NCBI GenBank assembly: GCA_003116995.1
Contig: BDSL01000120.1
Coordinates: 224,672-288,671, forward strand
Length of the DNA stretch: 64,000 nucleotides
Reading direction: 5' to 3'
Origin: Yamagishiella unicocca
Taxonomy: Eukaryota > Chlorophyta > Chlorophyceae > Chlamydomonadales > Volvocaceae
Made by a program: the position numbers and the translations under genes. The notes under the pieces are model-generated. The model saw only the letters and a list, made by a program, of their open reading frames with translations, had not been told where the DNA came from and ran no database searches. Positions 1-64,000 of this stretch are shown here, piece by piece. How positions within the stretch are numbered: the first letter of the stretch is position 1; each line of letters starts with the position of its first letter.

Positions 1-285
1 GTGCCGGGGGGAAGGGGGGGGGGGCCGTTACGGGAAACGCGAAACACGAAAAACCGCTGGTGGTGCGGGTGCGGGTGCGGATGCGGGTGTGCCGGGGAAG
101 GGTGGGAGAGGGGTGGAGGGAAAACGGTGAAACCACAGGACAAGGCTAGCGGCAGGAGGGGAGGGGCGTAACTGTAGAGGGCGGTCACTGAAGCGGGGAG
201 GGCGAGGTTGGCTGCGAGTGCGAGAAGGCTTTGCCCGACCACGAGCCCGACCACCAGTGACGCCTCCTTCCCCCCCCACACACAG

Positions 286-3200
286 GTGTTCACGGGTGAC
301 GGCTGGAGCGCTGTGATGGCTCGCGCTGCTGGCTGCGACCCGCAGGAGTTCCAGTGCAACACCGGCGGGCAGGCGCTGGTGGCGTGCCTGTTCTTCTGCA
401 GGTGGAGCGAGGGGAGGGGTGGGTGGGTGGGGGCAGACGGTGACGTGCGCGCAGCGGGCGGAGAGGGATGCGGGTGGGGTGGCATAAAAACCGTTGACAT
501 AACAGAGACAGGATAGTTGGCGCATGGTCGTCGGACACCGGTTTTGTAGGCGCATGCTGGAGCACTGGGACAGACTGACTACCGACAAACCGGTGGAGGC
601 GGCCTGTCGGGGCTGTGTAAAGGAAATAAAAGGAAGGATAATAAATAAGAAAAAGTGCGGTAACGTGTAAGGGTAGTAGGTATGCAGGTGGGGTGAGGCC
701 TTCCGGCCTTGCTTACGCCTACTTCCGAAAAGGCAGCCGATTTCACGTACTTCCTTAGGACACCCTCCGGGGTCGACGGGTTTAGGGTTTAGGGTTTAGG
801 GCTAGCTATCCATCACGCGCTTTGCTCGGTGTCCCGCTCGCCGCGCCCATGGACGTCCCTCTGGGGCCGGTGGGCTGGAGCCGTCCCCACACCGGCTGGG
901 AGGGCTGCTGGCTCCGCCTAGCCCCATCCCGGCACCACCTGCCCACCTACCCCCCGGCCCCGGGTCTTCCTCGAACCCCGGCCCCACAACAAGCCATGCC
1001 CCGGTCCTTGTACACACCCCGACAACAAGGATTAGTCCCTAACCACCAACTCCCAACCACCAGCCCCCGACCGCCGCCAACCGACATCCCTCACCCCTGG
1101 CCCTTCCTCTCCCCCCTCCGGCAGCTTCATCATGTTGGCTACCTTCATCATGCTCAATCTGGTCATTGCGGTCATCCTCGACAACTTCATATCCAATGCG
1201 CAGGTAGGCGGCCAGGAGCGGTGCGGGGAACACCCCGGCGGCGCGAAGCCTGGGGCGGCGAGGGGCCAGGCGGGGGCGAGGGGTCAGAGGGGGGTCAGGG
1301 GTCAGGGGGGGGTGAGGGGTCAGAGGGGGGCGCAGGGGGGGGCGGGGGGGTAGGTGGGCAGGTGGTGCCCTCCTAGGCGAAGGCGGGGGTCTGACTCCCG
1401 CGGGGTCCTGTCGGAGGCCTTGTGCGATGCAGGGAGGGCTGCGGGAGGGAGGGAGGGAGGGAGGGCGCAGCAGCAGCCCCACCTCCCCCGCCCGCATCCC
1501 CTCGCGGCGGGTGGGCGGCAGGGCAGGACCCGGCAGGTGCTGCACGGCGCACCGCTTCCTGCACCACCCCACCCGTAGCAGCCCAGTCTGTGGGGGGGTA
1601 GTTGTATCCGCGAATTCAAGGCCGACAAACCGAAGGGCGATAACGACGGTGGTTTCAAGAAGATATAGCCGGCGGCGAGTAGATGGAGGGGAGGCGCTGC
1701 GGAATCATAACTTCAAGATTATAGGGAAACGTAGATTGCAGGAAAAAAGATGGTGCTATAAGAGCGACTAAAGTAGGGAACTAGGTAAAGGCGGCTGGAA
1801 GGAGAAGCTGGTCGGGTCGATGTGGGTGATGGTTACAATAACGGTGTTGGTGTTGGTGGTGTTGGTGGGGTGGCTGCGAGCAGAGGCCTTAAATATGAAT
1901 GCCGAGGGTGTCGTACGATCCGGCTGCGCCCTTGCTTACTCGGCCCGCCTCACCCCGCGATCCACACACGCACGCAGAGCGAGGGCCTGCTCAAGACCTC
2001 CAACTTCACCGACGTCATGAAGACCGTCATCGCACTGCGCATCTTCGTGCGCATGCTTCGAGTCAAGATCGACGCAATGAGGGTGATTGACGAGCTCAAG
2101 GCGGCGACGGCGGCTGCGGCGGCAGCTGGCGGCGGCGGCGGCAAGGATCGTGAGAGGCGAACCAAGTGAGGGCGTCTGGGGTGGGGCGTGTCCGTTTGGG
2201 AGGAGGGGTGTGTGTGTGTCAGCGAGGGGGGAGTGTAGCGAAGGGGCGGGAGTGTAGCGAAGGGGGGGGAGTGTAGCGAAGGGGGGGGAGTGTAGCGAAG
2301 GGGGGGGGGGGCGGGGTTGTAGCGAAGAAGCCCACCCACGGACACGGCACGGAAAAGAATGGGGGACGAGTGCCGTGATTATGTCGTTGTGGATAATGGG
2401 GCGTCTCCTTTTACAGTAACATACTGTACAGCAGTTAACCACCCGCACCTGGCTCTTTTGCCCCTGACTCCCCCCGCCCTCCCTCCCCCCCCCACACACA
2501 CTCACCACCACTCTGCCACCGCCGCCTCCACCTCCACCTCCACCACCACCACTACCACCACCACCACCACCGCCCTGCCACCACCACCTCCATCACCACC
2601 ACCTCCATCACCACCAACACCACCACTACTGCCCTGCCACCCTCCCTCACCACCCTGCCACCGCCGCCTCCACCTCCACCACCGCCCTGCCCTCTCATCG
2701 CACCTCCCCCCCCCGCAGGCCGCGCAAGAAGCTGGCGCTGCCCGGCGTCCTCAAGGCCGGCGAGAACTCCCCCGCCGCCGCCAGCTCGCCCTTCTTCGCA
2801 GACGGCCTCGCCAGCCGCGCCATGTCGCAGCAGCGCAGCAGCTACCAGAGCGTGATGAGCCGCCTGCCCGACCCCTCCCCGGACTTCCGCGACCGAATCA
2901 ACAACAGCTTCGGCGGCGGCGGCGGCGGCGGCTTCAACCTGGCCTCCCTGCGCCGCACCTTCACGCGCCAAGGCAGCAGCGGCAGCGTGGCCGGCACCAT
3001 CAGCCTCAGCGGCCCGCTGCCGCAGGGCAACCCCCACATGGCGCAAGCGCGGGCGCCGCTGCTGTCCGGCCCCGGCGACTACGACCGGTCCCGCACGTTG
3101 TCCGGCAGGAGCATGTGGCTGCAGGGGCAGGACCAGGTGGAGGACTCGGCAGGGGGCGGCGCGGGGCCCGCGGTCGTGGACGGCGCCGGCGTGGGGGGCA

Positions 3201-3367
3201 GCGGCAGCAGCTTCATGCGGCTGCGCCAGCGGCGGCGGAATAGTGGTGCGGGCGCGGTGGACGATGACGGCCCAGCAGCCGTGGGCGCCAGCAGCGGCAG
3301 CAGGCTGCTCAGCGGCTGGGCCGCGGCGGTGATGCGCGCCGGGCTGGGCGAGAGGTCCTCGCGGTAG
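286..3367 (+). CDS. Voltage-gated cation (calcium-type) channel, C-terminal exons
   Basis: Four exons join in phase: 286-401, 1125-1203, 1978-2165, 2719-3367 (stop TAG), all with AG acceptors and GT donors. Exon 1 holds a pore loop with TGDGWSAVM, the selectivity-filter pattern of Cav/Nav-type channels. Exon 2 holds an inner-helix segment (FIMLNLVIAVILDNF) typical of S6 in the last repeat of a four-domain channel. Exon 3 (NFTDVMKTVIALRIF, then a basic stretch and poly-Ala/poly-Gly) resembles the post-S6 cytoplasmic region. Exon 4 is a long low-complexity Ser/Gly/Arg-rich tail ending GLGERSSR. Function by family: voltage-dependent cation entry at the plasma or flagellar membrane. The 5' part lies outside the window. 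The EF-hand that usually follows S6 in Cav channels is not recognisable. Whether this is a Cav orthologue or a related four-domain channel cannot be decided here. Confidence 0.8.
778..801 (+). repeat. Interstitial telomere-like repeat
   Basis: Three consecutive TTTAGGG heptamers preceded by GGG, inside the first visible intron of the channel gene. TTTAGGG is a plant/green-algal telomere unit, so this is probably an internal telomere-like insertion and not a chromosome end. Confidence 0.6.
2220..2333 (+). repeat. G-rich intronic minisatellite
   Basis: About five copies of a roughly 20-22 bp unit (GTGTAGCGAA followed by a run of G) lie directly after the donor of channel exon 3. Run length of G varies between copies, as expected from slippage. 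Confidence 0.8.
2515..2710 (+). repeat. CCACCA/CCTCCA low-complexity tract
   Basis: Pyrimidine-rich CCACCA, CCTCCA and CCGCCGCCT simple sequence fills the end of the last channel intron, up to the polypyrimidine tract and CAG acceptor at 2716-2718. Confidence 0.8.
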
Positions 3368-4512
3368 TGGCGGCGGCGGCGGCGGTTTTGGTGGTGGTGG
3401 TTGGTGGTGGTTGGTGGTGGTGGTTGGTGGTGGTTGAGTCCCGCAGGCCGCGCGCGGCGGCGCATCTGGGGGCTGCGGGGGCACTCGCGCGTGCGTGCGG
3501 TTGCTGGTATCTCTGTTCTTGTTGATTTTGAGCATTTGGTGGTTGGCGGTTGGCGATTTGCGCGCGGGAAGGACGAGCGCGCGCTGGTTTCCGGTGATGA
3601 TCCCCTGTGCCTGGGATGGGGGGAGGGGAGGGAGCGGGCGGGGGCTGGTCGTGTACTGCCGTGTACTGCCGTGTACTGCTGTACCGCCTGGCGGCGGGGA
3701 GGACACTGCGCCCGCGCAGTACCGCCCACAGCCGCCGTGGTGCGCGCCGTTTCGAAGATCTAAGCACTAGCGGAGTCGTGTCGTTATTTCGTCCGGGTCT
3801 CAACTCTGAGGCCAGCACTGCTGTATGCACCGAATGGGGTGTCTGTAGGCTGATAGGATGGACGGTTGTTTGTGGGGAGGCTGAGTCATGTTTTAGTGGC
3901 TGGTGGTGGGGGAGCCGCCGGTTGCGCACATGGTGTCGGGTGTACGGCGGGATGTATGGGGTGAGGTGAGGTATGAGGCGAGGCGCCGTCGAGGCGCATC
4001 GGGAGTGAGTGATTTATTTCGTCTGGCCAGCGCTCTCAGCCAGCCAGCCAGGCAAGACAAGACACGAGTGGCGGCTGCGCAGGTGATGACAGCTGGCAGC
4101 AGGCGGGCAAAGTGGCACGTAGTTTAGTCAGGTGCCGGCAGTATTGGGGACGGTGATTGCGATGACGATGATGATTGGATGTTGGCATGTCGGTTTCGGA
4201 CGCACGACTGGGGCGTAGGCGGCTGGGTAGGCCATAACTCTGCACAAGTAAGGTCGGTGCGGGTAGGTAGGTAGGGCCACGACTGCGCACCTTGCAGAAA
4301 GTAAGATGATAGATGCGGTTACACGTGGGAGCGTACGACCCGACCACGTGCGTGCCTGCTGGTAGGTGGCGCTTTGCTCTTTGTGAGTGTGCTCAACGTA
4401 ACAGGGCACGTGGTCGGGTTAGTTTTCAGGTAGGGTTTTAGAACCCACCGTATTGTCTCGCGTGCGCCGTACATGTGGATGATGACTACATGCTGGACGT
4501 TCTCACGTACGC
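3368..4512. other. 3' flank of channel gene, no gene seen
   Basis: Starts with GGC/GGTGGT simple repeats (3368-3435) and a triple TGTACTGCCG repeat (about 3652-3684). No splice-consistent coding exon or RNA gene was recognised. Part of it is presumably the channel 3' UTR. Confidence 0.5.
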
Positions 4513-4652
4513 GCACGAGGGTGCCGCATGGCACATGAAGGGGCCCTCACGAGGGTGCCGCATGGCACATGAAGGGGCCCGCACGAGGGTGCCGCATGGC
4601 ACATGAAGGGGCCCTCACGAGGGTGCCGCATGGCTCATGAAGGGCCCTCACG
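4513..4652 (+). repeat. 34-bp tandem repeat, four copies
   Basis: Four near-identical units beginning CACGAGGGTGCCGCATGG with starts at 4514, 4548, 4582 and 4616. The last copy is 33 bp and has one substitution (GGCTCATG for GGCACATG). Confidence 0.9.
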
Positions 4653-5689
4653 AGCAGGTTTAGGGCTTCAAACAAGTTGAATGAGCTTAGGTTTGTAGGC
4701 AGGTAGTACTACGGCTGTGGGGATGTGCATGGCTGAAAGTAATGAACGAATGAGGACTGATAAGGGGTGATAGGTAGGTGGTGCCGCTGCCGTGTGCAGT
4801 GGTGGTGGTCTGGTCGGTGCGGCGGTGTGGTGATGATGAGGCTGCCGTACGGTGCCCAGCAGGCGGCGAATAGCAAGATCAGTAGGAGGTCGGATGCGGC
4901 GCGCACGAGCTACTGCCTGATGATCGCTGTGGGACAGACACGCGATGCGGTAGGCGACTGAGCGTTGTGCACTGCAGTGCGGAGGCGGCGCGGCATGGTG
5001 CGATCGGTACTGCGCGGTGAGGTCAGGGACGCAAACATCGAAACAAATTTGTTGGTCTCTCGCCGGATTCCGCACCTGCCTGCCGCATTGGAGTTCCCCT
5101 GGCTGGCTTGGAGTATCCCAGTTTTGAGGTGCAGGGACTCACATAATTGTGTCGGTGGAAATAATCAAGCAAATAAACCTCGTCCTGGTCAGTACCGCGG
5201 ACAGCTGCAGCTCAGGCGTGCTGGCTGCTGCAAGGGTCACATCGCGGGGTCCGACGTGGGGGCGCTGCTGCGGAAGGGACTGAAGCAATCGATGACTGGC
5301 ACGTCAGGAGGACTGCCGCTATTTGGCAATGGGCAGGTCGTACAAACAACCGAACTCGCTCGCCTCTGCGTCTTGAAGGAAGGTTTAAACAGGATTTACA
5401 CAAGTACATGCACGCACATCTCGCACTCGCTTAGCTAGAGCGCCAACCCGGCTATCTCCTTGACTACAGGCAAAGGCGGGTAACGCCCAAGGACGGCCAC
5501 CAAACCTAGAAAACACGGACGGACGCGTCGGGTAGGTGTAGTGACCGGCTTCAACTGACCCTGCCTTCCGACACGCACGGTACCTTGCCTAACGAGAACC
5601 AACACTATACAAAGCCGTTCACAGCAGGTACGTTTAAGACGACGGCTCGTAGTGATGCGAGTTATCAAGGCGCAGAAGATAAGCTGCGA
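4653..5689. other. Intergenic stretch, nothing recognised
   Basis: Non-repetitive sequence. A 157-codon open frame on + (4965-5438) has no recognisable motif and no coding-like composition, so it is not called as a gene. Confidence 0.4.
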
Positions 5690-8140
5690 AATCGGGGGTG
5701 TGGCCGGTGTTTCAGGGTGTGGTATAAGCCGTGGGTGGTGTTGGCTGCTGGTCCCTTGTCAGCGCATCCTCTAGTGCGTGCTTGAGTTGTGCATGCTCCC
5801 GATGGGCTTTCTGGATCTGCCTGCAGACTGTTCTGCCTAGGTGGGGTTTTCCGGTCCTGGGCGGCTTCGTCCGACACAGCGCGATTAGGGTGGCCAATCC
5901 TTGGTCCAGCAGGGCTTGCATTTCCCGGGCGATGGCTTCGACATCGTTGTTCACGGCAGCACTAGCGTGTATGGTTTCAAGCATCCGACGGGCCGGCATC
6001 TCCTTCGGGTCCGCGGTGTGTGACGTGAGTGCGGAGTCGATGGCTTGTGTGGCTGCCAGCAGTTTTGCATGGGTACTGGCGATCCCCGAGGTAAGGGTAG
6101 CCTCCATCTTGCATTGCGCGTCCCGCAATGTAGCGGCGGGTATAGGGAGGACGACATTTTTCCAGGGGTGTTCGGTGGGGTTTCCTTCCGGCATTGCTCA
6201 CATCCCACAGTTTCACGGCAGCGCTTGGAAGCCGAGCGTGGACTGGTCGATGGTCAAATGGCCCCCCGGGGTAGAGACAGTCTCGTATGCCCCCACCCCC
6301 GGCTGGGTAGTGTTCTCCTCCTGGAGGGCTGTTTGTAGCGATTGGCAGAGTAGGATGTCGTCAATACGGCTCCTGTGTTTTATGCACTCCCCATGTTCTT
6401 GGGTATAGGACCAGGCCCGGGGGTTGTTTCGTACTATTGGTTGCAGATAGACCCGTGCGCTGCAGGAGTTGTTGGTGCAGTCGGTCAGCGCTATCTAGTT
6501 CTTTGGTGCTGCGGTCTTCCGCTGATAGGACCGCGTTGAAGTCGCCGCCTAACACGACGTGCGCCTACCTCCGTTTCGGCTGCGGCGGTTTTAATGCGTG
6601 GTTCGAGGTAATTGTGGATGGCGCGGCGGGTTTCCATGTCCTCGGGGCAGTACACACCAAGCACGTGTAGCGGGGTGCTATGTGGTGTCTTTATAATGCA
6701 ATGGTTGACGTATCCCTGTAGTTGGGCTGGTGGCTGCACCTGGGTGCGTGACGCAGCCCATGCGGCTGTACTTTCCTACCTGCGATGGCTATGGCCACTC
6801 CTGCGGAGCGTGCACTGGGTTTGTCTGTATACGGTTTTGAGCTGCAGTAGAGCCGGTATTCCTGGGTTTCTTGCCGTATAGCGTATACAACGAAGTGCGC
6901 CCGTTCTATTACCTAGCTTGGCCTCTACGTTGTAACGGTTACAGTGGGTTCCAGACCAAGAGGTAGAACCATCGGGCGCATCGCCTGACACTGAACAAGA
7001 CGGAGGAAACAAAGACCGACATGCACCGAAACAAAGGCAAACCACCAGAACACCAAGCTGACAGGCCGTAGGCATACAGAGCAACAGCCAGCACCCCAGG
7101 GGGAATTTGCACTAGAGGCTCCCCTATCAGGAACTGCTGGCCACCAACCAACCTAACAGCCCAGCACCCGACGAACCAGTGAAGCGCCGCAACGATGCAA
7201 ACATCGGAACCCGCCACCTCTCATCCCATAAGGCACGGACCCCTAGCAGGCCACCTCTCATCCCATAAGGCACGGACCCCTAGCAGGCCTCTGTTAGGAT
7301 GGCGATATCTGCTTGCCACTGTCGCATGTTGCAGAGGGTGTGCAGCAGGTTCTCCTGTAGCCCCCACACGTTGTGCGTCACGATGTGTAGATAGGTGCCT
7401 GTGGGCCTGGCGGCCTGCTGTCGCCGCTGGTGCGGCGGCGGTTTGCCCTGGGCCTGGGCCTGGGATTGGGCGGGCTTGTATCGTCGTTGGTATTGGGTAC
7501 CGGCGCCCCTGCGCGCAGGTGGCAGTCGGGGATGGTGCGAGCCCGTTTATTAGGCATGTTTCGACTCGACTGGTTTGCACTACTACTCGCTGGCTTTCTC
7601 CGTTTGGGGGGCCGTGTTCGCCGCGTTTTGGGGCTGCGATCGCCCCCTTGGACGGCGGGCACCTCGTCCCTTGCTGCTGCATCGGGTTGGTCGGCCACTA
7701 GGTGGTGTATCCCTGCGTTTGCGCCCGGTCCGAGCCACGTGTTTCCAACGACGATGAAGTCACCACCCTCGACCCATCGCACGGCGACATTTGGCCTGTT
7801 TTGGTGGATCTCAGGGGGGTCGTCTGTCGCTGGTGCGTCCAGCATGTTTGTTTGCGCCGTGTCTGGAATCCCCTGCGGTGGTTGTAGGTTTCATCTTTTT
7901 GCGGCACGTGTCTGTGCGTCCGGCAGCTGACCGGTGGGGCCGTGTGGGTCGGTCGCTGGTGCTCTCCCATCATGCTGCGTGGGCGGTCCATTGCTGCCTG
8001 CGGGGTCGGTACGGAGGCCCACGTGGTCGGCGTTTTCGAGTTCGTTCTCCGTTGTGGTTTGGTTAGCGGTCGGTGCCGCCACCTGTATTTCCATGTCTCT
8101 CCGGGTGCGCCAGTTTGGTGGAGGCTGCACACCTCTGATG
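5690..8140 (-). mobile_element. L1-like LINE, 5' half, interrupted
   Basis: Reading right to left: a proline/threonine-rich leader with open frames (about 8140-7380); the start of an AP-type endonuclease domain (THNVWGL about 7410-7390, then a segment ending in the EN motif ILTE near 7290); a foreign insertion (6926-7287); then the rest of the endonuclease (VLGVYCPED near 6660, LGGDFNAV near 6550, HLTIDQSTLGFQALP near 6240). A helical linker region follows (about 6194-5712). The frame is broken at about 6205 and elsewhere. Reverse transcriptase motifs are not present, so the copy is 3'-truncated or rearranged. By family, this endonuclease nicks the target for target-primed reverse transcription. 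Confidence 0.75.
6926..7287 (-). mobile_element. 5'-truncated LINE 3' end nested in an older LINE
   Basis: This segment is about 360 bp and nearly identical to the LINE 3' region at 8142-8500 and 38378-38700. It ends on the minus strand with TGGTCTGGAACCCACTG and GTAACCGTTACAAC. It sits inside the endonuclease region of the older element. A short direct repeat (GGCCTCT on the + strand) flanks it on both sides and looks like a target-site duplication. A 36-37 bp segment (CACCTCTCATCCCATAAGG...) is tandemly doubled at its 5' end (7214-7286). Confidence 0.8.
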
Positions 8141-8141
8141 T

Positions 8142-9780
8142 TGTTGTAACGGTTACAGTGGGTTCCAGACCAAGAGATAGAACGATCGGGCGCATCGCCT
8201 GACACTGAACAAGATGGAGGAAACAAAAACCGACCTGCACCGAAACAAAGGCAAACCACCAGAACACCAAAATGACAGGCCGTAGGCATACAGAGCAGCA
8301 GCCAGCACCCCAGGGGGAATTTGCACTAGAGGCTCCCCTATCAGGAACTGGCCACCAACCAACCTAACAGCCCAGCACCCGACGAACCAGTGAAGCGCCG
8401 CAACGATGCAAACATCGGAACCCGCCACCTCTCATCCCATAAGGCACGGACCCCTAGCAGGCCACCTCTCATCCCATAAGGCACGGACCCCTAGCAGGGC
8501 TCAACACGCCTATATAGCCAGAACGTATGAAGCACGGGAAACCCCGCTCCCCAAGACAACCCGAGCCGATCAGGAATCCACCAGTACCTCAGCCGGTCCC
8601 CCGCACACAAGGCGATTGGCGACAACCCGCAAGAAAGGATGCCGAGGCCCCACTGCATCCCAGCCTTTCTGGGGAAGTGTAGCACCGCTACACAGAAAGC
8701 ACACAGGAAGCCCCAGCCCAGCAAAGCCCCTCAGAAGGGCCCAAAACTCCACCACCCCACGGCGAACGGCACGATCCAGAAGACCACTACCCGGAGTAAG
8801 AGGGGGACCACCAGCCCCCGCCCTTTTCAAGGCCGCGGCCATAAACCGGCGCCCCACCTCCATGGCAGTAATAGCCGCCAGGACTACTACATCCCAGACG
8901 CAGGACTGTACGCCGGTAGGTGCTTGCACCAACCAAACTTGCGCCCGTGTCACCCCTGCACCGAGCTGGGTCTCGAGTTGGGCAATCACTGCGTGCTGTG
9001 TTGTCAAGGAGTAAACATACCCTGCCAACTGCGGCCATTGATTTGGGTCAATGGCTGTTGGTTGTGTACGTTGTGAGTCGATTATGAACCAGTCCGTCAT
9101 CCGTCGTTACCGCGATGGCGTGCAGGGGGCTATCCAGGTGTACTATAAAACCCATGTTGCGTGCGTGCTCCGGTAGACCTGCCAGGATGTTGTCGAGGCG
9201 GTCACCCGGCTGTACTCGCATGTTTGCGCTTATGGAGGCCAGGTGGGGCTTGGGCAGTGTGCCTTCCATGTCAACGAGGGTCACATTGTATCGCAAGTAG
9301 TGGTTGAGTATGAAAGACGCGTAGTTGCCACGCACTCGCGGCGTTAAAGGAGCTCCTCCAGGTTAATGCAGCGGCCGGCGGTCCTGCAGTGGTCAGGTGT
9401 ATCAGCATTGCGTTACAGTATGTGAGCACGTGTGACGGGTCGATGTGGCTGCCTCCCAGAAGGTTATTGACAGCGTGGACCATGCCGTGTTGCCGCCTTT
9501 GTGTTTCTTGGTACGGTAGGCTGGGGTGTCGCTTGTCAGGGGGCCGGGCGGGGGCCACTGGATGGCTTGCGGCAGCAGGCGGGGGGATTCATTTGGTCGC
9601 GCCGTAGCGTTGGCAGGTGTGGTGTCGTCTCCCCCCCTCAGGTTGGTGTCTGCGACACGTATTCGTTTTATGGTTGTCGGCGGGGGTCCGTGCTTGTTGC
9701 GGTTTTGCGTTGGTTGCTTGTCGCGTTGATGCATGTACGACGGGACATGAGCCCTCAATGACGGCTGTGAGCTGCCAGTG
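8142..9780 (-). mobile_element. LINE 3' half with Josephin-like C-terminal domain
   Basis: Minus-strand element with 3' tail at 8142-8500, then the ORF2 C-terminal region (about 8520-9060; CVWDVVVLAAITAMEVGRRF) and upstream of that a protease-like region (about 9060-9560). It has ETQRRQHGMVHAVNNLLGG, later SPLHAIAVTTDDG and WFIIDSQ. The spacing and order match the Gln, Cys, His and Asp/Asn elements of Josephin-type cysteine proteases. The residue aligned with the catalytic Cys is Gly here (GGC codon), and at least two frameshifts occur (near 9350 and 9080), so this copy is dead. The 5' part with reverse transcriptase is missing. Confidence 0.65.
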
Positions 9781-10199
9781 CACTAAACATAATGTAGTGT
9801 GACCCAATAATGGGCGTCCTTCCCTAGGCACCCATGCATGGCCATGCACATATATAGCCACAGCCACATCGGTGCAACACTAAAATAGTATACTCATACT
9901 GCGGAAACTCGCACCACGTGACCCCTTAGGGGGCGCGCGAGCGTCGGTGCATGGGGCCAGATGGGAGCTGCTTGCTGTTGCCGGTCGTCTAGATGGGAGT
10001 TCAGGAGGATGGAATGGCGGTGTCGTCTGGTACGTGGAGGAGGAGCTCCCGCATCGCCCGGGAACTTTCGGCACCGGTCGGATCCCATCCAGCTCGCAGC
10101 AATCTGGTTCACACCTTCGCTCGCCGCGGCCATACTGGCTCGTCACGGTGGCTTTGCAGAGTGCCTGCGCTGAGTATCCTGTGGCTGTCCAGCTAGCCT
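9781..10199. other. Spacer between LINE fragments
   Basis: No recognisable gene. Short open frames on both strands lack motifs. May contain degraded retroelement sequence. Confidence 0.4.
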
Positions 10200-10930
10200 G
10201 GTGGTCACCCACGCCCTTCGTTGCGAGGTATCAACTTCGCCAATGATGGCCTCTCAGCGGCGGCTTCGGTCGTCGCTCTACCTGATCAGTCCTGCAGGGC
10301 TGTATCCTACTTTGTGGTCTTCTTTCAGCATTTCTCTGGACTCTGGTAGCTTTCGCCGACACAGCTTCGTCGGCTCTGGTGTCTCTCGCGCATGCCGCAG
10401 CCGGTGCCAGTACGCAGCCTACGCAAGTCCTGCAAAGCTACCTGGCGTTGCATACTGAAGTGGTTTCCGTATTGCAGGCGAAGGTTGCGCCACGGCTCAG
10501 TCATTCGGGCGTGTTGCCGGTCTGCCTTTTTCTAGAGACTGCTGTTGGTGTTGACCTCAACTGGTTGATGGTATTAAGTACCATTGTTTCTTCCCGTCTC
10601 GCTATGGGCATCGGCCTGTTTCGGGTGTGGGACGTTTTCGGGATCTTGGGGGGGGAGTTATCCGATTGTGTTGCCGAGGCGTGCTGCTGTCTCTCCATTC
10701 GGGGGTCTGCTTGGGATGCATGGGCCATGTGCAGGGGAGCCATCAGCGCAACCTCCCCCTGTGTATTGGTGCTTGCTGTTTCCTCTGGGCTCTCGGTTGT
10801 GAGGCTCTGGGTGGTTTGTCTTTCGGAACCGTCGGTTTTCTCTGCTTTCCTTGTCTTTTTCAGTGTCAGGCGATGCGCCCGATGGCTCTACCTTTTCAGG
10901 TCTGGAGCCCACTGTAACGATTACAACAAC
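10200..10930 (+). mobile_element. LINE C-terminal fragment, plus strand
   Basis: Ends in the same family tail as the minus-strand copies: TGTCAGGCGATGCGCCCGAT near 10864, then GGTCTGGAGCCCACTGTAACGATTACAACAAC at 10899-10930. The upstream frame (about 10379-10700) is hydrophobic and helical and resembles the ORF2 C-terminus of the 8.5-9.1 kb copy, but diverged. It belongs to a related subfamily in opposite orientation to its neighbours. Confidence 0.55.
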
Positions 10931-11169
10931 TAAAACCCGGTTTATCTACATAGTGTACATCAATTGCGGCAAGCGTCTGACCTGGTCTCAGAACAGCAGC
11001 AGACGCATGCTCGAGGAGCTGCCGTAGGTCAGTGTTGGTGTCCCCGCTGCCTGGAGTGTCATCCCCGCCCTCCTGAGCGAACTGCCGGTGGGCGGTGAAA
11101 GATGTAGGCAAGTGAGGTGGGCGGTGCGTGAGTGAGGCGGCGGTGGAGTGAGTCCTAATAGCAGCCATA

Positions 11170-11345
11170 GACTTAGTAGAAACTGTTACAGCGGGCCCCA
11201 GACCAGAAGGTAGAGCCATCCCCTGACGCAGAGATGCAGGAAGAAGAACAAATTGGCCGACCGAGATATCAAACCACCAAAAACCCTGACCAAGGTACGT
11301 ACCAGAGAACAAACAGTGGCATCAACCACCTAGGGGAAGTAGTCT
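11170..11345 (-). mobile_element. Diverged LINE 3' tail
   Basis: On + it reads AACTGTTACAGCGGGCCCCAGACCAGAAGGTAGAGCCATC, the reverse complement of the LINE tail seen at 6.95, 8.15, 38.4 and 41.2 kb, followed by GAACAAATTGGCCGACC and AAACCACC blocks in the same order. Confidence 0.6.
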
Positions 11346-11650
11346 AAATGGCTGGCCCCCCTGTAAGCAGTATACCGACCATATTTCAAGTAAGCAGCCC
11401 CTCGATCAGAGTAATTAGCAGAGCGCCTCAACAAGTCGAACAGAAGCGTCCCATCTGGGACCCAAGAAGATCCCTCCCACGCCAGGCCAGCACCCAGCCA
11501 GAAGCAAAAAGGAGCAAAAAGGAGTAAGTAAGGTGGCGGAGTGAACAACGACAGCTGGCTGCCTGAGACAGCTAGCCCCTGCTGATAGGCAGCCCCTGCC
11601 GGGATGGAATTGTAGGCAGCACGTCCCAATCAAGCAAGAGCCATTAACCT
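11346..11650. other. Flank of LINE tail, nothing firm
   Basis: A minus-strand open frame of 99 codons (11629-11330) is aromatic-rich and has no recognised motif. Possibly 5' continuation of the LINE tail copy. Confidence 0.3.
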
Positions 11651-11654
11651 GGAA

Positions 11655-12060
11655 ACCATGACCCTCCCTATGGCATAAACGTGTCGGTTAGGGGTCGTTT
11701 TGGCCAACCATGGGGGTCGGTTATCGGGTGGGTCGGTCAACCTTCGGTTTTGGGTCGGTAAACGGTCGGTTGGGTTACCGAGTGTCATGGTAACCCAACC
11801 TTGTGGTTGGGTTAACGGGTACCCAACGGGTACCCCGGTAAACGAACCCTATGGTTGGGTTACAGTACCGTTTCTGGCTACCGACCCCTGTAAACGGGTA
11901 CCCAGGTTTACAAACCATGTGTTTTGGTACCCTTGCCTCAGTATCCCAAACGGGGTTTAATGCTCGTTAACGGGGGTCAAAGCTCGTTAACGGGGTATCC
12001 CAAACGGGTTTTGATGCTCGTTAACCGAAGATAGCCCACCCGATAACCGACCCCATATGG
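11655..12060. repeat. GGTCGGT / GGTAACC interleaved repeat
   Basis: Dense short repeats such as GGTCGGTTA, GGTTGGGTTA, GGTAACCCAACC and GGGTACCC, many self-complementary, so the strand could fold on itself. A related patch occurs at 13040-13200. The two patches flank the minisatellite at 12.2-12.6 kb and could be ends of one element. Confidence 0.6.
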
Positions 12061-12177
12061 AGTGGTTAACTCTGATTACCCAGCCCAACCTGGCCTGGTT
12101 GTACAGCAGCAACGACAGATTGGCATCCATTCTGGTGTATTTACAAAGTAGGACCAGCTGCACAGCTGTTAATGCTG

Positions 12178-12620
12178 GAACCCGCCGCCCGCACACGTAT
12201 GTCCACGCTGTCACCCGCCGGCCGCACACATCTGTCCATGCTGTCACCCGCCGGCCGCACACGTCTGTCCACCCTGTCACCCGCCGTCCGCACACGTCTG
12301 TCCAGGCTGTCACCCGACGCCCGTACATGTCTGTCCACCCTGTCACCCGCCGTCCGCACACGTCTGTCCACGCTGTCACCCGACGCCTGTACATGTCTGT
12401 CCACGCTGTCACCTGCCGCCCGCACACGTCTGTCCACACTGTCACCCGCCGTCCGCACACGTCTGTCCACGCTGTCACCCGACGCCTGTACATGTCTGTC
12501 CACCCTGTCACCCGCCGTCCGCACACGTCTGTCCACGCTGTCACCCGACGCCTGTACATGTCTGTCCACGCTGTCACCTGCCGCCCGCACACGTCTGTCC
12601 ACACTGTCACCCGCCACCCA
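12178..12620. repeat. 33-bp minisatellite, about 13 copies
   Basis: Unit CTGTCCACGCTGTCACCCGC followed by CGTCCGCACACGT, 33 bp, with alternating variants (CCGCCGTCCGCACACGT versus CGACGCCTGTACATGT). As 33 is divisible by three, both strands stay open over 190-250 codons, giving 11-residue repeats (TRRPHTSVHAV on +, VTAWTDVCGRR on -). The open frames are most simply explained by the repeat period and are not called as genes. Confidence 0.9.
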
Positions 12621-13039
12621 CAAAAGGGTACACCAAGGGAACACGTCCTTCCATGCTGGCTATGTTGTCCCGATCAATACCTGTCACCCTGCTATTCATC
12701 ATGCCCTATCATGGACACAGAGCATGGTTCGAAAATGTCATGGTGCATGCACAGCATAAATAAAAAAGCACACTGTCCACGGTCACTAGGGCCGCTCATT
12801 ATTTGAATAAGCCAACTATGACAGATGCCACCGACATTTTCTTCCTGGAAAAATGTTCCGAAGCTATTTAAGAAGACATGTAATTACTTCTGAAGATGGG
12901 AAACCTAGGTGCCATGGGCGACACACCGCCCTTTGCTGGTGCACAGGGAGCCGTACAGGGCCCATGCACATGCTTGTCAGTGGGGCACAGGCATATTTTG
13001 TTGATGGTTTGTTACAAATTATGATGTTTTCTTGAACGA

Positions 13040-13370
13040 TGGTGGGTTGGGCTTTCCGAGGCAGTTACTGTATCGGTTGATCGGGCTTCGGTGAACCGGG
13101 CGCCTCGTTCACGCTACCGGGTCAGTCAGCCTGTTTGGTAAACGGCCCGGTAGGTCGGTAACCTGGGGGCAACCGAGGGTAAGTATGCCATAGGGCCTAC
13201 CATGACCCTACCTACATAGGATCCAACTACGCTGGAACCCACGCACGATCCTGGAACCCACGACCTACCCTAGGAGCCCTAGGATCCAACATGGCTGGAA
13301 CCCACGATCTACCCTGGAAACTACGGCCCTAGGATCGAACGTTTAGTACCCACGCAGTACCCTACCTTTA
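13040..13370. repeat. Degenerate short-repeat block
   Basis: GGTCGGTAACC-type sequence, then repeated GATCC..CTGGAACCCACG..CTACCC units (about 13200-13345), imperfect and 25-60 bp apart. Confidence 0.5.
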
Positions 13371-15183
13371 TTTATTACGTATTTACATACAAATGCTGCG
13401 GGTCGAAGTCTTGGCTGCTATATACGTAGTCAGGTATACTACAGGTGCGCTACAGTCTTACAGCAATGTTGAGTACAGAGCCGTGACTTCGAGAATATCT
13501 TTATTATTGCGGCCCGCTAGATAGCTGGGCATCCAAGCAAGCAGTGGGCCACAACAGTTTACACAACAGGTGTCCGTTGGCCTCACTTCCAGCTGCACCG
13601 GTGATAATAATAATACTCCTGCAATAACAAAACGAACATGTAACAGCTTCTAACAAACGACATTCACCGCAGGGCGCAAGACATGCCCTACAAAACAGCT
13701 ACAAACAACTACAGCAGCCCTCCAAAATCTACAAAAGCTACAAACAACTAGAGCCCTCGAGAATCGCTATGATGGTTACTCGCTGTGTCGTGACATGCCT
13801 ACGTTCCAATCAGTGGCACACCAAATGCAGCCCAGGCAGCCCCTCAGCCAGCTGGAGAGGCAAGCACAGCACCTCAGAAAGCCGAGCAGGGAACCCCCAC
13901 ATACATGAGCGAGACCCAAGAAGTCCTGAGCATCGGGAGCCGGACAAACGCACTCCAGCAGCAGCTGACGCACGACCGTGAACAGCCCGCAGAAAGAGGA
14001 CCTTTCAAGGCAGCCGCCAACGTAACGAAACCATCTTGGAATTGCATCCATGCAGTATTACTATTACTGTGCACAGCACCCATGCATCGATCGACAGTAG
14101 CCTGCCAGGTAGGCACAGGTAGGCAGTTTACAACTCTAAACATAATAAGGCAACACCCGCCGTTCAATTAATCATCCTGATGCCATGGATGAACAATTTC
14201 AGCCACGCAACAGCTGATGACCTGACCAATCGATTTCGATGGAAGATGTAATGACATCCGCGCACCTCAGATGCATTAGGTAGCAGGAATCGGCGGTCGC
14301 ACTAGGTAGGCAACAAAGCTCGATACGTAGCTGCCAGCTAGGCTACATGAGAGTCAACGCCGATAATGATGACATTTCCATTCCATGCATGGTTGATCCG
14401 CTCCTGGCGGTGGGCAGGCGATACAGATACAATGGGGTTAGGGGGGTTCTTCCCACGGTGGTGCGGGCATACAGGGGGGAGACCCCGTCACTTTCCCACC
14501 CGCTTAACACACGCTAGGGCTACGCCCAGCGACACTATTATTATTACTAACAGATATAATGACACAGTAAACACGGCCTTTTTACGTAGCTACAGTATGC
14601 AAACTCCAAAAGATGCATATGATTCCTTAGCGCCACTCGACGACCTGATCGATGGCGGCAGACTGGTTCACATATATTTATATATATGGCTGTAGATGGA
14701 GAAAGGACCCATCGTGGCTTCGGTTGGTGCACATCGTAGACTCGGGCTCGTCGCATAGGGTACATAAATTGAGCTTTGCTTCTTTTTTTGAACTAACAAG
14801 CGTTTATCCCAGTTAGCGCTGTTACGACGCTGTTATCCATGGGTTGCTCGTTAAACGTTAAACGTGACTGGCCTTTTCACCATTTTGCCAACGAATGCTG
14901 CTTCGTAAGGACCTGTTGTTATACATCATCCGTGTGGCATGATTTGGTACCGGTAATGCCCAATACCGTAGTATGTTGCTAGCATCGATACAATTTACGT
15001 ACTATGTAGGTTCCTACGTAGATAGGATAGATCCGGCGGCATGGCCCACCGGATAGATGGGGTCACAGGACACTTATCCCGGAATGCATGACACAAGCAA
15101 GGCACGCCAATTTACTTGAGGCACGGCAGTGTCGCCGCCGCGCGCCACGGCTCACCTTGGGCAGGGTTGCATACGCCACGCCC
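13371..15183. other. 3' flank of the PAN-like gene, no gene seen
   Basis: Moderate G+C, many TACGTA and ATGCAT words as in the introns of the neighbouring gene. No splice-consistent exon was found on either strand. It presumably includes the 3' UTR of the minus-strand gene ending at 15184. Confidence 0.4.
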
Positions 15184-15341
15184 CTAACCGTATGGGGTAT
15201 TGACTTCCAAGCATGTCCTGTACAAGGGGTTGTATTCATCCCCAATATTGGGACAACCGCATTCGGGCTCCCCGCCAGCCACTGCTGATGGAGAGCAGGT
15301 GGTAGAATCATCGCCACAGTAGGTCGGAACTTCACATTTGT
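15184..15341 (-). other. Terminal exon: six-cysteine C-terminus and stop
   Basis: 158 nt, entering in phase 1 after CATCCAG. It encodes 52 residues with six Cys: KCEVPTYC, TTC, ECGCP, RTCLEVNTPYG, then TAG. This is unlike the modules and may be a small disulphide-rich cap. No GPI or membrane signal is evident. Confidence 0.8.
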
Positions 15342-18300
15342 CTGGATGGGTGGGGCAACGGGGAAGAGGAAAACATTTAGTGTTTTCGTTCGTTAGTAGT
15401 ACTTGATAAATGGAAGCAATGTCATATATATATACAAGCAATGTCGTCATACATGCAAATAGCGACTAGGCTATCGGTCGATTTACGAACCAGTAGGGGC
15501 GCCCTTGAGCCATAAACATGCGCCACGCCAGAAGTTGCCTGAATATCTGGAGGACGATATCGACACGGTACTTGCGCCCTGCCCGGTGACGGGTACCATA
15601 GCCCCATTTGCCACCACGCTGTGCGCAGCATTATTTGTTGATTGGTCGGAGACCCAGGGATGACGCAGTGGTTAATTGGTATGGCGTCCGAGTGAGGATA
15701 AATGGTTCGTGCACGCATCAAACATGAGCATTTGTATGTATGTGTAATTCGAACCGGAATGGATTCTCTCACTGTCTACCTAATCTACAGCAACAATCTA
15801 CTAAGCATCATGTCTTAACATCCTCACTACAATAGTAGTAACTGTTACAGTACTGGGTTCCAGACCAAAGGTAGGGTACAGGGTACAGGGTACGTACAAG
15901 GTAACGTATTTCGCTGACTGCCGCGCTTCTAGATGTACCCCGCGGTCGCTCGTCTACATACTCCCTTCCCCCCACAACAGTGTAGCCATCCCGGCCCCAG
16001 TGTAGCAAACCCTCCCGGCTCCCTCCCCGGTGGAGCATGCATGCGGGCATGAAGGGGCGAGATGTAGTACGGATCACAGTAGTGCAGTGACTGCCCTCTC
16101 CCGGCCCCTACTTGATGACGGCGTCGCAGGCCGCATCCGCATCGCATGCGGCTAGTGCTGTTGTCATGTTGTCGTACGATTCAAATAGATCACCCTACAT
16201 GGCATTTCATGGAAACAGAGTATGCTCAAAATGCCGCCAAAGCGAATATGTACACAATAGAACTGAAAATAACAGGATAGTTGCAGCTTAAATAACATAT
16301 GTATGTGGCTGGGACCTATATATGCACATATACATGCAGGAACATGGGAGGCGCCCAATGGTATGTGGATCGATAGCATTAGGAGAAGCTGGTGTCGGCT
16401 GTGGACTTACATTTCCGCCCACGAAATTGGACACAGTTGTATAGCCTGGCTTGTCCGGGCACACTGCGTATGGATAGGCAATTGAGCAAGTGGAGGGGTG
16501 GCTGCTGACACCCAAGGCATGCAAAGGCACAGATAGATGCAAGGCGTGCAAAGGCACAGATAGATGCGAGCGATTGCAATTATGCATATCTTCTCAGACT
16601 TTGGAATCTTATCCCTGATCTAGTGTAAATGCATGTACGTACATCGATGGTCTTGAAACATTTCCGTGCGTATTGCTGGTTACATGTTGCATGCATGCTA
16701 TGGCGGTGGCATCACTTGTCAGCAAATCATACATTCCTTCACCGCCAGCCAGCATACTGGCCTTAGGTTTTAGGTTTAGAGGTTGTAAGTTATTTTTGGA
16801 AAAGATTCCCTATATATGCGACCAGCGAGCATTATCATTTCTATTTCTTGATGTACCGCATATTTTCATGCAAAGCTTCAGTAGTATACCTCAGCATAAA
16901 CGCCGGGCATTTACATGCATTACATAGGTCACATACACTTACTGAGCTCTTCTGTTGGCCTTGGGATATAGAGGCAGACGCCGTGGAAGTAGGTTCTGGT
17001 CACTTGCGGTTCGATTAACAGTTTCGAAGTGCTGTCCATAGGCACATGGAGCAGGGGCGGGAGACCTTCAAAATAAGGGGCGTATCAACCTATCCACGCT
17101 CACACATGTATCCAACTCAATTAATATACCTGTCCATGCACGCACGCACAATTCCCTGTCAACGGGTACATGCATGCCTCACTGGCCCTTCCTGACATAC
17201 ATTCTTGGACTCAGTGCCTTATAATGACCTCTCCCCTGATTATGAGAGCCCAACTACCTGGTGACGGCCTTGCACTCGGGGATTAGGGCACAATAAAACT
17301 TTGCAATTTCGAAGAAGCCCGGATCGTCGGCACTGAACTGGAAAACCTGGGAGGCAAGAGCGTTCGAGCAATTGAGCAGGAGCAAGCAGAGGCAGGGGAG
17401 ATAGAGCGTTACTTGCTGTTACTACAACAAGGAAACATCGCAGGGGGCAGCGAAGTGGGCAGCCTATCCACTTGACCCGTATAATATCCAGCCGCAGCTA
17501 GATCTGCTCTAATAAACTGTTGTATCACGCCTGTGTGGCGCGGTGCAGAGTTACGCCTGTGTGCAGGTGGCGCGAGCGTATAGGGTGTACTAACACCCTC
17601 ATCGCCCCGCCCCCGTAATACATGCTAGGCCTAGTGCCAGCGTACTCATTATTATTATTATTACGCCTGTGTGGCGTGACGGTCACTCCTGTGTGGAGTG
17701 CAACGGGTGCTTCGGCAACCGGGCGCACTGACTGCTGTGTGTCCGTCAGTGGTGGCTTCGACTACTGCCGTGGTAGTGGACCTGTGCGGTCCCGCTGATG
17801 TTTCATCGTTTGGAGGTTCTGGCTATGACGTGGCCTCGAGGACGTCGAACTGTGTGGACGACATCGGGCGCTTGCTGTCTAATAAGATGGCCCGCTCGCT
17901 CTTACTCTAACCGGTAGTTCTCACTACCAAACCTGGACTTTTGCTGGTATACTTTATAAACATGGATGTGTGTCCCGTCGCTGGATAGTGCGCTACGCAC
18001 GCGCACCCCAGCAGACTATTCACTTAACGTATACCCGTCATCCGCGGCGGCTTAGCATGCTGCTGTAAGTAAGTTAACACGCACACACGCAAGCAAGCAT
18101 CCATCAAGCATCCATGCATGCACCCATTTACGAGCGTCCACACACGTCCATGCACCCACCTTCAATTCGGTGTCAACTAGTGGTGCCTTGAAGCCGTATT
18201 GCATATCACATGCTGCATGCATACACATGGACCAAAGGGGCGGACGGGGGCGCGTGAGGGACAAGTGCAACAACTGCAATATATGACAACTACGGTACGT

Positions 18301-21300
18301 AGGTAGGCGAAGGTGACTGGGGATGATGGCATTGAGGTCACCATTTGCTTCGTTATTAGATATAAAATTTAAATCACAGGATTGTAGCTGTGCGAGACTG
18401 CCCTATATATGGCAATCATCATCGGACGTACAGTCCTCACGAATGCAACGAGGTGCATACAACGAGGTTCATTATGCACGACAGTATGCCATGGGTTCGT
18501 TCATAACGTCTTTATCCAAGAATGCTTCCTTCCAAGCTGCCTCCGGCTGTCCTGACCTCGCAAGCCTCATAATAGCCTTGTACTAGTAACTGAAAGAGGA
18601 TATGACTGTCATCATAAAACGAGGTCTATCTATTCTTGTGACATCTAGCTGGCATGTAAGATGTCATAAATGATCTCGTGAAACGCAGTACGTAGCCTCT
18701 TGCATATGCTTACTTGTGTCGAACTTAGTGTATACACATGTGCCATGTGAGTACACGAGGGCGGAAGTGGGAGCAGTCGCCGCCTTGAGCTGCCCCTTGC
18801 TGTGGCAAGGAAAAGGCAGGGCAGGAAAAGCGTTAGTAATAGGGTGCCGCGCGCGACACAGTTCAATAGCAGATAGGCAGATCTATACTTCATCATGTCA
18901 GCACTCCGTTGATGCTCTACTAGTCACACATGCAAGGTCACACATGTTGGATAATTGAATCACACGTGTACCTTGCTAGTCAAGATTTGGGGGAATGTAT
19001 GAGAATGGAAACAAAAACATTGCAAACAATGTAACCACATTCTATTCACTTGCCTTCCATGTTGATTGGAAATTCCAGTGGGCTTGCATTACTTACTGTA
19101 CATATCCCATCGGTGGTGTCATCCGAGTAGAGTACATGGCAAAAAATAGACCCAATTGCCAATCCTTTTGCCCGCATTCTTGCTCCCACGCAACACATCA
19201 CACTCGCCTGTTAAACCTGGTGCAGGTTCTGGCCGTGGAGCACTTCCCGTAGGCGACGGATTCGTTTTTAAGTGCGCTGATAGTGTAAGCCTGTAAGCAC
19301 GCAGCAAGTGGATGGGTTAGGTCCATTTGCTTCGTTGGCAAGTACATACGGTACGTAGCACATACGTAAAGCACGGTGGGAGTTGATAGAACGCGTTGCG
19401 GTTAACCAACAGATGGATGGAGAGAGGCATCGCTTCCATGAACTACTGCTGCTAGTTCGTTGGCATGCCAGCCACATACAAGCACAACAGCTGACCAAGC
19501 AATGAATACCAACTGATTGCCGAATGCCTCCTAACAATTCAGCCCCACTGACCGTCGGATAGTCGATGTCCGCGACAGCTGTGTAACCTAAATATGTACT
19601 GCATGCTGTGGGGAACAAGCGGTGGTGAAGGGCTTAATGTATAATCGGTATAGGGGTTCAGGGTGTAATAAAACGTCAATGTTATTTGACGGCGGAGGGC
19701 TTTAGGGTGCGTGATGCCAATATTTTGTAGTTTTGTTCATTACTGGTTAGGGTTGCCTATTGACTACTATTGATGTAGTCGATGACTGCCGTGCTGGTGG
19801 CGAGGGTGTTCCACGTGATCATCGGCCCATGCAAATTAAGTTTGAAAATAAGTCCTTCACCAAGCGTTGATAATTACTCGTCAATACCAAGTAAGCACGC
19901 GTCAGGATGCTTATATCAATCCCGCCGTCACCAGTCCCCAATTATGACGACGGAGGGTCCCATACGCATGCAGTACACGACGACGGTTCCAGTACCGTAC
20001 ACATCGAGGGAATGTGCTATCTACATATGAGCGACTTGGTTGGCACAGCTCTGCTGCCAAGACATACAGAGCAGAGGTAGGGTTCCAATTCGTTCAGAAT
20101 CGGATGAAGATAGGATTCAAAAATAAATACTAGCTGATATTTACAGGAGCGAGGACAGCCCTGACGTGATGTATTAAGAAAGGAAGCGTGGCATTGTTGA
20201 ACTTGGCAAACGTGGCAACTGCGAACGTGGCATCGCCATGCGTGATCTGGAAAAATCCTTAACAAACAGTTACCGCATACTTACCGGTAGGAGTCTTCGT
20301 GTATAAGCAGATTCCATGGGAGTACGTCGTCGACGAGCCCGCCGACGTAGTTTCTCCAAGGCTGCAGCAAGCGAATGATGGGGATAAATAGATTGGGTCA
20401 CAGATCATCGGCTACGCTGCAAGGATTGCAGGTTTGATCAGGAAGCCAATGAAGCCGCCAGTGGCCCCAAACATGTCTTTTGACATCTCATCTCATTCGG
20501 CACGCAGCGGTTGCAAGGTATACATGGTTGGTGTGGCTGGGGTTACAGTATATGTATGGTTGGCGGCTGGATGTTCGTTCGATTAGATAGGTCGAAGCAG
20601 CAGCCTACTAGCTTGCCATATGTTCGCACCTACATAAGGATGCGTTGGGGTTCGGCACGACAATAACCCTTTGGTAGTTATGTATGCTATCGCACTTAGT
20701 AGGTTGACATGGAATGATGCCATCATCACAGGTAGGATCGACCCTCATCAACGGCCAAAGGAAGGCGCGCGCGTGCCTTCCGAGGCCTCCCGGGGCATTC
20801 ACGTTTCCATGTCAGTGCACTACTATGTTCGCGAATGGGTAATGATGGAACAGGAATTTACCGACGTGCATAATTAACCCAAAACATTATAAATGTTGAC
20901 TACCTGTTGAAGCCCTGGCATGTTGTAGAAGCGGAGCAAGCTGCCATGGCATCAGCCGAAGTCGTGTAAACGGATGCGTCGGTGATCTGCACTTGTCAGC
21001 CAAGCATTAGACACCATGGTTCCGTGTTGATGAAGCCACATGCGTCCTTGTAGACATTTTGATCGGTAACGCAAATAAACGCAAATAAACGACCGGTCGC
21101 TCGTACGTGCATGTGTGCGCCCCAATACAGCTGTGAAATCACCACATACGTAAGTCCTAGTGGGATTGCTGGGTATGTATGCACGTATATTAATATCCAA
21201 CAATTTCTCGATCGAGGATTTGATTGTGTACGTACAGGTGGAGCTGACAAGCAACCAAACCCTAAGCCGACAAGCAACCAAGCAACCTACCGCAGCAGTG

Positions 21301-24300
21301 AAGTCCGCATCCACCTGGTACCCAGGCATTGGTGGGCAAACTGCACCATATTTACCAATCACGAAGTCACACACGCACGCACAAGGGAGTATCAATTATC
21401 TAGCCGGAATCGACTGCAAAATAAGATTTTTATGCTAACCGTCGGCGTCTTGCCACAAGGCTGTTTGTTTGCGAAGGAACGAGTAAGAGATGACGCTGCA
21501 CGCATGCATGCCATCTGCTAGTATGTACGTATGTAAGTATGAATGAATCACACGTGCCTCGAGTGCCTAAGAAATCCTTATTACTTTGTTCAAATCCTAA
21601 CAGATGGAAACATACCTACTTACGTACGTACGTAGCATGTAGGTTTGAGCGAACGAGCACCTTGCTTGGATCGATTTCACCCCTTGCCGCCAACTAACAT
21701 TCGTTATACATGTGTACACTTGTAAACGCTCTCACTGGATGGATGGATGGATGGATGGGATAAACATTAATAACCCACCTGTAGGTATCTTTGTGTAGAA
21801 GCAGACACGCCGGATATAGGAAAGGGGGAACGCAGCTTGCTTGGTTACTCCCCCGCTGTAGACCACATCATCAGGACGCGGCGGGTGCGTGGGAGCGAGA
21901 GCGAGCGCAGTCAGCAGGCGGTTCATTCCCATCCATTACGTTCAAATGCCAAGGCACGAATTGGACGTCACCCACACCATAACTATGTCCCCATGGCACC
22001 TGGTGTATGTTCATTGCTGGAAATGTCGCCCGGTGCTGTGGGTGGAAGAATGTGTCTATCTCCCCCCAAAAAATAGCTCGCTCACGGCCCACGCAAAAGC
22101 CCAAACGAGCTAAAGTACAGGAAAAGGTCCATACATACCCGTCCTTGCATTATTATTAGCAGCATGGCTTTTCCACCGCAAATACGTATCAAGCGAGACG
22201 GACATGATAGGAGTTGAATGCGCATTTAGCAAAGTAGTAAGGCTGGCATCATTCAGGTTGAGGCGAAAAATCGTAGATCAATCTATCCTCTTGGGGACAC
22301 TGACCCACAATGAGATATTAGTAAGGAAGCTATCATTCTAAATGAAATAGTCATGTCTTCAGATTCCTTCTGAAACCCTAGGCCTGTGGCCGATGCAGCA
22401 AACCAATGACACTGCCAGCCTGAAGCCTGATATACGTAGTTTCGTACTGTAATATATATCCGGAGTATGTAGCTCTCTACCCAACATAAGTAGGGGAAAA
22501 ACATGCGTATGTTAATACATAGTAGTACAACGCGCTGTGCGTGGCTTACCTGCACTTCGAGCATGCAGTACTCCTAATCTTACCTGCTGAATCCCAAGCA
22601 GTTGATGTCAGTTTCACACGAAGACAGAGCCTGACCCGTTGTCGGGTAAGTGCCAAGCGCTGAACCTGCCTGTCGTTCATCAAGTCACGTGCGCGCGGAG
22701 ATTGGCGCGGAGAATCAGTTAGCATACATAAGTTTCTATGTAAATACATAGCTTTCCATCTAAAAGGCCAATGTAGCCCGCCCAGTCATACGCAATCATC
22801 CTGTATACATACGTATTTATATATGGCCAGACATAATCGATATCCCAAACAGTCACTCGTGCATCCATAAGGTTAGTCGGGTGTTTTAGGTAGGACAGTC
22901 ACAACAGGCGGCCTTGAGGTCGGTTATAATCAACATAAAAGCCGGGGCTAAACCCAGCTAATAAATACATATATACATGGCACAGAAAATTCTTTAAAAG
23001 AGCAGAGACACTCGCCGGGCACGCAAAACCAGGACATAAATATGGCTAGCGGGCCGCATTATGCCTAAATATGGCAAGCGGGTCGCATTATGAACAAGCT
23101 ATCTAAAGCAGCAAACAAGATAATAAGCAGCTGCTGTCCAGGTAGTGGATGCACATTACGGGCGGCAGGAGTGCGCCCGAAGAATATAACAGGCCAGTGT
23201 GTAACCATGCAGGGACGGATGGAAGATTAAAGCGTAACTAAATGTTACTGAAAGCTAACGAAGTACAGCGAGCATACGTCACCTATCTACATACCGTGAC
23301 TACATCGGTATCCGGTGCACCAGTGTAGCCAGTTATGGCAGTGCAGGCTGAATGTAGCAAGCGCACCAGAAATAGGGCGATAGGTCAGTGAGGGGAAAGC
23401 AAGCAAACATCACCTGGTGGCTACGTAGATAGGATACGACGGGAAGGGACGGGAAAGGGTACATGCATGATGAAATGTCAAAACTCAGGATGCAGGAAGC
23501 ACTGCTGACCCGTATGTTTCAAGGCAACGAATACATACGATGCCGGGCGGCGGGTAAACATACCTGGCTGAAATTTGGTGTAGAGACATACGCCGGGGGT
23601 GACGACCACGGCTTTAGTTCTTGTCTTCGTCGCCCCCAAACTATGATGAGTAAATGCAGCGAAACAAGGTAGATCGTTGCAACAGAAGTAAGTAAGGGTG
23701 GATGAAACGTATGCCATCAGGTACGTAACAAGGGTGGATGGTATGTACGTGTACGCGTACATCAGGTACGTAACAAGGATAGGTCGTCATCACGCACGCA
23801 CAGCACATACAAGCCAGGCAGTGCATACGTACGAGCGTAGCAGTGCGTGGAAGCAAGGTAAAGGTACGTAAAGAAATGATTAATGACTTCCATCTCGCCA
23901 GTACTTTCAGCGGTGGACGGGTGAGGTCGATGTATGGCGATGATATCATCCTACACGCTTTGACGTTTTTACCGTCGACGGTAGGTGTAAGCATCTTTGT
24001 CAATTGAATTCGCATGAACGAGCGAGTTCAGGTCATCATGCATCTTGCCTATCACCCGGCAGCTGGGGATAAGCCATCAATTTGCATGTTTGGTCCATCT
24101 GGTTCATTGATTGCTGCCAATGCGTGCAGATTGCGTACCTGTTGAAGCCAGCGCATGATTCATCCTGCTCACAATTTCGATATGCGAGCATGCCGGTTGT
24201 GTAGTTGCCGATGGTGGCCTCGCCTGCTGTTTCCTAATAATCGAGCAAACGATTGATGGGTTTTGGGCACATTGTTGATGGGTTCATGGTTGGGTTGTGT

Positions 24301-27300
24301 TGTGCAATAAACACACATTAAAATGGGAAAAGCACTTGATTGCTGGGTTACTTGTGAGTGCCCAACTGAACTACAATTTATGTTTCGTAACGATCAAAAC
24401 ATCGCTTACATCCAAATCGTCAAAGCGATTACACGCTGCACCATATGCAGCAAATAAAAATAACGCAGACGACATATGCAAGTGCGTGAGTCAAGTAATG
24501 AAGGCCCCAGCCATTCATGTGCATAAACTAGCATGCTTACGGTCCGTAACGCCGAAACGCCGTGCAGACTTGCACTGACCTGGACATTGTAATCAACCTC
24601 GGCGATGTAACCAGAATATTGGGGGCAGGCTGCGAGCGAGCGATTAACACGCACGCACATGACAACGACGAACGTAAGAGTCATCAACAAAGCGGCAGCC
24701 GGTTATGTAGTTGTCATGACATAAGCCGCCATTGGAGGGGCTGCTTCTCATCAGCTTGCATGTACAAATAATATCAGCTTGCATGTACAAATAATAACAT
24801 CAGCTTGCATGTACAAATAAAGGTAAACCCGCTTCTTGCAGCCAAGAAGCGGCCGGGTCACCTGGACCAGATTAATATGAAGCGCGCGCTGCCCTATTGT
24901 GGGTATTAGCGAACTAAAGAGAAAAGGCTTGCAAACATGGGAAGGGCGAAGGTTGCGGCGGCGCTTCTCATAATTTAAGATAGATGAAGTAAGCGCCTAT
25001 CTACTAATCCAGTCCAGGTGTATCCACGCTTCACTCGCTCAAAATCTTGCTTAACTAGATGACGTTAGTTCGGTGCGGTGCATACGTACGGCTATTAAGT
25101 CATCCGCCGTTAGCCGGTGCAGCGACTTCAATTCGACCTACTTCGACCACCACGCTACGCTACGCTCACATATGCATCGCGTTTTATGCACTTACAGGTT
25201 GGGACCTTGAAGTAGATGCAGCTGCCCGTAGAGACAGCCAACGTGGCTACACTTGACTTCATTTCCCACATGCTGCCGAGCGTACATACATACATGCATC
25301 ACGCGACATGATATTTGAAGAGGAAGAGGAAGTTAAACGCTAACATTATGTCGAAACCAGCAAATAAAGCGCCCGATCCCTAGCTACCTGGGGTCATATT
25401 GATGCTTATTTACTTCCATTTCAGAGGTATTCGAGCGTACGTTGATTAACTTCAACACGTTCAAAACGAATAGGGATGGACCCACAACAGAAGGTAGGCC
25501 ACACAACCGTGCACCTGCTAGCCATGCAGGCGCAGCTGCGTGCCGGATTTCTTCCAAAAGTGTTCAAGTGAACTATCTACAGTACGTATGGCCCGCCCCA
25601 GCACTACCAGCACTACACCCATCTAACGCAAAATTAATGCATAAATAAATAAACGATGCCATTTCGTTCTTCCCACCTGTTGACGGCCTGGCAATTCAGA
25701 TCCGCCTTGCATGCCGCCAATGCGGCATCCAGAGACGACTCTGTGCGTATGGTGTCCCCCTGTCAGGGTATAGGCGGCAACAAAAAGTTGTGAACAAGGG
25801 CTCGTTAGTAAATAATTATTAGGGCTCGTTACTCCTTTGGTATACCCGAGTGCAGAAGGGTACATCGGTGCAGCATGCATGACAAGCCACATCTCCCTTT
25901 CTTAAACACCAGCACTGCAAGTATAACTCTGCCACAGACGTTTTGCTGCCGGACAAAATATGCATTTAGAAGTAACGAAAAATGAAGCCGACATGCATAG
26001 CGCATGCATCATGTTGTACGTAGGAAGGGGCACGAAGCAGCAGCTGGATGGATGGCAGAGGTGGAAATTGTACAGGAGTGTTTTTTGATTGGCTTATTTT
26101 CATCATCACTAACGCCATCACTAACGCCACTGTCGCCTGTTACCCGGTGTCGCCAGTTACTAAGTATTACCGAGCGATATACACAATGATAGGTACATAT
26201 TAAATGCACAATCGAAGGGGCAGGATTGCTCGTCATGAGTTTACGAATGCGCTTTATATATACGTACAAACTTCGTATAACTACATCTGTTACTGCGCTA
26301 CATACATTGCCATATGTTCTGTTAACATCACCCAGCTAGCCATACATGTATATATACATACCGAGTGATCGAAGCCAGGGAGGGATCGGTACCCCAGCTT
26401 GGGCACTTGGGTATTGCAGACGCCTTCGGGATAACGCGGGTACCGCAAGGCAACGAGTACTACTGATGATGGCCTAAATGTACATGAAGACATGCATATA
26501 CATATAGGTACAAAACCATATGAACGATGCCATTAATATGTCTAGCCATATAAATCCCATGTGCATGCATGCAATACATGTATGCATACATATGAGGAAG
26601 CAGCTGCAGGACCCTGTTGCATCCACGCACGCACCAAGCAACCTACCGTCAACAAATGCTCCCCGAACATAGAAGCAGGTTCCTCTGGAGGCCGCAAGGG
26701 TCTGTACAGAAGACTTCGTTTCCCACAAGCTGTTGGGATCGGGTAGTTCGGGCCAACGAAGCAAGTAAGCGAGCGAGAAAGACAACCAACGCAGACACCG
26801 TGTACTACTGTCGTTCATACATACCCGAGCAAGGGGTAAAGTGCGTACGCATCCGTCTGTACCGCAGTGAGTAGCACGCAGGCGCACTGCTGATGCACGC
26901 ACAGTCGTTGTTACATGACATGTTGGAATGTATGATAGGCTTAAATACATACATATGCATATGCACATAGTCATGGGCACGTCAGAGATGGTGGCGCTAC
27001 TTATTATCATTATTGTAACGATCCACGGCATTGGCCAATTGCAAATTAATAAGCAGTTGATGCGTGTGTGCGACATAAATGATAATTAGCACACCTGTTA
27101 AAACCATAGCAGCTTCCACTTAACATACACGTGTCATATGCGCTGATTGCTGTTGAGCGAGTGGAGATAGTATCACCCTGCATATACACGTAGTATGTAA
27201 TAAATACGTGCATAGGCATACATTGAAGACGGAACAAGATTGATTCGCTGTCAATTGCAAGCAAACGAATGAGCGCAAAGTCGCTTAATAGTACGTCGTT

Positions 27301-30300
27301 CATGCGTTCACATCATACATGCGCGTTCACACCATACATGCGTGCGTGTTCACTTCATCTAATACTTCGGCATCTCCCCCAGTTTGTTGTTCAGCTACTT
27401 GCTTGCAGTATGTGCATATACATTTCTGATCTCATGTGTTCCCATTAACAGTAGTATGCATGTCTAAATCTACTCCTTAGACAATGAACCCAATGTCAGC
27501 TATCTAGATGAAATGAAAGCCTACATGACATATCTCAAACCATGTAAGGCACGCACGCAACTGACCGAGTGGTCGAAGTCGTATACCGTAATGAAGCCGG
27601 ACATCTTCTGGCACACGGCTGTGGGTGCATGCAACACACAGCAGGTAGCGAGAACATATGGACGACGAGGCAGCCATGACTTTGCGAATGAAGCAGTCCT
27701 ACTTTATTCGTTAATTGCGTGAAGGGTCACAACATAATTCATTAAGCAATATCTATCGCAGTGCCGTGGGCATACTACATGAGGCGAAGAGGACAGATCG
27801 TCTCAAAAGAGGATCTTTATGTTTGTTATGGTGTAATCTATCGATGCCTACACAGGCAGGGAGGACGGGGCGGTAAGCTGACGCCTTGATTCGCTCGTTC
27901 TTACCATTCGTAATCTTGGTGTAGAAGCACGAAAATCTGGAGAAGTCCAGGGGGCTGACCACCGACTTGGTTTCGCCCGCACTGCATATGTATATGACGA
28001 GTTAAAAAACACCATGCAGAAGCGCACGCCTTAATTCAATTATGTTAACCCCATCCGCAATGTGGCGTAAATATATTAAATATATTTGCCCCAACACAAA
28101 TCTGGTAAACGGCATGCATGGGCCTTCATTGTCAGCCAAGCATCAAGCGGTTATGCGGTGAATTGTTAGGCTGCTGATTATGCGTTTGTGTGCGGTGACC
28201 AACGAACATAGCACCTACCCGTTAAATCCCTTGCACGAGTGATCGGTGTCGCATGCGGACATGGCGGCGCCCACATTTGCATGGGTTGCAATCGTGTCTC
28301 CCTTTCATCATTGAATATGAAAGATGTTAAGGATGAAGGCGCACAAGGACAAAATATTTAAGGGGGCGGTCCGAGTGAAAATGGATGGGCTCCACGATGT
28401 AGTGGGATGCACAATGAACAATTCGACATATTTCAGCTTGTACATATGTATTAAGTAGTGCAGACTCGTCGCAAGCGAGCAAGCAAGGTGGAACCCACGG
28501 TTGGGCTGCTGATGGTTTGGTTGACATACAATCGAAGCTTTGAACGGATGCAGCAGGTAGTATTATGCGGGCATGAGAAGTAGACGTGGGGTTTGCAGTT
28601 GCAGCGAGCATTTTAGTAGTTGCATGCAGTACTACTTGCGGGCAGCAGCAGTCATCCGAGCCGCGCCCCAGCAATTAGTTAAAATTCTACATGTATTCAG
28701 TATATTAAGAAACGCGCCATACATATTCAGAACGCAAACCGGCGGGCCGCCACCATAAGCTTGCCAGGTAATATAAGGGTAGGTACGCGCATCTTTCTGT
28801 GAAATAATGTGGAACGACGTACGTACGCATACCTACCTAGCGACCACATTTAAGGATTGCTGGATACAGGCCGGCGCAGACTGCGTGCTTGGACCCAAAC
28901 CTACATAATCTTGCTACGCCTAACCAATCCCTTCCTGCTGCCCGCCCGCTAGCGTTCACTACATTGGACGTTGAGCTCACTAACCACGTGATTGGCGTCA
29001 AGCGATCGTGAATAGCCGGTCCGCTTGGGGCAATCTGCACGAGATGGGGTGGCCGAGTTTTTTATTCCATTAAGCAAATTGGATAAACGCCGAAAGAAAG
29101 CGAGAGCGAGCGAGCGAGGCTAGCAGGTATACGTAGATATATGCTGATGTGCGAAATCAGGCGGCCATCCAGCAGATATAGTACGTAGTGCGTGCACCAG
29201 AAGCGACTTTGGCTATATATCTAGCTAGCTACCTACCTATGTACTAGATAGATGTAGTGCCATAAGCGCACATACACGCCGATCATAATGCATGAACAAT
29301 TAAGTACCTTTTTGAACCTTCTTGTAGAGGCATGTACCAGGTGCGGAAATCGAATCTCTGACAATTGCCTTGGTAGATCCATCGCTGTTCCGGCGCCGGG
29401 GAGGTATACATACGCAGCAGTAGTCGGCGGGGTTATTATCCCATACATATTTATTCGGTCTCCCATGTTACTGCACGCGGTGCGGTGCAGGTGTAAATGT
29501 AGGACTGAATCCGTCCGCCCCTCAGCTCCCCACCCCCTTAATAATACACGCCAGGCTCCGGTCGGCGTATTATTAATGCACACCAAGCACGCACGCAAGT
29601 GCTTAGCATCCTATAGCATAGGATGCCGTTTCTGTAGTAGGGCAGGCATATCGATGATGACAGCAGGGTGTATGGCCATACATACGTACACTGTGAAATA
29701 CTCGAACGCTGATTGTATAAACTCGTTCATATTATTTCCACTATCATTGGAAACTCGCACCTGGTAAATCCACCGCAATTTGGAAGAAGGTCACATTGGG
29801 ATCCAGCCGTGTTAGCATCTGCATGCACGCTGATATCGTCCCCCTGAAGCATTGGTCCAACACCGGCACGACATGAAAGTGGCAGGGAAGAAGTAATAAC
29901 TACGCCAGTCGTTAGTTGCTTGGTATGTATTTTTTTTAAATATGTCGTCAGCCGCCAATCAATATGTACGAATACACGCATATTAGGGATCTTTTGAAGT
30001 TGAACAACGCTCAAATACTTCTGGAAATAGATCAGCAACATTACAACCCCAGGGATCGGGCGCTTTGCTGGTTTCAACAGGATCATTGGATAATCGCACT
30101 TTGTAAGCGCGCGCGGGTATATGCGTGCGACTATACAGATGGCACATGAATGCCTCGTAAAGCACAGGGTAAAGCAAGAACGGCGGAGCCCTACGTATCA
30201 AAATAGACAATCCAGGCGGTTATAGCCCCAACGCCGGAAAAGGCGGCGGGACCAGTCCGTGTCTCGGACCCGCGGACCCACGGCACCGCCCACCCGTTGA

Positions 30301-31399
30301 AAACGCCTTCCCCAAACAACCGGCCGGCGAAGGGAACATTTAGATAGATACGCACGCAAGCCCTCCGTCTAACCTTGCCTCCCATAAATGCTTAGGCGTT
30401 ATTTATTAGGACGTTTCACTACTAAATATAATGACGTTACAGTTAATTGTTGTTACGTGCCGTATGGTCCGTGTTGGGCGCCACCATGTATCCCAGCCTC
30501 GGCGGGCAAGCTGCATGCAAGCAGCAGGCAGCGGGCAGGGAAGATAGGTTCGACGGTTAGGATATATGGAAAGAGACTGAAACACATCACGCACAACGCA
30601 AGGGTGTCCATCAGTTGATTACTATTTTATATGCACAACGCCAGCCGGGCATGAGGCTGTACAATAGAGTGTCACGCACTAGTCCGTGGAGCCTAGAAGC
30701 GGTAAGGCAGGTTTTGGCGTTGTCCACACTCGTTGCGATCCGGGAAAGTTGAAAGGAAGATGGAGGTGACGACAGTGTCAGCTCCGGAGAAGAAGAGGCG
30801 TGCATATGCGTGCATGCGGCACTAGCTATTACTGTAACTGTATCATTACTGATGAGAGGCCACAGTGTACTATAACACCAAAATGTATGTACTACGGATC
30901 TTTACAGCGTGCAGCAGACACGCATTTCTTCACGCTGGGATGGCGGGAGTTCTGGACCGCCGACTTCGGCTGTCGCCGCCGATGTCGGCAGCAGCTAGGT
31001 AGCTTTTCTGTGCTCCTCGGGGCGTCTGCTGGGTGTAAGCAAGCCCCGGCCGTCGTATGCATGGTGAGGCCCGGCAAGGGCCCCTACCTCTTCTTCCTGG
31101 GTTCGTTCGGCCGGGCTTGGGGACACTGTAACACTTCTATTAAACGTTATGTAGCCCCACCTCACGAACAATAAGTAATCGGGGGTCGGGTTCATGGGGA
31201 ACCGAGTAGGCCTACAGCCGGCTGCCGCAAGGAGGCGCAGAGCGAGGTCGCGCTCTATCGACGCACGTCGGGTGATTATCATCGATCGCAGCCGACACAT
31301 ACACTCACCACCAGCGGCTTCGCCATACGTGGCAAGGATTCCAGACGCCACGCCCATGATGGCGACTCCGAATAAGAGTTTAAGGGCCGGAGGTCCCAT
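15184..31399 (-). CDS. Secreted protein with ten PAN/Apple-like four-cysteine modules (32 exons)
   Basis: Assembled by hand from 32 minus-strand exons with AG acceptors and GT donors (two GC donors). It totals 2400 nt, about 799 residues, without frame breaks; exon coordinates are in the module entries. Order: signal peptide exon, ten modules, six-cysteine C-terminal exon with stop TAG at 15186-15184. Each module has one Cys near its start (CPxxxGY), an invariant C-x5-C followed by (G/A/R)(F/V)(N/T), and a final Cys in (C)(F/L/I/V)Y(T/K/F/V/M). That is the pattern of PAN/Apple domains (compare their CxxF and CYLK motifs), which bind protein or carbohydrate ligands in other proteins. Secreted or cell-wall/matrix location is inferred from the signal peptide; no transmembrane segment was seen. 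Start chosen at 31399-31397 because the only upstream in-frame Met would hide the signal peptide. PAN assignment is by pattern only. Confidence 0.85.
15436..16463 (-). other. Module 10 of PAN-like protein (3 exons)
   Basis: Exons 16463-16411, 16194-16112 and 15503-15436 (53, 83, 68 nt). Landmarks: CPDKPGYTTVSNFVGGN; GDLFESYDNMT; CDADAACDAVIK; AICMYDDIA. Exon c is the shortest of its class. The b/c intron contains a LINE 3' tail (about 15838-15890). Confidence 0.8.
15838..15900 (-). mobile_element. LINE 3' tail inside intron of module 10
   Basis: On + it reads GTAACTGTTACAGTACTGGGTTCCAGACCAAAGGTAGGGTAC, the reverse complement of the family tail, followed by three GGGTACA repeats. Confidence 0.6.
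16943..18212 (-). other. Module 9 of PAN-like protein (3 exons)
   Basis: Exons 18212-18160, 17337-17258 and 17031-16943 (53, 80, 89 nt). Landmarks: TCDMQYGFKAPLVDTE; FSADDPGFFEIAKF; CALIPECKAVTR; GVCLYIPRPTEEL. The a/b intron is enlarged by a G+C-rich insertion (about 17525-18060). Confidence 0.8.
17525..18060. mobile_element. G+C-rich insertion in intron of module 9
   Basis: Differs in composition from the surrounding intron. Contains repeated CGCCTGTGTGGCG and CTCCTGTGTGGAG palindromic words (17527-17700) and a 70-codon open frame on + (17698-17910). Looks like an inserted non-autonomous element; no terminal repeats or transposase were identified. Confidence 0.4.
18714..19605 (-). other. 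Module 8 of PAN-like protein (3 exons)
   Basis: Exons 19605-19553, 19290-19208 and 18799-18714 (53, 83, 86 nt). Landmarks: ACSTYLGYTAVADIDYP; AYTISALKN; CSTARTCTRFNR; GTCVYTKFDT. Exon b ends at a GC donor (GCGAGT, 19207-19202) while its 83-nt length and phase are conserved. Confidence 0.8.
20285..21340 (-). other. Module 7 of PAN-like protein (3 exons)
   Basis: Exons 21340-21291, 20986-20904 and 20361-20285 (50, 83, 77 nt). Landmarks: VCPPMPGYQVDADFT; CSASTTCQGFNR; GICLYTKTPTG. Confidence 0.87.
21779..23347 (-). other. Module 6 of PAN-like protein (3 exons)
   Basis: Exons 23347-23295, 22669-22584 and 21855-21779 (53, 86, 77 nt). Landmarks: ACTAITGYTGAPDTD; GSALGTYPTTG; CETDINCLGFSR; RVCFYTKIPTG. 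Confidence 0.85.
23564..24629 (-). other. Module 5 of PAN-like protein (3 exons)
   Basis: Exons 24629-24576, 24226-24139 and 23640-23564 (54, 88, 77 nt). Landmarks: CPQYSGYIAEVDY; GEATIGNYTTG; CEQDESCAGFNR; GVCLYTKFQPG. The a/b junction is the one place in the ten modules where intron phase 1 fits better than phase 0. Confidence 0.8.
24752..24822 (+). repeat. 23-26 bp tandem repeat, three copies
   Basis: ATCAGCTTGCATGTACAAAT repeated three times at about 24752, 24774 and 24800, with AATA/AATAAC linkers, 5' of module-5 exon a. Confidence 0.85.
25196..26423 (-). other. Module 4 of PAN-like protein (3 exons)
   Basis: Exons 26423-26362, 25759-25677 and 25272-25196 (62, 83, 77 nt). Landmarks: GVCNTQVPKLGYRSLPGF; GDTIRTESS; CKADLNCQAVNR; GSCIYFKVPT. 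Confidence 0.85.
26647..27618 (-). other. Module 3 of PAN-like protein (3 exons)
   Basis: Exons 27618-27566, 27177-27095 and 26729-26647 (53, 83, 83 nt). Landmarks: VCQKMSGFITVYDFDHS; GDTISTRS; CMLSGSCYGFNR; GTCFYVRGAFVDG. Exon c is six nt longer than usual. Confidence 0.85.
27905..29034 (-). other. Module 2 of PAN-like protein (3 exons)
   Basis: Exons 29034-28988, 28301-28219 and 27981-27905 (47, 83, 77 nt). Landmarks: DCPKRTGYSRSLDANH; GDTIATHANVG; CDTDHSCKGFNG; FSCFYTKITNG. Closest to the module consensus. Confidence 0.85.
29308..30510 (-). other. Module 1 of PAN-like protein (3 exons)
   Basis: Exons 30510-30461, 29843-29761 and 29384-29308 (50, 83 and 77 nt). Peptide landmarks: ACPPRLGYM; GDDIS; CDLLPNCGGFT; GTCLYKKVQK. 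The first donor would be GC (GCACGT at 30460-30455). A GT donor 4 nt further (30456) breaks phase with the exon-b acceptor, so GC-AG splicing is preferred. Confidence 0.65.
31000..31140 (+). repeat. Dispersed repeat, inverted copy of 33283-33420
   Basis: The reverse complement shares CCCCAAGCCC, GAAGAAGA, GGCCCTTGCCGGGCCT, ACGACGGCCGGGGCT and CACCCAGCAGACGCCCCGA in order with 33283-33420. It lies in intron 1 of the PAN-like gene. Confidence 0.7.
31309..31399 (-). other. Exon 1: signal peptide
   Basis: ATG at 31399-31397; the peptide starts MGPPALKLLFGVAIMGVA and ends around ATYGEAAG, a basic residue followed by a hydrophobic core and small residues, as in a cleavable signal peptide. Donor GTGAGT at 31308-31303 gives phase 1, matching the first module exon. 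Confidence 0.8.
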
Positions 31400-32029
31400 T
31401 TCCAGCAGCTGTGTGTAGACAGCGGCGGGAGGAGACTGCCAGCGTGCGTAGACAAGACGATTGATCTTTCGGTATGTATTACTGAGCTTGAGCGATCTGG
31501 CAAATTTATATGAATCCGTCCCCGGCGTCGAAACGCTGTACTGCATCAAATTAGCGCCAGACTACTCGACGCCGTACACATTGCAGGTTTTCTTCGCTCT
31601 CCTACACAACAGCCCAAAAGGGGAGTCGGTAAATGGCAGGGGGACGAGCCCAGCAGGACAGCCACAACCCACACAGATGTACGTGCCAACCGCCATGCGA
31701 TCGTCGTAACTCTTCGTAACATTCCGTCGTCACGAGCAAGTGCTCCGTAGGCTAATATTTGAATTGTTGGCGGGAAATGGGCAGCCTGTCCGCCTACAAA
31801 CTTGTAGACAGTACCCCAGACCTACGATGCGGCTGCCATACCACAAGGAATGCTTGCCACCTGCCAAATCTTGCTTCCTTCGGTCCCTTTAACCTTGCCT
31901 CACCTACGACTCGCGACGAAGCTGTTAACATAAAAGATGATATAGTGTCCCTTCTTAATACGATTCAGCACCATTTGATACTAGTGCATTGGTGAGAAAC
32001 GCCAACAAATGCATTATTCACACTGCAGG
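31400..32029. other. Upstream region of the PAN-like gene
   Basis: Should contain the minus-strand promoter and 5' UTR. No clear TATA box or coding exon on either strand was seen. Confidence 0.4.
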
Positions 32030-32146
32030 TCGTTGCTTCATTCGGTTCAGCAACACAGTTAGGTCAAATTAACCATGACACAAAAAAGCGTTGCTTCATT
32101 CGGTTCAGCAACACAGTTAGGTCAAGTTAACCATGACACAAAAAAG
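32030..32146 (+). repeat. 58-bp tandem duplication
   Basis: CGTTGCTTCATTCGGTTCAG... occurs at about 32030 and again at 32088 with one substitution (GTCAAATTAACC versus GTCAAGTTAACC). Confidence 0.9.
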
Positions 32147-32219
32147 TGTCAGTAGCGTCTTTCGAAATGGTTGCTTGGGAACATGACAGCAGATTCAATT
32201 CAATCTTCAAGGCAGAATC

Positions 32220-32540
32220 CGAGTAACACCAGGCAGAATGCGAGTATTACAAGGGAGCCTGAACGGCAGCGACATGACTGAGCGACCGGACCGTACGTGC
32301 ACGCAACGTACGAGCGAGCATGCGTGCGATTACATTAGGCATGTTTCTGTAGGGGTTGGTTTCAGAGAACCTAAGATCGTACAGGGCGTAGCGTAGGAAG
32401 TTCCTAAGCCCTGCATCTGGGATGTGGTGGTCATGGCCGTAATTGTCGCCATGGAAGTTGGGAGCCGGTTTATTATGGCTGCGGCCTTGAACGACGAGGG
32501 CGGGGGCTGGTGGCCCTCCTGTCGTTCTGGGGATTGATCT
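32220..32540. mobile_element. Composite LINE debris
   Basis: A short tail, GCAGAATGCGAGTATTACAAGGGAGCC (about 32234-32260), also found at 36717, lies next to a plus-strand piece (32400-32520) encoding CIWDVVVMAVIVAMEVG and GWWPSC. This is homologous to CVWDVVVLAAITAMEVG in the 8.8 and 39.0 kb copies. The opposite orientations indicate rearrangement. Confidence 0.6.
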
Positions 32541-33282
32541 CCAGGATCGTGCCATCCGCCGTGGGGTGTTGCCCGTGTTGGACGTATGGGCATTTCTACG
32601 TTTTCTGCGTTTGGGGCTTTCCCGGAAGGGTTGGGCTTCTTTCAGGCAAAATAGATCCTGTGAGGGTGCCGACCGCTGCGCACAAATGTCCTGTAAAAAG
32701 CTTTTCGCCGTCTGCGAATCTACACTCTTCTTTATTTTTGCAATGCTTGTTTGTGGTTGCTCCACTAGCTCCAAATTTAACGGCTTTTGCTTCCTACGGA
32801 CTCCTGAGTTTGCTACGAGCCCTTTGGCGGCGTGCGCGCGTAGCAATTTTGGCGGTTACTACGCCTGTACGACGGCCCTTGTGGAAACGCGTAGGATTGC
32901 CGAAACCAATCCTAAGCCCTACAGAAACAGGCCTATTACTATGCTTCTATTTCCCACCTTACCTCCCGCCCGCGGCTCTGCGGACACTATTTTCCGATGT
33001 GCCAATCTTACCTTCCGGCGGTGGCACAGAGAGGCAGGTGTTGTTACAGGACCGGGAGACGTCCCGTCGGCACCTAATGCGGCCGAGCGAATTCGCGCCA
33101 CGCTGATTCATACTAGTACGTAAGACAGGCGAGCGTGGGAGCTCCAGAAAACCTCTCCCAGGAAAATGCCGCAACACTGTACCGCATATGACAGGCATAC
33201 ATTCATCCCAGACCTGAGTCTTATTAGTAACCAGCCACCCAATCTGTGAATAATATTTAGATGGATGAAATGTCCGTTAGAG

Positions 33283-33420
33283 TGACCCCAAGCCCAGGAG
33301 AAGAAGAAGGGCCCGTGCCGGGCCTTAACATACGACAGCCGGGGCTGAACCCAGCAGACGCCCCGAAGGGCGAGCACAGGAACTCGAAAGGCACAAAAAA
33401 CGCCTCCCTGCCCAAACGAC
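33283..33420 (+). repeat. Dispersed repeat, inverted copy of 31000-31140
   Basis: See the entry at 31000. Copies are about 2.1 kb apart in opposite orientation. Confidence 0.7.
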
Positions 33421-33819
33421 ATGTACTATAGCGGGGATTCTGGCTGTTATCGGAGTGTGTTGCGGCTTTGCAAGTAAGGCAGAGGTCATCATCCGAAATC
33501 TTCGTTGGAACAATGGTATCTGTGCCAGCGGATCGTTGATCTTCATCATGCCCTGCGTCGCGGCCGATTTATGTGCAACAATTTAGCGCTCTGGTCCTTG
33601 GTTGCGTCCCACTGGGAATTTGTCCTTGTTTGTAGTTATGAAGGGTGTACAGTAGGTCGGTAGGGCCGGCTGTGTTATGGACTAGTGCTGTGTTCGGACA
33701 CTGTGCTTGTATTCCACCGCATTAGGTGGACCCTCGACCTGACAGTGGCGTGTCAGATGGTATGCTGTTACGCGGCGCTGTTACGCAGAGGACGCTGTAG
33801 CGCAGCGTAAGTAGGGCAC

Positions 33820-33984
33820 AGGCACGCTAGGGGGAACTTGCGAGTGACGTACTTGGACGATGTGTGAGAGAATGTATCTTCCTCAATCCTTTGTTTCTTG
33901 CATTTCTAAATTGAGCCAGATGGAGCTTGCAACGACCTAAGAAGGCTAATGAAAATCGCGCCGCATTTCATGACGATTTGTTTT
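33820..33984 (+). repeat. Repeat end, copy 1
   Basis: GGCACGCTAGGGGGAACTTG through CGCCGCATTTCATGACGATT. The exact inverse is found at 34353-34516, forming a roughly 160-bp nearly perfect inverted pair with a 370-bp loop. A third, diverged copy is at 36478-36655. Confidence 0.85.
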
Positions 33985-34841
33985 GCTAGATTCGTTGGCG
34001 CTGGGGAGATATGGGCTCGCGCGTTTCGAGGGTAGCTCCCCGACGGCCGGCCCAGAGCCCCGTCCGACCCGACTAGACCCGAGGGCTCCGGTTCGCTGTT
34101 ACTGTGCAGCCTCTGGCTATCTAGCGCGCCTTTCACCAATAATTAAAGCTTGCTTATCATTTCCTTCCCGCTGTGTTAGTTCGCACAAGGTATTTTACTT
34201 GCATACTTGCATAAGGTACGGGTGGTCCCAGGTGTACAGTGACAGCTCCTCCATTATTCCATAATCTAATCAGCTTAAAGGTATTAATTTCTTATCAATT
34301 GTTCTGCCACTTCTGCGTAGTTCCAAGGAATGCGTCTTCCCGCCAGTCCCTTGTAAATCGTCATGAAATGCGGCGCGATTTTCATTAGCCTTCTTAGGTC
34401 GTTACAAGCTCCATCTGGCTCAATTTAGAAATGCAAGAAACAAAGGATTGAGGAAGATACATTCTCTCACACATCGTCCAAGTACGTCACTCGCAAGTTC
34501 CCCCTAGCGTGCCGCTACCCGTAGGTAGCGTACGTGAGTTTGCTGTTACGCAGAGTACGACAGCATTGGTTATTCCCAGCCCTGTTTTGACGCTTGGAAG
34601 CAGGTTACTTCATAAAGCGGCCATTCTAGGTGGTGTAGATGTTACAGGACCCAAGGAAAGTGCTGGTTTTCGCAAAAAAGCAAAAGAGCGGGATAAACTA
34701 CAGGCTTGATGCTCCCGCAGCGAGCGCTGACGATCAAAACTGCTGTGATCGAAGCGCAAACCAATTGAGCCGTACGAGCAAGAGACTGTACAGAAATACC
34801 GTGAAACGGCGCGCTTTCACTAATGTCGGTAATATCAACTG

Positions 34842-35092
34842 ATTAAGCGCGGTTTGACTGCGGCGCACTTTTCGAAAAAAGGCGCGCCTTCATTAATGAC
34901 GGTAATATCCAGCATTAAGCGCGCTTTGACTGCGGCGTGCTTTTCGAAAAAGGCGCGCCTCCATTAATGACGGTGATATCCAGCATTAAGCGCGCTTTTA
35001 CTGCGGCGTGCTTTTCGAAAAAAGGCGCGCCTCCATTAATGACGGTAATATCCAGCAATAAGCGCGCTTTGACTGCGGCGCGCTTTTCGAAA
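34842..35092 (+). repeat. About 71-bp tandem repeat, 3.5 copies
   Basis: Units start at TTAAGCGCG and carry GACTGCGGCG, CTTTTCGAAAAA, GGCGCGCC and CATTAATGACGGTAATATCC. The last copy is partial. Confidence 0.9.
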
Positions 35093-35754
35093 GTATTATA
35101 ACAGTCAAACATATCGGCTTGAAAGACACCTACAGAAAGCGCGCCGCAAACTGGGGTTATAAAATGAACCGGCTACCCGGTCATGACCGTGATCCCCTGT
35201 TCCCAAGGATGACCGGCTAGCCGGTCATGGCCGTGTTCCCGTTTTCCCGCATTACGTCCCCGTACATTACTGCCCAAAATCACTCCAAGCTTATGGCACC
35301 CTTAGTATGTCGGATAAGGACTATTGTCCGGGCCACTCGCAAGGGCCGGAACATGGCCTAAAAGGCTGGGAAAACGGTTATGACACACACCGTGTTCCCA
35401 CCAATATCACCCGTGTTCCCACCGATTCCCCGGCTCATAGCACCCGCATCTGTGTCCGATACCCTCTATATGCGTTATAAGAACTACTTGATGTGTCCGA
35501 GCCACTCGCAAGGGCGGGAACACGGCCTAAAAGGCTGGGAACACGGTTATGACACACAACCGTGTTCCCACCTGTTATCCTGCTGATATCACCCGCAACG
35601 ATGTCTGATACCTGTCATATACCTTACACTAATGATTGCATGGTGCCCGTGCAACTGGTAATATGTGCCTCGTCAAGCCCAGAGGAAGATTTTCTCTACT
35701 CTGGCTGTTATTACCCGAATCTCCCTGTTCGCCGACGACTAGGAAGGCAAGTTT

Positions 35755-36010
35755 ATGGACTTGCATCAGCCTAGCGTTTTCTCGAACCACTTGCCAATTA
35801 ATAAATCATTTTGCAGGTACCTGGCCGACTATCGTGCTTATCAATCGCGCTGCACCAAGTATCACTATGACTCCAAAGACCTTACCCCTGGCCTCTTTGT
35901 TCTGCATTATTGTGCTAAGTGTGCGGGCTGCCTGGGGTTCCATATGATGGATCGACACGAATCCCCACGGACCCTCTTCGAGGTACTGTACACACGGTGG
36001 GAGGCCGTGT
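35755..36010 (+). pseudogene. KDZ-type transposase fragment
   Basis: The frame encodes FCRYLADYRAYQ, then LTPGLFVLHYCAKCAGCLGF and ESPRTLFEVLYTRW. The order GLF..C..C.GF..M..ESP...F..L.TRW resembles the catalytic-core region of Kyakuja/Dileera/Zisupton (KDZ) transposases. Only about 85 residues remain; flanks are noncoding. Assignment is by motif memory and not confirmed. Confidence 0.5.
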
Positions 36011-36714
36011 TTCCCCCCTTGCGAGTGGTCCGGACACATCAAATAGTCCTTATCCGGCATACTAAGGGGTGCCATAAGCTTGGAGTGATTTTGGGCTGTC
36101 TTGTAATGCGGGAACACGGGAACACGGCAATGACCGGCTAGCCGGTCATTCTTGGGAACACGGCCATTACCAGGTAGCTCGTTTTTTTGCCGGTCTCCTC
36201 ATAGGCACAGTTAACAAGCGGAACTGTAGCAACAACAGAAAGCGCGCCGCAAACTAAGCGCGTTTTTGCCGGCCGCCTTAAAGGCACAGATAACCTTATG
36301 GTACAGTATAGTACCGGGTACAGAGTATCGCTTGCAACTCGGTTACAAAGTGCAATAACGCTTGCAACTCGATCACAAGAAGCTGCAACTCGGTCACAAG
36401 CAGCTGCTGAATATTACCGTAGGCGACCCGTAGGCCGTCGAAAGGCGCTAAAAGGCGCGCCACTGGGTTGCGGCACGCTGCGGCACGCTAGGACGATGGA
36501 CGATGTGTGAGAGGATCTTCCTTTCTCAATCCTTTGTATCTTGCAATCCTAGAAATAGCCGTATGGTGCTCGCAATTAGCTATGAAGGCTAAAGGAAAAC
36601 GCGCCGCATTTCATGACGAATTGCAAAGGACTGGCGGGAAACCTGATTCCATTAGATATTGTTAGGTAAATTTGTTGACATAAGAGTCTTTAAACATGTG
36701 CATGTGATTGGTTA

Positions 36715-37305
36715 AGCAGAATGCGAGTATTACAAGGGAGCCAGAACGGCTACAAGCGCGGAAGCGCAACCAGGCGGGCCCGATGGCGCGATGGGCCAGA
36801 CCACGACACAGATCACTGGGCCCGCCCTCACCGGCCGGGAAGGGGCAAAAGCCGAAGGCAGCCAAACACGAGGACACGGAGAAGGCAGCAAAACAAAGCA
36901 GAGCGGGGGCACCCGGCCCCATAACCCAAACACGCCCACAAAACCGCACCCGAGTCAACCGTCGGGCAACTCCTCGGTACCCGGGCGGCCCGTGAAGACT
37001 ACCTCCCCCGCGGGCGAGGCGGCGAGGAAGGGGTGATCGGACGGGACGGCCCCCCACCCGGGGGGGGCCAGCCCCAGCTCGGCAAACGCACTAAGGCGGG
37101 CCCAGAAGTCTGCCATCACCGCTGCGCACACCCGCACCACCGGCATGCGCCCCCCGGGGGCCCCAGCCTGCGCCCGAAACAGGAGGCGGAGCCCCAAGCC
37201 CAACGCTGCGACGGGAAGGCGCGGCCGCCATCACTGGTACACTACCCTCCCACATTCGTTCCTCATTCCCCATTCATTCCTGGGGGAATGAAGGCCGGCC
37301 TCCGG
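36715..37305 (-). mobile_element. LINE ORF2 C-terminal fragment, second subfamily
   Basis: The minus-strand frame (37203-36955) encodes VCAAVMADFWARLSAFAELG and GWGAVPSDHPFLAA, matching FWALLRGFAGLGLP..GWDAVGPRHPFL of the 8.7 kb copy at a distance. It ends in the tail GGCTCCCTTGTAATACTCGC (minus), shared with 32.23 kb. Higher G+C than the surrounding DNA. Confidence 0.6.
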
Positions 37306-38229
37306 TGAAGTATGTGAGCTGCCATTACCCCCGGCCCTGCCCTACCAACGGGTTAGCCTTGATTTCTGATGCGCATTTCACGAACAGGTCGATGAAGCCA
37401 TCGAACTCGCCGTTCGGGGGGGCGGTGCAGCGCACCCTTGGGCGGGTGGGGGCACTCATCCCAGAAGTGCGGGCCCCGATGTAGCAGGGGGGAACAGCAG
37501 GTGGGAGGGGTTGAGGCAGGGCTGCCAGTGCGCAAGTCTGCTAGCTAGGGCTTTATCCTTGTGGGCACCCAATACGCTCATGTTGTACCAGTGACCCGCC
37601 GCGCAGTTCCATACCTTGGCGCCGGATGCCAAGTCGGGAAGGGCGCTGGATGCCAAGTCGGGATACACATACCCAAACTGGCTTATTAATTTGGGGACAT
37701 CATATGATATGTTGGGGTCAACCAACAGCATTTTCCGAGACTTACCTATCATATGGGCAAGTAGTGTGGTACGGCGGCGGTCTGCATTTGAGGTGCTTGC
37801 TGTACAATTATGCAATTTGGCTCAGTGCTGCAACGCTGCTGAACCAAATTACAGGCGTCGATGATGGGTGCCGTTAGGTATCCCGCCCTATGGCAGCCGA
37901 ATGCAAACCTTCCGTGACACCCTCATGAGCCGGGAAGCCTCCTTGGCTGGCTGGGGTCACAAACGGTCACTAAAATATAATGCGACTGGTTGTTGGCCTA
38001 TCGCCTCTATCCCTCTAGTCGAGTCTTCGGGAAGAAGAATATATGCACATTGGAGATCGCTGCGCTCCAATTGATCCCCTAATGGCAATAAGGACACTCA
38101 CGTGCATGCAGAAGTGGATTGCCCTCTAGCTGGTTACGTGCATCGATGCACGGCAGCAAGGGCCATGAAACGGGTGCGTAACAGGCTGCCGTTATAAAAT
38201 AATATGCAAGTTGTTCCAGCTATGGGCGC
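37306..38229. other. Intergenic stretch, nothing recognised
   Basis: No domain motif or RNA gene. A minus-strand frame of 119 codons (37815-37456) has VWNCAAGHWYNMSVLGAHKD and could be a decayed exon, but no family is recognised. Confidence 0.35.
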
Positions 38230-39770
38230 GGGCGTGCGCCTCCACTGCGTGCATCGCTCCATGCCTCCGCCGTTCATACCGGTAGTACCAGTAGGGAGCA
38301 TGCACCAATAGTGCCGATCAGCCCGCCGACAGCTGATCCTGGTCACTGCGCCGTATCAGAATGTTCATTATATTCGTTGTAACGGTTACAGTGGGTTCCA
38401 GACCAAGAGGTAGAACCATCGGGCGCATCGCCTGACACTGAACAAGACGGAGGAAACAAATACCGACATGCACCGAAACAAAGGCAAACCACCAGATCAC
38501 CAAATTGACAGGCCGTAGGCATACAGAGCAGCAGCCAGCACCCCAGGGGGAATTTGCACTAGAGGCTCCCCTATCAGGAACTGGCCGCCAACCAACCTAA
38601 CAGCCCAGCACCCGACGAACCAGTGGAGCGCCGCAACGATGCAAACATCGGAACCCGCCACCTCTCATCCCATAAGGCACGGACCCCTAGCAGGGCTCAA
38701 CACGCTTATATAGCCAGAAAGTATGAAGCACGGGAAACCCCGCTCCCCAAGACAACCCGAGCCGATCAGGAATCCACCAGTACCTCAGCCGGTCCCCCGC
38801 ACACAAGGCGATTGGCGACAACCCGCAAGAAAGGATGCCGAGGCCCACTGCATCCCAGCCTTTCTGGGGAAGCCCCAGCGCAGCAAAGCCCCGCAAAAGG
38901 GCCCAAAACTCCACCACCCCACGGCGAACGGCGCGATCCAGAAGACCACTACCCGGAGTAAGAGGGGGACCACCAGCCCCCGCCCTTTTCAAGGCCGCGG
39001 CCATAAAACGGCGCCCCACCTCCATGGCAGTAATAGCCGCCAGGACTACTACATCCCAGACGCAAGACTGTACCCCGATAGGTGCTTGCACCAACCAAAC
39101 TTGCGCCCGTGTCACCCCTGCACCGAGCTGGGTCTCATTATATATGTGCGCAAGTCGGTCACATTTTGGCTGCGTGCCTGCGACGCCTATTAATAGCCCG
39201 TGCATCGCTCCATGCCTCCGTGCCCGGAAACGGTATGAAGCATGCACGAATGTCGATCAGCCCGCCGACAGCTGATCCTGGTCACTGCGCCGTATCAGGA
39301 TGTTCATAATATGTTTACGCAAGTCGTTCACCTACGATTGCGTGCCTGCAAACGCCCATTCGCAGCCCGTGCATCGCTCCATGCCTCCGTGCATGGTACC
39401 GGTAAGGAACATGCACGAGTGCCGATCAGCCCGCCGACAGCTGATCCTGGTCGCTGTATGTACCGCGTCAAAATGTTCAATATACATACATGTGCGCAAG
39501 TCGTTCACTCGTGATAGCGAGCATGCGTGCGACGCCCATTCGCAGCTCGTGCATCGCTCCATGCCTCTGTGCACGGTACTGGTTGTACCGGGTCGGTTGT
39601 ACCGCCGGTAGGGAGCGTGCACGAGTGCCGATCAGCCCGCCGATAGCTGATCCTGGTCACTGCACCGTCACAGGAAGTTTGTTAAATGTGTACGCAAGTC
39701 GTCCATCCACCCGTGATTGCGTGTCTATCGGCGACGCCTATTCATAGCCCGCGCGTCCCTTCGCGAACGT
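38230..39770 (+). repeat. About 170-190 bp satellite array, split by a LINE
   Basis: Units carry GTGCATCGCTCCATGCCTCC (38251, 39200, 39368, 39548, degenerate near 39748) and GATCAGCCCGCCGACAGCTG. Spacing 168 and 180 bp; the 38251-39200 gap equals about one unit after subtracting the LINE at 38378-39138. Confidence 0.8.
38378..39138 (-). mobile_element. 5'-truncated LINE inserted in the satellite
   Basis: Same family as 8142-9060: 3' tail at 38378-38700 then the ORF2 C-terminal region (CVWDVVVLAAITAMEVGRRF). CATTATAT is present at both edges (near 38369 and 39136) as a probable target-site duplication. Confidence 0.85.
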
Positions 39771-40060
39771 CAGCGAACGGATGGGAACCTTAATTGCATT
39801 TGGGAATGACTCTCCTTCACAGCTGCGCCACACAGCAACTTACACAGTGACTTTCGGTAAAAATGAAGGTATGTGCGGTAGGGTAAGTAGCAGTGATTTT
39901 TTTTTGGTTTTGGCCGGGGAATTATTTGGTTACTTATGAGGAACGAGTTTTCCGTCCGGACTAATTTTCTGTTCCTTTTCTGTGAGGCGCTGGGGGGGGC
40001 TTCGCCCCCCCCAGACCCCCCCCTTAAATTACAAGTCCTCTCACAGAAGTAGGCCTCTAC
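39771..40060. other. Spacer with poly-T and G-rich tracts
   Basis: Contains T9 (39898) and GGGGGGGCTTCGCCCCCCCC hairpin-forming sequence near 39994. No gene seen. Confidence 0.4.
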
Positions 40061-40061
40061 C

Positions 40062-40190
40062 TGTCGGCAGGGGGCCGAATACCGAAACTCGAAAGGGGGC
40101 CGAATACCGAAACTCGAAAGGGGGGCGAATACCGAAACTCGAAAGGGGGCCGAATACCGAAACTCGAAAGGGGGGCGAATACCGGTCTCT
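40062..40190 (+). repeat. 25-bp tandem repeat, five copies
   Basis: GGGGGCCGAATACCGAAACT plus CGAAA, alternating between GGGGGCC and GGGGGGC starts. Confidence 0.9.
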
Positions 40191-40259
40191 CAGGGTCTCA
40201 GGCTCTCAGACCCGCTCACCAAAGGAAATGGTGGGACCAACCCCCAACAGTAACAACAC

Positions 40260-40880
40260 CACTGTAATCGTTGCAACAACCATGCTAGCTCCATCGGTGC
40301 TGACCGCCACCAGCTTGCGCGCCAGCTCCGCTTCCCCTAGCCCAGCTTCGACAGCCAGCGTGTCGAGCACCACCTGAGTGATGTACTCGGCGTCCGGTGC
40401 TTCCTGCAGGTGCGCCAGCTGCGGGTGTCCAGGGGAGCAAAGAAGGAAAACACACATTAAACAAAGAAAGGAAAACGTATATGGCTAATGAACTGATCAT
40501 GTTGTCGCTCGTCGGCCTTTCCGACCTATATCTCCACCCTCCTGTGTAGGCCCTAGCCCCCCTTTGCGAAGTTAACAGTTTAGATACTTACGTCGATGAG
40601 GAGGGGGGCCCGGCTCCATCCATCCATCACGTACACGTGCAGGCATAATCGCGACTTCTTGTCAATGCCGACACATTCGTCCATGCTAATCGCCACGAAG
40701 CGTGCGCCCTCCACCAGCTCCTTGACCTTGTCCTGTATCACAGCATCCAGCGCCTCAGCGAGCCCCCACCCTGAGGTGACGGCCGAACCTAGCGGCCAGG
40801 CTGCAACGGCATGCATAGACTTCGCGTTAGCTATGAGGCCTAGGCACGTGGTTAGCACATAAAGGGGAAGGGCGCGGGGA
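40260..40880 (-). pseudogene. hAT-like transposase fragment, two exons
   Basis: Minus strand. Exon 1 (about 40870-40592) encodes ARFVAISMDECVGIDKKSRL, LHVYVMDGWSRAPLLID, then donor GTAAGT (40591-40586). Exon 2 starts at 40418 after CCCGCAG with LAHLQEAPDAEYITQVVLD and reaches LVAVSTDGASMV. The D.E..D.K...L.V..YV..GW and later TDGAS are the pattern of hAT-superfamily (DUF4371-type) transposases. Both ends are missing, so this is a relic. Phase 0 is maintained across the intron. Confidence 0.6.
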
Positions 40881-41154
40881 GAGGGGAAGGATGGGGTTTG
40901 GTGCACGTGGGGGATAGGTTAGACGGAGGGGGTGATCCAGGATCGCACTGTGGACGAAGGTCCGCCAACCGAGCAAGTGTGCCGGCCAACGGGGGCATCA
41001 ATTTATGTACGACACGCCAGATCGCTAACCCATCGGACCAACCAGGCTGCGCGGCACAGGTGGGAGGCAACCATGTCTGGTAGAGGTGGAATAATCGAAC
41101 AACGCCCAACTACACAAGGCTGGAATTAGTACAGCGTCCCGCACACAACTTTGT

Positions 41155-41393
41155 TACAGTGGGTTCCAGACCAAGAGGTAGAACCATCGGGCACATCGCC
41201 TGACACTGAGAAAGACGGAGGAAGCAAAGACCGACATGCACCGGAACAAAGGCAAACCACCAGAACACCAAATCGACAGGCTGTAGGCACACAGAGCAGC
41301 AGTCAGTACCCCAAGGGGAATCTGCACTAGAGGCTCCCCTATCAGGAACTGACCACCAACCAACCTAACAGCCCAGCAACCGACGAACCAGTG
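41155..41393 (-). mobile_element. Short 5'-truncated LINE tail
   Basis: About 240 bp, 90% or better by eye to the tails at 6.93 and 38.4 kb; on + starts GTTACAGTGGGTTCCAGACC and stops abruptly after CGACGAACCAGTGAAG. Confidence 0.85.
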
Positions 41394-41759
41394 AAGGTGC
41401 GGGAGTAATCCACAGCAGCAATCCGCACCACCACCACCTTCCTGGACCTCTTTCCAATCACCCACCGACACCACCACAGTTACGCCAGTACTGGCACCCA
41501 CGTCCTCGACTATGGCTCAGGGCTTATGACATCCCCCGTGCGGTGGCGTGTGGCGGTGTGCGGTGCGGTGCTGCTGGTGGTGCACAGGCCCGTGCATAAG
41601 GTGGAAGCCACCGCCTCACGCAGCGCCCCTGGCCCTGCTGCCCACTAACAACCGCGAGCCTTTACAGGGCAAGCAGGCACGTGAAGCGCAGGCTCAGGTA
41701 GAGGCCCGAGCGCCGCCAGGGAACAATGGCACAGGCAGATCCCCCCAGACAACGACACT

Positions 41760-42011
41760 CAACCTGAGCCGACCTCCCTGGCCGCGAAGGCCTCTGCCTG
41801 GCAGCCTCACACCAGCATCACATCCGGTGACACGCGGCTCCTCCACATGTCAACCCCGAGGCCCGCCCCGCAGCCCCCTCCCCCTTTTCCCACCCACCCG
41901 CCGATTCGCCCGCCCTCTTCTCTCTCTTTCTTCTTCTCTCGTCTCGACCGTCCGCACGATTCTCATGAAATTTGAACGATTGAGGTTAACCAGTGAGGTG
42001 AAGAATTCCAT
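41760..42011 (+). repeat. 5' flank of tRNA-Leu shared with 63.5-63.77 kb
   Basis: TGGCCGCGAAGGCCTCTGCC, CACATCCGGTGACACGCGGC and TCCTCCACATGTCAACCCCG match, in reverse complement, 63590-63765 and 60285-60405. In both the 42 kb and 63 kb copies, a tRNA-Leu sequence follows. Confidence 0.75.
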
Positions 42012-42119
42012 GACGAGGTGGCCGAGCGGTCTAAGGCGCTAGTTTCAGGACTACCTGAAGATTGTCAGGAGAGTACTTACTAGTCCGTAAGGGCGCGGGT
42101 TCAAATCCCGTCCTCGTCA
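42012..42119 (+). tRNA. tRNA-Leu (CAG) with intron
   Basis: Acceptor stem GACGAGG pairs with CCTCGTC (42112-42118), discriminator A at 42119. D-arm GGCCGAGCGGTCTAAGGC with internal A-box. Anticodon arm CTAGT-TTCAGG, interrupted after position 37 by an intron of about 28-29 nt, closing with ACTAG. Class II variable arm CCGTAAGGGC, T-arm GCGGGTTCAAATCCCGT. Anticodon CAG reads CUG, Leu. All stems are intact. Confidence 0.9.
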
Positions 42120-43129
42120 TAGAGTCATACAGTGTCGCTATTATTTTTGAGTACAGTGTCGCTTGTCCCGCTGCACTATTCACTACTCAAGGATGTCGCG
42201 TGCATCCTGGCCACCTCTTCCCGACGGCTGGTCTTCCCACACTAAGCTTGCCCCTGCTCCTCCTGTCTCATCCTTCTGTATGTAAAGTACCGGTACTCCC
42301 ACGCTAGCTTGCTTCTCCTAACATTTTCGAGAGAGCAGGCGGGCAGTCGTGTAGTGCAAGGTTTGATTGTTGTATTTGGGTAATGGTTTCCGCCAGGGTT
42401 GGCGTGTACCGGCAATCTAACATGCCGCAGCAACGTCTGTTGGTGCTCATGGCACGGTGACAGGGGATTGTAATATGTTACTGTTTAGTTTATCACATGA
42501 AGTATGTTGGGCTTTACGGACACATACACGTAACGATTACAACAAGGTATTCGCATGCGCATTGAACAGTTATTGTTCCGGTATTTCTCCCCGGTATTTC
42601 TCCCCGTGAACGACGCCGTCATGAGCGAGGCTCCTCGTCGCAGACGCTTCAAGGCATCGCTCGATTCGCTCATTACGGATCAATATTGCTGCGTAACGTA
42701 ACTCGCATAGCGCTTCCTGCTTCTGGCGTTGTCCGTACCAGACGAACATGCTTACATAGCATCATGGAAAGCTAAATCGACCAAAACTCGTTATTTTGGT
42801 CGATTCCAGGACGCTGTGGCGACAGCCTGCGCGGCTGTGCGCGGCTGTGTGCTGGACAGCAGCTACGTTACCCTTTTGCTGTCTAACTGCTTCAGCACAT
42901 CCCCTGGCTCATCCTCTTCAGCAGTAATCGGCGCTGGCGACTGCCGCCGTCAAGGTAAGCTATATTAATGTTTTTAGCAGTCGTCGAAGCGATTTTGCAC
43001 GCGCGCTGTGAGCCTCATACATGGCGGCCATGGCGCTCAAGGTAGGGCGGGGTGGGGGTGTCGATCGTCCGTTAAGGGGGCGGGGACAGATTTCGGTGGG
43101 GGGGCGAAGCGAACGAGGGGGCGGAACCG
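42120..43129. other. Intergenic stretch with a LINE-type tail
   Basis: Contains CACGTAACGATTACAACAAG (42530), like the LINE 3' terminus on +, and a duplicated CCGGTATTTCTCCCC (42576-42604). No gene recognised. Confidence 0.4.
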
Positions 43130-43440
43130 ACCGTCAAAACCGCCGTGCAGGAGGGAAGAAAGGGAACAGCAGGTAGGGCGTTCGAGTCGCACATGATGGA
43201 AAGGGAATGCTCCTCGCCCTACTGGGCTTGAATCTGAGAGCCGGCGGCATTAGTGGAGGGCAGATGGTATGCTGATGGGGACGCGCGCATACATGTTCTT
43301 AGAACGTCATAGATGAGCGGAGATTGCAAACCATGTATTTGCGGGACTGCAGGAGGACGTTCATGTGGGTTGTTCCAGCTCCCAATTCTCGTAGCCCTGT
43401 GCTCTGTTCGTTTCATGTCCCTGCCATCTCCGATACAGGT
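43130..43440 (+). repeat. Dispersed repeat, copy A
   Basis: Matches 58195-58525 with small indels; shared blocks include GCCGTGCAGGAGGGAAGAAAG, GAGAGCCGGCGGC, GTATTTGCGGGACTGCAGGAG. Copy B ends with a triplicated TTCATTTCATG(C/T)GCTC-type repeat absent here. Confidence 0.85.
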
Positions 43441-45876
43441 GGGCGACGACGAGCTTCGGCATTTGGACCTGTAAACCTGTGCAGCTCAGCAAGGGCCTTG
43501 GCGAACAATGAAGGCTTCAATGTCTTGCTGCGCCGCGACCGCTCACGTACGAGGCTTCTGGTGATGCGTGCTGCGGTCTAGTGTGCTTTGACTCACTTCG
43601 GTGTTACGTCGCTGACCTCACGCAGTGTCTCTTCGTTGACGCCCGTTGACCATTCTGCGGTTGAGACTTACGCTAGGTTGCTGCGGGAGGTAAGTGACGG
43701 CTTCATATAGGCGGGCGGCGCGTCGCTGTTCCTGCTTCCGCTGACAACGTTCTGGCGATGATGGCAGTGGCCCCGATGTCAGCGGGGGTGATCTGACGGC
43801 GACGGCGGCGGCGGCGTATAATTGTCAGGATGTGGGTGTTGTACCAGTCCTTATGGGTGGTAGAGATAACTACCGGTTGGGTGAAGTGCCAAAGGTAAGC
43901 CAGAGCGAAGGGCTCCGCTGGCGGGCGGTCGCACAGCACAACCGGGCGAACCCGCTACAGACAGCGACAGGCGAAGACCGCTAGGTATCAACCGATAGAC
44001 AAGTAAGACGGAAGTCAAGGAGACTTCTACCAGTGACCAGTGTCACGCGGACGCAAAGGTGCGAAGCCCCGTGGGTCGACGTTCAGTAACGTCGAACCAC
44101 ATGTAAGATGCAGTTAAGACACGCCAGTAGCGAGTAGGCAAGGGAGACTGACAGGCCCAACTGGTACCGGAATACAACAGTGGGCGGGAGGGACAGCTGT
44201 CCTGTCGTCTCCCGGGTAGCAGGCTGGGTGGCGAGTTCCTGATTGCACTGAGGCTCTGGTGGTGGTGGCAGCGGCGTTGGTGGCGCTGGGACTGTGCAAG
44301 CGCAAGAGCAAGTTCGGCGGAGGCGAGCGACGACGGCGACGTTTTGCTTGGCGGCTCCTGACACCAGGCCTTAGCCCAGCCGTGCACATGTACCGCCACG
44401 GCGTGCCATCTGCTCGCTGCGATCGTCGAGTGCGGTGCTCGGCTGCTAGCGCGATGCCCGCCGCCAGGATAGGCGGCGGGGAAAGTTATGGTGGCTGCGA
44501 CGGGGCCCCCGGTGACAGCAGCAGCGGGAGCCTCATGCCAGCCTCATGTTATTACGTCCGCGGCTCGGTGGAGGCGACCACAGCACTGTGCTTGGCGGTG
44601 CTGGTGATATCAGGCCGGGCCGTTGCATCGCTGCCCCAGCAGGCTTATTCAGGTGCCGCTATGCGTGGCGCACGCGTTTCGACCTATATGCGGCTTGTTC
44701 GACAGCGGCTGTGTGCCCGGAAGGGCACGGAGGTTAGGGCGGCTTTTTGTCACGCTGGCTCCGCCGGTACTGGCGGCAGGGCACGCAAGTAACGCAGGCT
44801 GCGAAAGAAACGTGAGGGGAAAGCAAGGGTTCTGAGGACGAGGCGTAGCCGCAATGTGATGGAACTCACGTGTGCAAGCAGTCCATCACATTGCCTCGGC
44901 GCCTGTTCGTCGGAACCCTTGCCACCAGGTGCCACCCATCTTCTGCTGCTCTGGTAGCGTACGTCGACCCCCCTCCCGCGCTGCAGCCCGTAGCTTTAGC
45001 GCCACTTACCGGTGTCGACGTGTATATCATGATGGGAGGCCGAGGGAGAAATACTGCACTTAGCTAGCAGCCGGTTGCCATCACCTCGCATTGTTCGTTT
45101 GACGGTTGGTTGGGACCCGGAGTGCTGGCGCGTTAGGAAGCTGCGCTTCAAGCCTTGTGGGATATTAACATCCAGATCATGCTGCAAATACTGGTCGGCT
45201 TGGACGTGGAACATGCATTGTTGGTGGTTGGGACTTGGGCCGCACCTTCCATTCATTGTGTGCAGGCCTGAATTTAGCCTCCTTTGGTCTCAACGCGACA
45301 TAGTCAGTAGTTGTGGTTTTTCTATAAAACGTTTCTTATATAGCTTCCTTGGACACGCAAGCTGGTCTGTGCAACACTCGTCTACCGGAACCTCAACAAG
45401 CGGCTCCAACTAGTTCCCATGGCCCTAGCATCTCTTAATATCGTGAGGGTTACAGGCCAGCTTTCAACGCGTGAGCGGATTGGAAGGCCTGTGCCTGCGG
45501 TCCATTCTCGTTCAGCATGGCATCTGCCGCAGCACCTGCCAATGGCACAGGCTCCCCGCCGCGAAGAGTTCATGTGCAGGAGCTATGCAGGTAGATCCTT
45601 GTGCGCGCGACGAGGCGGTCGTGGCACAGCGTACCCTTTACAAACTGCATCACCAGCAAAGATTTCCGAATATACACGACCGCGCTTCGCCTTATTGTGC
45701 GACCTCTTGATGGTCCCAACATAGCGGTGCCCTTCATGTCGCGGAGCGTATCATCAACGGCCAAGCGTGTGTGTTTACCTACCACCCAGCGTGCGCCATT
45801 GAGGTGCGCTGTGGAAGGGCCCTCGCAGCCAAGTATGCCCCTTCTCCACCGCCTCCCCTGGGTGCCGTGGCTGCAG
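43441..45876. other. Gene-poor region and possible 5' part of coiled-coil gene
   Basis: Probably holds the 5' exons of the gene whose first certain exon starts at 45877. One candidate first exon is 45517-45590 (MASAAAPANGTGSPPRRVHV...), with TATAAAAC at 45323 upstream and a GT donor, but its phase (2) does not join directly to the exon at 45877 (phase 1), so at least one exon would be missing. Other open frames (44259-44792) show no motif. Confidence 0.3.
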
Positions 45877-48800
45877 GCTCAGGCTCCAACAGCACCGCCC
45901 AGAAGCGCGAGGCGCAGCTGGAGGTCCTGCGGAAGGAGCTCAAGGCGCTCGAGGACGAGCGGGACGAGGCCGTTAGCATTGGTACGGCAGGCGACGAGCC
46001 CGGGGTGGGGGTGGGGGTGTAGCGATAGACCCGTGCAAACAGGGGGTAGGCGGTAGGGAGGAGGGGGTAGGGAGGGCGGGGTAGGGAGGGCGGGCCTGGG
46101 CCCGGGCCTAGCGTGATGGAGCATACGGGTCGACACGGCACCTGGGTTGGTGTTGGTATGGGTGTGGGGGGGTGTGGCGGGGCCGGGGGGGGTGGCGAGG
46201 TGCACGCGGGCCGTGGGCCGTGGGCCGTGCATTCGCTAGAGGGCCGTGCATTCGCTAGGAGGGACACGCATTCGCTAGAGGGGCATTCGCTGCCGCGCCG
46301 GCAGTAGTGGATGGGTGTCGGCAGCGTGGGCGGGGGGGGGCGGCGAGGGTTCGACTCTGCATGGGTGCGGAGTGGAGAGGGGGTCCGGCGAGAAGACCCG
46401 GTTACACGACAAAGGAAACGGAGGGCAGGAAGTCGGAAAGCGTCGGGGTGCCCCTCTAGGATGCCCCTCTAGGATGCCGGGTGTGGAGGGTTTGTAAGGA
46501 AAGCCCGTTGTGACAGGAAGCCGATTGGGAAACTGAGAGGGGGGGACAGAAGAGAACCGTGCGGGGGGGGGGTCACAGAAGAGAACCGTGCTGAGGGGGG
46601 GGGTCACAGAAGAGAACCGTGCTGAGGGGGGGGTCACAGAAGAGAACCGTGCGGGGGGGGGTCACAGAAGAGAACCGTGCTGGGGGGGGGAGGGGGGGGG
46701 GGTCACAGAAGAGAACCGTGCTGAGGGGGGGTCACAGAAGAGAACCGTGCGGGGGGGGGTCACAGAAGAGAACCGTGCGGGGGGGGGGGTCACAGAAGAG
46801 AACCGTGCGGGGGGGGGTCACAGAAGAGAACCGTGCGGGGGGGGGTCACAGAAGAGAACCGTGCGGGGGGGGGGTCACAGAAGAGAACCGTGCTGAGGGG
46901 GGGGTCACAGAAGAGAACCGTGCGGGGGGGGGTCACAGAAGAGAACCGTGCGGGGGGGGGGTCACAGAAGAGAACCGTGCGGGGGGGGGGGTCACAGAAG
47001 AGAACCGTGCGGGGGGGGGGGGGTCACAGAAGAGAACCGTGCTGAGGGGGGGTCACAGAAGAGAACCGTGCGGGGGGGGGGTCACAGAAGAGAACCGTGC
47101 GGGGGGGGGGGGCGCGCTCTGGGGGGGGTCCCTGGTACTGTAAGGCTTGCTTCCACCAAGCTATGAGTCGGGCAGCTGAGGGTGGAGGCGGTGATGGCGG
47201 TGATGGCGGAGCCCCCCTACCGTCGTGTCTCGCCACCTCGGTTTCATCGCCCCGCCGTACTGTCGTACTCCCAAGGGGCGCCCCGGCTGGCCGGAGGTCG
47301 GGTAACCAACGTGGCTGGGCGAGGCCGGGGGCGGCTAGGGCGAGATGAGTCGTGTTCCGCCGGCGAGCGGGGACATTGTCGCCAGGGCCCATCGGAACAC
47401 GACGGGGGTGCAGGGCGGGTGGGTGCAGGGTGTGTGTGTGGGGGGGGGCGGGTGCAGGGCGGGTGCGCAAGGAGGGGAGGGGGTGCGGGAGGGGGGGCTG
47501 CAGGGCGTGGAGGGGGGAAGGGTTGTGTGGAGAGGGTGCAGCGGGCGTACCGTCAGCCGCACCTTCGCACCCGCACCGACCCCTGCGCACGCACCAACCT
47601 GCTCCGGAGCCACCTTGCACCCGCACGCCCCCTGGACCCCCCCTGGAGCCCCCTGATCCCAGACATTACTCGCGGGGGGCCTTACGTCCCGACATCTGCC
47701 ACACCCCTGCCTCGCTCCCTTTCGTCTCGCCGCAGCCGATTTAGCTTAGCCGCCGAAGGTCGCCGTCCGACCTTCGTCTTTCGTATCTTCAACCCAGTCC
47801 TCCAGCATGCATCTCAAAACGTCTGTTCTAAACGGTTTTTGGGGCATCCACGGGTCTTCCTCGAAACCCCTGCCGGCCTAAACCCCGGACCCTGTCGCCT
47901 GATACCTTGCTTACGTACCCCACGGCGACCCCTAAGGCCCCGTCCTCCCCCCCCTTCCCCTCCCCCCCCTACCCCTGGGTTTTTTCTCTCATCCACGGGT
48001 CTTCCTCGAACCCCCCCCCCCTGGCTGCCACCCGGCCAGCTGAGTCGTGCGCCAAGACGTGCGTGCGGCTTACCGACATGAGCAAGCTGCTGGAGGTGAG
48101 GCGAGCGGGGAGAGGGGGGTTTCGGGGGGGGGGGGGGGCTTTTTATAAGAGAATCCGCGAATCCACGGCCTACAAACCGAGGGCGGTGAAGGTGACGGTC
48201 CAGCGGAGCGGCGGGGGGGTGGAAAGAGGGAGCCGGAGGGGTTACAAAAAAAGAACCGGTAACGCGACTGGGGCCGGAGCGGGGGGGGGAACCCGCGTAT
48301 CCACGGAGGGGGACGGAGGGGCCCGGAGAACGCCCAAGAGGGGGCGGAGGGGGGGCCGGAGGGCGGCGGAGGGGGTTGGAGGCGGGTGGAGGGACTACCG
48401 GTGTGCGCTACCTTCTCGGTCGCCAGCCAGGCCTCCCCCCCTCCCTACGTTCCTCCCCCCCCGTGGATCCCCCGACCGCTCATCCTACCTCCCACGACAC
48501 CTACCCGCCTCTCCCCTCGCACTCGTCCATCGCCCTTTCGGTGCAGCCCGGGCTTGCTTTACACTCACCGATAGCCGGCGACCCACTGGCCCCGCCCCCC
48601 CCCCCTCCTCGCCCTAGTTTCTTCCCTCCGCCCCCTATGTCGTATTATCTGGTTTTCTCGCCCCCTGCCCCCGGCTTCTTGCAGCTCCCCCCCCCCCCGG
48701 CTTCTTGCAACTCCCCCCCGGCGTTTTACAACTCCCCCCCCGGCTTCTTGCAACCCCCCCACGGCTTCCTCCCCGCCCCCTTCCGCCCGCAGGACCTGGC

Positions 48801-51800
48801 GCTGGAGAAGGTCAAAGCGGGAGACGACGGGGCAGCGAAGCTTGTGCTGCAGGTGGGGCAGGGGGTGTGATGTGCACAGCACAGCCCGGTTACTCGACGT
48901 GGGAAATGTGGTGGGCGCATAGGCTTCGGACACCTGGTTGTGCGTGCATTGCCGGGAGACGTGTGGAGGTGGCTCGTCGGTGGCCTGTTAAAAAAAAGAA
49001 ACGAAATAATGTGCGCTAGCGATTGAAGCGGTAAACAGAGGACCGGGCTGTTGGAATGGGACATGGTGAGGCGGGACCAGGTGAAGCCCGGCTCCGTTTC
49101 CGCCCCAGCCCGGATTCCGACCGTTACCGTTAGAGACGTTATACGCTAGCAGGCGGCACCGGCGAGCTTCCGTTCCCGTCGTGTGGTTCGAACCGCGCCG
49201 CCTTGCTGCTGAGAAGGCGCGCTGACGATGACACGAGCCACAACCGCGAGCTGGCAGCCGCAAACAAGCGGCAAGCGTGCAAGGCGGACAACACCTGCCT
49301 CCAGGGCGCGGTCGGGTGGGGTCGGGTCAAAGCAACGAAGAGTCTGTGAGGTGGAGCTGTAAAAGAGAGCAGGGTTGCAGGGTTGGCGGGCCCCGGGTGG
49401 TGTAGTGAAAACCGTTGACGCGACAGAGACGGGATAGTTTGCGGGGGGGGGGGGGCAGCCCAGCGTGTGCTCCAGGGGGGGCAGGTGGGGCCGGCAAGCT
49501 TGTGCTCCAGGGGGGGCAGGTGGGGCCGGCAAGCTTGTGCTCCAGGGGGGGCAGGTGGGGCCGGCAAGCTTGTGCTCCAGGGGGGGCAGGTGGGGCCGGC
49601 AAGCTTGTGCTCCAGGGGGGCCAGGTGGGGCCGGCAAGCGTGTGCTCCAGGGGGGGCAGGTGGGGCCGGCAAGCTTGTGCTCCAGGGGGGCCAGGTGGGG
49701 CCGGCAAGCTTGTGCTGCAGGGGGGCCAGGTGGGGCCGGCAAGCTTGTGCTCCAGGGGGGGCAGGTGGGGCCGGCAAGCTTGTGCTCCAGGGGGGGCAGG
49801 GCGGGGATATGCGACCCTTGGGTCCGCACTGAATAGCTAAACAGATCAGGAAACGTTGGAGACACGCGTTTGGACAGCATGCTCGGGTAGGGGGGGGGGG
49901 GTAAGGATGATCCGCGAATCCACGGTGTCAACAAAGCGGGGGGGACTGAACACATGAAACCCAGGAGGAGGAGCACGTGTATGCATGTGTGTGTTGCAGT
50001 GGTCAGGAGGTCGGATGAGTGGGGGGTGTCTGGCGGCGTGGCGACATCCCCCACGCTTCTTGTTCCTTGGGGGATGCATGGAGGGCTGGGGGGATGGGTG
50101 GGGTATACGTCGGTGAGCCGAGGGGCAAGGTACTTACAGCAAAGTTGCGAACACGTGTCTGGGCTTGCTTGCTGGAGTGGGCTGTTAGGGACGGCCGGAA
50201 GCCTGAGGACCAACGGGCTGGGTGCAGCGGAGGGGGGGTGTTGCCCCGGGTGGGGAGGTGTCGCTGACCCGCGGGTCGCTTGCATCTCCCTGTTTCCCTG
50301 CCGTCGGCGTGCCGCCGGCTCTTGCGCGCCACTCGTGAGCCGCCGCCAATGTCCAAGCTCCAAAGCTCCAAAGGTCCATCCACCAAAGGTCCATCCACCA
50401 AAGGTCCAAAGGTTCACCACAGCTACCGCCGTCACTGCAGTCACTACAGTCACTGCAGTCATCGCAGTGACCGCCGTCACTGCAGTCACTACAGTCACTG
50501 CAGTCATCGCTGTCATCGCACGGCCTCGGGGCCTGGGGCCACAGGCTCCCAGCAGCGACACAGGCAGCGCAACGCAGGGCGGAAGGAAGCATCCCTTCAC
50601 ACCGCCCCCACATGCGCTGCCTCCCTTCACGCCGCCACGCAAACCGTCCCGGCCATCGTCATCGCCCATGGTTTGTCGGCCGTGGATTCGCAGATTTGTT
50701 TTATCCCCCCCCTGCATCGTTAACCCTGTCGAGTCGACGGTTCTTTTATGTAAACCCCCCTAAACCGTGTAACCGGGACTTCTCCCCCCCCCACCCCACT
50801 GCTCCAGCATGCGCCCACATCCTCCCTGTCCGCCGACCATGCGCCAACTATCCTGTCGTTTTCATGTAACCGGGACTTCTCCCCCACACACACCCACACA
50901 CCCACCCACACACCCACCCCCTCAACCCCCCCCCCTCACACTCGCCGCCCCACCGCACAGGAGAAGAACTCCCTCCGCGAGATCATCGACAAGAGCAACA
51001 CTAAGGCGCAAACCAATTTTGCGCTGGCGGGTGGGCGTGGGGTGGGGGGGGGGGAGGGGGGAGTACAATTAAAGAACCGGTAACGCGACTGGGGAAATGT
51101 AGTTGGTGCATAGCCTTCAGACATCGGGACGCGCGCGCATGCTACTGGACGGCCACACATACGGACGGGTGCGGGGGGACGTCGGGCAGAGGACGGGGGA
51201 AGGGGACGTGGCTGTGGAGGGGGCCGGGGGCGGCCGGGGCGCCTTGGGGGGTTTGCGAGGAAACCCGTGTACGAGGGAAGCCTGGGGGGGTTCGAGGAAG
51301 CCTGGGGGGGCCACGTATCAAAAGGCGTGCGCGGGCGGCGGTGGCAGCCCCATCGCCACCATGAACCTTGCAGCTGCTGTCGGCAAACAGCCGCACTACC
51401 GCAATCCGGGCTGTCCTGGGCCCCTCCTCCCCCACCCAGTTCTCCAGCATGCATCTCAAAACGTCTGCTCTAAATGGTTTTCTCGGGCATCCACGGGTCT
51501 TCCTCGAACCCCCACCCCTGAGCCCCTCCTCCCCCACCCCTCCCCCACCCCTCATCCTCTCCTCCCCCACCCCTCCCCCACCCCTCATCCTCTCCGGCAG
51601 GCAAGCTGGCGGGCCTGATTGGTGAGAAACACAACCAGCTGGTAGGACTGCTAGGGGGCGGCCAGCCCGGCAGCGGCGGCGGCAGCAGCGGCGGCGGCGG
51701 CGGCGGGGTCCCACCCGCCGGCGCCAGCAGGGGCAGGGCCCCCGCCACGTCGTACGGCAGCGGCAGCTGGCCGGAGCCATGGACATCGGCGGCTGGGTCG

Positions 51801-54586
51801 TACGGCAACAGTAGCGGCTTTGGAGCGGGCGCCAGCGACGGCGGCGGTGGCGGTGCGTTCGGCGGCGGTGACTACACGATGCCCTGGCAGAAGTCCCTGA
51901 ATGAGGCGCAGAACCGAGTACGACAGGTACGGCGGGGGGTGGCGGTTGGGTCCGGATGGCGTGCAGGAGGGAAGGGGGCGGGGGCGATCGCGGTCCGCAT
52001 CATGGTAGCCACGTGAGGGCGGTCGTCGCATCCCGCTCCGGAACCAGACCTGCATGGGGGAGCGGCGGCACGGTTCGTTCGTCTGGAGCATGGTACGACA
52101 GCATGGGTGCATGGCCTTGGTACGACAGCATGGGTGCATGGCCATGGTACGACAGCATGGGCGCATGGCCATGGTACGACAGCACGGCGCATGGCCATGC
52201 GGGTCCGAAGGGCGGGGCGGGAGCAGCGGCCGCTTGCTGATCTTCCGCCGGCTCGTGGCGCTTCGGGGGCCCAGCTTCCGTCAGCCCCGATGCCGCCCCC
52301 ATGTCGGGCGGTGGGACGGGAGGGGGGGTGAAGAGGAAACTCGTCGGTCGAGGGCACTCCGGAGATAAAGTATCAAGCTCGACGAGAGGAAGTTTCGGAC
52401 AGTTGTTTGTGGTTGCATGTGCGGGAGGGGGGTTGGGCTGGTGCTGCTGCTGGTGGAAACGGCTGTCGGAGGAGGTGTGGCGACTGTGATGCCCCGCCGG
52501 TGCGTCCGGGCTCTCCCGAATGTAAGCATTGTCGGGTGGTGCCGGAAGGGGTTATCGCGCTGGCAGGAGTAGCTTTTGCCCGGGCGAGTCACCGGCCGTG
52601 GGTTGCGTTCGTGGCAGGGGGCACAAGCGACCAAGACAGGGCCGGTGCCGAGGTGTCCGCAGTGCCAGCGTCCGCACCTCCCCCCTCCAACCTCCCCCCT
52701 CCAACCTCCCCCCTCCAACCTCCCCCCTCCAACCTCCCCCCTCCAACCTGCCCCCTCCAACCTCCCCCCCCCAACCTCCCCCCTCGGCGCGCCACGCTGC
52801 CGCCGCACCGCAACTCCAAACGAGTGTACCAATCGGTTTTCCTTTCCAACACCGACCCACGGGTCTCCACTCAAAGCTCCCGCGCTCATTGCCCCCCCCC
52901 CCTTTCGCAGATTCCTTTATAACCCTCCCCCCCCTCTTCACGTTTTTTCGGGCATCCACGGGTCTTCCTCAAACCCCCTCTTCACGTCCGTCTCCTATGT
53001 CGTGTAACCGGGTATCCTCGTGCCCCGCCCCCACGTACCCCACAGGCTGAGGTGGAGGCCCAGAACATGGGTCGGCTGGCCGCAATGAGCGCGGAGGACA
53101 GCATCGCAGCGGCCCGGGAGCGGCTGGGCCAGCGGGTGGCGGGGCCGCGCAGCAGTGAGGACATACTGCAGGTGCGCCGCGCCAGCGGGTGGGTCGTGGG
53201 GTGGTGCTATGAGAGGAAAAATGATGAGAGGAGACAGATGCCGCGTCCCGCCCCGCGATGTGCGTTACCGAATTTGCGACCGGAAATGTCGGCGGTAGTA
53301 GTTCTGGCACTGCGCCAGGACCCACGAGAACGACAGGCGGACATCCACATTCAGTACTCGCCGGGGGGAGAAGAGGAAACCCGTGTAGACGACATAGAGA
53401 CGGAGGGAAGAAATACAACCAAGGGACAATGGGGTTGGGGGTTGGGGGCCTTACGCGATGGTGGGGGTTGGGGGCCTTACGCGATGGTGGGGGTGGAGCC
53501 GCAGGCAGCTCCCCGTGTGTCGTCAGGGCGTGAGGGGGCGTACGATGTGGAGTATGGCGAGTTGGTACGGGACATCAAGCAGCAGCAGAACACCTCCAGC
53601 AGCAGCTGCTCCCTGGGAGGGGTCAGCTCCCCCACCAGAGGACACCACCCGCGTGTGCGCCTGAGCTAACCTGCAAGCAGCGGCGCTCCGCCGCGGCTAC
53701 CACCTCGGTCCTACTGTCCAGTGCCGACCCACGGGTCTCCTCTCATACCCCCCCGCCTTCCTCTCCCCTCAGCCCTCGCAGCAACCACAACCTCCCCTTC
53801 CCAAAGCGCTCCCTTTCCCCTGCACCTCTCGAACCTCTCCGCCAGCTGACCTGCCCCCTCTCCGCCAGCTGACCTGCCCCCTCTCCGCCAGCTGACCTGC
53901 CCCCTCTCCGCCAGCTGACCTGCCCCCTCTCCGCCAGCTGACCTGCCCCCTCTCCGCCAGCTGACCTGCCCCCTCTCTGCCAGCTGACCTGCCCCCTCTC
54001 CGCCAGCTGACCTGCCCCCTCTCTGCCAGCTGACCTGCCCCCTCTCCGCCAGCTGACCTGGCCCCTCTCCGCCAGCTGGGAGCTCTACCTTCAGTCCAGG
54101 AGTCTCCTCCCTGCCCCCAACTTACTTCCGCGCTCCTCCAACCTGTCACACAGTCGGGCCCACTCCGCCCTCCTCCACCCCCCAGCCACCCACCCCGACC
54201 TCTTCCCCCCCGACTCCACACACCCACTCCCACCTGCTCTTCCCCCCGCCTGGCCCCCAGTCCTCCACCATGCATCTTGACACGTCCGTTCTAGCCGGTT
54301 TTTTCTCGCATCCACGGGTCTTCCTCAAAACCCCCTGACCCGCGGGTCTTTCTCGCGTCAACGCTTTTCACGCCACCTCGCCCCTCTTGGCCCGCTCCAG
54401 GCTCGCACCCGTCTCCGCCGCAGTGCGGAGGAGTCCATCGCCGAGGCCCGCGAGCGGCTGCGCGCGCAGGACACCCAGATCCTGGAGTACTGCCGCCGCA
54501 TCGTGACTAGGTACCGCCGGGGGGAGTACGTGTCGGAGGACGAGCTGGAGTTCGCGTTTGAGCAGCTGGAGCGTCGCCTGCTGTGA
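45877..54586 (+). CDS. Coiled-coil protein, 3' exons (eight)
   Basis: Exons: 45877-45981, 48040-48095, 48793-48852, 50961-51030, 51601-51926, 53046-53171, 53535-53621 (tentative), 54401-54586 with TGA stop. Phases agree throughout. Content: charged helical exon (KREAQLEVLRKELKALEDER), two short exons (LTDMSKLLE; DLALEKVKAGDDGAAK), EKNSLREIIDKSN, a Gly/Ser-rich linker of about 60 residues flanked by GLIGEKHNQLVGLL and WQKSLNEAQNRVRQ, then two related helical segments: SAEDSIAAARERL and SAEESIAEARERL. The C-terminus (YVSEDELEFAFEQLERRLL) is again helical. About 330 residues visible. Not recognised as a known family. Coiled-coil structure suggests a scaffold or cytoskeletal role, unproven. Introns are long and full of minisatellites. 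The 5' end is unresolved. Confidence 0.75.
46549..47112 (+). repeat. G-run minisatellite, about 19 copies
   Basis: Unit TCACAGAAGAGAACCGTGC plus a G run of 6-12, with or without TGA before the G run; period 27-32 bp. Lies in the intron after exon 45877-45981. Confidence 0.95.
47113..48039 (+). other. Remainder of the intron
   Basis: G-rich then C-rich sequence, with CATCCACGGGTCTTCCTCGA near 47847 and 47992, a word that recurs in other introns of this gene. No exon supported. Confidence 0.5.
49452..49803 (+). repeat. 36-bp minisatellite copied from an exon-intron border
   Basis: Ten or so copies of GGCAAGCTTGTGCTCCAGGG plus GGGGCAGGTGGGGCC. The core AAGCTTGTGCTGCAG|GTGGGGCAGGG is the 3' end and splice donor of the exon at 48793-48852, located 0.6 kb upstream. 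Confidence 0.9.
50360..50515 (+). repeat. Short tandem repeats in intron
   Basis: AAAGGTCCATCCACC copies, then CACTGCAGTCACTACAGT(C) / GTCATCGCAGTGACCGCC units of about 15-45 bp. Confidence 0.8.
52090..52200 (+). repeat. Tandem repeat of about 27 bp, four copies
   Basis: TGGTACGACAGCATGGGTGC plus ATGGCCA, in the intron after the exon ending at 51926. Confidence 0.85.
52676..52790 (+). repeat. CCTCCAACCTCCCC tandem tract
   Basis: About nine copies of a 12-13 bp C-rich unit (CTCCAACCTCCCC) in the intron before exon 53046-53171. Confidence 0.9.
53838..54078 (+). repeat. 23-bp tandem repeat, ten copies
   Basis: CAGCTGACCTGCCCCCTCTC plus CGC; some copies carry CTGC. Lies in the last intron of the coiled-coil gene. 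Confidence 0.9.
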
Positions 54587-54997
54587 GGGAGGACGGGGAC
54601 CGCTGCGGAGGCGGGGGCGCCGGGAGATGTGAGGCGGGGGAGGGGAGGGGGAGCGCGGGGAGATGTGAGCGGGGGGGGAGGGGGAAGCGGCGTGCGGAGT
54701 GGCTGGGGTGCTGGCCCGGGCCAGCGACCGCAGCTGTCGACGTCTGCCGTAGTGCGGTCCCTGTGCCGCGCATCGAGCCGTACCTGACGCGATTGTTCGG
54801 TCCCTGTTTGCTGTTGGGGTGTGCCTGGGGCAGAGCGGGGAGGGCTGCATGGGTGCAGGGTGGTGCGCGTGGGGCCGCAGACGCGGCTGCGGGAGGTTGC
54901 TGCAGGTGGGGGGGTGCCGCTGTGGATGGGTGTGAGAGGAAACCCGTAGGTCGGCGCTGGGGGTGGGTAGGTCGAGGAAAGCCCGTGGGTGGGTGAA

Positions 54998-55056
54998 GCG
55001 AGGGAGGCAGGGAGGGAGGCAGGGAGGGAGGCAGGGAGGGAGGCAGGGAGGGAGGA
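54998..55056 (+). repeat. GGAGGCAGGGA short tandem repeat
   Basis: Repeats of GAGGCAGGGAGG, 12 bp, five copies, downstream of the coiled-coil gene. Confidence 0.85.
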
Positions 55057-55147
55057 GGCCTCGCAAGGTGGTGTGCGCTGCGCTGCAATGCGGGCACCGA
55101 GCAGGATGCAGAGCGCCGGGGCACGAGCACCGAGTTTGATGAGAGCG

Positions 55148-55381
55148 TTATGATTTGTTGATGCCGGGGTAGTCCTCATCGAGAGAGGGCCCGGCGGGAG
55201 CCGCCTTGTAGCCGTACCACTGTGGCGGTCCGCCGGGCTGCTGGTAGCCGCGGCGGAACAAGCCGCGCTGCGCGAGCGCGCTGTTCAACGTATAGCAGCA
55301 GCAGCAACTGAGGGAGGCGCGGCGGCGTTTGTATGGTGGCCATGAGTCGAGATCGAGTCGACTAACACCCAGGATGCCCAT
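55148..55381 (-). CDS. Possible small or last-exon coding sequence
   Basis: 77-codon minus-strand frame from ATG at 55381 to TAA. Its second half (RGLFRRGYQQPGGPPQWYGY, then SLDEDYPGINKS) looks coding. A CAG acceptor lies just before the CGCGGCTTGTTC codons at about 55270, so this may instead be the terminal exon of a longer minus-strand gene. No family is recognised. Confidence 0.35.
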   Translation of the reverse strand: MGILGVSRLDLDSWPPYKRRRASLSCCCCYTLNSALAQRGLFRRGYQQPGGPPQWYGYKAAPAGPSLDEDYPGINKS

Positions 55382-55620
55382 CTAGCGCTCCCAGAGCCAC
55401 CAATCCTCAGCCCTCCTTGCGCGCGCGCACGTGCTGTACACAGCTAGGTCGCCTTCCCGCCCTACTTGCCCACACGTGTCCGTCTCCTGTGTTAGTAACG
55501 CAAGTAAGGGTGTGCCTAATTATCTTGGCGTTCATAGGTTGGGTTTTGGTGAACACACTTTCGGAAAACGTGAGCATGCCCGGGGCGGATGGACAACCCG
55601 AGGCACACGTGATGCGCGGT

Positions 55621-55852
55621 GCTGTGCTGCACGCTAGCCTGTGCTGTGCTGCACGCTAGCCTGTGCTGCGCTACACCTGCACGCTAGCCTGTGCTGTGCT
55701 GCACGCTAGCCTGTGCTGCGCTACACCTGCACGCTAGCCTGTGCTGTGCTGCACGCTAGCCTGTGCTGCGCTACACCTGCACGCTAGCCTGTGCTGTGCT
55801 GCACGCTAGCCTGTGCTGCGCTACACCTGCACGCTAGCCTGTGCTGTGCGCT
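55621..55852 (+). repeat. 60-bp tandem repeat, about 3.8 copies
   Basis: CTGTGCTGTGCTGCACGCTAG, CCTGTGCTGCGCTACACCTG, then CACGCTAGC; the period is exactly 60 bp over three copies and a shorter variant starts the array. Confidence 0.9.
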
Positions 55853-56509
55853 GCTGTGCCGAGCCGCGTTCGTCACAGGCGGAGGACGGTGCTATGTAGG
55901 ATGCGGGGGGCGTACCCTCCTCCGGCTGAAAGTGACTGCCCGTCCTGCTGGGCCCCCTCCACCGCCAGACCGGGCCAGCAGCAAGCCGTCCACGTTGCAC
56001 CGTTACACTGCACCCACCATACTGAAGGCCAGATGCGCTACGTCGCCGTCACGTCGCCCTCACGTCGCCGCCTCGGCCTCACCCCGGTCGATCTCGCAAA
56101 CCCTCCACGTTATCCAATGACACCGAAAACCACAGATGGCTGACGAAGGGCGACGTTTCCTGACCTCAGGCATTTGCCTTACTGTCGCAGAGCCGACATG
56201 CACTCCGCCGCTGATCGTCTCCCGCGGCCGAAGGATGTCAAGGAGCGCCGAAACCATTGCAGTACTGCACACGCAACACCTACGGGCGGGGCGGCTGAAC
56301 CCAAGCCGCCGCCGCCGCAGCTAGCAGCCCGAAGCATCGATAACGGCAATGGGCCACCCAGCAGCTAAACAACCAGCGGACCCAACACCTGGCCAGTTGG
56401 TTCTGTCGGCCCGTCCTCCATGTCGTTCCCAGAGAGAGGTACCTCCCGCCGCCCCCCAGCCACCAGGTCGTGTCAGTCACACGTGATCACGCCCATCGCG
56501 CATTCTCCA
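55853..56509. other. Spacer, no gene recognised
   Basis: Short open frames on both strands only. Confidence 0.35.
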
Positions 56510-56694
56510 CATTGACACGACCACACCTCCTCGTGGAACACCCCTGGAGTGGGAACCCTTACCCTTGCGCTTAACGTGCCTGCTTGCCCTGCGAAGGATC
56601 ACAGCTGTTAGTGTAGAGCAGAGCCAGGGGGCGTCATGGGCCTCCATTTCGGACGGATCCAAGTGCGATATCGCGCGGATCCAGAGCATGTTTG
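56510..56694 (+). repeat. Duplicated segment, copy 1
   Basis: CGTGGAACACCCCTGGAGTG through GATATCGCGCGGATCCAGAG; the same block is at 60408-60590 and 63730-63918. Here the block runs directly into a tRNA-Leu-like sequence. Confidence 0.85.
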
Positions 56695-57107
56695 GACGAG
56701 GTGGCCGAGCGATCTAAGGCGCTAGTTTCAGGACTACCTGATGAAATGTCAGGGAGGAAACGTAACTGTTTTCCGAGTTTACAAGGAAAACCATGGTTTT
56801 CTGCAATATACGACGTACGAACGTCGCTTGGTTCTGGAGCGGGGTTGCTCCTGTTGGGACGCTGGGGCGTCGGTGTTTGTACTTTTCGGAGAATCAACGT
56901 AGCGCAACAGGCCGTGCTGCAGCTGGCTTTGGACGTTTACGGCTAGTCGTGTTGCCGTTTGCTGCTGTCCATCGTCGGTGCGTCTTCACCCTCTCCCTAC
57001 CAGCATTGTTTATTATCGCCCCGGTGGGGCTCTAGCAGAGTGTGTAACGGAGTCTTTGCAGAAAACCTACTAGTCCGTAAGGGCGCGGTTATATCCCGTC
57101 CTCGTCA
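56695..57107 (+). pseudogene. tRNA-Leu pseudogene with insertion in its intron
   Basis: The 5' half (GACGAGGTGGCCGAGCGATC... through TTTCAGG, 56695-56732) and 3' half (ACTAGTCCGTAAGGGCGCGG..., 57069-57107) match tRNA-Leu at 42012, but are about 340 bp apart. The T-arm reads GGTTATATCCCG, not GGGTTCAAATCCCG, so it is damaged; the D-loop also has a G-to-A change. Confidence 0.8.
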
Positions 57108-57261
57108 TGAGACATTAAATGTTTTAACGTGCTTGCGGCGCCGCGGGGCCCCAGCAGCCATTTCAGAAGGGGCTGAAGACGGGGCCCACTTGGCAGCGCC
57201 ATCGTCAATTGCAGCAGCGGACGAGAGGGTTGTCGAGAAGGGAGTGGCAAGGCGCGGACGC

Positions 57262-57330
57262 AATAATACTATCGTTACAGTGGATTCCAGACCAGAAGGT
57301 AGAACCATCGCGCACATCGACCCATACAAG
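57262..57330 (-). mobile_element. LINE 3' tail fragment
   Basis: On + it reads ATCGTTACAGTGGATTCCAG, ACCAGAAGGTAGAACCATCG, the family tail; the match ends shortly after. Confidence 0.6.
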
Positions 57331-57539
57331 TCGCGGTCCTATTTTACCCCTTGCCTGCGGCTGTCCTTCCCATTCCACCCTTGCACCTGCTCCTGCTTCG
57401 GCGCCCTTTCCGCGTTCCGTATCGGGCGACGATTTTCATCTCTACCGCCCCCCTCCCCATCAAACTGCATTCCCTCATTGGAAGCACCGTGTGACCGACG
57501 CAGACGTCCACAGCCACAAGCGGGGCCTTGATCACCTTT

Positions 57540-57975
57540 GGGACCTACCAGCACAGACCCGAAGGTTGGCATCATCAAGTACCTGTAACAAGAGCCAGGT
57601 CCTCGCGCAGCAGTTCAACTGGCCGGTAGCACCATCCTACCGTCCGTCGACTGCAGGACAGCAGCTTGATTGCTGCCGTCACCTCAAAGGCGAGAATCTG
57701 TGGTGTGGGGTCCTTCCTAATCTTTCTGCAGGATGCAGGCAGCGATTTTTAAACGGAATGTGCGCGGTATGGAAACGTTATTCCTACGCTACTTTCTGCT
57801 TCTCCACCAGCCAAGAGAAGGCCGCCGGCGGGCGTCATATAGCCCAATTCGCTTGATCGTGGTATTCGAGTGTTACCTTCAACCAGGGTTGTCTGGTCTG
57901 CACTCTACAGGCGTTCCAGGATGCGCCACAAGTAAGCTCAACGAAGGCATGGCGACAGAAGACTTATGTTATAGT
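57540..57975 (+). repeat. Diverged copy of the 59.87-60.25 kb segment (inverse)
   Basis: GAGCCAGGTCCTCGCGCAGC, CCATCCTACCGTCCG, CCACCAGCCAAGAGAAGGC and GGCGACAGAAGACT occur in the same order as on the minus strand of 60250-59870 and 63050-62690. Indels disrupt any common frame. Confidence 0.7.
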
Positions 57976-58189
57976 ATTATTTAGGTATTCAGCGCGCACT
58001 CTTGACTGACTGATCACGATACGGATACATCGAATAGCCCTTATCCGTCCTATTAAGGGTACCGGGCATCCATGCGAATGATATTAGGCCGGTAATCGAT
58101 GGGAACACGGGGATCATTGGTGGGAACACGGTGCGTGTCATGACCGTTTTCCCAGCATTTTAGCAAACGAGGGGCCGGAACTACCCAAC

Positions 58190-58525
58190 CGTCGAAACCG
58201 CCGTGCAGGAGGGAAGAAAGGGAACAGCAGGGCGTCCGAGGTGCATATGATGGAAAGGAAATGCTCATCGCACTACTGCTGGGCTTAAATCTAAGAGCCG
58301 GCGGCGTTAGTGAAGGGCAGATGGTACGCTGATGGGGACGACGCGCGCATGTTCTTAGATGGGCGGAGCTTGCAAACCATGTATTTGCGGGACTGCAGGA
58401 GGACTTTCCTGTGGGTTGCTTGTTCCAGCGCCCCAAATCCATAACCCTGGGCTCTGTTCGTTTCATGTGCTCTGTTCATTTCATGTGCTCCGTTCATTTC
58501 ATGCTCCTGCCACTCCGATGACGGA
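58190..58525 (+). repeat. Dispersed repeat, copy B
   Basis: See copy A at 43130-43440. Confidence 0.85.
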
Positions 58526-58545
58526 CCCACGCTACGGGTCGCAGC

Positions 58546-58830
58546 GTGTCGCATGGCGTCGTCCGCCCCTGCGTGGGTTTGCGGAGCTGCACGACGACCT
58601 GGAGGCGGGCAACCTGGAGGCGGCTGAGGGCGGCGAGGTAGGACGGGGAGACGGTGTACATGGCTTAGTCGTCAGCTGAAAGCTGCTGCTGAGTGCGACA
58701 CAGCGGGTGGCGGCAGAGGAGCTGGCATGGCAGCAGGCGACGGCGCCGGAGGTGTTGGAGCGCTTCAGCGGACTCAGACTTCTCAGAGGCACTTGCAGCC
58801 AGCCCCTCTCGTTCCCTGGCGACCGGGATT
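58546..58830 (+). pseudogene. Possible exon pair of an unrecognised gene
   Basis: After GGGTCGCAG, a segment encodes VAWRRPPLRGFAELHDDLEA, then GNLEAAEGGE before GTAGGA. A second segment after CTGAAAG encodes TQRVAAEELAWQQATAPEVL, then ERFSGLRLLRG. Both look like helical coding sequence. Boundaries and function are uncertain. Confidence 0.35.
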
Positions 58831-58848
58831 AGCATGATATGCTAGCCT

Positions 58849-58850
58849 CG

Positions 58851-58883
<33 letters not shown>
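58849..58883 (+). repeat. (CTG)n microsatellite
   Basis: About eleven CTG triplets in a row ending at GCTGCTCC. Confidence 0.95.
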
Positions 58884-58886
<3 letters not shown>

Positions 58887-59399
58887 GTCCTTTGGCTCTC
58901 CGCTGGCGCGTTTCATATGTCGCTTTCACTTGCCGACGTATGTGTTTCGTCGGCGGGTGCATTGGTTTTACCTCAAATGGCGGGCGCACATTGCCGGCGA
59001 GGAAAGCGCCTGTGCACGGCTTCCGCCATCGCGATCGATAGGACGAGCGAAACCGACGCCAACGAACGCTTCTGTTCCCCCGCCAGTAATTGCCCAGGGC
59101 GCCATTATAGCGCTAGAAGGGTGGGTTGGTCATTGCTTGCATGCATTATTGTTCCGGGTTGGTTGGGTTTGGTGGCTGATTGGGTCGGCCTGCCTGCCTT
59201 CGTTTGTACGACCAAATCCGCCATCTTTACCCGGGGTGAGATGATATGGTGGTCGGCACCATTCCGCCTGCCGCTCATCACACACCTCTCCCCTGCACAA
59301 CTGCGCCTACGTATGTACTGTCCTATGCAAGCACCTCACTCCTACACTGCCCGCGCGCCCGCAGCAGACTACAAGCACTCCGATAATAAGCTGGAGGCT

Positions 59400-60660
59400 G
59401 CCATGCATCCACGACCTCCAGGAGCTACTGCGGGGACAGGCAGTGGTCGCGCTGAGTTGCAGAGGGGGAGGAGGCTCGGCCCAGATCGGCCCCCCACCCG
59501 GTGAGGGCAGCCCCGACGTCAGCCGCACGTCCACCGCCTCCACCAGGCCCATCAGTGTCAGCAGCTAGCAGCGGCGCGAAGTGGACCCACGGGTCCTCGT
59601 TCGCCACCCGGTTGGCCGTCAGCACCGCCAACATGCGGCGCACCAGCAGCACCCGCCTGTGCGGCTGCCCGGCTGTCACGTTACGAAGCAATATTGATCC
59701 GTCGTGGGGATATATGCCTTGAATAGTTCGCGATTTGACGTCTTGAATACCGGTAGTCTGCGAGGAGGAACTTCATGACTGTGTCGTTGACCGGGTAATT
59801 AGCTAATTACCGGAAGCCTAACCGTCCAGTGCGCATGCGGCACGCCAGTATAATAATGAAGTGCGATATGTTAGTCTGAGTACATGCTGAATACCTAAAC
59901 AATTTAGTCTTCTGTCGCCGTGCCGTGAGCTTCCACAGGCCTTGTAGTTGGCGCATCTTGGATTCCTTATAAACCAGGCAACCTTGGTTGAAACCAAAAC
60001 TTGAAAACCACAACCAAACGAGCATACGATGCCCGCCTGCCTTCTCTTGGCTGGTGGAAGAAGTAGCGTAGGAATACTTTTGCATACTTTCTGCGGCCTG
60101 CATCTTGCGGCAATGTTGGGAAGGACACGACCACTGGATTCTCTCGTGGAGGCGACAGCAGCAGGCTGCTGTGCTGCAGTCGGCGGACGGTAGGATGGCG
60201 CGAAAGGCTTTCGGATACCAGCGAGTGGACCCGCTGCGCGAGGACCTGGCTCTCGGACTGGGGGGGGGCGGGTGCGGAAGGGGGAGCGGGCTGTGTGGGA
60301 GGCGTCGGGGTTGACATGCTGGAGGAGCCGCGTATCGCCGGATGTGACGCCGGTGTGGGGCTGCCATGCAGAGGCTTTCGCGGCCAGGGTATTCGGGTGC
60401 GACATGTGTCGTGGAACACCCCTGGAGTGGGAATCCTTACCCTTGCGCTTAACGTGCCTGCTTGCCCTGCGAAGGATCACAGTTGTTAGTGTGGAGCAGG
60501 GCCAGGGGGCGCTGCTTTGGGCGGTGGCGTCCGCTTTCTGCACGGGCCTCCATTTCCGACGGATCCAAGTGCGATATCGCGCGGGTCCAGAGTTGCGGCG
60601 CAGGTCCGGCCGGGCAGTGCTGCGCCGGAGTTGGAGTCCCGGTGAGGCGGTGGCCACCAG
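59400..60660. repeat. Segmental duplication, unit 1
   Basis: Matches 62260-64000 over several blocks: GTCAGCCGCACGTCCACCGC (59518/62329), CGTTACGAAGCAATATTGAT (59679/62480), CGCATGCGGCACGCCAGTAT (59831/62621) and CGTATCGCCGGATGTGACGC (60331/63652). Unit 2 has extra sequence, including a tRNA-like segment, so it is longer. Confidence 0.85.
59425..59700 (-). pseudogene. Exon of an unrecognised gene, present twice
   Basis: Minus strand encodes NVTAGQPHRRVLLVRRMLAV, LTANRVANEDPWVHFAPLLA, a well-formed coding segment. The copy at 62480-62320 has lost 11 bp (near 62417), which breaks the frame. The function is unknown. Confidence 0.4.
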
Positions 60661-60914
60661 GGCCCTAGGCGAGGTTGCGGGTGCCGGTACTGCCGTAGGT
60701 GGTGGAGGTGTAGGAGAACAGGTCTAGGAAGGTGGTGATGGTGCGGATGGAGGAATAGTTGGTGCTGAGGAACCGTCCTCCTTGCAGAGGAGAGAGCCCC
60801 GGGTCGTCTTGTGTCCACACCCTGCCTACGTCCTCCACCTCGCCATTTCGCCCACCCTCTCCAAATCCATATCACCACAAAGTAACAACCCAACCGCCGC
60901 AACCTCCTCACAGG

Positions 60915-60979
60915 TCCATCTCTTGGCGGATGCGTACGCCATCCATGGGGCGATCCGCAAGGTCACTCGCTTTGAGTAG
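60915..60979 (+). CDS. Possible terminal exon
   Basis: After CTCACAG the frame VHLLADAYAIHGAIRKVTRF ends E-TAG. The acceptor and codon use look like a genuine last exon, but upstream exons were not identified. Confidence 0.3.
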
Positions 60980-61593
60980 CTGCGCTATGCTGGGCCTTGC
61001 ACATTCCACAGGTTGCAGGGACGCTGGAGGCGGCGAGCAGCGACCGGATCGCGGACTCACAACTACTGGGGCTATGAGGTGAGGCGGAGGTGAGGCATGG
61101 CACGCTAGCGCGTGGCGTATCTCATCAAATGGTTTTGACAGCTTTGCAAGGCGCATTCGAATACGGGCTATGCGGTCCGGAACAGCACGTGAGGCACCCT
61201 GCAGCTGTCGCGTGAGTCGACGTAGAGCCACCGTGCAGCTGGCAGGTCCACGGGCAGAATTGTTGTCGATACACTGTGTGCTGCGAAGATGATCGTGAGC
61301 TGCAAGGATTCGACTGGGCAAGCGCTAGGAGGAAAAAAGGTGGGAGGGGATTCCGATTCCACGACAGGATGACGGCGTTTTTCAACGCCATTTCCGTTTG
61401 AACATTCATCGTTGCCTAAGATTTGTGAGGACACTGAGCAGCCCAGGGACGAACGGGCAGTCCCATTCCTACTAGTCGAGAATGGTTTGGTGCAGAGTGC
61501 ACGGCGGGGCTGTGCCACTGCGTGAATAGGTGCAAGCGTGATGGGCATGTTGGCCCTGACGGATACAGAGACGGCAGCCAGCCTTGCTGCTGC

Positions 61594-62355
61594 TTACATA
61601 CGGATTGAGTCACCGTTGCCGCCACCGCCGCCGGCCCGATCCGGCCGCACGTCAGCTGTTTTTGGAGGTGGTGGAGCGGGTGGGTTGGTGGGGGATGGCA
61701 AGCGGGTGACCCGCAGCAGCGCCCCATCACCTTCCCAATGAGCAACCCCACGCCCAAGATGCAGTGTACGGCAGAGCAGCCGCTGACGTGGGCGGCTTCC
61801 TGGGCCACACCAACACCGTGACGGAGAAGAGGCTGGTGGCGGAGACGCTACTCGATATGACTGGGGAGGGCAGCCTGCGCTAGGGTGAGGCGGCGGGAGG
61901 GGGCCCAGGGAGGGGCGAGAGGTCAGCAGCTGCAACACCTCGTCGGCGGGCACCGGCGCCATGATGTACGACCCGCCGTACGACGCGGGCAGAAATAACT
62001 TGCAGAACAGACGGAAGGAGTGGACGTACTTGACCCGGGGCAGGCTGCGGCACACTGCCCCACCCAGCTTTGCGACGAAGGCGTAGCAAAGGCCCGGAAA
62101 CCAGTTCCTGGCAACAGCGGTAACGTCAACAGCGCCGCGCATGGCTGCCTGCATCGCCCTGCTGGTTTGCCCAACCGGTTTGCCACCGCGCGAAGCAGCC
62201 AGGACGGTAGCGCCCGAGACGCCGCCACGGCATCGCCGGCATCGTTCCTGACACCCAGCATGAGGAGGCTCGGCCCAGCTTGGCCCGCCACCGACGCAGC
62301 GGACACCACACGGTGAGGGCAGCCTCGACGTCAGCCGCACGTCCACCGCCTCCAC
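61594..62355 (-). pseudogene. Gene fragment, unrecognised
   Basis: Open minus-strand frame of 253 codons. The central part (about 62150-61910) encodes VTAVARNWFPGLCYAFVAKL, RVKYVHSFRLFCKLFLPASY and APVADEVLQLL-like sequence with sensible composition; the last third is Pro/Ser-rich and probably noncoding. It lies between the two duplicated units. No domain is recognised. Confidence 0.35.
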
Positions 62356-64000
62356 CAGGCCCAGCAGCGCCAGCAGCTAGCAGCGGCGCGAAGTGGACCC
62401 ACGGGTCCTCGTTCGCCAGTCAGCACCGCCAACATGCGGCGCACCATCAGCACCCGCCTGTGCGGCTGCCCGGCCGTCACGTTACGAAGCAATATTGATC
62501 CGTCGTGGGGATCTATGTCTTGAATAGTTTGCGATTTGACGTCTTGAATAGTCTGCGAGGAGGAACTCCATGACTGTGTCGTTCACCGGGTAATTACCGG
62601 AAGTCTAACCGTCCAGTGCGCATGCGGCACGCCAGTATAATAATGAAGTGCGATATGTTAGTCTGTGTACATGCTGAATACCTAAACAATATAGTCTTCT
62701 GTCGCCGTGCCGTGAGCTTCCACAGGCCTTGTAGTTTGCGCATCTTGGATTGCTTGTAAACCAGGCAAGCCTGGTTGAAACCTAAACTTAAATTCCACAA
62801 CCAAATGAGAATACGATGCCCGCCTGCCTTCTCTTGGCTGGTGGAAGAAGTAGAAAGGTAGCGTAGGAATACTTTTGCATACCTTCCTGCGCTGCCTGCA
62901 TCTTGCAGCAATATTGGGAAGGACACGACCACTAGATTCTCTCGTGGAGGCGACAGCGGCAGGCTGCTGTGCTGCAGTCGGCGGACGGTAGGATGGCGCG
63001 AAAGGCATTCGGATACCAGCAAGTGGGCCTGCTGCGCGAGGACCTGGCTCTCGGCACATCGACGATGCTACCCAAGGCAGCTTCGGGTTTGTGCTGGTTC
63101 CAAAGGTTATCAGGGCCACGCTGGTGGCTGCGGACGTGTGCGTTCGGACAAACCGTGCTTCCACAATCCCCAGCCCAGCGCGCTTCATGGCTGCACGTTG
63201 CGAGCCTGCTGCGATTCGCCGTGCCCTGTCACGCTTGTACCCTGTATCCCACTACTCCTCTACTCTTACATTTCGAAGCTGCCTTGCCGAACTTGCTGCC
63301 AGGTGTGCCTCATCTCCCTCCCCTCCGGAGACCGGCCGTGGACAGCACCTTCGGGTCCTTGGTTGGGCCGCTCGACGCCTCAGGCATGCCAAAAGCCCTC
63401 TCCTAAGCTGACGAGGACGGGATTTGCACCTGCGCCCTTACGGACTCGTAGGTTTCCTTCCTGATACTGCACCAGGTAGTCCTGAAACTAGCGCCTTAGA
63501 CCGCTCGGCCACCTCGTCATGCTACTCTTCGATGGCCTCATCACAGTCGCTTCAGTCCAACCCGCATTGTGTGCACGCACGACTGGGGGGGGGCGGGTGC
63601 GGAAGGGGGAGCGGGTTGTGGGGGGCGTCGGGGTTGACATGCTGGAGGAGCCGCGTATCGCCGGATGTGACGCCGGTGTGGGGCTGCCATGCAGAGGCTT
63701 TCGCGGCCAGGGTATTCGGGTGCGACATGTGTCGTGGAACACCCCTGGAGTGGGAATCCTTACCCTTGCGCTTAACGTGCCCGCTTGCCCTGCGAAGAAT
63801 CACAGTTGTTAGTGTGGAGCAGGGCCAGGGGACGCTGCTTTGGGCGGTAGCGTCCGCTTTCTGCACGGGCCTCCATTTCGGACGGATCCAAGTGCGATAT
63901 CGCGCGGATCCAGAGCATGTTTGGATTCAAGCTCAGAGTTGCGGCGCAGGTCCGGCCGGGCAGTGCTGCGCCGGAGTTGGAGTCCCGGTGAGGCGGTGGC
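62260..64000. repeat. Segmental duplication, unit 2
   Basis: See unit 1 at 59400. Runs to the window edge. Confidence 0.8.
63409..63518 (-). pseudogene. tRNA-Leu-like sequence, degenerate
   Basis: Minus strand GACGAGGTGGCCGAGCGGTC... and TTTCAGG, an intron-like segment of about 31 nt, then CGAGTCCGTAAGGGCGCAGG and CAAATCCCGTCCTCGTCA. The 3' anticodon stem is ACGAG, so it no longer pairs with CTAGT, and the T-loop has TGCAAAT for TTCAAAT. Probably a non-functional copy of the 42.0 kb gene. Confidence 0.75.

Follow-up and report, generated by a model that had tools for sequence, protein, structure and literature searches.

Among the described systems closest to the present gene is the WSC domain (PF01822; yeast Wsc1), a divergent family of the PAN/Apple fold that has extra bridges of its own and belongs to cell-wall proteins; two bridges, reportedly conserved across PAN/Apple domains, link the Wsc1 helix to a strand, and the strand order of the fold is given as 1-5-3-4-2, which makes strands 1 and 5 neighbors (PMC9024836). 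As far as the relevant excerpts extend, a PAN/APPLE-like protein is present in the spent medium when Chlamydomonas leaves the palmelloid state (review, PMC6952985), the wall proteome of Scenedesmus includes an Apple-domain protein (PMC11839794), cell integrity in a fungus depends on a wall protein that has two putative PAN modules (PMC3338822), and secreted proteases of Aphanomyces carry accessory PAN domains that are described as binding regions (PMC10084794). Neither the present gene nor a module of its kind is described in the excerpts of the open-licence literature on PAN, Apple, or PF14295 in green algae.

The gene examined here lies within a 64-kb window, the whole stretch of DNA that was analyzed. 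It probably encodes a secreted protein with a signal peptide, ten modules derived from PAN_4 (PF14295), and a six-Cys tail, acting as a multivalent binder of the wall or matrix. Judged by sequence, the modules are most likely divergent, cysteine-rearranged relatives of PAN_4 and not standard PAN/Apple domains. The host had been taken for a green alga, and this can be narrowed to a volvocine by the at least 161 matches in its genome to DUF3707, which we take to be the pherophorin domain, restricted to volvocine algae.

Exon structure of the gene

The gene was rebuilt from the raw sequence, without the earlier exon list, by collecting open stretches with C-x5-C and adjoining splice sites and then chaining them. 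This gave 32 exons and 31 introns on the minus strand, running from 31399 to 15184 in a single ATG-to-TAG frame. The 32 minus-strand exons and unbroken frame of the preliminary description were therefore recovered, with 824 residues in place of about 799, and of the exon size range reported there the upper bound (158 nt) was reproduced, the smallest exon being 50 nt and not 47 nt. The features are as follows.

31505..31510, minus strand: TATAAA box, candidate core promoter by position only, 111 bases upstream of the ATG
31309..31399, minus strand: exon 1, with the ATG and a signal-peptide-like hydrophobic stretch, ending in phase 1 (rebuild, hydropathy)
29308..30510, minus strand: module 1; A1 30510-30461 (GC donor), B1 29843-29761, C1 29384-29308 (rebuild, HMM)
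27905..29034, minus strand: module 2; 29034-28985, 28301-28219, 27981-27905 (rebuild, HMM)
26647..27618, minus strand: module 3; 27618-27566, 27177-27095, 26729-26647 (rebuild, HMM)
25196..26423, minus strand: module 4; 26423-26362, 25759-25677, 25272-25196 (rebuild, HMM)
23564..24629, minus strand: module 5; 24629-24580, 24233-24139, 23640-23564 (rebuild, HMM)
21779..23347, minus strand: module 6; 23347-23295, 22669-22584, 21855-21779 (rebuild, HMM)
20285..21340, minus strand: module 7; 21340-21291, 20986-20904, 20361-20285 (rebuild, HMM)
18714..19605, minus strand: module 8; 19605-19553, 19290-19208 (GC donor), 18799-18714 (rebuild, HMM)
16943..18212, minus strand: module 9, among the two most divergent; 18212-18160, 17346-17258, 17031-16943 (rebuild)
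15491..16463, minus strand: module 10; 16463-16411, 16194-16112, 15618-15491 (rebuild, HMM)
15184..15341, minus strand: last exon, with the six-Cys tail (EGF-like Cys spacing 5, 6, 11, 1, 13) and the TAG stop

As modelled, each module is encoded by an exon triplet, A (phase 1-0), B (0-2), and C (2-1), with the patterns CP...GY....D, GDTI...A...C.....C.GFN, and ..TK......G.CLYTK.PT, respectively; chaining required the phase rule 1-0 / 0-2 / 2-1, so this regularity is partly built in. The introns are 149–813 nt long (median 408), 29 of them GT-AG and two GC-AG, the latter following exons A1 (30461) and B8 (19208). The A1 donor (ACG/GCACGT, with the slash at the exon border) is weak, and the 3' end of exon A1 is the border of lowest certainty. 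The GC fraction is 0.604 at third codon positions versus 0.477 in the introns. In a sequence scan past the stop codon, the first TGTAA, the algal polyadenylation signal, was found 1052 bases away. The secreted-type start proposed earlier is supported by hydropathy alone, the 15-residue maximum being 2.34 near the protein start versus 1.54 elsewhere.

A phase-free test was carried out with HMMs from modules 1–5, modules 6–10, the odd modules, and the even modules, which were run over the six frames of the 64-kb window. The four half-trained sets recovered exons of modules outside their training sets, though not all of them. Exons B6, B7, B8, B10, C6, C7, and C8 were matched by the HMM from modules 1–5 at E values of 2e-5 to 0.08, and A6 and A7 only at 0.8 and 5, with A8, A9, A10, B9, C9, and C10 absent from its matches in the six window frames. 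No exon of module 9 was recovered in the window by this HMM; the module was found by the two models trained with it (6–10 and odd), and the even model detected its C exon only (E 1). Across the four HMMs, the best match in the window outside the modelled exons had an E value of 0.14. Because phases were imposed during chaining, it is this cross-training test that supports the gene model independently. A helix-exon pattern, composed after the exons had been seen, occurs at 10 minus-strand sites in the window, all within this gene, and at none on the plus strand; 100 first-order randomizations of the region averaged 0.01 sites each. The gene model is real and well supported.

Elsewhere in the window, a 33-base tandem repeat of 13 copies has open frames on both strands (12180-12619), and similar frames (CKFPLGCWLLLCMPTAC...) at 6779-7111, 7894-8325, and 38346-38558 constitute an interspersed repeat. 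Matches to tRNA were seen at 42012-42119 (plus strand) and 63409-63518 (minus strand); at 108 and 110 bases, these could hold an intron.

Modules and their relation to PAN domains of the host

The ten tandem modules are about 70–88 residues long, with pairwise identities of 19–44%, modules 9 and 10 being the most divergent (19–34% identity to the others). Their invariant columns are C, G, A, C, C, and C. The ten four-cysteine repeats with invariant C-x5-C of the preliminary description were found again, with 4 Cys in each and A-x3-C-x5-C in 10 of 10. Going by sequence, the cysteines of one PAN core pair, namely the second helix Cys and the Cys of the next strand (C-x5-C), are present in all ten. 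The first helix Cys of the core, four residues before C-x5-C, is replaced by Ala in every module, and no further Cys separates the third from the last, so that the second core pair is absent throughout and its bridge cannot form. Two cysteines are added in each module, one of them ahead of strand 1, the other within strand 5.

Such a module would keep the PAN fold of five strands and one helix, under an assumed layout of strand 1 at GY..., strand 2 at D..GDTI, the helix at A...C, strand 3 at C.GFNS, strand 4 at TK, and strand 5 at C.YTK. The helix–strand bridge (C-x5-C) would be retained, the second core bridge would be lost (helix Cys to Ala and strand 4 without Cys), and a new bridge would join the start of strand 1 to strand 5, with cysteines probably paired 1-4 and 2-3. 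The latter bridge would resemble the extra bridge of Apple domains, which pairs the domain ends. The array may have grown by repeated, long-past duplication of an entire set of three exons with phase-1 introns at either end; duplication of the whole unit is the simplest history because the two intra-module introns lie, as modelled, at corresponding places in the ten modules. The six cysteines of the tail conform to a loose EGF spacing rule that 103 of 20000 residue shuffles also fit, and no Pfam family, EGF models included, matched the tail at E <= 10.

A check with the HMMs of PF00024 and PF14295, suggested beforehand, was run and went against the expectation: no Pfam PAN family, these two included, matched the whole protein or any of the ten modules at E <= 10, nor did NCBIfam PAN models match the modules at that threshold. 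Only chance-level hits to unrelated families, at E values of 0.03 or worse, were returned by Pfam for the protein and modules and by NCBIfam for the modules. Searches of the protein database reach only relatives sharing exact five-residue words and so provide weak evidence of absence; no relative was seen among at least 7999 candidates scored for the full protein, 206 for the module alignment, or 129 for residues 440–554. The full protein had no solved-structure relative in the PDB by sequence, and the module profile returned two antibody chains only (E 0.3–0.4), neither being a relative.

At E <= 10 the host genome yields 50 PAN_4 matches; all lie outside the window, and 15 exceed the curated cut-off, two of these only jointly with neighbors in the same frame. 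Twenty PAN_4 loci were fetched. Six domains from contigs C85 and C103, chosen for a common layout (GY..(D/E).D.D(Y/F).G.DL ... C(K/Q)A.CD..(P/S).C..FM(F/Y) ... CW.K ... K.(G/S)E), formed the comparison set; the others were six near copies of these and eight of other layout, which were kept out of the profile. Three loci on C103 and C85 (L030, L031, and L032) hold clusters of PAN_4-type domains with a single exon per domain and phase-1 borders, and several of the domains are nearly identical in sequence, pointing to recent duplication.

When the ten-module profile was compared with the six host domains by HHalign, a probability of 87% was obtained (E 3.8e-6, score 33.5), in a match spanning 39 columns beyond the cysteines (GY..D.D..G.D); in the global alignment, strand 5 of the modules (CLYTK) falls on the SWTK-like strand of the six. 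None of 200 full column shuffles (maximum 19.7) and none of 200 Cys-fixed shuffles (maximum 16.1) reached 33.5, and the reversed profile scored 10.3. Scored singly, the six host domains gave 20.2–27.2 and two four-Cys modules from contig C43 gave 20.5–21.0; the maximum for 220 Cys-rich decoys with at least 4 Cys was 15.4. Only 3 of the six chosen domains pass the PAN_4 cut-off, and HHalign gave 47% (E 1.9e-4, score 25.2) against these three alone and 83% (E 8.8e-6) against the three below it. The eight domains of other layout scored 9.8–19.7, 3 of them above the best decoy. These comparisons slightly weaken the case for PAN_4 and slightly raise that for convergence; taken together, the modules resemble one branch of the host PAN_4 repertoire and not PAN at large. 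When the module HMM was run on 32 fetched loci, most of which had been chosen for PAN matches, the top matches were such PAN_4 domains (E 0.0025–0.044). The PAN/Apple identity claimed earlier is thereby upheld as regards the relation to one host PAN_4 layout and the phase-1 borders, and not as regards a Pfam match or the second core Cys pair.

Three PAN_1 domains on low-GC contigs gave a weak HHalign result (4%, P 0.009), and one of them scored singly 13.9, inside the decoy range. A scan of viral contigs with the 1045-residue frame of L007 confirmed no further PAN_1 domain. Five loci on C172, C259, C1118, and C176 (L001, L002, L003, L007, and L008) are low in GC (44–50%), with long intronless frames of up to 4985 residues in near-identical copies, and have the appearance of giant-virus DNA inserted into the algal genome. 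PAN_1 is carried by L001, and L007 has PAN_1, PAN_3, PAN_4, and proline-alanine runs; it also gives sub-threshold matches to B_lectin and Fascin.

Intron phases were compared at the domain borders. For the C85 and C103 domains, an open frame with AG and GTGAG both in phase 1 was present in 13 of 13 listed occurrences from five loci, which overlap, so that some occurrences are counted more than once and the distinct domains number fewer than 13; some rows offer more than one suitable AG. In most rows the acceptor is placed one codon upstream of GY. In the present gene, 8 of 10 modules have the acceptor one codon upstream of their first Cys; in modules 3 and 4 the distance is two codons. The modules end in phase 1 and contain two further introns. 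Both C43 modules have a phase-1 acceptor one codon upstream of the first Cys and a donor of phase 0, not 1.

Probable role and alternative readings

The C43 modules, a single four-Cys PAN_4-like module at each of two neighboring loci (L036 1245-1502 and L039 6851-7108), were found by the module HMM over 11 kb (E 0.0004 and 0.001, respectively); the one that was run against Pfam matched PAN_4 at E 0.0027 with 18.2 bits against a cut-off of 27. On the same strand as the L036 module, about 1.3 kb further downstream, is a stretch of the papain family (PF00112, E 1.8e-9); module and stretch may form one gene. Around the second module, a GCGSC motif in one frame was all that was seen. A stretch in a neighboring frame of the C43 locus had no Pfam match.

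The likeness to PAN could be convergence of an unrelated, lineage-specific four-Cys repeat on a short GY..D / C-x5-C..F pattern. This is unlikely: the lack of any Pfam PAN match, the loss of two of the four core cysteines in all ten modules, decoy-level scores for 5 of the 8 other-layout PAN_4 matches, and three protein searches devoid of relatives would all fit it, but the HHalign match takes in 39 columns beyond the cysteines, Cys-fixed shuffles stop at 16.1, well short of 33.5, decoys with at least 4 Cys stop at 15.4, and phase-1 borders flank both kinds of module. It is very unlikely that two or more adjoining genes, or a decaying array, have been read as a single gene. One start with a signal-like stretch, one stop, and 824 stop-free codons argue for a single gene, as do the 40 of 40 module cysteines kept and the 31 of 31 junctions in phase as modelled, against which stand the divergence of modules 9 and 10 and the two GC donors, one of them weak.

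The same architecture might also do another job: the secreted protein could inhibit papain-type proteases bearing a similar module, or dock with them. The two C43 loci, one with the papain-family stretch, suggest this, but the link between module and protease is itself drawn from neighboring exons at one locus, and we regard such a partnership as quite unlikely. In excerpt, the accessory PAN domains of secreted proteases are themselves presented as binding regions (PMC10084794).

Relationship to one host PAN_4 layout remains the preferred reading of the modules, and the protein is likely to bind glycans or glycoproteins of the wall or matrix multivalently. Attachment of this kind would be its most likely work by analogy with the PAN/Apple reports from walls, medium, and secreted proteases: ten weak carbohydrate or glycoprotein contacts in series would together fasten it firmly to wall or matrix polymers. 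A part in adhesion, matrix, or recognition, as proposed in the preliminary description, is plausible but inferred.

Comparison with known PAN/Apple systems

A broader proposal is put forward tentatively, as possible but short of probable: that the modules constitute a separate disulfide class of PAN/Apple in which a bridge between strands 1 and 5 takes the place of a core bridge, that this class spread in volvocine algae by phase-1 module shuffling and tandem duplication, and that it serves both in binding arrays and beside secreted proteases while being invisible to current domain libraries. If true, a class of algal extracellular modules escapes the domain libraries, because the modules are cut into exons of ~50–130 nt and have lost cysteines on which PAN models rest. 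Duplication of modules bounded by phase-1 introns is usually discussed for animals. The array would be a case of it in a green alga with relatives that serve as models for how multicellular matrix arose.

The modules share one of the two core Cys pairs with canonical PAN/Apple domains (PF00024; HGF, plasminogen, and factor XI). The first helix Cys of the canonical domains is Ala in 10 of 10 modules, the Cys at the partner position is absent, and PF00024 is unmatched. The WSC domain has eight cysteines, both core bridges, and a long loop 5, and the modules give no WSC match. The PAN_4-type domains on C85 and C103 begin, like the modules, with GY....D.D..G.DL, followed by a helix, C-x5-C..F, and a hydrophobic strand 5 ending in K, and they too have phase-1 introns at their borders, but each occupies one exon, whereas a module occupies three; moreover, they keep the helix C-x3-C and the CW.K of strand 4 and lack a Cys in strand 5, unlike the modules, which have another cysteine set. 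The C43 modules share with those of the array the four-Cys layout and the phase-1 acceptor just before the first Cys, and differ in that they are present as a single copy per locus with a phase-0 donor and, at one locus, an enzyme domain alongside, whereas the array contains ten copies.
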